From an uncultured Candidatus Saccharibacteria bacterium (GTDB taxonomy: Bacteria > Patescibacteriota > Saccharimonadia > Saccharimonadales > Saccharimonadaceae), in assembly GCA_947302125.1 (NCBI GenBank), contig CAMYUL010000005.1, positions 1-52,711 on the forward strand: 52,711 nucleotides of DNA, in the 5' to 3' direction. The position numbers and the translations under genes are program-made. The notes under the pieces were generated by a model. That model saw nothing but the letters and a program-made list of their open reading frames with translations, made no database searches and had not been told where the DNA came from. This document shows positions 1 to 52,711 of the stretch, one piece after another. The stretch's first letter is position 1, and each line of letters starts with the position of its first letter.

Positions 1-1580
1 TAGAAAGATACCGAAACGGTGATTACGATTCCGTAACCAGTGATAATTCCTCTCCGCTCGTCCCAGAAAGAACCCTAGTAGACGACCGTGATGCTGACGG
101 TACCGGCACCAAGAAGAGTTACAAAGTCAGAAAACTCGCTGATGGTAACTGCTGGATGGTAGATAACCTAGAATACGATCTCCTAGCCCTCTACAACAAC
201 GGCAAACGTGGTATTGGCTCTAGAAACGACGGCTCCACCTTCGAGATGACAGATGCTAACCTCGCGACTGGTGTAGCAGGCTACTATGATGTTACTACTG
301 CAAATGCTTACAATTATGTCATCAACCAGAACACTAAGCCACTAACCAATATCACTAAACAAAGCTACCTTGGCGACGTTACCGGCCAAACCGAATACTA
401 CTACAACTGGACCGCCGCTACAGCTGGTCAGGGCTCCACAAGCGGTGCTACATTTGACGTCTCCGTCGACGGCTCCATCTGTCCAGCTGGTTGGAGACTT
501 CCTGCTAACTACACTGACGGTGCTAACCAAAATATCAGCTGGAGCGCTCTAACTGATGCTTATCTAGGTATTATTGCAGACACATCTACCACTACCGGTT
601 ACCAAACCTTAGACCAATACCCAATTAACCTTTACCGCGCCGGCCGCTTGTACTCTGGTAACCAGAGCGATGCCATCGCCGGCTGGTATTTGTCCTCTGC
701 GGTCTTCAATGCTGGCGACAACTACACCCTGCTCTACTACGCGTCTGAAGTCAACCCTCAGCGCTTCAACAATAAGTACCTCGGTTACCAGCTACGCTGT
801 GTAGCTAACCCAGCCCCTCCAAAGACTTTGTGGCAGATTAGCACCATGCAAGAAATGACTCCAGTTATCTGCGCTACCACCACTACCCCAACATCCTCCG
901 CAACTACCTTGGACACCGACGGCAGTCATATCGGCGACACGTCCTATGTCCCACAGAACACCCTGACCGATACTAGGGACAACAACACCTACATTGTCCG
1001 CAAACTGGCTGATGGTAACTGCTGGATGGTGGAGAATCTCAAGCTCGGTTCAACTAGCACTACATATACACTGACGCCGGAAGATACCAATATCAAATCT
1101 GGGACATTCACTATACCGCTAGCTCAGAGCGCAGCAGGCAGTGTATGGGGTGTTAACGAAGCCCATGTTTATTATTACAACAGCACATATGGCAACCTCT
1201 ATAACTGGTACACGGCTACTGCCGGAAGTGGCACCGGTAGCACCGCGGCAAACGTCTCTGTACCAGACTCAATATGCCCGAAACACTGGAAGCTGCCACA
1301 AGCTAGCAGCCTGTACAGCTTTAACAACTTAAAGAATAAATATAGCCAGTCAGCAGTAGTACTAAACAATCTCTTCCCAATAGCAATAAATGGCACCTAT
1401 ACTAATACTATTGCTACCAATGAGAATACTTTATATACCGCGTCGTCTTATTCTACTAGCAATGCCTATGTCAATTTAACAAAATCAGCTAATGCGTTCC
1501 AATCGTCTACGCAAGGCAACTATCCAAAGAACTATGGCCGCTCGGTACGATGTGTGATAGCGACGCGGGAGACCAGCTAA
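1..1580 (+). CDS. FISUMP-domain surface protein, 5'-truncated by window edge
   Basis: The reading frame is open from the left edge (first full codon at position 3), so the start and signal peptide lie outside the window. The visible part holds two Fibrobacter succinogenes major paralogous (FISUMP) domains. The first covers about 1-820 and the second about 830-1577. Each has the family landmarks: an ADGNCWMV motif, a Y-N-W-x-A-TAG segment, an ICPAGW/ICPKHW-x-LP motif and a terminal RCV. The second domain opens with MQEMTPVICATTTTPT. Domain 1 is nearly the same as the single FISUMP domain of the next gene, and domain 2 is nearly the same as the second domain of the protein at 48305-50449. The protein is probably secreted and displayed on the cell surface, by analogy with its complete paralogues. 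No C-terminal anchor is visible. Confidence 0.85.
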   Translation, partial: ERYRNGDYDSVTSDNSSPLVPERTLVDDRDADGTGTKKSYKVRKLADGNCWMVDNLEYDLLALYNNGKRGIGSRNDGSTFEMTDANLATGVAGYYDVTTANAYNYVINQNTKPLTNITKQSYLGDVTGQTEYYYNWTAATAGQGSTSGATFDVSVDGSICPAGWRLPANYTDGANQNISWSALTDAYLGIIADTSTTTGYQTLDQYPINLYRAGRLYSGNQSDAIAGWYLSSAVFNAGDNYTLLYYASEVNPQRFNNKYLGYQLRCVANPAPPKTLWQISTMQEMTPVICATTTTPTSSATTLDTDGSHIGDTSYVPQNTLTDTRDNNTYIVRKLADGNCWMVENLKLGSTSTTYTLTPEDTNIKSGTFTIPLAQSAAGSVWGVNEAHVYYYNSTYGNLYNWYTATAGSGTGSTAANVSVPDSICPKHWKLPQASSLYSFNNLKNKYSQSAVVLNNLFPIAINGTYTNTIATNENTLYTASSYSTSNAYVNLTKSANAFQSSTQGNYPKNYGRSVRCVIATRETS

Positions 1581-1594
1581 CCGGCGGCATAACT

Positions 1595-1621
1595 AAATGT
1601 TGTAAAAAATACAACATTTTT
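1595..1621 (+). terminator. Weak A/T-rich hairpin after FISUMP gene
   Basis: A 10-bp perfect stem (AAATGTTGTA with TACAACATTT) encloses an A5 loop and is followed by a short T run. It may terminate the upstream gene. It also contains the dyad GTTGTA-N5-TACAAC that recurs elsewhere in the window, and it sits just upstream of the next promoter, so an operator role is possible. Confidence 0.45.
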
Positions 1622-1646
1622 ATAGAATATTACATCCAGCTTATGC

Positions 1647-1652
1647 TATAAT
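1647..1652 (+). promoter_or_regulatory. Extended -10 promoter, leaderless geometry
   Basis: TATAAT preceded by TGC (extended -10) ends 9 nt before the ATG at 1662. Initiation at the usual distance would leave essentially no 5' UTR. Confidence 0.6.
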
Positions 1653-1661
1653 AGAACCAGT

Positions 1662-3545
1662 ATGAAGAGAGGAAATAAGGGAATAATGAACGCTCACAAG
1701 AAGGGCATACTAGCAACATATTCTATTTTTTCCGGCGCCTTTATCTTCTCTATCATGGCCGCCTCTATCTTCGCTCCAGCCAACCTCTCCAATGCCGACG
1801 TCCTCATCTTCGATGTCTCCGACGAAGGCTACACCGCTTCCGTCTCTGCCACTTCTCAGCTAAACCTAGAGCTCACTTCTACTCCTGCTGGCACCCTAGC
1901 CACTACTAATGACACTGTAAATGTAGTCACCAACAACCCAGAAGGCTATAAGCTCTATGTCTCTATGGACAATGCCGTAGACTATGCTGTAGATAAGCCA
2001 GGCAATGCCTTGTACAAAGACGGCAGCAGTACTAGCACTTCCTACATCGCCCCATCCACTGGTACTATCTCCAACCCAATCGCCCTAGGCACTAACGAAT
2101 GGGGCTTTAACACAGTAGACGACTCTACCTTTGCTGCAGTCCCGTTAAAGTCTAACCCAGAAATCATCAGCACTTCCGACTCTGCTACTACTGCAGAAGG
2201 AGACGACCTAGACATCTACTATGGCGTTAACGTCACCTCCGCCCTACCTTCTGGATACTACAGTGGCGTTATTAACTACAGTGTCCTAGCCGACTATTCC
2301 CAAGAAACTGCCGACAGTGCTGGTATCTACCCTAACTCCATCACTACAGAAACCCCTACCTTACAAAGTACCGACATTACCATTTCTACTAACTTCTACA
2401 CTAACAGAACCTTCGAGAACACTGACATCACCGTCACAGTCGGCGAATCCGGCCAAGAACAAACCTGTACAATAAAAGAAGTCTCCACTTCAGAAGGTCA
2501 CCTAGAAGCCCGCTGCACCCTCCCATCCTTTACTTACAACGCAGAAGGCACTTACACCTACCCAGTCACCCTCTCCATCCCAGAATACAACAAGACCTAT
2601 ACCAACACCCTAACTATCAAGTACGAGCTACCAAACTTCTGGACCATCACTACCATGCAACAGATGACTCCAGCAGTCTGCGCTACAGTCTATACCCCAA
2701 CCAACGCCGTCTCAACCACCAATACCAACATCATCACCCTAGAAAGATATAACAATGGTGACTATACAGTAACTAGCGACAACTCCTCCCCACTTGTCCC
2801 AGAAAGAACTCTCCTAGACGACCGCGATGCTGATGGCACTGGTACTAAGAAGAGCTACAAAGTTAGAAAACTAGCAGATGGTAACTGCTGGATGGTAGAA
2901 AACCTCGCTTATGACCTAGAATCCCTCTACAACAACGGCAAACGTGGTATCGGCTCTAGAAACGATGGTTCCACCTTCGAGATGACCGACGCCAACCTCG
3001 CAACAGGTGTAGCAGGCTACTACTCCACCGTATGGAGTGATTATAACTACGTTATTAATGGAAATACGAAACCACTAACCAACGTCACTAGATATAGCTA
3101 CCTTGGCGACGTTACTGATCAAACCGAATACTACTACAACTGGACTGGCGCCACTGCTGGCCAAGGCTCCCAAACCAACACTAGCGGCACCATCGACGGC
3201 TCCATCTGCCCAGCTGGCTGGAGACTCCCTACTAATTACACTGACACTACTAACCAAAACATCAGCTGGAGTGCTCTAACTAATGCTTATCTAGGTATTA
3301 CCGCAAACACATCGACCGCTACCGGTTATCAAACTCTAGAACAATACCCAATTAATCTTTATCGCGTTGGTCGCGCTAGATTCGGATCATTGTCAGATGC
3401 CGACTTTGGGATCTATTGGTCTAGTGTGACGAGTAATGCCAATGCTAGCTATTATCTATCCTACTCTACATCTGTCATTTACCCTCAGTACAATTACGAC
3501 TATAAATATATTGGTTTCCCGATACGCTGTGTAGCTACTCGTTAG
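1662..3545 (+). CDS. Secreted FISUMP-domain surface protein
   Basis: The 627-residue protein starts with a basic n-region and a hydrophobic segment ending near SNAD, a likely signal peptide. Residues about 50-225 form the secreted N-terminal beta-domain shared with the other surface proteins here, including an EWGF motif and an ending of the SGYYSGVINYSVLA type. Residues about 225-330 look Ig-like (GESGQEQTC). A single FISUMP domain occupies about 330-627, with MTPAVCA, ADGNCWMVENL, ICPAGWRLP and RCVATR. The N-terminal half is close to the protein at 46178 and the FISUMP domain is close to domain 1 of the preceding gene. The start follows a -10 box by 9 nt, which fits a leaderless mRNA. The protein is probably exported and exposed. 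Its ligand is unknown and no sorting signal is visible. Confidence 0.9.
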   Translation: MKRGNKGIMNAHKKGILATYSIFSGAFIFSIMAASIFAPANLSNADVLIFDVSDEGYTASVSATSQLNLELTSTPAGTLATTNDTVNVVTNNPEGYKLYVSMDNAVDYAVDKPGNALYKDGSSTSTSYIAPSTGTISNPIALGTNEWGFNTVDDSTFAAVPLKSNPEIISTSDSATTAEGDDLDIYYGVNVTSALPSGYYSGVINYSVLADYSQETADSAGIYPNSITTETPTLQSTDITISTNFYTNRTFENTDITVTVGESGQEQTCTIKEVSTSEGHLEARCTLPSFTYNAEGTYTYPVTLSIPEYNKTYTNTLTIKYELPNFWTITTMQQMTPAVCATVYTPTNAVSTTNTNIITLERYNNGDYTVTSDNSSPLVPERTLLDDRDADGTGTKKSYKVRKLADGNCWMVENLAYDLESLYNNGKRGIGSRNDGSTFEMTDANLATGVAGYYSTVWSDYNYVINGNTKPLTNVTRYSYLGDVTDQTEYYYNWTGATAGQGSQTNTSGTIDGSICPAGWRLPTNYTDTTNQNISWSALTNAYLGITANTSTATGYQTLEQYPINLYRVGRARFGSLSDADFGIYWSSVTSNANASYYLSYSTSVIYPQYNYDYKYIGFPIRCVATR

Positions 3546-3602
3546 TTCTTTAGCTCTTTCTCTCCCCCTCAAAAAAATCCCCACAAATCAAACCTTTTAT
3601 GC

Positions 3603-3608
3603 TATAAT
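3603..3608 (+). promoter_or_regulatory. Promoter of the gap operon (with leader)
   Basis: TATAAT with an upstream TGC lies 39 nt before the gap start. A leader of about 33 nt follows and includes a perfect AGGAGG at 3638-3643. This makes gap one of the few clearly leadered genes in the window. Confidence 0.6.
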
Positions 3609-3647
3609 AAGCGTAAGTATATTTCTATCAATTTTTTAGGAGGAACA

Positions 3648-4652
3648 ATGGTAAGAATAGCAATTAACGGCTTCGGCAGAATCGGCAGAAATGCGTTCAA
3701 GATCGCTTTTGAGCGTCCAGATATCGAGATTGTCGCGGTCAATGACTTGACCGATACGAAGACCCTAGCGCACTTATTGAAGCACGATTCTTCTTACGGC
3801 ACTTATGCCCACGAAGTCAGCTTCGACGACGAGAATATCATCGTCAAAGGTCAGAAGATTAGAGTCTTGGCCGAGAAAGATCCAGCCGCCCTCCCATGGA
3901 GAGATATGAATGTCGACGTCGTCATCGAGTCCACCGGCCTCTTTACCGACCCAGCCAAGGCCCGTGCCCACATCGAGGCCGGTGCTAAGAAGGTCGTCAT
4001 CTCCGCCCCAGCCAAGGGCGAGGGTGCTAAGACCGTTGTCCTCGGCGTTAATGAGGATGTCATCACTGCAGAAGATGAGATTATCAGTAACGCTTCCTGT
4101 ACTACTAACTGTATCGCTCCAGTCATGCGTGTCCTAGAAGATAACTTCGGCATCGAGAAAGCCATGATGACTACTATCCATTCTTACACCGCCTCCCAGC
4201 GCCTTCAAGATGCTCCAGCTAAGGACCTCCGCGAGGCCCGCGCTGCCGCCGAGAACATTGTTCCTACTACTACTGGCGCTTCCAAGGCCGCCGCTCTCAC
4301 CATCCCATCACTCAAGGACAAGTTTAACGGCCTTTCCGTTCGCGTTCCTACCCCAGTCGTCAGCCTTTCTGACATTACCGCCGTCTTAAAGCGCGACGTT
4401 ACCAAGGAAGAAATCAACGAAGTCTTCAAGCAGGCCGCTAAGGAACCGTATTACGAGGGTATCCTTGGCGTCACCGAAGAAGAACTTGTTTCTATCGACT
4501 TCCGTGGCAATTCCCACTCCGCTATTGTTGACCTTTCACTTACTGATGTCGTTGCTGGCAACCTTATTAAGGTAGTCGCTTGGTACGACAATGAGTGGGG
4601 TTACTCTAACCGCCTCGTCGAGTTAACTGCAGATTTTGGCAAAGGAGAGTGA
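3648..4652 (+). CDS. gap: Type I glyceraldehyde-3-phosphate dehydrogenase
   Basis: This glycolytic enzyme converts glyceraldehyde 3-phosphate, NAD and phosphate to 1,3-bisphosphoglycerate in the cytosol. The 334-residue length is normal for the family. NGFGRIGR at residues 7-14 is the Rossmann loop and D33 in AVNDLTD suits NAD. The catalytic cysteine is C151 in SNASCTTNC, with H178 in TTIHSYT as its partner. WYDNEWGYSNR near the end is a family signature. An AGGAGG five bases upstream supports the start. It is the first gene of a tight operon with pentose-phosphate genes, since rpiB starts directly after its TGA stop. Confidence 0.97.
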   Translation: MVRIAINGFGRIGRNAFKIAFERPDIEIVAVNDLTDTKTLAHLLKHDSSYGTYAHEVSFDDENIIVKGQKIRVLAEKDPAALPWRDMNVDVVIESTGLFTDPAKARAHIEAGAKKVVISAPAKGEGAKTVVLGVNEDVITAEDEIISNASCTTNCIAPVMRVLEDNFGIEKAMMTTIHSYTASQRLQDAPAKDLREARAAAENIVPTTTGASKAAALTIPSLKDKFNGLSVRVPTPVVSLSDITAVLKRDVTKEEINEVFKQAAKEPYYEGILGVTEEELVSIDFRGNSHSAIVDLSLTDVVAGNLIKVVAWYDNEWGYSNRLVELTADFGKGE

Positions 4653-5105
4653 ATGTCAAAAGAAGTTTTCCTGGGTTCGGATCACCGCGGCTTTGAGCGG
4701 AAAAATCAGCTTAAAGAAGTACTAAAGACAGAGGGCTACAATGTTGTTGACCTCGGTCCAGAAGCCTATGATGAGCAGGATGACTATAACGACGCTGCGA
4801 ATAACGTCGCCCGGGCCGTCCGCGAACACGCCGGCTCTAAGGGTATCTTGATTTGCGGCTCCGCTCACGGTATTTCCATCCAGGCTAACCGTTACAAAGG
4901 CGTCCGCGCCATCGAGGCCTATACGGAAGACTTAGCTAGAATCGGCAGGGAACATAACGACGCCAACGTCCTCTGTCTCTCTGCGGATTATATAGCAGAC
5001 AATGAATTTGACAAGATAGCAAATACATTTCTTAACGCAGAATTCAGCAACGAAGAAAGACATATCAGACGTAATAATAAATTAGATGAGGTGGGAGAAA
5101 ATTAA
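4653..5105 (+). CDS. rpiB: RpiB/LacAB-family sugar-phosphate isomerase
   Basis: It probably interconverts ribose 5-phosphate and ribulose 5-phosphate in the non-oxidative pentose phosphate pathway. The 150-residue protein begins with the family pattern GSDHRGFERK and carries C68 in ILICGSAHG, the position of the catalytic cysteine loop. A DANVLCLSAD motif follows near the end. The ATG abuts the gap stop and its own stop overlaps the rpe start as TAATG, so translation is probably coupled. Its position next to rpe supports a ribose-5-phosphate role over galactose-6-phosphate isomerase. Confidence 0.9.
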   Translation: MSKEVFLGSDHRGFERKNQLKEVLKTEGYNVVDLGPEAYDEQDDYNDAANNVARAVREHAGSKGILICGSAHGISIQANRYKGVRAIEAYTEDLARIGREHNDANVLCLSADYIADNEFDKIANTFLNAEFSNEERHIRRNNKLDEVGEN

Positions 5106-5758
5106 TGAACACAACCCAAATTGTTCCAACCATTCTAACCAACAATCCAGAGGAGTATAAGAAACTCATTGCTATGTATCAGCCATTTGCCAAGCGCATT
5201 CAGGTTGACATTGCCGATGGTACCTTTGCCCCAGATCTCACCATTCCGGTCAACAATGTGTGGTGGCCAGAAGGTTGGGAAGTTGATGTCCACATGATGG
5301 TCGTCCGCCCGTCCGAGCATTTACCAATTATTTTACAGCTCAAGCCTTCGCTTTGTATCTTCCACGCCGAAACTGGCGAGGATCTCCTTCCGATGTTTGA
5401 TCAATTAAAGGCTAACGGCATCAAGGCCGGTGTCGCTCTTATGAAGCCGACTTTCCCGGGCGACTACAAGGAGTTTATCGCCGCCGCCGATCACGTTCTA
5501 GTCTTTGCTGGCGATATCGGTAAACAGGGTAGCAAGGCCGACATGCTCCAGACCGAGAAAGTTCCACTAATCAAGGCTATCAACCCTAATGCTGAAATCG
5601 GTTGGGATGGTGGCGCTAATTTACAAACCACTCGCGCAATTGTCCATGCCGGATTTGATGTTATTAATGTTGGTTCCGCCCTTTCTACCGCCCAGGACCC
5701 ATCCGCTATGTTCGAAGCCTTAAATGCCGAAATCGACAAAAGAGGAGTAGTCTTGTAA
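5105..5758 (+). CDS. rpe: Ribulose-phosphate 3-epimerase family protein
   Basis: It probably interconverts ribulose 5-phosphate and xylulose 5-phosphate. The 217-residue TIM-barrel protein shows diverged versions of the family motifs: VDIADGTFAPD for the metal-binding strand, DVHMMV, IFHAE, WDGGAN and NVGSAL near the C terminus. The usual PGFGGQ phosphate loop is replaced by FAGDIGKQGS, so it is a divergent member and another pentulose or hexulose phosphate substrate cannot be excluded. The start overlaps the rpiB stop (TAATG) and the stop overlaps the next start in the same way. Confidence 0.82.
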   Translation: MNTTQIVPTILTNNPEEYKKLIAMYQPFAKRIQVDIADGTFAPDLTIPVNNVWWPEGWEVDVHMMVVRPSEHLPIILQLKPSLCIFHAETGEDLLPMFDQLKANGIKAGVALMKPTFPGDYKEFIAAADHVLVFAGDIGKQGSKADMLQTEKVPLIKAINPNAEIGWDGGANLQTTRAIVHAGFDVINVGSALSTAQDPSAMFEALNAEIDKRGVVL

Positions 5759-6741
5759 TGGCCAGAATCGTTGCACTAGGCTCCGCGCTTCAGGACCTAT
5801 ACCTTATTGACCATGACGATTTCATCGCGACCAAGGTCTACAGTCTTAGCGAAAAGTCCCATGAGTCAATCTTTGGCGAGCTCAAAATTGGCTCCAAGGT
5901 CGACATCGATCGACTTTCTTACGAGGTCGGTGGTGGCGGCACTAATGCCGCTGTCGAATTTGCTAGACATGGCCACGAGAGTATATACTTTGGTAATATT
6001 GGCCACGATGCTGCTGGCGCCGCCGTTTTAAACTGCCTAGACGAAGAAGGCGTCGATACTAGTTATGTCACTTATGCCCCGCGCAAGAACACTGGCTGTT
6101 CTGTGATTTTGCTTGATACTCATTCCGGCGAGAGAACCATCCTCACTCATCGCGGCGCTTCGGCTACCTTTGACAATCTGAATGAGGCGGATCTAGATTT
6201 AATTAGTCCAGACTGGCTCTATGTTACTTCTCTTCGTGGCGACATGAATACACTGCTCAGATTTTTCGAAAAGGCCAAAGAAATTGGCGCCAAGGTCATG
6301 TTTAATCCTGGTAAGCTTGAGCTCGCCGAGAAAAAGAAACTTCTCGGCCTACTTGACCTGGTTGACGTGCTGCTAGTTAATAAAAAAGAAGCCGCTGAGA
6401 TTGTTCCAGGAACTATCCTTACCGAGCTCGTCTCACATTTGGGCAATTATGTCAAAACTGTTATTATTACTGATGGTAGTATGGGGGCTATTGCTACCGA
6501 TGGTGACAAGACCTATCGCTTCGGAATTTATGAAGACCTGAAGGTTAAGGACACTACTGGCGCTGGCGACGCTTTTGGCTCCGGCTTTTTGGCACACCTC
6601 GCTGCCGGCAAATCTTTCCGCCAGGCTTTGACTTTTGCTTCCGCCAATTCCACTTCCGTCGTTACTAAGCTTGGTGCTAAGGCTGGCCTTCTCACTGGCA
6701 CAGAAGAATTACACGAGTTCCCAATTCAGGAGGTAAGATGA
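5758..6741 (+). CDS. PfkB/ribokinase-family carbohydrate kinase
   Basis: An ATP-dependent sugar or sugar-phosphate kinase of 327 residues. The N-terminal part has GGGGTNAAVEFAR, the substrate-binding glycine motif. The C-terminal part has DTTGAGDAFGSGF, with catalytic base D271 in the GAGD anion hole. The substrate cannot be assigned from sequence. Ribose, fructose 6-phosphate or a nucleoside are all possible. In an operon with gap, rpiB and rpe, and with no classical PfkA in the window, entry of ribose or nucleoside carbon into the pentose phosphate route is attractive but is inference. The stop overlaps the next gene as ATGA. Confidence 0.88.
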   Translation: MARIVALGSALQDLYLIDHDDFIATKVYSLSEKSHESIFGELKIGSKVDIDRLSYEVGGGGTNAAVEFARHGHESIYFGNIGHDAAGAAVLNCLDEEGVDTSYVTYAPRKNTGCSVILLDTHSGERTILTHRGASATFDNLNEADLDLISPDWLYVTSLRGDMNTLLRFFEKAKEIGAKVMFNPGKLELAEKKKLLGLLDLVDVLLVNKKEAAEIVPGTILTELVSHLGNYVKTVIITDGSMGAIATDGDKTYRFGIYEDLKVKDTTGAGDAFGSGFLAHLAAGKSFRQALTFASANSTSVVTKLGAKAGLLTGTEELHEFPIQEVR

Positions 6742-7454
6742 GTGAAAAAGAATTAGAAAAAAGAATGCACGAGCTTCTTGTAAAGCTATCGCCGGACGAC
6801 ATTGAGCGCGCCGCGGCTTATGCGCGCGACTTAGGCAACGGCCTTAGCTTGCTCCGCACTATTCCGCAGGGTGTAACCGTCTTCGGTTCGGCCCGCGTCC
6901 GCGAGGGTAATAAGTATTACGACAAGGCTCGCGAACTTGGCAATTTACTTGCACAGAACGGCCACGCCGTTACTACTGGCGGCGGCCCAGGCATCATGGA
7001 AGCAGCTAACCGCGGTGCCTTCGAATATGGCGGCCGCTCCGTTGGACTTAATATTACCTTGGAGCACGAGCAATTTGCTAACCAATATCTTACCGACGTC
7101 ATGGAATTTCGCTATTTCTTTGCTAGAAAAGTCATGCTTTCCATGGCTAGTAAAGTTTACGTCTACTTCCCAGGCGGGTTCGGTACGCTCGATGAATTTA
7201 GCGAAATCCTGTGTTTGATGCAGGAAAACAAAATGCCACGCATGCCGATGTTTTTGTATGGCAAGTCCTACTGGCGCCCACTCGACAAGTTCTTCCGTAC
7301 TAAGTTCCTCAAGGAGAAAATGATTCACGCTTCCGATACGCATATTTATAAGATTACTGACGATCTCGACGAGATCGTGCGCGCCGCTAACAAAATTGGC
7401 CATACCAAGGTTGACGAAAATCTCTACGATCACTTCAAGAGCTACAGTCATTAG
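6738..7454 (+). CDS. LOG-family (TIGR00730) Rossmann-fold protein
   Basis: The 238-residue protein has both LOG-family signatures: GGGPGIMEAAN at residues 81-91 and PGGFGTLDE at 145-153. Characterised members cleave the N-glycosidic bond of nucleoside 5'-monophosphates, releasing the base and ribose 5-phosphate. In this operon such an activity would feed ribose 5-phosphate to rpiB, rpe and the gap branch, giving a nucleotide-salvage reading of the whole cluster. That substrate flow is inferred. The ATG overlaps the kinase stop by 4 nt, so translation is probably coupled. Confidence 0.88.
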   Translation: MSEKELEKRMHELLVKLSPDDIERAAAYARDLGNGLSLLRTIPQGVTVFGSARVREGNKYYDKARELGNLLAQNGHAVTTGGGPGIMEAANRGAFEYGGRSVGLNITLEHEQFANQYLTDVMEFRYFFARKVMLSMASKVYVYFPGGFGTLDEFSEILCLMQENKMPRMPMFLYGKSYWRPLDKFFRTKFLKEKMIHASDTHIYKITDDLDEIVRAANKIGHTKVDENLYDHFKSYSH

Positions 7455-7481
7455 CCCTTGCGCTCTCTGTCGTGCTTATGC

Positions 7482-7487
7482 TATACT
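7482..7487 (+). promoter_or_regulatory. -10 promoter, leaderless geometry
   Basis: TATACT preceded by TATGC ends 6 nt before the ATG at 7494. The aldolase fusion therefore has its own transcript even though it follows the gap operon closely. Confidence 0.6.
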
Positions 7488-7493
7488 TAAAGC

Positions 7494-9305
7494 ATGAGTA
7501 ATATTTTAATAATTGGGAATATCTTAAAAGATGTTTATCTTCGCATGGATGAGCGTCTTAACAATTTCGAAATCGACGAGAGCGGTACGCCTTGGCTTGA
7601 TTTTGGGTTCGACGGAAGTTCTCATCAGTTCTTCCGGAGAATTAGCATTTATGGTGGAGCAGCGGTTGCGCTGGAAGTATTGAATCGTTTTGATCTTTCT
7701 GCGCGGATTGCCGGTAGCAAAATGGGTTTTGCTGGCGGCGAGATTGTCGATAATGGTCAGAAGGCCCAGAGCTATAGGTACATGCTTTGCCATGGCAACA
7801 AGATCACTTATCTCGTTCCGGACGAGCGCGAGGAGACTAAATGGGTTAATCCTGATGGGGCTGTCGACTGGATCTTCATCGATCGTTCTGCTGGTATTAC
7901 GGACGGCCTAGTTAAGGAGCTCAAGAATTTCTTGTCTATGTCTAGTCGCACTCGGGTTGCAGTCTATGCTGCCAAGGATTTGACCGACGCTGACAAGAAG
8001 CTTCTAGAAATTGCCGATATGATCTTCGCCGACAATGATCTCCCAACTGATCTTAAGTCTGATGCGTCTATTTGTTATATTTCCGATCAAGAGATTTCTC
8101 TAAACGGCCACAAGCAGGCTTGGCGCATCGAACGCACTGACCTTATGACTCATCTCACTGTCCATTCTATTATTGCTGCTTCTGTTTTCGCAGCACTGGT
8201 CAAGGATGCTTCCGTTAAGGACGCTTTGCGTTACGCTAAGATTAACGCTGAGAACTCTTCGCTTTCTGGTACTCTCGCCTTTGACAAGATTAAGTCTATT
8301 GCCGACACCCAGAAGACCGAAGAAACCGACATCCGTATGGTCGCTGCTACTATGGTAGCTGCCGGCAAGGGTATTCTCGCCGCTGACGAATCCGGTGGCA
8401 ACATTCATGGCAAGTTCGAGGCTATGATGATCCCAGACGATGAGCAGCATCGCCGCGACTATCGCAATGTCTTACTTTCCACTCCAGAATTGGAGCGCTA
8501 CGTAAATGGTGTAATTCTCTTTGACGAGACTACTCGCCAGAAAGCCGACGACGGTCGCGACTTTGTCTCTTACCTCACCGCCCATGGTATCATTCCGGGC
8601 GTCAAGGTCGACGAAGGTCTAGAGAACTTCCCGGATTCCGAAGAAAAATACACCAAGGGAATCGACGGCCTCAAGGAGCGCTTGCCTAAGTATTACGCTG
8701 CTGGCCTCCGCTTCTGCAAGTGGCGCGCTGCCTTCGAGATTGATCTCGGCCGCCCAAGCGAGATGGCCATATTAAAGAACTGTCAGCTTCTCGCCGAATA
8801 CGCTAAGATCTGCCAGGATAATAATCTCGTTCCAATTGTCGAGCCAGAAGTGGTTTATGATGGCAATTACACTATTGAGCAGTCCTCGGAAATTACCGGC
8901 AAGATTCTTGACACTTTGTTCGACGAGCTAGCCAAGGCTGGCGTCAAGCTTGACGCTACAATTCTCAAGGTCAACATGGTGCTAGCTGGCAAGAAATATC
9001 CAATTCAGTCTACTCCAGAAGAAGTTGGACGTTTCACCGCTACTATGCTCAAGTCCCACGTTCCGGAGAATGTTGCCGGTGTCGTCTTCCTTTCCGGTGG
9101 ACAGACTGTAGAACAAGCTACAAATAACTTGCAAGCCGTTATTAATAATGGTCCATTCCCATGGCCAGTTACTTTCTCATTCTCTCGTGCTTTGCAGACT
9201 CCAGCTCTCGAAGCCTGGAAGGGAAATAATGACAACACTAGTGCTGCCCAAGATGCTTTCAAGGCTCGCCTAGTCGCTAACAGCGAAGCTCTGAAGAATA
9301 AATAA
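7494..9305 (+). CDS. Degenerate PfkB-like domain fused to class I fructose-bisphosphate aldolase
   Basis: The C-terminal half, from about residue 280, is a class I fructose-bisphosphate aldolase. It shows GKGILAADES (291-300), FCKWRA with K409, IVEPEV with E450, the Schiff-base lysine K492 in ATILKVNMV, and FLSGGQ. The N-terminal 265 residues resemble a PfkB-family kinase: IGNILKDVYL and YGGAAVALEVL parallel the start of the kinase at 5758. The GAGD catalytic loop is replaced by DLMTHLTVHS, so phosphotransfer is unlikely. Total length is 603 residues against roughly 300-350 for a stand-alone class I enzyme. The aldolase part should cleave fructose 1,6-bisphosphate to triose phosphates, supplying gap. 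The kinase-like part may be a regulatory ligand sensor. The reading frame is continuous with no sign of a frameshift. Confidence 0.93.
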   Translation: MSNILIIGNILKDVYLRMDERLNNFEIDESGTPWLDFGFDGSSHQFFRRISIYGGAAVALEVLNRFDLSARIAGSKMGFAGGEIVDNGQKAQSYRYMLCHGNKITYLVPDEREETKWVNPDGAVDWIFIDRSAGITDGLVKELKNFLSMSSRTRVAVYAAKDLTDADKKLLEIADMIFADNDLPTDLKSDASICYISDQEISLNGHKQAWRIERTDLMTHLTVHSIIAASVFAALVKDASVKDALRYAKINAENSSLSGTLAFDKIKSIADTQKTEETDIRMVAATMVAAGKGILAADESGGNIHGKFEAMMIPDDEQHRRDYRNVLLSTPELERYVNGVILFDETTRQKADDGRDFVSYLTAHGIIPGVKVDEGLENFPDSEEKYTKGIDGLKERLPKYYAAGLRFCKWRAAFEIDLGRPSEMAILKNCQLLAEYAKICQDNNLVPIVEPEVVYDGNYTIEQSSEITGKILDTLFDELAKAGVKLDATILKVNMVLAGKKYPIQSTPEEVGRFTATMLKSHVPENVAGVVFLSGGQTVEQATNNLQAVINNGPFPWPVTFSFSRALQTPALEAWKGNNDNTSAAQDAFKARLVANSEALKNK

Positions 9306-9334
9306 TTTAGTTTCGCAATCGGCTTTTCTCACGT

Positions 9335-9417
9335 CAAATAAAAATAACTTCTGTTCGTCGGTTCTGCGCCGCGGCTGGGACGCGTACTCGAACCGGAACA
9401 GGAGTTATTTTTATTTG
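9335..9417. terminator. Long hairpin between convergent genes, probable bidirectional terminator
   Basis: Nearly perfect arms of about 28 nt face each other (CAAATAAAAATAACT with AGTTATTTTTATTTG, extended by CTGTTC with GAACAG and CGGTTC with GAACCG), with one wobble and a 2-nt bulge. The A/T outer stem gives a U-run in both directions. It fills the gap between the aldolase fusion and rplY. Confidence 0.6.
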
Positions 9418-9448
9418 GTTCGAAAAATGATTACGAAGACTAAATTAT

Positions 9449-10135
9449 TTATTCTTCAGTTTTTTCAGCTTCGCCTTCAGCAGCAGGAGCAGCTTCTTCA
9501 GCAGCAGGAGCAGCTTCTTCAGCGGCTTCAGCAGCAGCCTTATCGGCAGCTTCACGAGCAGCAGCCTCAGCGGCTGGATCGTAAAGGTTAGCAACGATTT
9601 GCTCAGCATCTAGCTCTTTGTCAGCGAGCTCGACACCCTTAGGAAGAACGATGTCGGAAATAGTAATCTTGTCATCAAGTGTAGCAAGCTTAGAAACATC
9701 AACAGTGAGTTCTTTTGGAAGATCTGCAGGCTTAGCCTTAACTTCAACCTCTTCCATAACCTGGAGGATAGCATAATGTAATTTGTTAGCCTCGGAAGTT
9801 TCAAAGCCGACGAGTACGATAGGCGTGGTAGCTTCAACAGCCTTGTCAGCGGATACGGCTTGGAACTCAACGTTCATAATTTTACGAGAAACTGGATCAA
9901 CCTGGACATCCTTAACGATTGCCATGGTAGACTTGCCATCAACGGTAAGATCGATGGTGGAGTGGTAACCAGCAGCGCGTAATACTTTCTCGGTGTCGTT
10001 GTAAGTAGACTGGGCTAGAATTGGCTCGTTCTTATCGCCATAAACGACGGATGGAATGAACCCATCGGCGCGGATAGCGCTAAGTTTTTTGCCAGTAGCG
10101 GTTCTTTTGTCTAGAGATAGTTTGTTTTCAGACAT
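9449..10135 (-). CDS. rplY: 50S ribosomal protein L25 (TL5/CTC type)
   Basis: A 5S-rRNA-binding ribosomal protein. The N-terminal domain has the family pattern (KRTATGKKLSAIRADGFIPSV, VVYGDKN) and the C-terminal TL5/CTC beta-domain follows to about residue 185. The last 40 or so residues are an Ala/Glu-rich acidic tail that includes two copies of a 7-residue unit. Total length is 228 residues, as expected for the long form. It lies 13 nt downstream of rpmA in the same orientation. Confidence 0.93.
   Translation of the reverse strand: MSENKLSLDKRTATGKKLSAIRADGFIPSVVYGDKNEPILAQSTYNDTEKVLRAAGYHSTIDLTVDGKSTMAIVKDVQVDPVSRKIMNVEFQAVSADKAVEATTPIVLVGFETSEANKLHYAILQVMEEVEVKAKPADLPKELTVDVSKLATLDDKITISDIVLPKGVELADKELDAEQIVANLYDPAAEAAAREAADKAAAEAAEEAAPAAEEAAPAAEGEAEKTEE
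9478..9519. repeat. Two exact 21-bp direct repeats in the rplY tail
   Basis: Positions 9478-9498 and 9499-9519 are identical. In the protein they encode a repeated Glu-Glu-Ala-Ala-Pro-Ala-Ala unit of the acidic tail, probably from slippage expansion. Confidence 0.85.
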
Positions 10136-10148
10136 TTTGTTCCTTTCT

Positions 10149-10421
10149 TTATCTTACTTCAACTCTTACACGAGGTACTGAGCGACCAGAAAAATGGGTC
10201 TTCTTGGTTTTGACAAAAGTAACAACACCATCTTTTGCGGCATGGATGGTAAAGTTGCGGGACATATATGTGCCAGGTCCTGCAATCTTGGTGCTACCAG
10301 TTTGGCGAACTAGGACTTCACCGTTTTTTACTTTCTGGCCACCAAAGCGCTTTACACCGAGGCGCTGGCCAGCATTGTTGTGGATATTCTTGGCGGTACC
10401 GCCAGCTTTCACATGTGACAT
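10149..10421 (-). CDS. rpmA: 50S ribosomal protein L27
   Basis: The 90-residue protein has the L27 core: AGGTAKNIHNNAGQRLGVKRFGG, and an RQTGSTKIAGPGTYM stretch. Its N terminus (MSHVKAGGTA) lacks the short cleavable extension found in Firmicutes. L27 is usually next to L21 (rplU), which is absent here. Instead it sits between a methyltransferase gene and rplY, with a purine-rich RBS overlapping the upstream stop. Confidence 0.95.
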   Translation of the reverse strand: MSHVKAGGTAKNIHNNAGQRLGVKRFGGQKVKNGEVLVRQTGSTKIAGPGTYMSRNFTIHAAKDGVVTFVKTKKTHFSGRSVPRVRVEVR

Positions 10422-10422
10422 A

Positions 10423-11673
10423 TTATTTCTTCCTTAATACTATTATTTCCCGAGCCACTACCTGACCATCCCTATAGTATAAGAGATCGTCTTGACTCAG
10501 ATTTCTAAACTTTAATACATTATACCCCAGCTTGTCGACTTCGTCAAGTATTTTTAACCTATCATATTGATTATTTGGCCTCTGCCAAGCTGGAATAGCC
10601 ATTACAACCGGCGTTTTAGCCTTAATCTGGGGCGCAAGGTTCTTCAAAAACCCAATAATTATCGCCTTGCACTCTTGTTTCACTGTCTTTAGCTTAATAT
10701 CAACCGGAGCCTGCGACATCGGTGGCCCGAGATATCCTTCACAAGCGATCGCATCAATCGGCTGCTCCCAGGTAAAGCTCGTTGCATCCCCAACAGAAAC
10801 TGTAAATTTATTTTCCGACGAATTTGCAAGCGACAGCTTGCAAGCTGAGCCCAAGAGCTTGCGGGCTGTGGGTGTGGGGTGCCCGCACCCGTCAAGCTCT
10901 TGGCGCGAAGCCGAGGAGGAAGGGAAATTTACAGTTTCTGTTAATGCCTGTAAGTTTTTCTCAGAAAACCCGACGATGCGCTCGGAAATATCTGTACCGT
11001 ATGCTTTATATCCCATCAGCATTGCCTCTTGCAAAACTACCCCAGTTCCACAGAACGGATCAAGCACGGTGGCACCAGTTTTAAGCGGTCCGCACAGATT
11101 GATTAAAATTTGGGCCAACTTTGGCGGTAGCATCCCAACTTTTGCATCTCTAGCTGGACGTTTTTGGTCGCGATCGCGGTAGGCATTGATATTTTGTACG
11201 CCGATTCCGATAAACCAGCGCTTCTCATATTTAACTAGCTCGATATGTCCAGGCTTCTCGCCTAGCTGGTTATGAAACACCGAGGCGGAGGACAAGTCGG
11301 CAGTCTTGTTTGGGATGACCCGAGCCGAGCGGCCAGCCTTCTTCAAAATGCGCTTAAGTCTCAAGGCTTCGCCCTGAGCTCCGCGCGCCGAAGCATTCCG
11401 AGAATAATCTGATACGCCTATGACATATTTACCAGAAAAGTCAATAGAGGCCAAGTATTGTTCCGGGTTGGAAAATTTACCAAACTCAGACAATTCCTTA
11501 GCGATCTTAATCGTCCCACCAAGTCTAGCAATATTTGGTTCTTTTTCAGAGGTAAATTCCGCAAGTGCTGAGCCGTTTTTTGGCATCGACAAAATCGAAA
11601 CGTCAGAAAATTGGCTTTCAAGTTCCGCGACGGATAAGAGCGGTTGTCTACCTAAAATTGCTAAATATTGCAT
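10423..11673 (-). CDS. Trm11-like RNA methyltransferase carrying a palindromic insertion
   Basis: A 416-residue putative tRNA guanine N2-methyltransferase. The Rossmann SAM site is DPFCGTGVVLQEA with an acidic YGTDIS strand end. The next conserved block (ACEGYLGPP) occupies the position of the N/D-PP-Y/F catalytic motif. The N-terminal 150 or so residues resemble the Trm11 N-terminal extension and THUMP-like region. Between the TDIS strand and the FTVSVGDA strand there is an insert of about 50 residues rich in Ser, Gly, Pro and Cys. It is encoded by a GC-rich nested palindrome (10792-10942) that keeps the frame open. The start follows a leaderless-type -10 box. Confidence 0.75.
   Translation of the reverse strand: MQYLAILGRQPLLSVAELESQFSDVSILSMPKNGSALAEFTSEKEPNIARLGGTIKIAKELSEFGKFSNPEQYLASIDFSGKYVIGVSDYSRNASARGAQGEALRLKRILKKAGRSARVIPNKTADLSSASVFHNQLGEKPGHIELVKYEKRWFIGIGVQNINAYRDRDQKRPARDAKVGMLPPKLAQILINLCGPLKTGATVLDPFCGTGVVLQEAMLMGYKAYGTDISERIVGFSEKNLQALTETVNFPSSSASRQELDGCGHPTPTARKLLGSACKLSLANSSENKFTVSVGDATSFTWEQPIDAIACEGYLGPPMSQAPVDIKLKTVKQECKAIIIGFLKNLAPQIKAKTPVVMAIPAWQRPNNQYDRLKILDEVDKLGYNVLKFRNLSQDDLLYYRDGQVVAREIIVLRKK
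10792..10942. repeat. 151-bp nested palindromic element inside a coding gene
   Basis: Outer arms are an 18-bp perfect inverted repeat (10792-10809, 10925-10942). Inside is an 11-bp perfect pair CCAAGAGCTTG (10851-10861) with CAAGCTCTTGG (10893-10903), and inside that further GC-rich self-complementary segments such as GCGGGC with GCCCGC. The base composition differs sharply from the surrounding gene. Confidence 0.75.
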
Positions 11674-11681
11674 ATGCTACC

Positions 11682-11687
11682 ATTATA
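11682..11687 (-). promoter_or_regulatory. -10 promoter for the Trm11-like gene, leaderless geometry
   Basis: On the minus strand TATAAT lies 8 nt before the ATG at 11673. It is only 13 bases from the opposing -10 box of the ABC transporter, so the two promoters overlap back to back. Confidence 0.55.
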
Positions 11688-11700
11688 CCATAAATTATGT

Positions 11701-11706
11701 TATAAT
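11701..11706 (+). promoter_or_regulatory. -10 promoter for the ABC exporter, leaderless geometry
   Basis: TATAAT preceded by TATGT ends 7 nt before the ATG at 11714. This fixes the start there rather than at in-frame ATGs farther upstream inside the divergent gene. Confidence 0.6.
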
Positions 11707-11713
11707 AACAGAC

Positions 11714-13492
11714 ATGACAAAGCAAAAGAGCAATACTAGGCGGACTCTGTCATATTTTTGGGCCGCCACCAAGAAAACTAAGTGGTTCTTAGTTGGTGCA
11801 CTCATCACTACCCCACTAGTCTTTATCTTCCGAGCAATTTGCACGCTTCTTTTTGCTGAAATGATTGAAGGACTAACTAGAGGCTATTCTCAGCAGGAAT
11901 TACTTGACAACGTTTTGCCACTCGGTATTACTTTCCTAGCACTTGAAGTTACTCGCAGTCTTATCCTTGGCCCAGTTCGACTATACTGTGTCTGGCAAGG
12001 TGAGCTGCACGCTCTCTATGATCTTGGCAACCAATGTTTTGATACTATTGCTGCGCAATCGATGCAGTTCCATTCCAACCGTTTTTCCGGCTCTTTGGTC
12101 TCCCAGGTCAACCGGTTTATTAGCGCTTACGAAAGATTTGCCGATGAAGTCATCTGGAACATTTTCCCAGTTATCCTCGATGTGGGTATGATCCTAATTA
12201 TTATGACTCCGCGTGCACCGCTATTCTCGCTTACCTTAGTGATATTTGTAATTCTATTCCTAATTGTTTCCACGATTTGGTCCAAGCGCATTGCGCCACT
12301 TAACGAGCACGAGGCTAGCATGAATAACCGCCGCACTGGCCAGCTGGCTGATTCGATTACAAATATTGCCGCCGTCAAAGCCTATGCGCGCGAGGGCTTC
12401 GAGCATCAGCGTTTCAAGAAGTATCAGAGGCAAGTTTTTGACGCGTCACACGCCGTTTTGATCGCCGACACAAAGAGAAATTACACCTTTGATACATTAA
12501 TTCTGCTCGTAAACGTCGCGATTGTTTTCTTTGTTATCTTCGGGCAACATACTTTCGGACTTGCGATTGCTACACTGGTCCTAATTGGTAATTATACTGG
12601 CACGATTATGTCTGACATGTGGGACGTACACTCGGTTTATAAGACTATGAACCGCGTCTTTGGCGATGCGAAGGAAATGACCGAGATTCTCGACATGGAT
12701 GACGATGTGGTCGATGCCGAGAATGCTGTGCCACTCAAAATTACTAAGAGCAAAATTGACTTTAACGATGTTTTCTTCAAGCATCCAGACGCTAGGGAAA
12801 CAATTTTCGAGAACTTTTCTCTAACCATCAACCCGGGCGAGCGTATTGGCCTGGTTGGTGTTTCCGGATCTGGTAAGACTACACTTACCAAGTTATTGTT
12901 GCGCTTTGCTGATGTTAATAAGGGCGAGATTTTAATCGACGGCCAGAATATTAGAAATGTCACTCAAAAAACTCTGCGTGAGGGGATTGCTTACGTCCCT
13001 CAGGAAACTGCGCTCTTCCACCGCAGTATTGCTGAGAATATTGCCTACAGTAGACCAAACGCTACTGCCGCAGAAATCGAGCGTGCAGCCAAACTTGCTA
13101 ATGCCCACGAGTTTATTAAGGATTTGCCAGATGGCTACGATACGCTAGTTGGCGAACGTGGCGTCAAGCTTTCTGGTGGTCAGCGCCAGCGAGTAGCGAT
13201 TGCTCGCGCTATTTTGAAAGATGCTCCAATCCTCGTTCTCGACGAGGCTACCTCCGCGCTCGACTCAGAGTCCGAGGCTTTGATTCAAGGAGCCTTAAAT
13301 GAACTCATGAAAAATCGTACTAGTATTGTAATTGCTCACCGCTTATCGACCGTGGCTAGCCTTGATCGTATTGTCGTATTGAAGGACGGCAAGATTGTTG
13401 AGCAGGGAACTCACAAAGAGCTTATTGCCAAAAACGGCGAATATAGCAAGCTCTGGTCTCGCCAGTCAGGTGCGTTCCTCGAAGAAAAGTAG
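11714..13492 (+). CDS. ABC exporter, fused permease and ATPase
   Basis: A 592-residue half-transporter of the multidrug/lipid exporter type that would act as a dimer in the cytoplasmic membrane. The first 340 residues or so contain about six membrane segments. The ATPase follows with Walker A GVSGSGKTT (about 382-390), signature LSGGQRQR (about 485) and Walker B ILVLDEAT (about 505). The substrate is not predictable. The frame is open upstream to 11420, but that extension would lie inside the divergent gene and lacks a promoter. The ATG seven bases after a -10 box is preferred. rarA starts 16 nt downstream with its own promoter. Confidence 0.92.
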   Translation: MTKQKSNTRRTLSYFWAATKKTKWFLVGALITTPLVFIFRAICTLLFAEMIEGLTRGYSQQELLDNVLPLGITFLALEVTRSLILGPVRLYCVWQGELHALYDLGNQCFDTIAAQSMQFHSNRFSGSLVSQVNRFISAYERFADEVIWNIFPVILDVGMILIIMTPRAPLFSLTLVIFVILFLIVSTIWSKRIAPLNEHEASMNNRRTGQLADSITNIAAVKAYAREGFEHQRFKKYQRQVFDASHAVLIADTKRNYTFDTLILLVNVAIVFFVIFGQHTFGLAIATLVLIGNYTGTIMSDMWDVHSVYKTMNRVFGDAKEMTEILDMDDDVVDAENAVPLKITKSKIDFNDVFFKHPDARETIFENFSLTINPGERIGLVGVSGSGKTTLTKLLLRFADVNKGEILIDGQNIRNVTQKTLREGIAYVPQETALFHRSIAENIAYSRPNATAAEIERAAKLANAHEFIKDLPDGYDTLVGERGVKLSGGQRQRVAIARAILKDAPILVLDEATSALDSESEALIQGALNELMKNRTSIVIAHRLSTVASLDRIVVLKDGKIVEQGTHKELIAKNGEYSKLWSRQSGAFLEEK

Positions 13493-13498
13493 TATAAT
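13493..13498 (+). promoter_or_regulatory. -10 promoter for rarA, leaderless geometry
   Basis: TATAAT overlaps the stop region of the ABC exporter and ends 9 nt before the rarA ATG. Confidence 0.5.
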
Positions 13499-13507
13499 AT
13501 ATTATAT

Positions 13508-14713
13508 ATGGATGAGGAGAAGAATCGCCGGCCACTTGCCGAGCGTATGCGCCCACAGTCATTAGCCGAAGTCATCGGCCAAGATGAGATTATTGGTGAT
13601 GGCAAGATTTTGACGGAAATCGTCAAAAAAGGCGAGCCAGTCAACCTGATTTTCTGGGGCCCTCCCGGTACTGGCAAGACTACACTTGCACGTATTTTAG
13701 CCAAGGAATACAAGGCGGATTTTGTCGAGCTCTCTGCCGTTACTAGCGGCAAAAAAGACATCGAAAAGGTTGTTGAGCGCGCCAAGCAAAATTGGAATTT
13801 GCAGACTCGTACCGTTTTATTCGTGGATGAAATCCATCGTTTTAACAAGGCTCAGCAGGATGCATTTTTGCCGCACGTAGAGTCCGGACTAATCATTCTA
13901 ATTGGCGCCACTACCGAGAATCCAAGTTTCGAAGTAATCTCTCCGCTGCTTTCTCGTTCGCGGGTTGTGATTGTTTCACCTTTGTCAAAAGACAGTATTA
14001 AAAAAGTTGTTGAGCGCGCCATTAAGGCCGAGAAGGCCACGAAGCGCGTTACTAAGAAGGCTATCGATTACCTCGCGGAACTTTCTGGTGGCGATGCCAG
14101 GAGCGCGCTTGGCGATCTAGAACTAGCGCTTTCTCTCGCTCAGAAAGTTGACGAGAATGTTGTTAAAGAAGCCGCCGGCAAGAAAGTTCCTGGCTATGAC
14201 AAGTCCGGAGACAATCATTACGATAATATTTCCGCCTTTATTAAATCGATGCGTGGCGGCGATGTCGATGCGACGCTTTATTATCTTGCGCGCATGGTTG
14301 AAGCTGGCGAAGATCCGAAATTTATCGCGCGCCGCATGGTGGTTTTTGCTTCGGAGGACATTGGTCTGGCTGGTGGTGGCGCCTTAAATCTTGCCGTCTC
14401 GGCTTTTGAAGCTGTCGAGCGTATCGGTATGCCAGAAGGGGGAATCGTATTAAGTCATGTCGCAATTACTTTGGCTAAATGTCGTAAGAATCGCGATTCG
14501 ATTGATGCTTGGTATAAGGCTCAGGACCTAGCTAGAAACTCCATGGGGCTTCCAGTGCCGGTCCATCTTCGCAATGCTCCAACCAAGCTTATGAAGGATC
14601 TGGGCTTTGGCAAAGGCCAAAAGTGGGAGGCTGGGTTCCACTTAGACAAAAGTTATTTACCAGAAGAAATTAAAAACCAAAAAATCTTCATTGAGCGCAA
14701 TTTGCAAAAATAG
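13508..14713 (+). CDS. rarA: Replication-associated recombination protein A (AAA+ ATPase)
   Basis: RarA/MgsA acts at stalled replication forks. The 401-residue protein starts with the typical PLAERMRPQSLAEVIGQ block, has Walker A GPPGTGKTT at residues 51-59, Walker B VLFVDEIHRFN, and sensor 1 GATTENPSFE. The C-terminal part has the MgsA/RarA domain, including the SAFIKSMRGGDVDA segment. Length and domain order are normal. Confidence 0.95.
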   Translation: MDEEKNRRPLAERMRPQSLAEVIGQDEIIGDGKILTEIVKKGEPVNLIFWGPPGTGKTTLARILAKEYKADFVELSAVTSGKKDIEKVVERAKQNWNLQTRTVLFVDEIHRFNKAQQDAFLPHVESGLIILIGATTENPSFEVISPLLSRSRVVIVSPLSKDSIKKVVERAIKAEKATKRVTKKAIDYLAELSGGDARSALGDLELALSLAQKVDENVVKEAAGKKVPGYDKSGDNHYDNISAFIKSMRGGDVDATLYYLARMVEAGEDPKFIARRMVVFASEDIGLAGGGALNLAVSAFEAVERIGMPEGGIVLSHVAITLAKCRKNRDSIDAWYKAQDLARNSMGLPVPVHLRNAPTKLMKDLGFGKGQKWEAGFHLDKSYLPEEIKNQKIFIERNLQK

Positions 14714-14724
14714 CTGAATTGTGA

Positions 14725-14730
14725 TATAAT
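14725..14730 (+). promoter_or_regulatory. Promoter upstream of upp and its upstream ORF
   Basis: TATAAT lies 10 nt before a short upstream ORF and 48 nt before upp. The short ORF would begin at or very near the 5' end of the mRNA. Confidence 0.5.
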
Positions 14731-14740
14731 TATAAGCAGT

Positions 14741-14782
14741 ATGGCGGGGTCGCACTTTAAAAAAGGAGGGCTTCTTTTATGA
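14741..14782 (+). CDS. 13-codon upstream ORF overlapping upp start
   Basis: ATG at 14741 encodes MAGSHFKKGGLLL, then TGA at 14780-14782. The upp ATG (14779-14781) overlaps it as ATGA, and the upp Shine-Dalgarno AGGAGG is inside the small ORF. The ATG sits at the leaderless position after a -10 box. It may set upp translation by coupling. Coding cannot be proven from one genome. Confidence 0.4.
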   Translation: MAGSHFKKGGLLL

Positions 14783-15480
14783 ATAAAGTAAAAACGATGG
14801 CAATGGCTAAGGACTTAGTTGTGGATTATCCAGAAGTTAAATATTTAGACACGACCCATATTCTTGGGAAAGAGTATCCAGTGCTAGTTCATAAAATCGA
14901 TCAAATTAGAGACAAGAATGTTCCGAGTTCTACTTTTCAGACAATTGTGGACGAGATCACCACGATCGAGCTGGTAGAGGCGACAAGGAATTTCAAGCTC
15001 GAAGAGTATGAGATTGAGACACCGATTTGCGAAATGGTCGGCCACAGGATTTCTGGCAAGAAGATGGTCTTTGCGCCAATTATGAGGGCTGGGCTAGGTA
15101 TGGCTCCGGCGGCAAAACGCTTATACCCTCAATCGCGCATTGGACATATCGGCATGTATCGTGACGAGGAAACATCCAGGCCAGTTAAATACTACTGGAA
15201 GATGCCTAAAGATATTGAGAATAGGATGGTTTTTGTCCTGGATCCCATGTTAGCCACAGGCGGCAGTGCCGACGCTGCTATTTCCGAGCTAAAGCATCTC
15301 GGGTGCAAATCCATCAAGTTTGTCGGCATTATTGCTGCGCCTCAGGGCATTGATGTCTTGCAGCGGAATCATCCTGATGTTGATATCTACGTTGGCGCCG
15401 TCGATTTAGGACTCAATAAGGACAATTACATCGTTCCTGGTCTCGGTGATGCGGGCGACCGTATCTTTGGGACTAAGTAA
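14779..15480 (+). CDS. upp: Uracil phosphoribosyltransferase
   Basis: It salvages uracil with PRPP to give UMP in the cytosol. The 233-residue protein has LVHKIDQIRDK (family N-terminal helix), APIMRAGLGM, and the PRPP loop VFVLDPMLATGGSADAA near residues 152-166. The C-terminal uracil-binding stretch is VPGLGDAGDRIFGTK. It carries about 35 extra N-terminal residues relative to typical enzymes. An AGGAGG at 14764-14769 supports the start. A strong terminator follows. Confidence 0.95.
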   Translation: MNKVKTMAMAKDLVVDYPEVKYLDTTHILGKEYPVLVHKIDQIRDKNVPSSTFQTIVDEITTIELVEATRNFKLEEYEIETPICEMVGHRISGKKMVFAPIMRAGLGMAPAAKRLYPQSRIGHIGMYRDEETSRPVKYYWKMPKDIENRMVFVLDPMLATGGSADAAISELKHLGCKSIKFVGIIAAPQGIDVLQRNHPDVDIYVGAVDLGLNKDNYIVPGLGDAGDRIFGTK

Positions 15481-15497
15481 ATTCCCTCCATACTATC

Positions 15498-15526
15498 GGC
15501 CGCGGACTAAAGTTCGCGGCCTTTTT
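15498..15526 (+). terminator. Intrinsic terminator of upp
   Basis: A 7-bp GC-rich stem (GGCCGCG with CGCGGCC), a 10-nt loop and a T5 run follow the upp stop directly. Confidence 0.9.
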
Positions 15527-15533
15527 CTTGCAC

Positions 15534-15548
15534 AAAAAAAGATTACCC
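15534..15548 (-). terminator. 3' trailer arm of tRNA-Phe pairing with its 5' leader
   Basis: On the minus strand, trailer GGGTAATCTT (15548-15539) is the exact complement of leader AAGATTACCC (15651-15642) and runs into T7. The stem would enclose the whole tRNA and act as an intrinsic terminator with the tRNA as its loop. Confidence 0.55.
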
Positions 15549-15549
15549 G

Positions 15550-15625
15550 TGGTGGCTCCGACTGGACTTGAACCAGTGACACAAGGCTCTTCAGGCCTCT
15601 GCTCTACCAACTGAGCTACAGAGCC
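15550..15625 (-). tRNA. tRNA-Phe(GAA)
   Basis: All four arms fold. The acceptor GGCTCTG pairs with CGGAGCC, D arm GCTC with GAGC, anticodon loop CTGAAGA gives GAA, and T arm ACTGG with CCAGT has a normal TTCAAGT loop. Discriminator A and an encoded CCA follow. Confidence 0.97.
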
Positions 15626-15656
15626 ACTAAAAGATATAGTGGGGTAATCTTCTACT

Positions 15657-15662
15657 ATTATA
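15657..15662 (-). promoter_or_regulatory. -10 promoter for tRNA-Phe
   Basis: On the minus strand TATAAT lies about 31 nt before the mature tRNA. The predicted start is near 15650-15651, where the leader arm that pairs with the trailer begins. Confidence 0.5.
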
Positions 15663-15675
15663 ACACACCCTGTGC

Positions 15676-15681
15676 TATAAT
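15676..15681 (+). promoter_or_regulatory. -10 promoter for hisS, leaderless geometry
   Basis: TATAAT preceded by GTGC ends 6 nt before the hisS ATG. Confidence 0.6.
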
Positions 15682-15687
15682 AAAAGC

Positions 15688-16968
15688 ATGAAAAGACTAA
15701 ATACTTCACCAATTTCCGGCGCGCAGGAGCTTTTACCTTCCGCACAGGCCGTTTTCGACAATCTAAAAGAGGAAATTTCTGGAGTATTTCATCTGCACGG
15801 TTTTCAAAATGTTGAAACACCGATTATCGATCGCAATGAAATCTTATTCGCTAAAGCTGGCGGCGATACCGAGAAGCAAATTTACCGCGTTGTAAAAACT
15901 ACGGAGAGCGTAGAAGATTCTACGGAGTCTTTACGTTTCGATCACACTGTGCCTCTAGCTCGCTATATCGTCGAGCACGAGAGCAACCTAGCTTTTCCGT
16001 TTCGTGTTGCTCAGATTGGCATTAACTTTCGTGGCGAGCGCGCACAGAAGGGCCGTTTCCGCGAATTTTATCAGTGCGATATCGATGTTATCGGTAGGGA
16101 AACTTTACCACTTAGCTATGATGCACAGGTAATTGCTACCCTGTATGAAGCGCTGAAAAAATTCGAGCTTCCAGCAATTAGAATTCGTATTAATAACCGC
16201 AAACTACTCAGTGAAATCATCAATGGTCTTGGGCTGTCTGATAAGGCCGACGCTATTTATGGTATTATTGATCACGCCGAGAAGGTTCCGGCCGAGAAGA
16301 CTGTTGCTGCTCTCCGGGAGCTTGGCGTTCCAGAAGAGAGTGTTGTAAAAATTACAACACTCATCAATACTCATGGCAGCATCGAGGATGTTGCCAAACT
16401 TGACATTGTCGACATTGAGTCTGAGGGCTTCAAAGAATTAGAGTCGGTTATGTCCGAGCTTAAGGCCATGGGCGTTAAAGATGCCGAAGTCGACATGATG
16501 ATTGTGCGTGGTCTTGATTATTATACTGGCACCGTCTTTGAGACAATTGTCCCAGGCTACGAGTCTTTGGGCTCAATTTGTTCCGGTGGCAGATACGAGA
16601 ATCTTTGTAGTAATTATACCGATCAAAAATTCCCAGGCGTTGGCGGCTCCATCGGCCTCACTCGTCTATTCTGTATTTTTAGCGAAAATGGGTTATTAAA
16701 GGAAGGCTCCGAGGCTGCTCCGGTCGATGTTGCAATTATTCCTATGGATCGAGCGATGATGGAAGCTTCCTACAAGCTGGCTGAGTCGATTCGCTCAGAA
16801 GGAAAATCCGTAGACGTTATTTCTACCGACAAGAAACTTGGCGACAAAATGAAGCATGCTGCCCGCGTTGCTAAATTTGGTATTGTCGTTGGCGAAGATG
16901 AGGTGATTTCTGGCCATTTCGAAATTAAGAATTTTGCTACTGGCGAATCTGCCCCATTAGAAATTTAG
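15688..16968 (+). CDS. hisS: Histidyl-tRNA synthetase
   Basis: A class II synthetase that charges tRNA-His. The 426-residue protein has ISGAQELLP at the start, FDHTVPLARY, the GRFREFYQCDIDVIG motif 2 region, the HisRS-specific RGLDYYTGTVFE, and ICSGGRYENL before the C-terminal anticodon-binding domain. Length is normal. A perfect 11-bp-arm palindrome lies inside the gene at 16338-16362. The ATG six bases after the -10 box supports the start. Confidence 0.96.
   Translation: MKRLNTSPISGAQELLPSAQAVFDNLKEEISGVFHLHGFQNVETPIIDRNEILFAKAGGDTEKQIYRVVKTTESVEDSTESLRFDHTVPLARYIVEHESNLAFPFRVAQIGINFRGERAQKGRFREFYQCDIDVIGRETLPLSYDAQVIATLYEALKKFELPAIRIRINNRKLLSEIINGLGLSDKADAIYGIIDHAEKVPAEKTVAALRELGVPEESVVKITTLINTHGSIEDVAKLDIVDIESEGFKELESVMSELKAMGVKDAEVDMMIVRGLDYYTGTVFETIVPGYESLGSICSGGRYENLCSNYTDQKFPGVGGSIGLTRLFCIFSENGLLKEGSEAAPVDVAIIPMDRAMMEASYKLAESIRSEGKSVDVISTDKKLGDKMKHAARVAKFGIVVGEDEVISGHFEIKNFATGESAPLEI
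16338..16362. repeat. Perfect 11-bp inverted repeat with 3-nt spacer inside hisS
   Basis: GAGTGTTGTAA and TTACAACACTC flank AAA. It contains the dyad GTTGTA-N5-TACAAC that also occurs at 1599-1615 and 50575-50591, with a partial copy in the 42584-42728 palindrome. Being in coding sequence, it could be chance or an operator or structured site. Confidence 0.6.
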
Positions 16969-16994
16969 CTATTGTTTTCGCTTCGTGCTTATGG

Positions 16995-17000
16995 TAAAAT
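16995..17000 (+). promoter_or_regulatory. -10 promoter, leaderless geometry
   Basis: TAAAAT preceded by TTATGG ends 6 nt before the ATG at 17007. Confidence 0.5.
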
Positions 17001-17006
17001 GACCTC

Positions 17007-19082
17007 ATGATAGATAAGAGAGGCCGGCTAAATAAGAACGACATCGTGTTATTTTCTGTGTTTAGTGGACTTCTTGCAATTTTTCTTATCGTTTTCGCAT
17101 GTTACACGTTCATTACTCCAGCTTCCACTTTTGCGGTCAATGACCCTAGTGCCAACGCCGCTACGGAAGTTGACCTAGAAATAGATCCGGTAATCTCGCT
17201 CGAGGTATTTGATAGTACCGGCTTAAATAATACTGACGAGATCAATCTAGACATTACCCCTACAGACGCCGGTACGTTTGCTAAGGATCATGTTATTGCT
17301 AGAGTAGATACGAATAATGAGAGTGGCTACTACCTGATGTTCGCTCTGGACGATAGCTATCTCTCCAACCAAGGAATAGACGTCATCCCTAGTATCGAAA
17401 CAGATGTGACTGAGGCGGAGTTCTCTACCGCCAGCTCCGCACATAAAGATAGATGGGGATTCAGTTATTCTTGGTCCGAAAATATCGCCGGTGAGAGCTA
17501 TGCCGGAGGAGACTTATCGCTGTATCATCCAGTTTTACCAGAATATTTTGACGAGCCACTCATCATTCGTGAAGATGTCGAGTCCCCAGTTAGAAACTCC
17601 TCTACCAATATCGGAGTCGGCGTTAATATCAGCACCGCCAAGCTACCGGGCACTTACCAGAATTACACCACAATTATCGCGATGGGTAACCTTGATCCAA
17701 GGTATTTCGCTGTCAATTTCGATGCTAATGCTGATGACGTAACTGGCGACGTTCCAGAGGCGATGACTGCCTACGCTAAAGCCACATATAAGTCATTCAC
17801 TATGCCGGTAGCGAATTTGACTAGACCTGGTGGTTATGAACTGGTCGGTTGGTCCGAGTCTCCGACAGCAGAAATAGGCGATGGCTCTGGCCGTAACGGT
17901 CTTTATCTTCCTGGTGACACAATTTGGGCTGATTACGGTTATGAGAATGAGGCTGACTTAGTCCCACAGACATATTACGCGGTATGGGATAAGACTGGAC
18001 ATATTCATTACGACGCCAATGGTACCGGTGTAGTCGGAACCATGGATGACCAGACCATAGTATTCCATACTGGTAGCGAAAGAGATATAGATGAAAACAA
18101 AATTTATTCCGGTTCAAGGGAGTTGACGTTGTTCTCACCTAACTTTGCTCGCCCAGGCTACGGATTTATCGGCTGGAACACTGAAGCTGATGGTTCCGGT
18201 AAAATGTTTGGTCCCAATGAAACACTATTCTCATTCAATCGAAGTGGATTCTCGGCGACGTTGACTTCACAGATACGGGAAGATTTAATCTCCGAAAATG
18301 GCCTCGTTCTTTACGCTCAGTGGGTGGCTTCTGCTGGAGACATGCAGAACTGGGATGGCTGTAGTGCTATGGATATTGGTGATGTCACGGCACTTACCGA
18401 TAATCGTGCGGATAGTATCAACATTAATAAAACCTATGCCGTGGCTAAGCTCGTCGGTGGTAAATGCTGGATGATAGAGAACCTCAGGTATACTGGGGCT
18501 GGAGAAAGCATGACAAATTGGTGTAATAACGCCAAGGATGCAAGTTGTCAAGCGACGAAAGAATATAATTATGGAAATATTGCTTCAGATGATAGCACTA
18601 GGTCGCCAATCGCTAATGATGAAGGTGGAAATAGGTGGTTTAGTTACGGCAACTACTATTCTTGGTCTGCGGCTGTTGGTAGTGATACTGATTATAGTCA
18701 GTACGCTGGCAATGTGACCGAATCTATCTGCCCAGAAGGTTGGAGGCTACCAACTAATCGTCACGTCTTCCAGTCCGGAGTGACTGACATTAAGGGTCTA
18801 GAGGAGGGGCTATACGTTAATGGAATGAGTGGTTTTGCGGAATATCATGCATACATGGTGTATCCAAATAATTTCGTTCTTTCTGGATCATATTCCTCGG
18901 GTTGGCGCTATAAGGGTTGGCCAATTAAGCCAAACAATCGTGGGGAGAACGGTACTTATCTGACCGCTCAAAGTGATAAAGAGTATGTCACAACGCTTAC
19001 TTTGAACCCTAACCCACTCGTTAACGGTAATTTCTCTGCTGATAAGGTAGACGGCTACGTTGTCCGCTGCGTCATCGATTGA
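17007..19082 (+). CDS. Secreted InlB-repeat and FISUMP surface protein
   Basis: The 691-residue protein has an N-terminal hydrophobic signal segment, then the shared secreted beta-domain (about 45-230) with RWGFSYSW and a LPGTYQNYTTII ending. A Listeria-Bacteroides/InlB-like repeat follows (about 230-330, FDANADDVTGD to TYYAVWDK), then a second repeat (about 335-445, HYDANGTG, FARPGYGFIGWNTEADG). The C-terminal FISUMP domain (about 450-691) has GGKCWMIENLRY, ICPEGWRLPTN and YVVRCVID. Its repeat and FISUMP sequences are closest to those of the protein at 46178, while the N-terminal domain is closer to those at 48305 and 50638. No anchor is visible. Confidence 0.9.
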   Translation: MIDKRGRLNKNDIVLFSVFSGLLAIFLIVFACYTFITPASTFAVNDPSANAATEVDLEIDPVISLEVFDSTGLNNTDEINLDITPTDAGTFAKDHVIARVDTNNESGYYLMFALDDSYLSNQGIDVIPSIETDVTEAEFSTASSAHKDRWGFSYSWSENIAGESYAGGDLSLYHPVLPEYFDEPLIIREDVESPVRNSSTNIGVGVNISTAKLPGTYQNYTTIIAMGNLDPRYFAVNFDANADDVTGDVPEAMTAYAKATYKSFTMPVANLTRPGGYELVGWSESPTAEIGDGSGRNGLYLPGDTIWADYGYENEADLVPQTYYAVWDKTGHIHYDANGTGVVGTMDDQTIVFHTGSERDIDENKIYSGSRELTLFSPNFARPGYGFIGWNTEADGSGKMFGPNETLFSFNRSGFSATLTSQIREDLISENGLVLYAQWVASAGDMQNWDGCSAMDIGDVTALTDNRADSININKTYAVAKLVGGKCWMIENLRYTGAGESMTNWCNNAKDASCQATKEYNYGNIASDDSTRSPIANDEGGNRWFSYGNYYSWSAAVGSDTDYSQYAGNVTESICPEGWRLPTNRHVFQSGVTDIKGLEEGLYVNGMSGFAEYHAYMVYPNNFVLSGSYSSGWRYKGWPIKPNNRGENGTYLTAQSDKEYVTTLTLNPNPLVNGNFSADKVDGYVVRCVID

Positions 19083-19151
19083 GACACGCAATCGCACGCG
19101 GCGACATACTAGTGCATCTCTTTACCGGTTTCCAAAACCATGTTTTCGTGT

Positions 19152-19157
19152 TATAAT
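19152..19157 (+). promoter_or_regulatory. -10 promoter followed by ATG-TAG start-stop
   Basis: TATAAT is followed 6 nt later by ATGTAG at 19164-19169, a start codon next to a stop at the leaderless position. The real gene begins 31 nt farther on with a good Shine-Dalgarno. Confidence 0.45.
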
Positions 19158-19199
19158 ATAAATATGTAGTTGCTCATTTACAATTTCGGAGGTGTAATT

Positions 19200-19592
19200 A
19201 TGGACGGTACTATTCTTGATTTTTTGGCACACGTTTCAGTAATATTGTTTTTTATAATAACGATTATTCTTGGTATAATTGGCTTCTTTTGGCTTTGTAG
19301 GGTCTTTATGAAAACCTTCTTATTCTTCGCGGAATCAGACGGAACTGGCATTGTGCACGATGAGCCGGACATCGGGGATCAGCCCAGCTCATTTGATAAG
19401 CTGGCCGGTGCTGCAGCCATGGTGGCGATGAACGATAGAGACATCTACTATATGAGCGAAGTTGGCAGACTCTGCGAGAGCGGTCGACCGTTTCATAAAG
19501 AGGAGCTGGAAGAAGCACTTATAAGAGACGACGCTATGATTAGATGGCACGATCTTGCGCATGAAGATTACCTAGATGAAATTGATTATTAA
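19200..19592 (+). CDS. Small single-pass membrane protein, unknown function
   Basis: I do not recognise this 130-residue protein. Residues about 5-40 form a long hydrophobic segment (LAHVSVILFFIITIILGIIG and beyond), possibly one long or two short membrane helices. The rest is acidic and soluble. The ATG at 19200 is preceded by GGAGGTG and is preferred over an upstream TTG. It has its own promoter after the surface protein gene. Confidence 0.7.
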   Translation: MDGTILDFLAHVSVILFFIITIILGIIGFFWLCRVFMKTFLFFAESDGTGIVHDEPDIGDQPSSFDKLAGAAAMVAMNDRDIYYMSEVGRLCESGRPFHKEELEEALIRDDAMIRWHDLAHEDYLDEIDY

Positions 19593-19681
19593 GATTGCAA
19601 AACCTTCCCGAACAAGACATTGACAATGAGCCCAAACTGGGTATTACATAGATGGAACTCAAAGTCTTGGGCAACTACAAT

Positions 19682-19707
19682 GGGCCGCTAGAAGCGGCCC
19701 TTTTTTT
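19682..19707 (+). terminator. Intrinsic terminator of the small membrane protein gene
   Basis: GGGCCGCT pairs with AGCGGCCC around a 3-nt loop, then T7. The T run reaches the stop codon of the convergent methyltransferase gene. Confidence 0.85.
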
Positions 19708-20257
19708 AGATTTTCTTCGCCTCAAATAACACCGTTGGCACTTTTGGCGGCGGCGTAAAATCAAATGGCTTTAACGGATACTTGATCTTCGTCGTGTACT
19801 TAGAGATAACCTCATGACCAAGCTGTGATGTGTAATGACGATCGGTGTTTAGAAGCTTCAAGGCGAACTGCTTCTGTAAAATTAAATAGAAGCTTTCTGG
19901 CGGGTTCTCCGCTTCAATCAATCGATGTACGATCTCCGAACTCAAATGAAATGGCGGGTTAGAAAATACTTTGTATTCCTCAGCTGGTAACTCTATCTCT
20001 AGGAAATCCTTCTCAATTACGCGTACATTTGACACTCCGCGTACCGACAGGTTATCCCGTAGTTTACAGGCGGTTTCGTGATCCGGCTCAATTGCCCAAA
20101 CTTCGCGGCAACGCTTAGATAAGGCATAAGTAATCACTCCGGAGCCTGCGCCAATGTCTAGGACTAGGTCGCGTTTCTTGATATTGCTATGCCCAATCAG
20201 CATCAAAGCTAGCCTCGGCGAGCGTAAGAAATGCTGCGATAGGGCGTCTTTTCTCAT
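19706..20257 (-). CDS. Erm/KsgA-family rRNA adenine methyltransferase, short form
   Basis: The 183-residue protein begins with SQHFLRSPRL, the rRNA adenine dimethyltransferase start motif. It has a SAM loop DIGAGSG at 34-40, acidic IEPD near 57, and catalytic motif NPPF at 100-103. NPPF is seen in Erm-type enzymes, whereas KsgA usually has NLPY. Typical Erm or KsgA proteins have 240-280 residues. Here the C-terminal helical RNA-binding domain is missing, although the F-x-PPPKVPTVLF motif is kept at the end. It may methylate 23S or 16S rRNA, and the target is unresolved. It is the last gene of a four-gene operon with two DsbA-like genes, 3 nt behind the second. Confidence 0.82.
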   Translation of the reverse strand: MRKDALSQHFLRSPRLALMLIGHSNIKKRDLVLDIGAGSGVITYALSKRCREVWAIEPDHETACKLRDNLSVRGVSNVRVIEKDFLEIELPAEEYKVFSNPPFHLSSEIVHRLIEAENPPESFYLILQKQFALKLLNTDRHYTSQLGHEVISKYTTKIKYPLKPFDFTPPPKVPTVLFEAKKI

Positions 20258-20260
20258 AAA

Positions 20261-20920
20261 TTAAAGCCCAGCGTCCATCATCTGCTTGAACTTGTTCCAG
20301 CCCCAGCTCTGATCGAAGCCGTTAGAAGTGTATTTCTCAAACTTGATATATGGCACACCGCCCTGACCGCCCATTTTTCTGGCAGCCATGTCGCCATATT
20401 TCGTGACTGTTTCGGACTTTTTGTGATCCTTGACGCACTGGTTGAACTTTTCCGACATGCCAACGCGCTTACCGATGCTAACGAAGTAATCTGCATCAAG
20501 CGTTACTTCGCTTTCGCCGGAGAAGTAGTCGTCTCCGAGTGCTGCAATAACTTCCTTAAAGTAGATCCAGAATCGTTCATCTTCGGCCGCGCAGGAAATT
20601 GCTTCTGCACCCCAGAACGCCAAGTCCGAACCTAGGTATGGAACGATTCTCATCTCTAGATTTACGTCATTCTCAGAAAGATAATTGGCGAGCAAATCGC
20701 TATTTTCCACTAGAATGCTAGATAAGCGATAGCAGTAGCCGCAGCTTAAATCTGTATAAACCACGTAGTGATGCTTGGCGTCTTTGCTGCCAAGCACAGT
20801 ATTCTCATCCCAAACCTCCTCCGGCGCGGTATTTGAAGAGCTAATGACGTTATTAATGATTAAAAATAGAATTGCTCCAGCTACTAGAATTAAGCCAATA
20901 ATTTTTATAAGTTTTTTCAT
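20261..20920 (-). CDS. Membrane-anchored DsbA-like thioredoxin-fold protein (CGYC)
   Basis: The 219-residue protein has one N-terminal membrane anchor (about 5-25) and a thioredoxin-fold domain facing outward with the active site C60-G-Y-C63. The surrounding pattern (HHYVVYTDLSC, later GGVPYIKF) matches the DsbA/DSBA-like family, where a cis-Pro precedes a beta-strand: GVPY here. It probably oxidises or isomerises disulfides in exported proteins. It is a paralogue of the gene directly upstream, with the CxxC at the same residue positions, and their stop and start overlap by 4 nt. Confidence 0.88.
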   Translation of the reverse strand: MKKLIKIIGLILVAGAILFLIINNVISSSNTAPEEVWDENTVLGSKDAKHHYVVYTDLSCGYCYRLSSILVENSDLLANYLSENDVNLEMRIVPYLGSDLAFWGAEAISCAAEDERFWIYFKEVIAALGDDYFSGESEVTLDADYFVSIGKRVGMSEKFNQCVKDHKKSETVTKYGDMAARKMGGQGGVPYIKFEKYTSNGFDQSWGWNKFKQMMDAGL

Positions 20921-21612
20921 AAACCTGCCTCCAAATATTCTTTAACTTCTTTCCACCCCCAACTTTGATCAAATCCGCCGGTTGAGAACTTGCCAAACTT
21001 AAAGTATGGCAATCCTCCCTGCACCTGCTTGGCTGCTTTTTTAGTATTTTCCTGCACCTTAGACAAAGTCTTATGCTCATTATAACAGCTAGTGAACGCT
21101 TCGGAAAGTCCAATATTTTTGCCAATGTTTAGCCAATACTCTTCGGTCATATTCTCAATCTTTGGCGAAGTCTTAGAAACACCAATGCCCTTGGAATGAT
21201 AATCCTGATACAAGGCATCGATTGCTGCGTAATAATAATCCCAGAACCTGCTTTCCTCTGAGGCGCAATAAGCCGCCTCGGCACTCCATCTGGACATATC
21301 TGGCTTATGCTCGCCGTATTCGTATAGAAACTCCGACAGTCTCAACTCGAATAAGATATTGTTGTCGGCGATAAATTGCTTAAACTCCTCGTAGTTTTCA
21401 TGGACCAATCTAGAAAATACATCGCAATAAGGGCAAGCCAAATCGGTATACATTACGTAATGGCGTTTTGCGTTTTCTGAGCCAATCGTGGCGTTCTTAT
21501 CCCAAGCCAGCTCTGATGGCTGCGCTCCGCCCTGGAACAAATTATAGCCGAGTAGCGCAATAAAAAACCCGGCGACTACAACTAGTACTATCCACCTAAT
21601 TACTCTTCCCAT
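20917..21612 (-). CDS. Membrane-anchored DsbA-like thioredoxin-fold protein (CPYC)
   Basis: The 231-residue paralogue of the downstream gene has an N-terminal membrane anchor (about 5-23), active site C60-P-Y-C63 in TDLACPYC, and cis-Pro loop GGLPYFKFG. CPYC and CGYC differ in the dipeptide that sets redox potential, so the pair may split oxidase and reductase or isomerase roles. The start overlaps the upstream membrane-protein gene by 17 nt. The FISUMP proteins encoded nearby have conserved cysteines and are plausible clients, which is inference. Confidence 0.88.
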   Translation of the reverse strand: MGRVIRWIVLVVVAGFFIALLGYNLFQGGAQPSELAWDKNATIGSENAKRHYVMYTDLACPYCDVFSRLVHENYEEFKQFIADNNILFELRLSEFLYEYGEHKPDMSRWSAEAAYCASEESRFWDYYYAAIDALYQDYHSKGIGVSKTSPKIENMTEEYWLNIGKNIGLSEAFTSCYNEHKTLSKVQENTKKAAKQVQGGLPYFKFGKFSTGGFDQSWGWKEVKEYLEAGL

Positions 21613-22225
21613 TTTTCTCCTCCAGCCTTTGTTTTCTCTTTTCTCCTAACATTATAACATAGCTCTCCATCCCTAGCTTCTTGATGGAATATAGCGCAAT
21701 CAAGATTGCAACTATCGTAATGACCACAGATACCGTCCCGATAATTGCGTAGCCGCCGCCGGAGAAAATCGCCGTCAAAATCGGTGTAATCAAGGTCGCG
21801 CCGCAGGTTGGGCAGCCGCTGCCAAGTAGCGCTAATCCAGCGGCAATTCCGGCGTTTTGCATTGCCGAGGTTGATGATTTCTTGCGGTGCTTATAAATTA
21901 GCACAATCAAGGTAATTAGTAGCGCCTGTAACAGGGAAATGCAAAAAACTGACAAAAAGGTCCCCAGGTCTCGCCCCACGCCAAATAGTGACAGAAAGGC
22001 GCTGCCTAAGATAGACATCTTGCCGCCAAAATCGGTAGCAAAGAACAGGTTGAATGCCGCAAACCCGCCAGCGAACATACTAAGCAGCGTTCCAAAGACA
22101 ATAAATATCGACACAAATATTAGCCAAAATTTTAATTTTTTTGACAATAATACAATCCCGAGCCCTGCCATTTTGCATTCGTCGAAGAATTTGGCCGCCC
22201 AATCCTTTAAACTCTTATGCTTCAT
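21596..22225 (-). CDS. Polytopic membrane protein with CPTC motif, first gene of the Dsb operon
   Basis: The 209-residue protein has about four or five membrane segments. A conserved-looking LLGSGCPTCGATLITP motif places C138-P-T-C141 at or near a membrane boundary. I do not recognise the family. It is neither clearly DsbB, VKOR nor CcdA. Its place ahead of two DsbA-like genes suggests it supplies or drains electrons for them. The frame is open 23 codons farther upstream, but the ATG at 22225 follows a -10 box by 7 nt and is preferred. Confidence 0.75.
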   Translation of the reverse strand: MKHKSLKDWAAKFFDECKMAGLGIVLLSKKLKFWLIFVSIFIVFGTLLSMFAGGFAAFNLFFATDFGGKMSILGSAFLSLFGVGRDLGTFLSVFCISLLQALLITLIVLIYKHRKKSSTSAMQNAGIAAGLALLGSGCPTCGATLITPILTAIFSGGGYAIIGTVSVVITIVAILIALYSIKKLGMESYVIMLGEKRKQRLEEKNGKSN

Positions 22226-22232
22226 AGAGTCT

Positions 22233-22238
22233 ATTATA
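22233..22238 (-). promoter_or_regulatory. -10 promoter of the Dsb operon, leaderless geometry
   Basis: On the minus strand TATAAT preceded by TATG ends 7 nt before the ATG at 22225. Confidence 0.6.
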
Positions 22239-22241
22239 CAT

Positions 22242-22265
22242 AAAAAAGAAGCCCTGTACAAGGCT
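22242..22265 (-). terminator. Hairpin with T run between two promoters upstream of the Dsb operon
   Basis: On the minus strand AGCCTTGTACAGGGCT is a near-perfect palindrome followed by TTC and T6. A separate -10 box (22274-22279) lies just upstream. A transcript from there would be only about 25 nt before the hairpin ends it. Confidence 0.55.
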
Positions 22266-22273
22266 ATATATTT

Positions 22274-22279
22274 ATTATA
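22274..22279 (-). promoter_or_regulatory. Upstream -10 promoter ahead of the hairpin
   Basis: On the minus strand TATAAT is preceded by GTGC, the same extended -10 form as the gene promoters. It has no ATG at the leaderless position and leads straight into the 22242-22265 hairpin. Confidence 0.45.
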
Positions 22280-22370
22280 GCACACTTCGCGCAAAAAGTC
22301 AATAGTTTTTGAGCCCTGACCCCTGTTAATTCTGTAAAAATTAGAACATGAAAAATCTTAAAAATCAATA

Positions 22371-22398
22371 TTGACATCAATTTTGCTTGTGCTAAAAT
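22371..22398 (+). promoter_or_regulatory. -35/-10 promoter for a candidate small RNA
   Basis: TTGACA (22371-22376), a 16-nt spacer and TAAAAT (22393-22398). A consensus -35 is rare in this window. Confidence 0.6.
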
Positions 22399-22404
22399 AA
22401 GAAT

Positions 22405-22516
22405 CAGAAAGATTGCGTGAAGTTGAGAGCCACACAATCAATCGTGGAGTTTCTAGTCTAGATATTCACCTAGAAATAGAAACAAAAAATGCACCCGTTA
22501 AGAGGTGCATTTTCGT
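22405..22516 (+). ncRNA. Candidate structured small RNA, about 112 nt
   Basis: The stretch has its own sigma70-type promoter and ends in a strong terminator (AAAATGCACC with GGTGCATTTT, 22486-22513). No convincing ORF lies between. Two internal stems are visible: GATTG-C-GTG with CAC-A-CAATC, and TTTCTAG with CTAGAAA. I see no SRP GGAAG-type motif, no tmRNA feature and no 6S pattern, so the class is unknown. Confidence 0.5.
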
Positions 22517-22558
22517 TGTGGTAGTAATAAGAACCAAAAAAGCGCGAATTTTGAAATA

Positions 22559-22635
22559 TGGTGCGAATGAAGAGACTCTAACTCTCGACCTCTTCCTTGG
22601 CAAGGAAGCGCTCTAAACAACTGAGCTACATTCGC
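22559..22635 (-). tRNA. tRNA-Gly(GCC) with unusual 19-56 pair
   Basis: Acceptor GCGAATG pairs with CATTCGC, D arm GCTC with GAGC, anticodon stem CTTCC with GGAAG, loop TTGCCAA gives GCC, and discriminator A plus an encoded CCA follow. The D loop is AGTTGTTTA, so G19 is replaced by U. The T loop is TTAGAGT, so C56 is replaced by A. The two changes are complementary. Confidence 0.93.
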
Positions 22636-22665
22636 ACGAAGAATATTCGCGCTCTTGTACCAATT

Positions 22666-22671
22666 ATTATA
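22666..22671 (-). promoter_or_regulatory. -10 promoter for tRNA-Gly
   Basis: On the minus strand TATAAT lies 30 nt before the mature tRNA. Leader AGCGCGAAT (22653-22645) is the complement of trailer ATTCGCGCT (22549-22541), which is followed by a T run, as at tRNA-Phe. Confidence 0.5.
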
Positions 22672-22707
22672 TATGATATTAGGCTGGAAATCAAGAGTTT
22701 TTTGTGA

Positions 22708-22713
22708 TAAAAT
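22708..22713 (+). promoter_or_regulatory. -10 promoter for the tRNA-Cys/tRNA-Leu pair
   Basis: TAAAAT preceded by TGTGA ends 8 nt before the mature 5' end of tRNA-Cys. Confidence 0.45.
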
Positions 22714-22721
22714 GAGGACAC

Positions 22722-22795
22722 GGCGCTTTGGCGGAGTGGTTACGCAGAGGTCTGCAAAACCTCGTACACCGGTTCAATTCCGGTAGGCGCCTCCA
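22722..22795 (+). tRNA. tRNA-Cys(GCA)
   Basis: Acceptor GGCGCTT pairs with AGGCGCC with one G-U pair. The anticodon loop CTGCAAA gives GCA, the T loop TTCAATT is regular, discriminator U is the Cys identity base, and CCA is encoded. It is one base from the following tRNA-Leu. Confidence 0.95.
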
Positions 22796-22796
22796 T

Positions 22797-22881
22797 GGCC
22801 GAGTGGCGGAATTGGTATACGCGTTCGACTTAAAATCGAATGGAGTAATCCATACGGGTTCAAGTCCCGTCTCGGCTACCA
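22797..22881 (+). tRNA. tRNA-Leu(UAA)
   Basis: A class II tRNA with a long variable arm (TGGAGTAATCCA). The anticodon loop CTTAAAA gives UAA, the T arm ACGGG with CCCGT has loop TTCAAGT, and discriminator A with encoded CCA follow. The first acceptor pair is G-U. Confidence 0.93.
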
Positions 22882-22890
22882 CCTTGAGAT

Positions 22891-23814
22891 CTATTCAGTT
22901 TCGGCTTCAGGCCGATTTTTTATTTCTACTACGCTAACTTCTGCCGCCTTGATCGCGTTCATTTTTTGTAGTACCCTCGGCGCGTTAAACGAAGCCCCAG
23001 TCATACCAGTGTTAATTAGCATTAGGGAGCCATCTCCGACGGCTCGCATACCCCTGGCTAAGGAGTTGAAAGGCGTGCCATGTGGCGAGATAAAGCCGAA
23101 ATTCACGCCAGCCTGGTCAAAAATATCGTCAATCCCGCGCGGCACAATCCCACCATGCGTGTGTCCAAATGATAAGATATCAAATCCAGCCAAATCCTCG
23201 GCAACCTTCTCATTGATCATCGGAGCATGGGACGCAAACCAGTTGACCTTGTCCGTCCCAAGATCGGAGAAGTCGAATTTAGAAAGCTTCTTTTCGAACT
23301 CGTAGGTATTGTCGAAATGCGAGAATAGGCCATCTTTGCGATAGGCTAGAGTGCATTTCTCGTCTTGAAATGCCCCAAACACCCGAATTGCGGGCAACTC
23401 AAAGAACTCGTCAAAAAGCAACGTAACGTTACACTTCTCACAGATCTTTTTCATTCTAGGAATTGCGAAGCCAGCCAGTGACTTAGCTATGCGCGTCGGG
23501 GTAATATAATCGTGCGTCCCAAGTACCATCACTGTTGGGGCGGCCTTCGAACACAATGTTAACTCCTTAAACAATTTCTTTACGGAGGTCTCTCGTTTGA
23601 GCTCTAGCGGACTATCGACGATGTCGCCTTGAAGAATGATGAGATCCGGTTTTGCCACCTCTATAGCCTGTTCTAAGAATTCGAACTGTTTCTGGGACAC
23701 AATTGGGCTAATATGCCAGTCGCCCGTCACCATTACAGTAACAGGGGTGATTTTGCGCTCAACAAATACCTCGTGTTTGCGAACTTTCAAAATAGTTGGT
23801 TCTTCAAAAATCAT
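22891..23814 (-). CDS. Calcineurin-like metallophosphoesterase
   Basis: The 307-residue enzyme has the metallophosphoesterase motifs in order: GDWHIS, GDIVDS, GTHDY in place of the usual GNHD, SHAPM and GHTHGG. It therefore binds two metals. The substrate is unknown, and it resembles the YkuE/phosphodiesterase group. The frame extends 23 codons upstream, but ATG 23814 lies 7 nt after a -10 box and is preferred. The last codons contain the hairpin that terminates the convergent tRNA pair. Confidence 0.87.
   Translation of the reverse strand: MIFEEPTILKVRKHEVFVERKITPVTVMVTGDWHISPIVSQKQFEFLEQAIEVAKPDLIILQGDIVDSPLELKRETSVKKLFKELTLCSKAAPTVMVLGTHDYITPTRIAKSLAGFAIPRMKKICEKCNVTLLFDEFFELPAIRVFGAFQDEKCTLAYRKDGLFSHFDNTYEFEKKLSKFDFSDLGTDKVNWFASHAPMINEKVAEDLAGFDILSFGHTHGGIVPRGIDDIFDQAGVNFGFISPHGTPFNSLARGMRAVGDGSLMLINTGMTGASFNAPRVLQKMNAIKAAEVSVVEIKNRPEAETE
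22901..22921 (+). terminator. Terminator of the tRNA-Cys/Leu pair inside a convergent gene
   Basis: TCGGC-TTCAG-GCCGA followed by T6 lies 20 nt after tRNA-Leu. It overlaps the C-terminal codons of the phosphoesterase gene on the other strand. Confidence 0.75.
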
Positions 23815-23821
23815 TACCACA

Positions 23822-23827
23822 ATTATA
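23822..23827 (-). promoter_or_regulatory. -10 promoter for the phosphoesterase, leaderless geometry
   Basis: On the minus strand TATAAT ends 7 nt before the ATG at 23814. It is divergent from the lemA promoter 10 bp away. Confidence 0.6.
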
Positions 23828-23837
23828 ACATTTTTGG

Positions 23838-23843
23838 TATAAT
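23838..23843 (+). promoter_or_regulatory. Promoter of lemA-htpX (with leader)
   Basis: TATAAT lies 27 nt before the lemA ATG. The leader carries AGGAGA just upstream of the start. Confidence 0.55.
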
Positions 23844-23870
23844 AGTTATATAAACTAAAAGGAGAAATCA

Positions 23871-24431
23871 ATGATTTTTGCAATTATCGGTGGATGTATC
23901 ATATTGATCCTCATCGTCTTTATCTGGGGCACATACAATGGTCTCGTCAAATTAAACGAGCGCGTCAATGAAGCCTGGTCCGACATTACCGTCCAGCTCA
24001 AGCGCCGCTCCGACCTTATTCCGAATTTAGTAGAGACTGTTAAGGGCTATACTAAGCACGAAGGTGAAGCTATCAAGCAGGTTTCTGAAGCCCGCGCCAA
24101 GATGATGGGTGCTCGTTCCGTCAAGGCTACCGCTGAGGCTGATCAGAGCTTCATGGGTGCACTTTCCCGCATCATGGCCGTCTCTGAGAGTTATCCAGAA
24201 CTCAAGGCTGACAAGAACTTCCAGAAGCTTCAGGAAGAGCTTTCTGACACAGAAGACAAGATTCAAGCTTCTCGCCGTTTCTACAATGCCGGTGCTAAGG
24301 AGCTCAATACTAAGATTAAAATGTTCCCAGTTAACCTCTTCAAGGGTTTTGGCTTCAAGACTCGCGACTACTACGATGTCGCTGAGGACGAGAAGGCCAA
24401 GGTTCAGAACGCCCCAGAGGTAAAGTTCTAA
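23871..24431 (+). CDS. lemA: LemA family protein
   Basis: The 186-residue protein has one N-terminal membrane helix (about 2-20) followed by the LemA helical domain: YNGLVKLNERVNEAWSDI, LKRRSDLIPNLVETVKGY and a C-terminal FPVNLFKGFGF. LemA proteins have no settled biochemical role, and they often sit next to HtpX or other membrane proteases as here. AGGAG upstream supports the start. htpX follows after 3 nt. Confidence 0.95.
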   Translation: MIFAIIGGCIILILIVFIWGTYNGLVKLNERVNEAWSDITVQLKRRSDLIPNLVETVKGYTKHEGEAIKQVSEARAKMMGARSVKATAEADQSFMGALSRIMAVSESYPELKADKNFQKLQEELSDTEDKIQASRRFYNAGAKELNTKIKMFPVNLFKGFGFKTRDYYDVAEDEKAKVQNAPEVKF

Positions 24432-24434
24432 AGC

Positions 24435-25287
24435 ATGTACAAGCAAATTGCCGCCAATAAGAGAAGAACGATTTTGCTCATGATCTTTTTCGTGATCTTA
24501 ATCAGTGCTATTGGCGGCATTTTTGCATATGTTTACAATAATCTTTGGTTAGAAATCGGCATCTTTGTGATTGCCCTAGGGTACGCCGTATTGCAATATT
24601 TTGCGGCTGGGCCTATTGCCGTCTTGATGACTGGTGCGCACGAGATCGAGAAGAAAGACAACCCAAAACTCTACAACGCCGTAGAAAATCTCTCGATCAC
24701 CACTGGCTTGCCAATGCCAAAGGTTTATATCATTGACGATCCTGCCCCAAACGCTTTTGCTACCGGTAGAGACCCGAAGCATGCTATCGTGGCTGCTACT
24801 ACCGGCCTGCTCGACATTATGGAAAAGAATGAGCTTGAGGCTGTTATGGCTCACGAAATGTCTCACGTTAAGAATTACGACATTCGCGTTTCCATGATTA
24901 CTTTTGGCTTAGTTTGTCTAGTTGGCCTTATTTCCGACATTGGCCTTAGGCTGATGTATTTTACAGACGATGACGACGACAGAAGTCCGGTCGGTCTTAT
25001 TATCATGATTATTACTGCAATTTTTGCGCCACTTGCTGCGGCTATTGCTCAGATGGCAGTCTCTCGTGAACGGGAGTATCTTGCTGACGCCTCTGCGGTC
25101 AATATTACTCGCAATCCTGATGGCATGATTAATGCCTTGAAGAAGCTAGAAGAGCATCAGCGCCCAATGCGTCGTCAGAATGCTGCCGCCGAAGCACTAT
25201 ATATCAATAGTTCGCTTAAGAAGGGTACTATTTCCAATCTATTTAGCACCCACCCTGCTATCGAAAAACGTATCGAGAGGATCGAAG

Positions 25288-25307
<20 letters not shown>
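24435..25307 (+). CDS. htpX: HtpX-like M48 zinc metalloprotease
   Basis: A 290-residue integral membrane protease for membrane-protein quality control. The zinc motif HEMSH is at residues 140-144, with the third ligand in REREYLADASA. It has two N-terminal membrane segments and two more flanking the acidic TDDDDD loop. The partner LemA gene is directly upstream, and the downstream membrane-protein gene overlaps its end by 20 nt, so the three genes form one operon. Confidence 0.95.
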
Positions 25308-29586
<4,279 letters not shown>

Positions 29587-29592
29587 GGTTTC

Positions 29593-29598
29593 ATTATA
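29593..29598 (-). promoter_or_regulatory. -10 promoter for eno, leaderless geometry
   Basis: On the minus strand TATAAT ends 6 nt before the eno ATG. Confidence 0.6.
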
Positions 29599-29659
29599 AC
29601 AAAAACCATAAGCATTTTCAAATAGAAAGCAGCAAATTGTAAAAAGATAGAATATATTA

Positions 29660-29665
29660 TATAAT
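29660..29665 (+). promoter_or_regulatory. -10 promoter for uvrC, leaderless geometry
   Basis: TATAAT within an A/T-rich stretch ends 6 nt before the uvrC ATG. Confidence 0.5.
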
Positions 29666-29671
29666 ATAGAT

Positions 29672-30937
29672 ATGACTGATCAGCTCAAAGCCAAGCTAAA
29701 GACCTTACCTAGCGCTCCTGGAGTATATTTTCACAAGAATGCCGCCGGCGAGATTATTTATGTTGGTAAAGCAGCTGTTCTTAAGAATCGCGTCCGTCAA
29801 TATTTCCAGAATACTGAGAAAGGCCCAAAAACCGAAGCCCTGGTTAAAGAAATTCATGATACGGATTGGATCGTAGTTGACACGGAGATGGATGCACTTT
29901 TCCTAGAAAGTGAAATGATTAAGCGCTATATGCCAAAGTGGAATATCTTGCTTCGTGATGATAAGACGGTCTCTTATGTTCGCATCGATATGAAATCCGA
30001 GGTTCCGACCGTCACGATGACTAGGCAGCCGCTAGATGACAAAGCTACCTATATCGGTCCATTTTACGCTAAGAATACTGTCGCGACCGCCCTTAGAATC
30101 TTGCGTAAGGTTTTCCCGTATTATGATAAGCCATACACTGGTAAAAAGACTTTAAATACCGACCTTGGCCTCACTCCAGGTATCGAGGTCGATAGAGCTA
30201 CTCCAGAAGAATATAAGAAAACCCTCAAGAGTCTAATTCGCTATTTGGAGGGTGACAGGGAAAAACTCATCAAGGATATTGAGAAAGATATGAAAAGAGA
30301 GGCTACCCTTGGCCATTACGAGCGGGCCGCCGAGCTTAGGAATCAGTTCTTTGGGCTCAAGGGGCTTAAAAAGAAGATTGTCTTTTCCGACAAGGAGTTT
30401 TTGGACATTTCCAAGGACCGAGCGCTTGCTGAATTGCAGAAATTGCTAGACTTGAAGAATCCGCCACGTCGCATTGAAGGTTACGATATTTCTCATAATC
30501 AGGGCAAGGATGTGGTTGCGAGCATGGTGGTTTTTGTTAACGGAGCTTCTGATCGTTCGGAATATCGCAAGTTCAAGATGCATCATCAGAAGAATGATGA
30601 TTTCGCTAACATGCGGGAAGTTCTAGAACGCAGATTGAAGCATCGGGAATGGGATCTCCCGGACCTAATTATCTTAGATGGCGGCGAGCCACAGCTTCGT
30701 GCTGTCAGCGATCTCTTAAAAACTGTCAATATTCCGGTTATTGGCCGCGACAAATCTGGTGATCACTCCAAGAACGCTGAGGTTAAAATTGTGACAGCTA
30801 CACCCGATGGCTATCGTCTCATGCCGCTTAGTGAAGACTCTCATATCGCTAAGCTAATTGCCAGAATCGACGAAGAATCGCACCGTTTTGCGATCACCTA
30901 CCACCGTTTACTACAGAAGAAAAACATGCTAAAATAA
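29672..30937 (+). CDS. uvrC: UvrC-type excinuclease subunit without C-terminal HhH
   Basis: The nuclease subunit of nucleotide-excision repair. The 421-residue protein has the GIY-YIG nuclease ([19 protein letters not shown], about 15-95), a UVR motif (about 200-235, [12 protein letters not shown]) and the RNase H-like nuclease domain ([21 protein letters not shown], about 265-395). It ends at [10 protein letters not shown], where full-length proteins of about 600 residues continue into a helix-hairpin-helix pair. No frameshifted remainder follows, so the short form looks native. Confidence 0.93.
30930..30935 (+). promoter_or_regulatory. Possible -10 promoter at the uvrC 3' end
   Basis: TAAAAT preceded by ATGC ends 9 nt before the ATG at 30945. 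No Shine-Dalgarno is visible for that gene. Confidence 0.4.
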
Positions 30938-30944
30938 AAAAGTT

Positions 30945-31313
30945 ATGATAAAACGTCAGTTAATCGCTTTTGTGCTGAGATGGATGCTTTCTTCAGTTGG
31001 TATGTGGATTTCCATCACCTTATTTGGCGTGATTATTGGCGAGTACAACGCCATGCTATTTGTTGTCGCTGGCCTAATCTTTTCCTTGGTTAATGCCTTG
31101 GTCCGCCCAGTAGCAACTACGATGACTCTGCCGCTCATTATCTTAACGCTGGGATTTTTTACTCTGGTTATCAACACAGCCATGGTGGCACTTACTATTG
31201 CCCTCCTGCCGAATGTTACGATGAACTTCTTTGGTGCAGTTCTCTCGTCGATGGTGATGAGCGTCGCAAATGGGGTTGTAAATTTCTGGGTTAAGCCTTA
31301 TAATGGAGAGTAG
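30945..31313 (+). CDS. Phage-holin-family four-helix membrane protein
   Basis: The 122-residue protein has four membrane segments and the pattern of the superfamily IV holin-like proteins (LIFSLVNALVRPV, LTLGFFTLVINTAM, VNFWVKPYN at the end). These are common chromosomal proteins and are not evidence of a prophage. No phage genes surround it. The role is unknown. secG starts 1 nt after the stop. Confidence 0.85.
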   Translation: MIKRQLIAFVLRWMLSSVGMWISITLFGVIIGEYNAMLFVVAGLIFSLVNALVRPVATTMTLPLIILTLGFFTLVINTAMVALTIALLPNVTMNFFGAVLSSMVMSVANGVVNFWVKPYNGE

Positions 31314-31314
31314 T

Positions 31315-31542
31315 ATGAATATTGGATCATTTTTACAAACTGTCATTCTGATTTCGGCAATTCTATCAATACTCTTAATCTTGCTGCAGCAGCGCGGCGC
31401 TTCTCTTGGTGCTGGCTTTGGCGCTTCTGGCGAGCTCTTTACTGCTCGTCGTGGTCTAGACAAGTCTTTATTTAATGCGACAGTGGTCTGCGTCACAGTA
31501 TTTATCTGTTCAATCGTTGGACTATTAATTATCCCTGCATAA
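31315..31542 (+). CDS. secG: Preprotein translocase subunit SecG
   Basis: The 75-residue protein has two membrane helices separated by the SecG loop (LQQRGASLGAGFGASGELF). It associates with SecYE in protein export. The ATG at 31315 with GGAGAG upstream is preferred over the ATG at 31303, which lies in the end of the previous gene. Confidence 0.93.
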   Translation: MNIGSFLQTVILISAILSILLILLQQRGASLGAGFGASGELFTARRGLDKSLFNATVVCVTVFICSIVGLLIIPA

Positions 31543-31547
31543 TATCT

Positions 31548-33281
31548 ATGGAACAAACTATTAAAAAAAGTGGGCAAAAATTAGCAAAGCGACTTTCTCG
31601 TTTTTCTAGGAAAGCTGGTGCTGAGGGTAAGGAGCATATTCGTGAAAACGTTGTTGACCGCTTTTCCCATATTCGCAAAATTCGCCTTCTAATTCTCGAG
31701 TGGTCACTTCTAATGATTGCAATCATCATGCTTACGATCACTCAGAGTGTGTTATATCGCGATTCTTACGCCGTCGATACTTTTACTAATGGCGGGACTT
31801 ATTCTGAAGCCACCCTCGGTCGCGTTAACTCACTAAACCCACTCTTTGCTAGTACTAATAGCGAGAAAGTGCTCAGTCGCTTAATGTTCTCCACGTTGTC
31901 GGCAGTTGACTATTCTGGCCATGTCGGCCTTGGCCTTGCCGCCTCGATCAAGAATGATGATTCTGGTAAGATCTGGACAGTCAAGCTACGCGACAATCTC
32001 AAATGGTCCGACGGTGAGCCGATTACTAATGAAGACGTATTATATACGGTTGGCGTTATTCAATCTCCAGCGGTAATCTCTTCATATACCACCAATCTCT
32101 CTGGTGTAACAGTTGAAGTTCAAGATGACGAGCTAGTGTTTACCCTCCCTGCTCCATATGCCGACTTCTCTTCGGCTCTAGAGTTTCCAATCTTGCCATC
32201 ACACATACTAAAAGACGTTGCTCCAAGTATGCTGCTTGAAGATACTTTCTCCACCAAACCCGTGACGTCTGGCGCGTTCTCTTATAACGCATCACAGTCT
32301 ATTGGTAACACTGGCGAGAAGGCTGTTTACCTTTCACCAAACGAGGATTATTACAATGGCAAGCCAATGCTAGATAGCTTTATTATTCATGCCTACCCTA
32401 CCACCGATGATATTATCGAGGCGATTAATTCCGGTGCAGTGACTGCTACTGCTGAGCTTTTGCCGGCCGATCGTGAGAAGGTCACCTCTTCTAGCGTCTA
32501 CGAGCGCCAGACCGCGCTCTCTTCCGGCGTATTCGCCTTCTTTAATACTACTAGCCCGATCTTTTCCAATAAGGCTCTCAGAAAAGCCATGCAACAGGGA
32601 ATCGACATGCGCTCTCTCCGTGCTCCGCTTTCTGGTGAGTCTCCGCTCGACTATCCACTACTTCCATCCCAGGTTGATATCAAGGAATTTCCAAGTTTGC
32701 CAGAATATGATCCAGATGCTGCCAAGGAGGCTATTAAGAAGGCTAACCTTCCAGCGGAATCGGTCGTTCGTATTGCCACGATGAACACTGGAGATTTTCC
32801 GGCCCTTGCTGAGAATTTGAAATTCCAATTAGAAAACTTAGGACTAAAAACCGAAGTAGAGGTTATGCCGCCTAGCCAAGACTTTATCATCTCAGTAATC
32901 CGTCCGAGAAATTATGACATTTTACTATATGAAATTGAACTCGGAGCCGATCCGGACCTCTTCGCCTATTATCATTCGTCTCAGGTAACAGAGAATGGTC
33001 TCAATTTATCTAACTACAATAATGCTATGGCTTCGGACTCTGTCCTTGCCGCTAGAAGCACCATTGATCCCGCTCGTCGCACCGCTAAGTATGAGACTTT
33101 CTTAAAGACTTGGGTAGATGATGCGCCAGCGCTCGGCATTTACCAGGTTAATATGACCTATTTCGTCAACAAGAACGTTCGTTCTTTCTCTGAAGACTCG
33201 CGCCTAGTCGTCCCTACGGATCGTTTCGCCAATGTCACTTATTGGGCTACAGAGAAGGCCATCAAGAATCGCACCCCATAA
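31548..33281 (+). CDS. Extracellular solute-binding protein, family 5 (peptide type)
   Basis: The 577-residue protein has a basic N terminus of about 45 residues, one membrane segment (about 48-65), then a family 5 binding domain. Landmarks are LNPLFASTNSEK, WTVKLRDNLKWSDGEPITNEDVLYT and AMQQGIDM. Such proteins deliver oligopeptides or similar solutes to ABC importers. No permease or ATPase genes for an importer adjoin it. It is anchored by an uncleaved helix rather than a lipobox. It lies 5 nt after secG and has no clear Shine-Dalgarno. Confidence 0.88.
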   Translation: MEQTIKKSGQKLAKRLSRFSRKAGAEGKEHIRENVVDRFSHIRKIRLLILEWSLLMIAIIMLTITQSVLYRDSYAVDTFTNGGTYSEATLGRVNSLNPLFASTNSEKVLSRLMFSTLSAVDYSGHVGLGLAASIKNDDSGKIWTVKLRDNLKWSDGEPITNEDVLYTVGVIQSPAVISSYTTNLSGVTVEVQDDELVFTLPAPYADFSSALEFPILPSHILKDVAPSMLLEDTFSTKPVTSGAFSYNASQSIGNTGEKAVYLSPNEDYYNGKPMLDSFIIHAYPTTDDIIEAINSGAVTATAELLPADREKVTSSSVYERQTALSSGVFAFFNTTSPIFSNKALRKAMQQGIDMRSLRAPLSGESPLDYPLLPSQVDIKEFPSLPEYDPDAAKEAIKKANLPAESVVRIATMNTGDFPALAENLKFQLENLGLKTEVEVMPPSQDFIISVIRPRNYDILLYEIELGADPDLFAYYHSSQVTENGLNLSNYNNAMASDSVLAARSTIDPARRTAKYETFLKTWVDDAPALGIYQVNMTYFVNKNVRSFSEDSRLVVPTDRFANVTYWATEKAIKNRTP

Positions 33282-33284
33282 TAC

Positions 33285-33313
33285 TTGATAATTTTTGGCG
33301 GTTGTGGTAAGAT
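33285..33313 (+). promoter_or_regulatory. -35/-10 promoter for tRNA-Leu(GAG)
   Basis: TTGATA, a 17-nt spacer and TAAGAT lie 27 nt before the mature tRNA. Confidence 0.5.
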
Positions 33314-33340
33314 AACTAAAGAACATTTACAGGTTTGTAT

Positions 33341-33430
33341 GCGCGCGTGGTGGAATTGGTAGACACGCTACCTTGAGGTGGTAGTGGCGATTTTTAAGCT
33401 GTGCTGGTTCAAGTCCAGTCGCGCGCACCA
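33341..33430 (+). tRNA. tRNA-Leu(GAG)
   Basis: A class II tRNA. Acceptor GCGCGCG pairs with CGCGCGC, the anticodon loop TTGAGGT gives GAG, a long variable arm follows, the T loop is TTCAAGT, and discriminator A with encoded CCA is present. Confidence 0.95.
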
Positions 33431-33463
33431 CTACTTGACAAGTCCTATAAATATGTTAGTATG

Positions 33464-33494
33464 AATAATACCCCTTACGAGGTATTATTTTTTT
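33464..33494 (+). terminator. Terminator after tRNA-Leu
   Basis: AATAATACC pairs with GGTATTATT around an 8-nt loop, followed by a T run. Confidence 0.85.
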
Positions 33495-33502
33495 GCCGAT
33501 CA

Positions 33503-33521
33503 ATATATATATATATATATT
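33503..33521. repeat. AT dinucleotide repeat
   Basis: About nine AT units run directly into the stop codon of the minus-strand surface protein gene. Confidence 0.8.
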
Positions 33522-36500
33522 ATGTCTGAGCTATACACCTTACGGCGAATGCTGTCCACTTATTCCAGGCGCGTACCGGCGTAACGTTGTTGCTCTGTAT
33601 ACCCATCCTATAGGTACTATTTGCGTCGCTAGCCGTGGATGACCAGAGACGGGTATAAGTTCCTCGTCCAGCATCATCATTGGTGTTGTGATCGCCAGAG
33701 TAGATGAAGTTGGCCGGGAACGTCATTAGGCCGCTAGAATTAGAGGTAGAACCACCATTTACTGCGGCGTTCATCGCTTTATATTCGCCGTTATTTCCTG
33801 CCGTTGGCAACCTCCAACCAGCCGGGCAGAGGTCGCCGCTAGCGTCACCAGAGGCCACGCTATAAGTACCATTACCGGCCGTAGCCGTATACCAGTTATA
33901 GAGTACGCCATAACTATACCAAGAACTAATGTTGTTGTTTGCATTCGGTGAGGCTGAAAGAGTTCGATCTAGGTTATTAGAGTCAAATACAATTTTGTCT
34001 ATACATTCGCTATTATTATCCTTACACATCTGGGTTGATGACATGGATTGCGGTGCTCCTCTGATGAAGTCTTGAGTAGGAGAGTTGGTATTAGCAGTAT
34101 TAATATTTGCAGTGGAAGGTATGAGGCGTAGGTTTTCTGTCATCCAGCAATGGTTGTCTTGAAGCTTAGTGACTGTATATGTATTACTGTCGCGCACATC
34201 GGTAAGTGCAGTGCTATCACCGACCAACATCGAGCTACATCCGTTCCAGTTCTGGAGATTGCCAGCAGAGGCGATCCATTTAGCATATAAGACGGTGCCG
34301 TTCTGGGATACGTCGCCTACTGTGAATGACTGGTTCGGGCCATAATCTGTACCAGTACCGTCTGCAGCCGTATTCCAGCCGGCAAACCCATAGCCATTGC
34401 GGGAGTAGTTAGGGCTATTTAATACGATTGTCGCGCCAGAGGAAACACTATGCTTGATACTTGAGCCAGCATCGGCTCCATTGCCTTGGTAACAGACCTG
34501 GCCAGCTTCACATTCGTCAGCTTTCCAAACAGCATATAATATATTATCCGGATTTGTAGTAGTGAAGGTGCTACCAGGAGCATAGTCTGCAGTTGTTGCC
34601 GTTGGGTCGGTGCTCCAGCCGAGGAAGGTATGGTCTAGCTTGGTGAGGATGGCCCCAGACACGGTAAATGTCCAAGAGTCCTCACCGGCCTTAGTCACTG
34701 GGTTAGGTGCGCCACTACCGCCATTAGCGTCATAAGTGAGGTGTCCGAATGTTCCCCACATAGCGTATAGGGTAAGTGTGCCGCCAGAGCCAATCTGCTC
34801 AGCTGCAGCCGCCTCGGCCACCAGGTCTTCATCTGCTACTGCAACGCCAGTGCCATTCGCCTTGGTGTTCCAGCCGTTAAAGCTTAGTCCATCTCCATGC
34901 GTGAATGCGTTTGCTGCTGCGGCAGTAGAATAGAGATCAACATTAGTCGTGTTAGGCATTGATCCGGTACCGCCATTAGCCTCATAATGGATGTTGCCAG
35001 TAACGGAAGGATTATTATTGTTTGCAATACACCTAATCGAGAAGCCGTCCCACTTGTTCCAAGTGTTGTTAATAAAGGTTACCGTATTAGAGGAATAACC
35101 GCCACGATAGGACTTTTCAATTGAATTTGCCGTAGCGGACCAGAAGCGTCCCTGGAAGCCGCGTCCAGTTGTAGTGCCGCCATTATAATCGCCAGAATAG
35201 GCGAAGTTAAGCGGATACTTTCTAAGTTTGCTGTCACTCCTAGTATTACCACTGTTAGCGGCTGAGTTCAGGGCCTGTAAGTCGCCACCATTATTGCCAG
35301 TTGGTAGTCTCCAGCCAGCCGGGCAGATGTCGCCGCTAGCAGACCCACTAGCCATGTCGTAAGTACCATTGCCAGCCGTGGCTGTATACCAGTTATATGC
35401 GCCACCATATGTATACCAGGACCCAGCAGAGGTATTAACGTCTGGTGTCGGGACAAGGCCGCGATTCATATTATTTAGATTGTAGGAAACTATATTTACA
35501 CAAGCTGCGGTGTCGTCAGTACACATAGTGTTAGTGGATGCCGATGATGGAGCCTGCTCCAAGAAGGCATTGGTTGGGGAATTAGTGTTAGCGGTAGAGA
35601 TTTTCGCCCTTGATGGATCGATACGCATATTTTCTACCATCCAGCATTTACCATCTGCTAGTTTCGCCACTGCATAGGAGTTATCATCGCGAAAATCTTT
35701 TAGCGCGATGACGTCGCCAATGCTCATACTACTACACCCGGTCCAGTTTTGCATGATGGTGGTAGAACGAATCCACTTGGCGTAAAGTATTAGTCCTAGA
35801 GAAGAGAGGTCGTCGGTCGTAATAGTCTCACCTGCACCATAATCCGTACCGGTACCATCCGCTCTCGTATTCCACCCGGCAAAGCCATAGCCAGGGCGAG
35901 AGAAGTTAGGCGGAGTAAGCATTACTGAACTGTTTGACGAGGCTGACTGATTAGGCATTGTGCCAGTACCATCATCACCATTACCCTTATAACAAATATG
36001 GTCAGGAGGACAAGCAGGAGCGTTATTAATTGTAGCTGTAATCATAAAGGTATTAGAATATGTGTCGGCGGTGATATCTAATGCCGGCTTAACTCCAAAT
36101 GTTAGCTTGTAAGTATAAGTACCATTAGCGCTCTCGCTAAAGAGCCTAATGTCGCCAATTAACGGATCCGGGACAGGGGAATAGTAGGCGCCATCATCAA
36201 TGCTGTAGCCATAGCCATACCCGGCCGAGCTGGCTGGCATCTTGTCTACACCGGATGGGAAAGTATATGTTGGAATAGAAGATGAGTTTCCGACCGTTGT
36301 TGTCGTGAGTGCAGAAGAAGGCCCAACCGTGGACATCGTCACCGTATAGCCAGCAGAGTTGGTTGTTGATACGGAGAAATCCTTATAGCCAGAGTCAAAC
36401 TGGCCCGGGGCAATATCTAATGAGATCGTAGCAGAGGAGAATGACATTGAAATGTCATCTTCCGCAAATACTGTTTTGACATCGAAAAACAATGCCATGA

Positions 36501-36564
36501 AGGCGAAGGTAGTCAGAGCTAGAAACACTCGAAAATATGTGTTCCTCCACAAACTCCAACTCAT
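33520..36564 (-). CDS. Large secreted surface protein with two FISUMP and several InlB-type repeats
   Basis: The 1014-residue protein has a signal peptide ending near VFAED. The shared secreted beta-domain is at about 40-190 (GYGYGYSID, ending SNTFMITATI). An InlB-like repeat follows (FSRPGYGFAGWNTRADG), then FISUMP domain 1 (about 290-525: DGKCWMVENM, ICPAGWRLPTG, FSIRCIAN). Two or three further InlB repeats come next (about 530-790: HYEANGGTGSMPN, TYDANGGSGAPNP, YQGNGADAG). FISUMP domain 2 ends the protein (DNHCWMTENL, LCPAGWRLPT, FAVRCIAQT). The frame is open 27 codons upstream, but ATG 36564 lies 6 nt after a -10 box and precedes the signal peptide properly. It is divergent from the 36767-41408 locus. 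Confidence 0.9.
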   Translation of the reverse strand: MSWSLWRNTYFRVFLALTTFAFMALFFDVKTVFAEDDISMSFSSATISLDIAPGQFDSGYKDFSVSTTNSAGYTVTMSTVGPSSALTTTTVGNSSSIPTYTFPSGVDKMPASSAGYGYGYSIDDGAYYSPVPDPLIGDIRLFSESANGTYTYKLTFGVKPALDITADTYSNTFMITATINNAPACPPDHICYKGNGDDGTGTMPNQSASSNSSVMLTPPNFSRPGYGFAGWNTRADGTGTDYGAGETITTDDLSSLGLILYAKWIRSTTIMQNWTGCSSMSIGDVIALKDFRDDNSYAVAKLADGKCWMVENMRIDPSRAKISTANTNSPTNAFLEQAPSSASTNTMCTDDTAACVNIVSYNLNNMNRGLVPTPDVNTSAGSWYTYGGAYNWYTATAGNGTYDMASGSASGDICPAGWRLPTGNNGGDLQALNSAANSGNTRSDSKLRKYPLNFAYSGDYNGGTTTGRGFQGRFWSATANSIEKSYRGGYSSNTVTFINNTWNKWDGFSIRCIANNNNPSVTGNIHYEANGGTGSMPNTTNVDLYSTAAAANAFTHGDGLSFNGWNTKANGTGVAVADEDLVAEAAAAEQIGSGGTLTLYAMWGTFGHLTYDANGGSGAPNPVTKAGEDSWTFTVSGAILTKLDHTFLGWSTDPTATTADYAPGSTFTTTNPDNILYAVWKADECEAGQVCYQGNGADAGSSIKHSVSSGATIVLNSPNYSRNGYGFAGWNTAADGTGTDYGPNQSFTVGDVSQNGTVLYAKWIASAGNLQNWNGCSSMLVGDSTALTDVRDSNTYTVTKLQDNHCWMTENLRLIPSTANINTANTNSPTQDFIRGAPQSMSSTQMCKDNNSECIDKIVFDSNNLDRTLSASPNANNNISSWYSYGVLYNWYTATAGNGTYSVASGDASGDLCPAGWRLPTAGNNGEYKAMNAAVNGGSTSNSSGLMTFPANFIYSGDHNTNDDAGRGTYTRLWSSTASDANSTYRMGIQSNNVTPVRAWNKWTAFAVRCIAQT

Positions 36565-36570
36565 GTGACC

Positions 36571-36576
36571 ATTATA
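36571..36576 (-). promoter_or_regulatory. Extended -10 promoter, leaderless geometry
   Basis: On the minus strand TATAAT preceded by TTATGC ends 6 nt before the ATG at 36564. Confidence 0.6.
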
Positions 36577-36691
36577 GCATAAACGCCATGATTTTTGTGA
36601 AAAAAATAAGCGTTTTTTTATCTTTTTTTGCGGCTTTTTCCACAAGCATTTTCCAGCCTCACTTTTTTGTGGGGAATTTTACAAAAAACTA

Positions 36692-36720
36692 TTGACATAA
36701 GCAGTTTTGTGCTGTACAAT
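36692..36720 (+). promoter_or_regulatory. -35/-10 promoter of the first small secreted protein
   Basis: Consensus TTGACA (36692-36697), a 17-nt spacer and TACAAT (36715-36720). A leader of about 40 nt follows. It contains a block (GTCATAT, then TAAATAAACA) that is also found in the leader of the paralogue at 37684. Confidence 0.65.
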
Positions 36721-36766
36721 GTAAGTACAAAAAGTCATATATTGTAAATAAACAGGGATAAACAAA

Positions 36767-37471
36767 ATGTCCAAAACAAAAACTCTATCATTGGGTCTTG
36801 GTGCAATCGTGGCAGTCGGTGCTGCAATTTTGCCAATGACCGCCTATGCGGACAATGAGCCAACGAGCGAGGCATATGTTGATATCAACGTTAATGTATC
36901 CACCGTTCTCAGCATGACGCTTAATACGCATTCGGTAGCTGCTGCTGGCGGTAGCACTGGCGCCTACGTCTGCGACACTACCGCAACGCCTAATTGTTCC
37001 GGCGTCTCTCAGGTTGCAGCTATTGAGATGTTGCCGAACTCCGTTGACCTTACAACTATGTATACCGACGTTTCTGTCAGCACTAATAGCGCCGCTGGTT
37101 TTACTCTTACCTTGATTGATTCCGACGACAACAATAACTTAGTTAATGCTAACAGTGATACTATCAATGCTATCTCTTCCAAGCCGGCCGCTGGCAGCAA
37201 CGCTGGTTGGGCAGTGTCTGTTAATGCTACTGACGTCTGGAATAAGGTTCCAAAGAACGCTGGCGCCGTTGATCCAGCTGAGCAGCCACTTGTCATCGAG
37301 AACTACACTCCAGCTACCCCATCTACCACCGTCGGCCGCGTCAATACTGTTCACTACGGCGTAGCCACTTCGGACACTCAGCCAACTGGCACCTACACCG
37401 ACACTGTTGTCTACACTGCAACTGTCAATGGTAGCGGCTCCTCCTCCTCCTCCTCACAGCAATCCCAATAG
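36767..37471 (+). CDS. Small secreted WxL-like beta-domain protein
   Basis: The 234-residue protein has a classical signal peptide (cleavage after AYA, about residue 28). The mature part is essentially one beta-rich domain. Landmarks are DINVNVSTVLSMTL, VSVSTNSAAGFTLTL, NAGWAVSV and a GTYTDTVVYTATVN ending, followed by a Ser/Gln tail. The N-terminal domains of the FISUMP proteins share these landmarks. The layout (small secreted protein followed by DUF916-like genes) recalls Gram-positive WxL loci. Homology to the WxL domain is not demonstrated. It has a strong consensus promoter, so it may be abundant. Confidence 0.8.
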   Translation: MSKTKTLSLGLGAIVAVGAAILPMTAYADNEPTSEAYVDINVNVSTVLSMTLNTHSVAAAGGSTGAYVCDTTATPNCSGVSQVAAIEMLPNSVDLTTMYTDVSVSTNSAAGFTLTLIDSDDNNNLVNANSDTINAISSKPAAGSNAGWAVSVNATDVWNKVPKNAGAVDPAEQPLVIENYTPATPSTTVGRVNTVHYGVATSDTQPTGTYTDTVVYTATVNGSGSSSSSSQQSQ

Positions 37472-37503
37472 TCCACGTTTACAATATTAAACAATATATG
37501 GCA

Positions 37504-37535
37504 AGCCACCGTTTCTATCCCGCGGTGGCTTTCTT
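37504..37535 (+). terminator. Terminator of the first small secreted protein gene
   Basis: AGCCACCG pairs with CGGTGGCT, followed by a TTCTT tail. Confidence 0.75.
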
Positions 37536-37597
37536 GTACCCCAGTTTTATTGTGGAAAACTTGGTCAAAATTCTTATGAAAATCTTCAAAAAAACTA

Positions 37598-37626
37598 TTG
37601 ACTTAGCATTAGCGTTGTAATATAAT
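37598..37626 (+). promoter_or_regulatory. -35/-10 promoter of the second small secreted protein
   Basis: TTGACT (37598-37603), exactly 17 nt, then TATAAT (37621-37626). The leader shares a block with that of 36767 and ends in an AGAAAGGA-type RBS. Confidence 0.65.
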
Positions 37627-37683
37627 AAGAATCACAAAGGTCATATAAATAAACATATCAAAACAAAGAAAGGAAAATTTATT

Positions 37684-38328
37684 ATGTCCAAAAGTACTAA
37701 AGTTATTGCCGCTCTCGGCGTAGTAGCAGGTCTTGGTGTTGCTGCTCTTCCAGCATTCACTTATGCTACCTCCACTGTTGCTGGTCAGGTAACTCTTAGC
37801 GTCGACGTTAGCGAAGCTATTGCTATGACCATTCTTGGTAATGGCGATGGCGGCACTGCAGGTGTTGACGTATACACTCCAACTGGTGCTGATGTTATTG
37901 ATGGCCACAATATTGGTACACTCTATGATTCATCCAGCCTTCAAACTTCTTCTTCCACTGTAAGCTTGCTTCCAAACGCTGCAGATACCACTACGGCGAC
38001 TTCCGCTGTCACGGTCTACACTAACGCTGCTGGTGGCTACACTTTAACCGTTAAGGATGCAGATGCTACTACCGCTCTCTCTGACGGTGCTGGTCACACT
38101 ATTCCAGCTGGCGCTACTATCACCGCTGGTACCGCTGCTTGGGGTTATAAGGGTGGCTCCGTAACGAACTTTGCAGCTATCTCTGCAACTGAAGCTACAG
38201 TTTACTCTCAGAATGCTCCAACTTCTGGTGGTCAAACTACTAACATGACCTACGGTGTTTCTACCGCTTCCGATCAGGCAACTGGTACTTACACTGATAC
38301 CATCATCTACACTGCTACAACTAACTAA
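37684..38328 (+). CDS. Small secreted WxL-like beta-domain protein, paralogue
   Basis: The 214-residue paralogue of the preceding protein has a signal peptide (cleavage near TYA) and a single domain with LSVDVSEAIAMTI, VTVYTNAAGGYTLTV, AAWGYKGG, NMTYGVSTASDQ and a terminal GTYTDTIIYTATTN. It lacks the Ser/Gln tail and ends right after the last strand. It has its own strong promoter and terminator, so it is expressed as a single gene. It may be a major surface or secreted subunit, which is inference from promoter strength and gene context. Confidence 0.8.
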   Translation: MSKSTKVIAALGVVAGLGVAALPAFTYATSTVAGQVTLSVDVSEAIAMTILGNGDGGTAGVDVYTPTGADVIDGHNIGTLYDSSSLQTSSSTVSLLPNAADTTTATSAVTVYTNAAGGYTLTVKDADATTALSDGAGHTIPAGATITAGTAAWGYKGGSVTNFAAISATEATVYSQNAPTSGGQTTNMTYGVSTASDQATGTYTDTIIYTATTN

Positions 38329-38345
38329 TTTAGCTAAGTAGAGAT

Positions 38346-38370
38346 AAGCCCCTCACGCGAGGGGCTTTTT
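38346..38370 (+). terminator. Terminator of the second small secreted protein gene
   Basis: A 9-bp perfect stem AAGCCCCTC with GAGGGGCTT, a 4-nt loop and T5. Confidence 0.92.
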
Positions 38371-38428
38371 GGTGTCTTGGCTCCAAAATCTTAAAAATCA
38401 AGTCTTGCAAACGCCAAATGCCTCGTGT

Positions 38429-38434
38429 ATAATA
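38429..38434 (+). promoter_or_regulatory. -10 promoter of the DUF916-like gene pair (with leader)
   Basis: TATAAT preceded by CGTG lies 20 nt before the ATG at 38455. AGGAGG lies within the short leader. Confidence 0.55.
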
Positions 38435-38454
38435 GACGCATAACAAGGAGGTTA

Positions 38455-39453
38455 ATGGCTAAAAAAATAAAACTTATTCTTGCTGCTTTTCTCATGGCAT
38501 TAACAGTAGGAATTTTTACAACTAATACCGCATTTGCAGAGGATGGAGGATACGAGAAAGCTCCTATTCACCTACAAGTCTCCCCTGCAAAGCTCAAAGT
38601 TTCTATTAAGCCAGGCTCTTCATATGTAGGTACTATGAAGGTTATGAATGTTGGCGCTAGGCCATTTGACTATGAGGTCAATGCTACACCATACAGCGTT
38701 TCTGGTGAGGAATATAATCCAAATTACACTGCTGAGGCTACTTATTCTCAGATGTCACAGTGGATCACTTTTGACAAGAAGACTCAAAAGGGCACGTTGC
38801 AGCCAGAACAGATCGTAGACGTCACCTTTACGGTGAATGTTCCAAACGATGTTCCTGCCGGTGGTCAGTACGCTGCCATTATGGCGCAGACCAGCTCTGG
38901 TAACGCCGAAGATGCCAATATTAAGACTATTCACCGTGTTGGTATGATTCTTTATGCATCTGTCCCAGGCGAGACTCGGGAATGCGCCGAAATCACAAAA
39001 AATACTGTTAACAGCTTTTATTTTAACCCTCCTATTACGGTTTCATCTCTTGTAAAGAACTGTGGTAATATCGAACAAACTGCAACCTATACCGTCAAGA
39101 TGTATCCACTATTTTCTAACGAAGCCGTATTCTCTAATGAGGAAAACCCAGCAACCTTAGACATCTATCCAGATACCTCTAGATTCAACTCTATTTCTTG
39201 GGACGGTGCTCCAAGAATCGGTATCTTCAAGGTCACCCAGATCGTCGACTTTGGTGGCAGCAGCGAGAACAGAGAGGTTACTAAGTATGTCCTAATCTGT
39301 CCACTCTGGCTACTATTTGTCATTATCGCCCTAATCTTCTTCATTATTTTCTGGCTAGTCTCTCGTGCTAGAGATCGCAAGAGGGGAAGAAGCGCCGCTG
39401 CCGGCAGATCGGGCAAAGAAAGTAATTCTGATAAAGAGAAGGAGGAAAAATAA
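38455..39453 (+). CDS. DUF916-like membrane-anchored surface protein
   Basis: The 332-residue protein has a signal peptide (to about AFAED), an Ig-like DUF916-type domain (about 35-165: IHLQVSPAKLKVSIKPGS, VMNVGARPFDYEV, QWITFD, DVPAGGQYAAIM), a second beta-domain (about 165-275), and one C-terminal membrane helix (about 280-303) with a basic cytoplasmic tail. This is the layout of the DUF916/DUF3324 proteins that accompany WxL proteins in Gram-positives. The AGGAGG at 38447-38452 supports the ATG at 38455 over an upstream in-frame codon. The stop overlaps the next start as TAATG. Confidence 0.8.
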   Translation: MAKKIKLILAAFLMALTVGIFTTNTAFAEDGGYEKAPIHLQVSPAKLKVSIKPGSSYVGTMKVMNVGARPFDYEVNATPYSVSGEEYNPNYTAEATYSQMSQWITFDKKTQKGTLQPEQIVDVTFTVNVPNDVPAGGQYAAIMAQTSSGNAEDANIKTIHRVGMILYASVPGETRECAEITKNTVNSFYFNPPITVSSLVKNCGNIEQTATYTVKMYPLFSNEAVFSNEENPATLDIYPDTSRFNSISWDGAPRIGIFKVTQIVDFGGSSENREVTKYVLICPLWLLFVIIALIFFIIFWLVSRARDRKRGRSAAAGRSGKESNSDKEKEEK

Positions 39454-40415
39454 TGTATAAGAAAATTATTGCGGCTGCTATCGCCGTCACCGGAGTTGTT
39501 GCTCCGCTAGCCAACGTCAATAACGTCTATGCAGAAGAGCCTACTGCTACTAGCTCCGCTGCTAGCTCCTGGATTCAGGTTTCACCGGTATCTAGCCGTG
39601 TTACCTTGAAGCCAGACACCGCACTAGATTACTCAATGATTGTTTCCAACATCGGCGAGGATGAGTTCAAATTCAGCACATACACTGCTCCATACTCCGT
39701 CGTCGACGAGGATTACAACGTTAGCTTCGCTAATGAGACTAACCGCACTCAGCTATCCCGCTGGATTCAGTTCATTAATGATGATGGTTCTTTGACTGAT
39801 AAGTACACCGGCTCCATTCCAGCCGGCGAGAAGAAGACTGTCAATTATCGCATTACCGTTCCAGCAGATATCCCTGCTGGCGGTCAGTACGCCACTATCT
39901 TTGCTCAAACCGAGCCAGAAGATACTAATAGTAGCGCCTCCGGTATTAAGACTGTCTCTCGTATCGGCCTAGTCGTCTATGGTCGCACCAGTGGCGACAC
40001 TGAGGAGAAGGCAGAGATTGTTGACTTCCATATGGACCGTTTCCTAACTCAGGGTCCGGTCAAGGCGACTGCCCTTGTCAAGAACTCCGGTAATACTGAT
40101 TTTGAAGTCAAGTATGAATATACTGTCAATTCTATCGTCGGCAATGAGCTTTACCACAAGGAAGACGCTCAGAACGTACTCCCAGAGACTTCTCGCCGCA
40201 AAACTTACGAATGGGAAAACACTTCCATTATGGGCATCTTTAAGGCTACATTTAAGGTCTCCGCTCTTGGTGAAACTCGTGAAGAAACTCACCTTGTCAT
40301 CATTATGCCAATCTTCATGATTGTAATTGCAATTATCCTCTTGACAATTTTAACCATATGGATTATAATGATAGTCAGGAAGCGTAGAGAACGCAAATCT
40401 AGGCTCGTCGCTTAA
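39453..40415 (+). CDS. DUF916-like membrane-anchored surface protein, paralogue
   Basis: The 320-residue paralogue of the preceding protein has the same architecture: signal peptide (to about YAEE), first beta-domain (SWIQVSPVSSRVTLKPDT, RWIQFI, DIPAGGQYATIFAQ), second domain (about 165-275), a membrane helix (about 280-305) and a basic tail (RKRRERKSR). The two may form a heteromeric assembly. Translational coupling to the upstream gene supports this. Function by analogy would be holding or presenting the small WxL-like proteins at the cell surface. Confidence 0.8.
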   Translation: MYKKIIAAAIAVTGVVAPLANVNNVYAEEPTATSSAASSWIQVSPVSSRVTLKPDTALDYSMIVSNIGEDEFKFSTYTAPYSVVDEDYNVSFANETNRTQLSRWIQFINDDGSLTDKYTGSIPAGEKKTVNYRITVPADIPAGGQYATIFAQTEPEDTNSSASGIKTVSRIGLVVYGRTSGDTEEKAEIVDFHMDRFLTQGPVKATALVKNSGNTDFEVKYEYTVNSIVGNELYHKEDAQNVLPETSRRKTYEWENTSIMGIFKATFKVSALGETREETHLVIIMPIFMIVIAIILLTILTIWIIMIVRKRRERKSRLVA

Positions 40416-40496
40416 GAGGCGAATCTAAGATCAGCGTACTGCGAGCATAAGTCTACGCAAGCCAAAACAAAAACATTAAACAAGCGAGTGTAGAGT

Positions 40497-41408
40497 ATGC
40501 GAGTAAATAAAAAACAACTGCTTGGTTTTGGTGGCTTGGCCTTCGTCGTAGGCTTAACCACCATTGCCTACAATCTCCCAACAAGCGCTGTTTCCGTGGG
40601 TGGAGCCGTGGAAGTGCGTGTGGAGGTTTACAACATCAATCTCGAAACTGTCATTCAGTCGCCAGAAGATGGTGATATCGTAAGCGACAAGGATGTGACA
40701 TTTTCAGAGATGCATAGCCATGCGTCTAATGTTAAGTACTATTTGACGTATGTTGCTGAAGACGGTACCGAAACAGTACATGAGTTAACGGATCAAGAAA
40801 TCTCTGGTACCGATCTAACCGGTAGGACAGAATTCACCCTAGACCTAGACAATTATGGTGGCGCGGGTACCTATATCTTCCGTTCGGTTGCTACTAACGA
40901 TGATGGTGTCGTCAGGGAAGACGCCGTGCAATTCACTTATGCCAGATCAAGTGCTGATCAGGACGACGTGGTTGTAGACGGCGACAATAAGAAGATAGCC
41001 TTCCGTGTTTGCTATACCGCAGGTGTAGACAGACTCGTCTATCAAATCTTTGACAAGAACGGCAATCCTGTCTCAAACGAATATGAATACGAAATTCAGG
41101 ATACCGATTGTGGAGACTGTGTCGAAATTGAGATCCCATTAGAGGGCGATGATGCTCCGGATCTAAAAGAAGACGGTCAGTATACAGTCGTCATCAAGAG
41201 TTACGACGAGAACGGCAACCCTATCAGCACTAGCAGCGTTTACTTCGATTACGAAGCTAAACCTGATGATATTGATGTTCCGGATACTGGTTCTATCCTT
41301 AAGGCCCTAAACATTTCTAAAGCCGATTTTATGATCACGGGTTTGGTCGGCTTTACAATTATCAGTCTTATTTCTCTCTTCGTCATCAGAAGATCACACA
41401 AGAAATAA
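40497..41408 (+). CDS. Secreted two-domain protein with PDTG sorting-like C terminus
   Basis: The 303-residue protein has a signal peptide (about 1-32), two beta-rich Ig-like domains (about 45-150 and 155-265), and at the C terminus VPDTGS, a spacer, a hydrophobic helix and RRSHKK. This is the order of an LPXTG-type sortase signal, with Pro-Asp-Thr-Gly in place of the Pro-x-Thr-Gly core. No sortase gene is in the window. Three cysteines lie in the second domain (RVCYTAG and DCGDC). It follows the DUF916-like pair by 81 nt with no clear promoter, so it is probably co-transcribed and completes a WxL-like set. Confidence 0.8.
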   Translation: MRVNKKQLLGFGGLAFVVGLTTIAYNLPTSAVSVGGAVEVRVEVYNINLETVIQSPEDGDIVSDKDVTFSEMHSHASNVKYYLTYVAEDGTETVHELTDQEISGTDLTGRTEFTLDLDNYGGAGTYIFRSVATNDDGVVREDAVQFTYARSSADQDDVVVDGDNKKIAFRVCYTAGVDRLVYQIFDKNGNPVSNEYEYEIQDTDCGDCVEIEIPLEGDDAPDLKEDGQYTVVIKSYDENGNPISTSSVYFDYEAKPDDIDVPDTGSILKALNISKADFMITGLVGFTIISLISLFVIRRSHKK

Positions 41409-41451
41409 TCAACTAAACTAGAAAATTGTTTTTGGCTCACATCTTGTAATT

Positions 41452-41484
41452 AGCGGGCACTATGCGAGGAGTGCCCGCTTTTTT
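41452..41484 (+). terminator. Terminator of the DUF916/PDTG operon
   Basis: A 10-bp perfect stem AGCGGGCACT with AGTGCCCGCT, an 8-nt loop and a T run. Confidence 0.93.
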
Positions 41485-41529
41485 GTATTTTCAATAAAAT
41501 AAGCGCTTTTCTTTTCCAGGTAAGTGTGC

Positions 41530-41535
41530 TATAAT
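41530..41535 (+). promoter_or_regulatory. -10 promoter of the tRNA-Val/tRNA-Lys pair
   Basis: TATAAT preceded by GTGC lies 27 nt before tRNA-Val. Confidence 0.5.
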
Positions 41536-41562
41536 AACTCTCAGCTAAATCACGCCTGAAAT

Positions 41563-41639
41563 GGGCGGTTAGCTCAGTTGGCTAGAGCGCGTCTTTGACG
41601 TAGACGAGGTCACAGGTTCGACTCCTGTATCGCCCACCA
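41563..41639 (+). tRNA. tRNA-Val(GAC)
   Basis: Acceptor GGGCGGT pairs with ATCGCCC, the anticodon loop TTGACGT gives GAC, the T loop is TTCGACT, and discriminator A with encoded CCA follow. Confidence 0.96.
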
Positions 41640-41643
41640 ACTT

Positions 41644-41720
41644 GGGCCGGTAGCTCAGCTGGTTAGAGCACGGGCCTTTTAAGCCCGGTGTCGAGGGTTC
41701 GAGCCCCTCCCGGCTCACCA
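41644..41720 (+). tRNA. tRNA-Lys(UUU)
   Basis: Acceptor GGGCCGG pairs with CCGGCTC with one G-U, the anticodon loop CTTTTAA gives UUU, the T loop is TTCGAGC, and discriminator A with encoded CCA follow. It lies 4 nt after tRNA-Val. Confidence 0.96.
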
Positions 41721-41732
41721 GATTTAGCTATT

Positions 41733-41761
41733 AAGAAAGCCTGAAAAAGGCTTTCTTTTTT
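41733..41761 (+). terminator. Terminator of the tRNA pair
   Basis: AAGAAAGCC pairs with GGCTTTCTT around a 7-nt loop, followed by a T run. Confidence 0.9.
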
Positions 41762-41774
41762 TGACCATAGCCGT

Positions 41775-41780
41775 TATAAT
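41775..41780 (+). promoter_or_regulatory. -10 promoter, leaderless geometry
   Basis: TATAAT ends 6 nt before the ATG at 41787. Confidence 0.6.
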
Positions 41781-41786
41781 ATAAGC

Positions 41787-41987
41787 ATGAGTACTAAGAA
41801 ATCAACCAAGAAACCAGCGAAGAAATCCGCTGTCAAAAATACGAAAACCACAAAAAACAACAAATGCGCAAAATGCGCAAAGCCTAACAAGGCAGCGGGC
41901 CTTTTCCTTACTATTTTCTTTGGCGTAGCTGGTCTCGTCGTCGTAGCGTTACTTATCACTTGGGCCTGCCTCGGTTTCAATAAATAG
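41787..41987 (+). CDS. Small Lys-rich single-helix membrane protein
   Basis: The 66-residue protein has a Lys-rich cytoplasmic half (about 1-36) with a CAKCAK pair that could bind metal or form a disulfide, and then one membrane helix (about 37-62). I do not recognise it. The -10 spacing and the closely following co-directional gene (9 nt) support it as real. It could be a small regulator or anchor for its membrane neighbour. Confidence 0.65.
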   Translation: MSTKKSTKKPAKKSAVKNTKTTKNNKCAKCAKPNKAAGLFLTIFFGVAGLVVVALLITWACLGFNK

Positions 41988-41995
41988 GAGGAATC

Positions 41996-42595
41996 ATGCA
42001 AGCATTACAAAAGAAATTAAAAGGCTTGATCAACGCTAGTATTGGCGCATCGGTCATTTTCTTAATTTTAGGAATATTCCTAATTGCCTTTCCAGCTGGG
42101 TTCTTAAATATCTTGCGCTGGACCATCGCCATCATCAGTCTTGGCGCCGGTATTTGGATCGTTGCATCCGAATTTAGCCGCCGCACCATCTCGCCGATGT
42201 TTGGCTTAACCACCCTCGGCGTTATCCTAATCACTATTGGCTTGATCTTTGCGATCAATCCTGGTGCTACCGGAATTTTCGCCATCGTACTTGGTGTCTG
42301 GTTTATCGTCAGCGCTATCGCTGGTTTGCGCTTTTCCGTCGCCCTCTCCGGCAACGCCGCGCTCACTTCATCAATCCTCGCGATCTTGTCATTCATCTGT
42401 GGCCTACTCCTCATCATGAATCCATGGGGCGGTGCCGTCGATATCGCAATCTTGATGGGTATCATCATGGTTATCTACGCCATTTCTTGTTTGATCGACA
42501 CAGTAGTTCTGAAGAACAACTTAAAAGACCTCTCCAAAGCTTTCAAGAAGTACGCTAAGAAAATTGAAGAAGCCGAAGTTGTCAAGAAAAAGTAA
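41996..42595 (+). CDS. HdeD/DUF308-family membrane protein
   Basis: The 199-residue protein has six short membrane segments in pairs, with the GAGIWIVASEF and LGVWFIVSAIAGLR repeats that mark the HdeD/DUF308 family. HdeD is linked to acid resistance in enterobacteria, but the role here is unknown. An AGGAGG lies just before the ATG. The last codons form part of the 5' arm of the large palindrome that follows. Confidence 0.82.
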   Translation: MQALQKKLKGLINASIGASVIFLILGIFLIAFPAGFLNILRWTIAIISLGAGIWIVASEFSRRTISPMFGLTTLGVILITIGLIFAINPGATGIFAIVLGVWFIVSAIAGLRFSVALSGNAALTSSILAILSFICGLLLIMNPWGGAVDIAILMGIIMVIYAISCLIDTVVLKNNLKDLSKAFKKYAKKIEEAEVVKKK

Positions 42596-42728
42596 TACTA
42601 CTGTATTATTGACGCATAATGAGATTTAGACCAGATTTGTGAGTGTAAAAATTACAACACGTATGTGTTGTAATTTTTATCTACGAACAAGTCCAAGCGT
42701 CAATAATACAGTAGTATTACTTTTTCTT
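42584..42728. repeat. 145-bp nested perfect palindrome
   Basis: Outer arms of 32 bp (42584-42615 and 42697-42728) are perfectly complementary. They enclose 81 nt, which itself holds a 15-bp perfect hairpin (TAAAAATTACAACAC with GTGTTGTAATTTTTA, 42646-42679, loop GTAT). The outer 5' arm overlaps the DUF308 stop codon. It may end in terminator fashion (T5 at 42721-42725), but its size and nesting exceed what termination needs. It fills most of the 42596-42785 gap. Confidence 0.9.
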
Positions 42729-42771
42729 CATCCTCCAGTGATACGGTATTGCTTTTTCTCAATAACTAGGG

Positions 42772-42777
42772 TATAAT
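42772..42777 (+). promoter_or_regulatory. -10 promoter for typA, leaderless geometry
   Basis: TATAAT ends 8 nt before the typA ATG. Confidence 0.55.
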
Positions 42778-42785
42778 ATATCTTT

Positions 42786-44600
42786 ATGAATAAAGACCAA
42801 ATCAGAAATGTCGCAATTATTGCTCACGTCGACCACGGCAAGACTACGCTTGTTGATGGTCTCTTAAAACAGTCCCATACTTTCCGTGATAATCAGGCAG
42901 AAATGTCCCAGACTCTCATTATGGATTCCATGGACCAGGAGCACGAGCGCGGAATTACGATCACCGCTAAGCAGACTGCGGTTTTTTACAATGGCTACAA
43001 GATCAATATTATTGATACCCCGGGCCACGCCGACTTTTCTGGTGAGGTCGAAAGAACTCTCAATATGGCCGACGGCGTGCTTTTGATCGTCGATGCTCAG
43101 GAGGGCCCAATGCCACAGACCAAATTCGTCTTGCAGAAGGCTCTTGATCTTAAGCTGAAGCCAGTCGTGATCATTAACAAGATCGACAAGCCGGCTGCTC
43201 GCATTGAGGAGGTAGAAGGTGAGATTGCCGATCTCTTTCTCGAGCTTGCTACCGATGAGTCTCAGCTGAACTATCCGATTTACTATGCTATTGCACGTGA
43301 GGGCAAGGCTGGCAAGACTACCGACCTAGACAATGATCTCCACGTGATTTTCGACAGCATTATTAATGATATTCCTGCACCAAAAGTTGATGAGGACGCC
43401 GAGAAGGGTGCGCAGCTCTTAGTTGCCGCTCTTGCCGCTGATAATTACCTCGGCAAGTATGCTATTGGTAAGATTTTCCGTGGCAAATTAAAGAAGGGGC
43501 AGCAGGTTAAGTTGATGCAAAATGGCGCTGCCAAGTCCGCCAAGGTTGAAAAAATCTTCACCTACAAAGGCCTCGGCAAGGAAGAAGCCGAAGAAGCTAT
43601 CGCCGGCGACATTGTCGCGCTTACCGGTGTTAGCGAGGCTAATATTGGCGATACTATTGCTGCTGGTGACAATCCAGAAGCTTTGCCAACCATCGAGCTC
43701 GAGCCGCCAACACTCAGTATTTATATTGGCCCAAATACCAGCCCACTGAAGGGCAAGGAAGGCGAGTTTACTACTTCCCGCCAAATCGCCGAGCGCCTAG
43801 AAAGGGAACTTGAGACTAATATTGCGCTCAAAATCGTTCCAGATGGTCTCGGCTACAAGGTTTCTGGCCGCGGCGAGCTCCATCTTTCTGTTTTAATTGA
43901 GACTATGCGCCGCGAGGGCTACGAGCTCGAGGCTGGCCGTCCAGAGGTAGTTTACAAAGAAGTTGATGGCAAGCTAGAAGAGCCAATCGAAAATCTATCC
44001 ATCGAGGTAGATTCTGAATTCGTCGGTGCCGTTTCTCAGGAAATGGGCATCAGAAAAGCCGAGCTTAAGTCTCAGGAATTAACTTCTACCGGCGCCACTC
44101 GCTTTACTTATGAGATTACCACTGCTGCACTTATCGGCCTTCGCAACAATCTTCTTACTGCCACTAAGGGCACCGTCATCATGTCTAGCATTCCTTATGG
44201 CTACCGTCCAGTCGAGTCTAAGTACAAGCCAGAGCGTAATGGCGCTCTCATCTCCTTCGAAACTGGTGTCTCCACCGCCTACGCACTTGACGCCGCTCAG
44301 GCCCGCGGTATTCTTTACATTCCGCCACAGGTCCCAGTTTATCAGGGTATGATTGTTGGCCTTTCTAATAAGAAAGAGGATATTGATATCAACGTCTGCC
44401 GCGAAAAGCAGCTAACCAACATGCGTACTCACGCCTCTGATGGTGCCATCCAGCTTACTCCATACACTCAGCTCTCCCTAGAGCAGTGCCTGGATTTTCT
44501 CCTAGACGACGAGCTTCTCGAGGTTACTCCTCAGTCCCTCCGCTTGCGCAAGCGCCAGCTCGACCCTATCAAGAGAAAGCGTGAAGCCCGCGCCGCTTAA
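42786..44600 (+). CDS. typA: Ribosome-associated GTPase TypA/BipA
   Basis: A translational GTPase of the EF-G family that acts on the ribosome during stress. The 604-residue protein has AHVDHGKTTLVDGLL (P loop), RGITITAKQ, DTPGHADFSGEVER, NKIDKP, the EF-G-like domains, and the BipA C-terminal domain (SLEQCLDFLLDDELLEVTPQ). Length is normal. Confidence 0.97.
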   Translation: MNKDQIRNVAIIAHVDHGKTTLVDGLLKQSHTFRDNQAEMSQTLIMDSMDQEHERGITITAKQTAVFYNGYKINIIDTPGHADFSGEVERTLNMADGVLLIVDAQEGPMPQTKFVLQKALDLKLKPVVIINKIDKPAARIEEVEGEIADLFLELATDESQLNYPIYYAIAREGKAGKTTDLDNDLHVIFDSIINDIPAPKVDEDAEKGAQLLVAALAADNYLGKYAIGKIFRGKLKKGQQVKLMQNGAAKSAKVEKIFTYKGLGKEEAEEAIAGDIVALTGVSEANIGDTIAAGDNPEALPTIELEPPTLSIYIGPNTSPLKGKEGEFTTSRQIAERLERELETNIALKIVPDGLGYKVSGRGELHLSVLIETMRREGYELEAGRPEVVYKEVDGKLEEPIENLSIEVDSEFVGAVSQEMGIRKAELKSQELTSTGATRFTYEITTAALIGLRNNLLTATKGTVIMSSIPYGYRPVESKYKPERNGALISFETGVSTAYALDAAQARGILYIPPQVPVYQGMIVGLSNKKEDIDINVCREKQLTNMRTHASDGAIQLTPYTQLSLEQCLDFLLDDELLEVTPQSLRLRKRQLDPIKRKREARAA

Positions 44601-44612
44601 GACCTTGCGTGC

Positions 44613-44618
44613 TATAAT
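44613..44618 (+). promoter_or_regulatory. -10 promoter for the TatD gene, leaderless geometry
   Basis: TATAAT preceded by GTGC ends 6 nt before the ATG at 44625. Confidence 0.6.
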
Positions 44619-44624
44619 ATAAGC

Positions 44625-45485
44625 ATGCTAATCGACACTCATTGTCACATCCACGATACTGATACTTATAAATTTGCGCTGTCCCGCCAGCCAGTTTCTT
44701 CCAAATTCCTGAAAAAAGATCCATCTTTCCCGCACGAAATCGGAGATTTTACCCCCGATAAGATCCTGGAACGTGCAATAAATAATGATGTCAAACAGGT
44801 AATTTGTGTCGGCACCTCGCACGAGGATTCGGAAAAAGCTCGTGACTTTGCCGCAAAACATCCCGGCACCGTCTTCTGGTCCTACGGTATCCACCCAGAT
44901 GAAGCCGATAATATCTATTCAGGTGAATTTGCGAGCGAGACCGAGCCTGAAAAGATGTTATCGGCTTCATCTGGCCTGGTCGCCATCGGTGAAGTCGGTC
45001 TAGATTACCGCGAAGGCGCTCCGCGCCCCGGTGTTTCTGGCAAAAACAATCAGGTCAAACTCTTTGAAACCATGCTTCAGCTGGCCTCAGATAGGGAATT
45101 ACCAGTAATTTTTCACGTCAGAGACGCTTTTTCTGACTTTTTTGCAGTTCTAAATAACTTCCCAAAAATAACAGGGGTAGTGCATTCTTTTTCAGATAGT
45201 CCAGAAAATTTGAAAAAATCCTTAGAAAAAGGCTATTTTATAGGGGTAAATGGCCTCGCAACCTTCGCCGATATCCCGCTCCCACCCCTGGAGCGCACCC
45301 TACTAGAAACTGACGCTCCCTTCTTGACACCAAAGCCATTTCGTGGTACAATAAATGAAGCGGCACATATACGCGATATATGCGCCTATTTATCAAGAGA
45401 AATGGGAGTTTCTGAGCAGGAAATGGCTCAGATTACTACAGAAAATGCAAGAAAATTATTCAGATTACAACACCCCATCGTTTAG
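44625..45485 (+). CDS. TatD-family metal-dependent hydrolase
   Basis: A 286-residue amidohydrolase-fold protein, probably a 3'-5' DNase. Metal-site motifs are IDTHCHIHD at the start, AIGEVGLDY, IFHVRDAF and GVVHSFSDS, with ETDAPFLTP near the end. Length is slightly above the usual 260. The codons around 45120-45260 are more A/T-rich than the rest. Confidence 0.92.
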   Translation: MLIDTHCHIHDTDTYKFALSRQPVSSKFLKKDPSFPHEIGDFTPDKILERAINNDVKQVICVGTSHEDSEKARDFAAKHPGTVFWSYGIHPDEADNIYSGEFASETEPEKMLSASSGLVAIGEVGLDYREGAPRPGVSGKNNQVKLFETMLQLASDRELPVIFHVRDAFSDFFAVLNNFPKITGVVHSFSDSPENLKKSLEKGYFIGVNGLATFADIPLPPLERTLLETDAPFLTPKPFRGTINEAAHIRDICAYLSREMGVSEQEMAQITTENARKLFRLQHPIV

Positions 45486-45563
45486 TCGTCAAGGCTATGC
45501 TTTTGATACCTTAGAACTTGATTTATTCCATGAATTAAACAATATCTCTGAGGAGATCGGAAA

Positions 45564-46109
45564 ATGTCGCCAAAGTCAGCTGGGCTAGATCTCAAGAACT
45601 CAATTAAGAGCATGCGCGCCTCTGTTAAGATGTCACGCGATATTCGTATGCGCTCTAAAAAGGCTGATTCGGCTGTCAAGCAGGCTCAAGCTCAAGCTAT
45701 GGCCGAGCAGCCCCAAAAACCTGCAATCAAGGGCATCAAAAAGCGCAATTTTAGTGCTCGCGCTACTCTTAAGGCGCTATTTTCTAGCGACGCCAAGCGC
45801 CCAAAGTTGACTGAATCCGACCTGATTAATGCCGAATCCGCCCTCGGCGGCACGCTATTTGGCCCAATTCCTCAGGGTCACCGCCGCGAATTCTTCCGTT
45901 ACAAGCACAATATTTGGATCTTCCACGAAAGCTGGACTGGCCAGAATGGTGAGAAATTAGAAGCTACTATCACCTACGAAGTCCGTGAAAATGGCGTCTA
46001 TAAGCTCCCCCTCGGCGGCAAATACGTAAGGATCGAAGGCGCCGAGCTCGAGAACTTTGTCAAAGCCACCAAGGAATATCTAAAAATTATCAAAACCAAA
46101 CTTTATTAA
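45564..46109 (+). CDS. Conserved-looking basic protein, unknown function
   Basis: I do not recognise this 181-residue protein. The first 75 residues are basic, Ala/Lys/Gln-rich and probably helical or disordered. The C-terminal 100 residues look like a compact alpha/beta domain (HRREFFRYKHNIWIFHESW, ATITYEVRENGVYKL) ending in KTKLY. GAGGAG upstream supports the ATG. A near-copy of its last codons and terminator recurs at 50527-50583, which shows the locus has taken part in recombination. Confidence 0.75.
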   Translation: MSPKSAGLDLKNSIKSMRASVKMSRDIRMRSKKADSAVKQAQAQAMAEQPQKPAIKGIKKRNFSARATLKALFSSDAKRPKLTESDLINAESALGGTLFGPIPQGHRREFFRYKHNIWIFHESWTGQNGEKLEATITYEVRENGVYKLPLGGKYVRIEGAELENFVKATKEYLKIIKTKLY

Positions 46110-46110
46110 A

Positions 46111-46137
46111 AAAAGTCGCATTTCTCGCGACTTTTTT
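46111..46137 (+). terminator. Terminator of the unknown gene
   Basis: AAAAGTCGC pairs with GCGACTTTT, followed by T. A diverged copy occurs at 50547-50574. Confidence 0.9.
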
Positions 46138-46162
46138 GTTGTAAAACCCATCCGGCTTATGC

Positions 46163-46168
46163 TATAAT
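46163..46168 (+). promoter_or_regulatory. Extended -10 promoter, leaderless geometry
   Basis: TATAAT preceded by TTATGC ends 9 nt before the ATG at 46178, the same spacing and sequence as for the paralogue at 1662. Confidence 0.6.
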
Positions 46169-46177
46169 ATGAAGCAT

Positions 46178-48235
46178 ATGAAGAGAGGTCTCAAGAATAA
46201 TTTGTATACTCACTGTAAGGGAGCCTTAGTTACTACTAGTATCTTTTCCGGCGCTTTCATTATCTCTATTATGGCTGCCTCTATCTTCGCCCCAGCCAGC
46301 CGTTCCAACGCCGACACCCTCATCTTTGAGGACCAGGATTCTGGCTATACTGCATCAGTCTCTTCTGCTAACACTATAGAACTAGACGTCGCTGCCACTA
46401 CTGGCGGTACCCTAGCCAGAGCTCATGACACAGTCAACATTGTCACAGACAACCCAGAAGGCTATACTCTCTACCTCTCCATGAACAACGTCTCTGACTA
46501 TTCCGTCAGCAAACCAGGCAACGCCCTCTACCTAGACGGCAATAGCACTAGCACTAGCTTCATCAACCCAACTTCCGGTACCTCATCAGAACCATCCAGC
46601 CTAGGTACTAACGAATGGGGCTACAGCCTAGCAGACAACCTAGCCTTCTCCAAAGTCCCTCTAAGGTCTAACCCAGACACTGTCGCTACATCAGATTCTG
46701 CTACTACCGCAGAAGGAGACAACCTAGACGTCTACTATGGCGTCAACGTCAACTCCGCCCTCCCTACCGGTTCCTACACTGGTGTAGTCAACTACTCTGT
46801 CCTTTCTGACTACAGTGGAGAAAGCAGTGACAAAGCTGGAGTGTTCCCAGGAGATCTATCGATTGATAGCGCCGACTTAGAGGGAGCTACTATCAATATT
46901 TCTACAAACTTGTATACGACTAAGACTTTCCAAAATAACGAAGTCTCCGTCCTAATTGGTGAATCCGGCCAGGAACAAGCCTGTACGATTACGGAAGTTT
47001 CCACTGCTTCCGGCCAATTAACAGTAACCTGTGCTCTTCCTAACTTCACTTTCCCAGATTACGGTGACTATACCCTCCCAGTCACTCTTTCCGTACCTAG
47101 CTATAATAAAACCTATACGGGTATGACGCTAACCATCCATTACGAAGAGCCATTCCCATGCGAGGCTAATGCTATTTGCTATGCACCTAACGGCGACAAT
47201 ATAGATGGTACAATGGACAATCAAACCACGGTCTATCATACTTCGACGGATTGGTCTGTAAACAGCACTGCGCTATCATCTAGTGTAACTGAGCTTACCC
47301 TCTATTCTCCAAATTTTGCTCGTCCAGGTTATGGCTTTGCCGGCTGGAATACTAAGAGAAATGGCACTGGCACCACGTACGGTCCTAACCAGGCCCTAAG
47401 AACTAGCGACGGCACTTTGACTCCAGAAATGCAATCAACACTAGGAACAAGCGGAATCGTTCTCTACGCCAAATGGGTTGCCTCTGCTGGTGATATGCAA
47501 GATTGGTCTGGCTGTAGCTCAATGAATATTGGCGATGTGACCGCCCTCACTGATAATCGTGCGGATTCTATCAACACTGGCAAAACATACGCGGTCGCTA
47601 AGCTTGCAGATGGTAAATGCTGGATGATAGAGAACCTAAGATATGCCGGAACTGGCACTAGTACTAATAGCTGGGTTACTGACAGGCCCGCTAACTATCA
47701 AACACTGAAACAGTATAATTTTACGAATATTACCATGCCTGACACCAACAAATCGCCAACAGACAATATTGCTACTGGGAGTAGATGGTATAGCTATGGC
47801 AATTATTATTCTTGGCCAGCAGCTGTTGACAGTACTACATTGTATAGTAGTGGTCAAACTGCTCCAGCTCCAGGCATTTGTCCGGCCGGTTGGAGAGTGC
47901 CAAGTTCTAATGGTGCTTCTACTGATTATGGCGGCTTATACTACCTATTAAACAATGAGGATACTACCATCACTTCTAATAACTTAAGAACATACCCTAA
48001 CAACTATGTATTTTCTGGGTATTGGACTATTACAAACTATAATGAACCATCGAAAGCGACAAATCGTGGCGTCTTAGCGAGCTATTGGTCATCCGTAGCG
48101 TCAAACATTACTTCCTCCATGGCTAACGCATATGTCGGCCTTAACTTCTGGTCCAGCTCCGCCGTTAATGCTTCGGAGAACGGGAACTTCAATAGGTTCT
48201 TTGGTATGCCGGTTCGCTGTGTCACTGGCTCTTAA
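46178..48235 (+). CDS. Secreted FISUMP and InlB-repeat surface protein
   Basis: The 685-residue protein begins MKRGLKN and has a signal peptide, the shared beta-domain (about 50-225, NEWGYSLAD, GSYTGVVNYSVL), an Ig-like segment (GESGQEQACT), an InlB-like repeat (about 325-435, CYAPNGDN, FARPGYGFAGWNTKRNG) and a FISUMP domain (about 440-685, ADGKCWMIENLRYAG, ICPAGWRVPS, MPVRCVTGS). The N-terminal half matches the protein at 1662. The repeat and FISUMP parts match the protein at 17007, so it is a mosaic. An ATG nine bases upstream (46169) touches the -10 box and is less likely. Confidence 0.9.
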   Translation: MKRGLKNNLYTHCKGALVTTSIFSGAFIISIMAASIFAPASRSNADTLIFEDQDSGYTASVSSANTIELDVAATTGGTLARAHDTVNIVTDNPEGYTLYLSMNNVSDYSVSKPGNALYLDGNSTSTSFINPTSGTSSEPSSLGTNEWGYSLADNLAFSKVPLRSNPDTVATSDSATTAEGDNLDVYYGVNVNSALPTGSYTGVVNYSVLSDYSGESSDKAGVFPGDLSIDSADLEGATINISTNLYTTKTFQNNEVSVLIGESGQEQACTITEVSTASGQLTVTCALPNFTFPDYGDYTLPVTLSVPSYNKTYTGMTLTIHYEEPFPCEANAICYAPNGDNIDGTMDNQTTVYHTSTDWSVNSTALSSSVTELTLYSPNFARPGYGFAGWNTKRNGTGTTYGPNQALRTSDGTLTPEMQSTLGTSGIVLYAKWVASAGDMQDWSGCSSMNIGDVTALTDNRADSINTGKTYAVAKLADGKCWMIENLRYAGTGTSTNSWVTDRPANYQTLKQYNFTNITMPDTNKSPTDNIATGSRWYSYGNYYSWPAAVDSTTLYSSGQTAPAPGICPAGWRVPSSNGASTDYGGLYYLLNNEDTTITSNNLRTYPNNYVFSGYWTITNYNEPSKATNRGVLASYWSSVASNITSSMANAYVGLNFWSSSAVNASENGNFNRFFGMPVRCVTGS

Positions 48236-48288
48236 TTATTAAACATAATTTTCTCCACATTTTCTTCCATTTTCCAACGAGCTTATGC

Positions 48289-48294
48289 TATAAT
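48289..48294 (+). promoter_or_regulatory. Extended -10 promoter, near-leaderless
   Basis: TATAAT preceded by TTATGC ends 10 nt before the ATG at 48305. Confidence 0.55.
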
Positions 48295-48304
48295 TAATGT
48301 AGTT

Positions 48305-50449
48305 ATGGGAATACTAACCACACGTATTAACAAAGGTAGGCTTTGGTCTGCCTGTGTTGGTATTCTTTCTTTAGGATTTGTTAGCAGCCTTCTCATTCCT
48401 TCTGTATTTAGCTTTGCCTCTGCCTCCGCAGAAAGTGTTGGTAGTTCTACCTTATCAGTAAGGGTAAAAGATGTTATTGCTATTCGTATCCTAGACGATA
48501 CTGGAACTAGTAGCATTTCTACTCTTGGTATTGATATTGCTCCTACACCTAATGGTTCTACGGTTACTAAGAATGCTATAGTAGACGTTGCTACTAGTAA
48601 TGAGACTGGCTATACGCTATATATGGATAGTGACTATAAAGAAGATGGTACTTCTTCTTCTACTACTCCAGAAACTCAATTTAACTATACTACCGATCTT
48701 ATCCATACTGATCCTACTGTAACTGTTACCATTCCTTCTTCTGTTCCATCCTCTTCTTCCGATACTAACTTCTGGAACTACACTACTTCCTGGAACGATA
48801 CCATTGGTACTGGATCAAACACTACTACTCTTACTGGTACTGCTCCTGCTACCGTTATCCCTACTCATGGTACTCCTGACACCATTAGAGATGACGTCAC
48901 CGAATCTACCGATAGCAGTATGACTACTATTGGTATTAATGTTAACGTGAACAACGATATTCCATCAGGAACTTATAAGAACAAGCTAGTCTTTACAGCT
49001 GTAGCTAATGAGCTTCCACCACAATATACTTACTTACAAGAATTTGATGCCGATGCGAGCCTGCTCAATGTTGGCGACTCTATGGATCTGCTTGATCAGC
49101 GCGACAATTCGCAATATACCATTAGGAGACTAGAAGATGGCAGTGTTTGGATGGTGCAAGGCCTTAGATATTCTGGGGCAACTGACCCTGGGGCCACCGC
49201 AAGGTATAGCGGTACATTCACGACTAGCGCGACTGACTCGGAAGCAGCTGGTACTATCACGCTTGTCTCAGACTTTGGTACGGCAACCCAGCCGCAACCT
49301 TACGCAGCATATAGGGGAGACGCTTCAGATGGCGCATACTACAATTACCCAGCAGCAATGATGGTGTGCCCTTCCGGCTGGCACCTTCCAACCAGTGAAG
49401 AGTACGTTAATCTCAATAAGGCCTACGGTGGTTCAGTCGGTGTCGTACCAAATTCGCCAAGCTGGGCCGACCTGACATCTAGCAGCAAGGCTAATCTAAC
49501 CCTTTCTGGCCGCTACGCCGGAGCAAGCTTTGACTATGACGGAGCAAAGGGTAGGTACTGGGCTTCAACCTTAGTGCTTGGAGATAGCACCAAAGCTTAT
49601 GCTGTAGCGTTAGATGGAGATAGTAACAATTCGGTCGATATTATTAACCCGAACGGTTGGAAATATTACGGGTTTACGATCCGCTGCGTCGCCAACCAAA
49701 AGCGCCTATGGAGCATCAACACTATGCAAGAAATGACGCCAGAAATTTGCGCCACAACTACTACGCCAACCACATCGGCAACCAACATAGATACCGATGG
49801 TAGCCATGTCGGGGACAAGTCCTACGTCCCGCAAAACACCTTAACTGACACTAGAGACAACAACACTTACATCGTCCGCAAGCTTGCCGATGGCAACTGC
49901 TGGATGGCGGAGAACCTGCGTGCTATTAACACTGAGCTAGCCGCAGATCAATCTGATAATCTTGCTAGCAATTTCACCCTGCCAGCTTCAGCTTTAGTCA
50001 ATTATTCCAATGGTAATTCCATAGCATATGCTTATACCGATCCTATCGCAAATGCTGGGGTGCTCTATAGCTGGTACGCTGCTGTTGGTGGAACAAGTAC
50101 TGCTACTAGCGATCTAGCTACCGGTTCAATCTGTCCAAAAGGCTGGGAATTGCCTAGGGACTCCGGCGATAAGAGTATGCAGAATATGGTAGGGACTGTC
50201 TATGGTGGCAGCTCCAACGTGAGTATAATGCGTAACTCACCGATTTCTATGCCAGCAACAGCACACATTATAAATGGTTCATATACTACTACTGGCGGAT
50301 GGGGAAATAATTACAGCGTTCATTATACCGCGAAATCGTCAGCCGCCAACAGTGCATATGTAGTTATCGGCGCATCCAATCGAGTAGACCTAAGATACTC
50401 GCACGCAGTTACTTCGTCTGGCTTCTCCGTAAGATGTGTTGCAAAGTAG
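48305..50449 (+). CDS. Secreted surface protein with two FISUMP domains
   Basis: The 714-residue protein has a signal peptide ending near ASAES and the shared beta-domain (about 40-235, FWNYTTSW, SGTYKNKLVFTAVAN). FISUMP domain 1 (about 240-460) is diverged: the first cysteine is replaced by Ser in EDGSVWMVQGL, although MVCPSGWHLPT and IRCVAN remain. FISUMP domain 2 (about 460-714) has MQEMTPEICATTTTP, ADGNCWMAENL, ICPKGWELP and VRCVAK. Domain 2 matches the second domain of the protein at 1-1580. The N-terminal domain is of the 17007/50638 type. Confidence 0.9.
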   Translation: MGILTTRINKGRLWSACVGILSLGFVSSLLIPSVFSFASASAESVGSSTLSVRVKDVIAIRILDDTGTSSISTLGIDIAPTPNGSTVTKNAIVDVATSNETGYTLYMDSDYKEDGTSSSTTPETQFNYTTDLIHTDPTVTVTIPSSVPSSSSDTNFWNYTTSWNDTIGTGSNTTTLTGTAPATVIPTHGTPDTIRDDVTESTDSSMTTIGINVNVNNDIPSGTYKNKLVFTAVANELPPQYTYLQEFDADASLLNVGDSMDLLDQRDNSQYTIRRLEDGSVWMVQGLRYSGATDPGATARYSGTFTTSATDSEAAGTITLVSDFGTATQPQPYAAYRGDASDGAYYNYPAAMMVCPSGWHLPTSEEYVNLNKAYGGSVGVVPNSPSWADLTSSSKANLTLSGRYAGASFDYDGAKGRYWASTLVLGDSTKAYAVALDGDSNNSVDIINPNGWKYYGFTIRCVANQKRLWSINTMQEMTPEICATTTTPTTSATNIDTDGSHVGDKSYVPQNTLTDTRDNNTYIVRKLADGNCWMAENLRAINTELAADQSDNLASNFTLPASALVNYSNGNSIAYAYTDPIANAGVLYSWYAAVGGTSTATSDLATGSICPKGWELPRDSGDKSMQNMVGTVYGGSSNVSIMRNSPISMPATAHIINGSYTTTGGWGNNYSVHYTAKSSAANSAYVVIGASNRVDLRYSHAVTSSGFSVRCVAK

Positions 50450-50472
50450 TTGCCAAAATCCTTAAGATATTA

Positions 50473-50478
50473 TAAAAT
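50473..50478 (+). promoter_or_regulatory. -10 promoter retained by the gene relic
   Basis: TAAAAT ends 6 nt before the ATG at 50485, the same geometry as intact genes here. Confidence 0.45.
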
Positions 50479-50484
50479 ATAAGC

Positions 50485-50547
50485 ATGATTTATCTTGACC
50501 ACGCGGCCGCTACGCCAGTCAGCAAAATCAAAACCAAGCTTTATTAA
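50485..50547 (+). pseudogene. Chimeric relic: cysteine desulfurase start fused to tail of the 45564-type gene
   Basis: The 20-codon frame begins MIYLDHAAATPVSK, a clear match to the N terminus of NifS/IscS-type cysteine desulfurases. It then switches to KIKTKLY-stop, the last codons of the gene at 45564-46109. A diverged copy of that gene's terminator follows. A promoter-like -10 box remains upstream. This looks like the product of a deletion or illegitimate recombination that removed nearly all of a desulfurase gene. Confidence 0.7.
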
Positions 50548-50583
50548 AAAGTTGCAACCCCCAGCGACTTTTTTGTTGTAAAA
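50527..50583. repeat. Diverged direct repeat of 46088-46145
   Basis: Both copies contain the codons for IKTKLY-stop, a hairpin ending in GCGACTTTTTTG and the following TTGTAAAA. They flank the two surface protein genes at 46178-50449 in direct orientation. Confidence 0.75.
50547..50574 (+). terminator. Terminator copy after the relic
   Basis: AAAAGTTGC pairs with GCGACTTTT with one G-U, followed by T. It is diverged from the 46111-46137 terminator. Confidence 0.75.
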
Positions 50584-50625
50584 AATACAACGATTTTGTC
50601 ATTGCAAACACGGAAATGCTCGTGC

Positions 50626-50631
50626 TATAAT
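50626..50631 (+). promoter_or_regulatory. Extended -10 promoter, leaderless geometry
   Basis: TATAAT preceded by GTGC ends 6 nt before the ATG at 50638. A GTTGTA-N5-TACAAC dyad (50575-50591) lies upstream. Confidence 0.6.
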
Positions 50632-50637
50632 TAAAAC

Positions 50638-52711
50638 ATGAGGAGTTTGTGGAGTACCCGCGGGGGGTATAAGATGCGGTTGGCATCTTTTGGATGTTTT
50701 GCAGCAATTGCTGTATTCTCCTTCTTGTGCTCCAGTCTTATTACGTCTTCGGCTTCTGCGAACAGTGCATCCGATCTAAATCTTTCCGTCACAGTTACCC
50801 CAGTTATTTCTATTAGAACCCTAGACGGCACCGCTACCTCAGAGATTAACGCTCTGAATTTTAGCATTACTCCAACCGATTCCGGTTCTCGCACCACTCA
50901 GACCACTGTGGTCGATGTCGCTACTTCCAACGTCTCTGGTTATACCTTGCTCATGCAGTCAGATTATAAGCTTGGCGCAGATTACACCACTAGCCTCGTT
51001 CATACAAATACTACAACCGCAGCTTCTAGCATTGGACAGATTCCTACTGCTACCACTTCGGCCGCTAGTGCTGCTAGCTACTGGAACTATTCTAAGTCCT
51101 GGAATGAAACATTGGGTCTTAACGGCAATACCAAGGATTTTTCTAGCTCTAGCATCCCAGTAGGCTCTAAGAGCAATCAACTTATCCCAGCCCATAATAC
51201 TCCAACCACTTTGAGGGATGACGTTGATATGGCTGCAGCTAGCTCCAAGACTAATATTGATATTAATGTTAATATCGCTACTGATAAAGCCGGCGGCGCC
51301 TACGAGAACAGAATCGTATTCACTGCTATTGCAAACCCTATTCCAGTAGATTACGCCCTCACCTTCGACAAAAATACTAATGACACCGTCAACAATCTTC
51401 CGAGCCCGATTACCGCTTCTGTTATTGCCGCATCTAACTCCTTTACTATCCCGAACACTTCCAATATGTCCCGTACTGGCTATCGCTTCCTTGGTTGGAG
51501 TGAATCCGCTAGCTCTAGGCAGGGAAATGGCTCTGGCCCTGACGGATTATATGTCGCTGGAGATAATTTTGTAATTATCGCTGATGATCAACAGAGTTAT
51601 TCTCAACACGGTACCGGCTCTGCTTCGCTTTACGCTATCTGGACCGAGGAATATGCGTACACACTTAGCTTCTCCTGCCAGTCCGGAGTTTCAAACTGTC
51701 CAGCCACCCAGTCCTCTACGGAAATTGCCGCTTCTAAGTCTTTCACCATCCCGGCTACTGCTCCTTCCTTAGAAGGCTACAGCTTCGTAAATTACACGGA
51801 TAATGGTGCTGGTTCTGGCACTGCCTATAACCCAGGCGACACGGTCACCTTATCTGGCGCAGCTCCTGTTAAGACCTTGACCGCTAACTTCTCCATCGAT
51901 TCTCATAAACTCACCGTCAATCCTAACGGCGGCACCTGGAACAGCAACACTTCCAGCCAGGAGTTCACTCAGAATTACAACACCGCCAAGACTATCGCCG
52001 CCCCATCTGCTAACGCCAAGTATAATATCTCCTATAACGCCAACAATACTGGCGTGACTATGCTAACTTCTCCAGCAAGCGCCACTAGATCCTTCACCGG
52101 CTGGACCAAGTCTGGTGGTGGTTCCTGGAATAGCAGTAACAATACTTACACCTTCGGTACATCCGACGGCACCTTAACCGCCCAATATAACTCCACTTCA
52201 GATTCCTTCACCCTTCCATCCATCAGTAAGGAAGGCCACACCTGTAAGTGGGCAGAAGGCAGTGCTAATGGCGATCAGTATGACGGTGGAGCCTCCAGAA
52301 CCGTTACTACCGATACTACTTACTATGCTATCTGTTCCGTCAGATCCTACAAGCTTACCGTCAACCCTAACGGCGGTACCTGGAACAGTAGCACTTCCAA
52401 CCAGGAGTTCACTCAGAATTACAACACCGCCAAGACTATCGCCGCCCCATCTGCTAACGCCAAGTATAATATCTCCTATAACGCCAACAATACTGGCGTG
52501 ACTATGCCGACTGCCCCAGTCACTGTCGATAGATCATTTACTGGCTGGAACTTGAGCGGTGGTGGCTCCTGGAATGGTGGTAATAATACGTATACCTATG
52601 GCGCTTCCGACGGCACCTTAACTGCCCAATACAACTCCACTTCAGATTCCTTTACTCTTCCATCCATCAGTAAGGAAGGCCACACCTGTAAATGGGCAGA
52701 AGGCAGCGCTT
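50638..52711 (+). CDS. Large secreted InlB-repeat surface protein, 3'-truncated by window edge
   Basis: The frame is open from ATG 50638 to the right edge, giving at least 691 residues. It begins MRSLWSTRGG, with a signal peptide ending near SASANS. The shared beta-domain (about 45-240) has YWNYSKSW and ends ENRIVFTAIAN. An InlB/Listeria-Bacteroides repeat follows (about 243-340, FDKNTNDTVNN, TGYRFLGWSE, LYAIW), then a diverged repeat (SCQSGVSNCP). From about residue 425 there is a tandem repeat of 148 residues (444 bp), with the second copy running off the edge. No FISUMP domain is reached before the window ends. Confidence 0.88.
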   Translation, partial: MRSLWSTRGGYKMRLASFGCFAAIAVFSFLCSSLITSSASANSASDLNLSVTVTPVISIRTLDGTATSEINALNFSITPTDSGSRTTQTTVVDVATSNVSGYTLLMQSDYKLGADYTTSLVHTNTTTAASSIGQIPTATTSAASAASYWNYSKSWNETLGLNGNTKDFSSSSIPVGSKSNQLIPAHNTPTTLRDDVDMAAASSKTNIDINVNIATDKAGGAYENRIVFTAIANPIPVDYALTFDKNTNDTVNNLPSPITASVIAASNSFTIPNTSNMSRTGYRFLGWSESASSRQGNGSGPDGLYVAGDNFVIIADDQQSYSQHGTGSASLYAIWTEEYAYTLSFSCQSGVSNCPATQSSTEIAASKSFTIPATAPSLEGYSFVNYTDNGAGSGTAYNPGDTVTLSGAAPVKTLTANFSIDSHKLTVNPNGGTWNSNTSSQEFTQNYNTAKTIAAPSANAKYNISYNANNTGVTMLTSPASATRSFTGWTKSGGGSWNSSNNTYTFGTSDGTLTAQYNSTSDSFTLPSISKEGHTCKWAEGSANGDQYDGGASRTVTTDTTYYAICSVRSYKLTVNPNGGTWNSSTSNQEFTQNYNTAKTIAAPSANAKYNISYNANNTGVTMPTAPVTVDRSFTGWNLSGGGSWNGGNNTYTYGASDGTLTAQYNSTSDSFTLPSISKEGHTCKWAEGSA
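51910..52711 (+). repeat. 444-bp tandem repeat in a surface protein gene
   Basis: Unit 1 is 51910-52353. Unit 2 starts at 52354 and is cut by the window edge. The units are nearly identical over long stretches (for example the 115 bp after NPNGGTWNS) with clustered differences. Each unit contains an NPNGGTWN block and a KWAEGSA block. Confidence 0.9.

Follow-up and report, generated by a model that had tools for sequence, protein, structure and literature searches.

How Saccharibacteria and other Patescibacteria recognize and hold their hosts is, beyond type IV pili, an open question. The locus described here, from an uncultured Candidatus Saccharibacteria bacterium, leads to the question whether a set of neighbouring surface genes could display adhesins on such a cell, and to which known system these genes are related. 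The stretch of DNA that was analysed, referred to as the window, has a length of 52,711 nucleotides and is contig C5 of a Saccharibacteria-like genome of 673 kb in 13 contigs. The nearest named relatives are Candidatus Saccharibacteria from ruminant intestines, with 56-70% identity for the protein encoded from position 38455. A first-pass annotation had described the locus as a distant or convergent WxL-type display system.

Gene layout and expression signals

The open reading frames proved to be as first described from the sequence. Two small, secreted, pilin-like single-domain proteins, S1 (36767..37471, plus strand, 234 residues; ORF and profile) and S2 (37684..38328, plus strand, 214 residues; ORF, profile and AF2 model), both consisting of a domain here called S, are followed by two WxLIP-like proteins, each with a signal peptide, two Ig-like domains and a single membrane helix. 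The first, I1 (38455..39453, plus strand), is membrane-anchored and has a basic tail next to its C-terminal helix, and the second, I2 (39453..40415, plus strand), begins with an ATG that overlaps the I1 stop codon. The secreted protein T (40497..41408, plus strand) ends in VPDTG, a helix and RRSHKK, which is a sortase-type sorting signal. Divergent from these genes, a FISUMP/List_Bact_rpt protein with two FISUMP domains is encoded at 33520..36564 on the minus strand, with its ATG near 36564; NCBIfam searches gave E=5e-26 for FISUMP and E=1.6e-10 for the List_Bact_rpt repeat. Single-protein searches of the five small ORFs against Pfam and NCBIfam yielded no match above cut-off, and PDB sequence searches with single proteins yielded no match.

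The ATG of I1 at 38455 is preceded by AAGGAGG and is preferred as start; a GTG at 38425, which would give a longer ORF, is unlikely. The I1/I2 junction reads GGAGG...AATAATG, so that the overlap of stop and start makes I1 and I2 a coupled pair. By pattern matching, near-consensus sigma-70-type boxes were found 5' of S1, S2, I1 and T, one of them with a 12/12 match. They include TTGACA-17-TACAAT before S1 (36692), a site before S2 (37598) and TTGACA-17-TATAAT before T (40341). Terminator-like stems, also pattern matches, lie after S2 (38346-38367) and after T (41452-41479). The separate promoter-like sites and terminator-like stems argue for several transcription units and not one operon, and suggest that S1, S2, I1-I2 and T may be expressed separately. 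With four units that have their own promoter-like sites, one-operon stoichiometry is not a given, which counts against an assembly model.

The membrane-anchored pair is homologous to WxLIP

In the AF2 model of I1 (33 sequences, mean pLDDT 88.6), two Ig-like domains follow the signal peptide and a transmembrane helix at residues 284-331 forms the C terminus. The I family is restricted to this locus in its own genome. Within the same family, 108 of 151 genomes have relatives of I1, often in multiple copies. The WxLIP_PGBD profile (PF06030, DUF916) gives I1 15.3 bits, under the curated cut-off of 27.3. Across the phylum it matches 85 of 240 genomes, above cut-off in 38 of the 240, and it matches 22 of 33 I proteins, the best at 1.1e-7, with fn3_5 and NPCBM_assoc ranking behind. 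The same profile also matches controls in Thermotoga and Methanosarcina and is therefore not fully specific, and on single I proteins NPCBM_assoc and fn3_5 score much like it. Such scores would suit I proteins that are ordinary NEW3/Ig surface proteins, whose neighbourhood with S would reflect nothing but clustering of surface genes. We consider this very improbable, as the full-length two-domain match to WxLIP outscores all other PDB folds and the linkage of I to S, given below, also speaks against it.

The first-pass annotation had called the I pair DUF916-like, and this was borne out by HMM-HMM comparison. With hhalign, I proteins of the window type match nine Firmicute WxLIP proteins at P=1.2e-11 (97%). 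Distant Patescibacteria I proteins form a bridge in profile-profile comparison, at 1e-40 to the window type and P=5e-22 to Firmicute WxLIP. Controls were mostly at 4e-4 or worse; one of them, Firmicute WxLIP against T (Ig domain and helix), gave 2e-6, a warning that proteins with an Ig domain and a helix attract one another. In a Foldseek search with the I1 model, ranks 1-3 (E 5e-13) went to chains of the solved E. faecium WxLIP, both free and in complex with long WxL, ahead of Ig/PapD-like chains. In VIA, WxLIP took ranks 1 and 2 by Z, with Z 13.6 over 229 residues and an rmsd of 7.8, the latter indicating that the two domains of I1 are turned differently from those of solved WxLIP; the PapD/FimC/Caf1M chaperones (Z 10-12) and other ASH/PapD-like proteins follow. 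The motif NQIDKxxxYFDLK, conserved in the PGBD of WxLIP (PMC10599100), is absent from both the 38455 and the 39453 sequence. Because the relation is found by profile as well as by fold, it is one of homology and not of convergence. Thus, I is homologous to WxLIP across both domains, though under the formal family cut-off and lacking this motif.

S and I are linked across Patescibacteria

The gene order S-(S)-I-(I)-T is repeated in many Saccharibacteria. At 79 named loci the position upstream of I is taken by S, by a second I or by a small secreted protein, mostly with S behind it. In many ruminant strains secreted genes, designated M, separate S from I; they were tested as extra S proteins and are not S. 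In the 240 Patescibacteria genomes, S was found in 57 and I in 103, and 53 of the 57 genomes bearing S have both. Of 95 places with S in Patescibacteria (window's genus excluded), no fewer than 77 have I at a distance of at most 5 kb; the expected number is 2.2, so that the linkage is at least 35 times chance. The recurrent order and this proximity above expectation show that the arrangement is not a chance one. Moreover, 14 loci carry two S-I cassettes that differ from each other, and when these loci were compared with others, the subtypes of S and of the adjoining I agreed in 223 of 245 comparisons; duplication of whole cassettes could alone yield this agreement, so it speaks for linkage, not for contact. 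Both the linkage and the co-divergence argue against I as an ordinary NEW3/Ig protein that is found near S through clustering of surface genes.

The conserved locus extends to T. A search of the genome for sortases, proposed with the first-pass annotation, found three, in addition to the PxTG protein. T fits the pattern of a sortase substrate (PxTG, helix and basic tail, with a sortase in the genome), and its cleavage is predicted. Homologues of T in other Saccharibacteria carry [VILP]PxTG at the same place, and PxTG, helix and basic tail are found there in a dozen loci.

The S domain heads the FISUMP proteins

S1 and S2 belong to one family of secreted single-domain proteins, and iterated S profiles gather about 130 small proteins that adjoin I genes. 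A further S model was made from the small proteins alone, with every large protein excluded. In five FISUMP proteins of the window this small-protein model recognizes the N-terminal domain, with E 3e-20 to 4e-13 (1e6 sequences), all on the plus strand: 1698..2348 in the protein at 1662-3545, 17064..17768 in 17007-19082, 46187..46879 in 46169-48235, 48362..49072 in 48305-50449, and 50677..51414 in the protein that starts at 50638 and runs past the window end. In the sixth, the divergent protein at 33520-36564, the N-terminal S domain (35947..36456, minus strand) was found one round later and also by an independently built profile. The FISUMP (TIGR02145) profile is matched above cut-off, and FISUMP domain matches in the whole genome number 36. 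S stands right behind the signal peptide in 18 of 18 FISUMP proteins with an intact N terminus, a set from which L245_9994, a weak FISUMP-like match with an N-terminal anchor, was left out. That the small proteins are akin to the N-terminal domains of all FISUMP proteins of the window, as had been proposed, is thereby confirmed, and the kinship reaches across the genome.

The S modules of the FISUMP proteins are more than 70% identical in 17 of 153 pairs (range 81-100% for the mosaic pairs), with up to 100% identity over 240 residues, whereas the C-terminal FISUMP domain is merely 24-43% identical in 16 of these 17 pairs. As judged from these sequences, the S modules are partly interchangeable cassettes, and such a mosaic pattern is what would be expected for a constant display module joined to variable binding domains. 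The suggestion that S could be a common docking module stands, and the mosaic FISUMP proteins strengthen it. Other lineages have S at the C terminus of large proteins (an RCC1-repeat protein, L073; L101; frames of more than 2,000 residues adjoining I genes), an arrangement like that of large WxL proteins.

None of the 18 intact FISUMP proteins has a C-terminal hydrophobic helix. The lack of an anchor, together with the PapD-like fold of I, would agree with I proteins that are general membrane-tethered secretion chaperones, with S as a mere handle for secretion or folding and the FISUMP proteins released and not displayed. This reading seems improbable to us: it leaves the small S proteins purposeless, the PxTG protein is in many genomes a conserved member of this locus, and in relatives S is found at the C terminus of very large, surface-type proteins adjoining I.

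WxL or pilin

The WxL clusters of Lactobacillales and Listeria (PMC10599100; PDB 9i1y, 9i25) resemble the locus in several respects. Besides the homology of I to WxLIP, both have a two-Ig protein that is anchored in the membrane and bears a signal peptide and a C-terminal helix, one or more adjoining small secreted beta-domain proteins, large surface proteins in which this beta-domain recurs, and a PxTG protein. They differ in that S of the window lacks the WxL signature and a profile match, that the shared domain is N-terminal in the large proteins of the window but C-terminal in the WxL ones, and that I is a translationally coupled pair without NQIDKxxxYFDLK. This raises the possibility of a dock that does not polymerize. 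In that case S would be a WxL domain that has diverged strongly; it would bind peptidoglycan, I would clamp it, and no filament would form. The FISUMP proteins would correspond to large WxL proteins, and T would be the LPXTG partner. We regard such a dock as rather unlikely, and the evidence on S itself points both ways.

In its favour, the gene partners are those of Firmicute WxL loci, and proteins of WxL type adjoin I elsewhere in the phylum. PF13731 (WxL) matches in 11 of 240 Patescibacteria genomes, several of the matches adjoining I, and these proteins are related to Firmicute WxL at P=1.5e-13 to 2e-15 (profile-profile). One genus in the family to which the window belongs has a WxL-type protein with GGWTLTL next to I (L100), and in some Saccharibacteria relatives the first motif reads W-x-[VIL] (GGWKVTA, GGWDLNA). 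As a set, S outscores controls with the WxL profile. Profile-profile comparison of S with WxL gave P 1e-4 to 0.05 with the register correct, at a probability of 1-62%, to be read against 0.2-0.7 for reversed controls and 4e-4 for the S versus I control; hhalign of S against the Patescibacteria WxL set gave P of about 1e-4, with reversed controls at 0.2-0.5. Both motif positions align in register, with GYTLTV and GTYTDTIIYTAT in S against GWTLSV and YTTTLTWTL in WxL.

On the other hand, PF13731 has no match at E<=0.01 in the window's own genome, and S fails this profile. The two Trp-x-Leu motifs are absent, the 37684 protein having YTL and YTA, with Tyr replacing Trp in both. A clean S model reaches E 2.8-8.7 on WxL sequences, which is without significance. 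L050, L091 and L092 were considered as a sequence bridge between S and WxL; they match both models only if the S model was built with them or with their relatives and, given the E values of the clean model, are not counted as a bridge. The WxL chain 9i25_A is absent among the best 50 Foldseek/VIA rows for S, where pilins are the nearest folds listed; the absence itself is no evidence against WxL. Homology of S to WxL is plausible and unproven. Of the description as a distant or convergent WxL-type system, the part that concerns I holds, and the relative was correctly named for these two of the five proteins.

Structural comparison points in a second direction. The AF2 model of S2 has a mean pLDDT of 82, with residues 90-214 mostly above 95. 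Its nearest listed folds are chaperone-usher pilins and extracellular fibre subunits (TLP-1, TasA, Pyrobaculum pili, cannulae) at Z 7-8.5, including TLP-1 at Z 8.0 over 141 residues; values below 8 may mean a mere shared sandwich arrangement, the S values fall in this region, and Ig-like domains of glycosidases score on a par with the pilins. The NCBIfam model CPR_Pam_pilin_C (NF058581) weakly matches 8 of 42 S members (best 6e-5, under cut-off), and distant members match the whole profile at 4.5e-10, 1.1e-9 and 2.2e-5, all likewise under the 55-bit cut-off. The best relative reaches 39.8 bits and the 37684 protein 11.5 bits, and S proteins of the window gave E 0.24 or no match. No accessible paper describing the Pam pilus was found, and the comparison is therefore one with the profile model. 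In view of the nearest folds and the distant CPR_Pam_pilin_C matches, the name pilin-like suits S no less well than WxL-like. The two are compatible, because WxL is itself predicted to be an incomplete sandwich that a WxLIP strand completes (PMC10599100). The evidence supports a description of S as a pilin-like domain whose membrane partner is WxLIP-like; the label WxL is not established for the small proteins.

A proposed assembly and docking device

The reading that we favour, with a confidence a little above even, is that these genes specify a device for surface assembly and docking, which uses donor-strand complementation and displays the S-headed FISUMP adhesins. The S domains would be incomplete pilin-like beta-sandwiches. 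The I pair, as membrane-anchored relatives of WxLIP and PapD-type chaperones, would lend a strand to secreted S and thereby keep it at the membrane, just as WxLIP is predicted to supply a strand to WxL (PMC10599100). Small S proteins would then link up, probably through an N-terminal strand in the manner of TasA-type pili, and build a filament or platform. An alternating hydrophobic stretch is found behind the signal peptide in 40% of small S proteins against 8% of shuffles, and in 22% of FISUMP proteins against 12%. T may tie the base of this filament or platform to the wall through sortase, and FISUMP adhesins, which lack an anchor of their own, would join the same structure through their N-terminal S. 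In this way, one constant module could display a variable set of adhesins. Display is probably as a filament. Saccharibacteria are epibionts of other bacteria, so attachment to the host bacterium is the likely purpose.

Such a device would share features with several known systems. The pilin domain of the CPR Pam pilus is homologous to S via Patescibacteria relatives (E 4.5e-10) and also adjoins I genes in those genomes; in contrast, S of the window is far under the 55-bit cut-off, and pilus formation is here a prediction. Chaperone-usher pili (PapD/FimC/Caf1M) have the two-Ig chaperone arrangement of I and the pilin-like sandwich of S in the predicted structures, but I is membrane-anchored and there is no sequence link. 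In a monoderm cell an usher would not be expected. TasA-type, TLP-1 and archaeal fibres are alike in the fold of S, again with no sequence link. In TasA systems, SipW/TapA stand in place of a WxLIP-like protein. TapA of these systems has been described (PMC10151520).

A broader proposal, which we put forward as possible and more tentative, is that Firmicute WxL/WxLIP, the Pam pili of Patescibacteria and the window locus are one monoderm counterpart of chaperone-pilin systems, with a tethered chaperone. Copying of S onto at least 18 mosaic adhesins in the window's genus would then give a switchable host-binding repertoire from a single assembly locus. In the literature, no paper was found that connects WxL to Saccharibacteria, or either FISUMP or donor strand to Patescibacteria. 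The locus links three subjects that are usually treated apart, namely PapD-type chaperones, WxL loci and the pilins of Patescibacteria, and the solved WxL-WxLIP complex makes the predicted strand insertion directly testable. For the question of how these bacteria hold their hosts, the locus offers a gene-by-gene hypothesis in which a large set of adhesins would be displayed via one module and one dock, the dock protein I being present in 103 of the 240 sampled Patescibacteria genomes.

The secreted small pilin-like domain S also forms the N-terminal module of large FISUMP adhesins. The first 240 residues of FISUMP genes on contigs C1 and C3 of the window's genome and of the window gene starting at 48305 are up to 100% identical, with assembly collapse a risk, and their C-terminal domains have strongly diverged. 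This pattern could possibly reflect a recombination or phase-variation system. An N-terminal S domain is also found in a 552-residue protein devoid of a FISUMP domain (C9, L245_6131-7789, minus strand), flanked by ribosomal protein and secY genes. Two sortase-type ORFs lie side by side on contig C13 (L251, 4746-6216).

In ruminant Saccharibacteria, a conserved protein of about 185 residues with an N-terminal membrane anchor, M (L130, L131, L133, L137, L139 and others), sits between S and the WxLIP-like, membrane-anchored proposed dock protein I in 36 cases. M was considered as a relative of S, but is unrelated to it. WxL has been described as essentially Firmicute, yet proteins matching the true WxL profile are present in Patescibacteria (L084, L085, L087, L088, L090-L095, and L099), and most of them adjoin WxLIP-like genes.

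I-like proteins, mostly distant, were found in 75 of 300 Microbacteriaceae genomes (G389-G681), and the range of the dock family thus extends beyond Firmicutes and Patescibacteria. A complete S-I cluster is present in the actinobacterium Leucobacter chromiireducens LYC-2 (L179, scaffold23, 1-4330; GC 61%), comprising a large protein with a C-terminal S domain, a small S protein, I, and a C-terminally anchored protein. The Saccharibacteria I profile matches this I with an E-value of 4.8e-93, compared with 5.6e-24 for the next-best Microbacteriaceae genome, and the cluster therefore looks like a transfer between Saccharibacteria and the phylum of their hosts.
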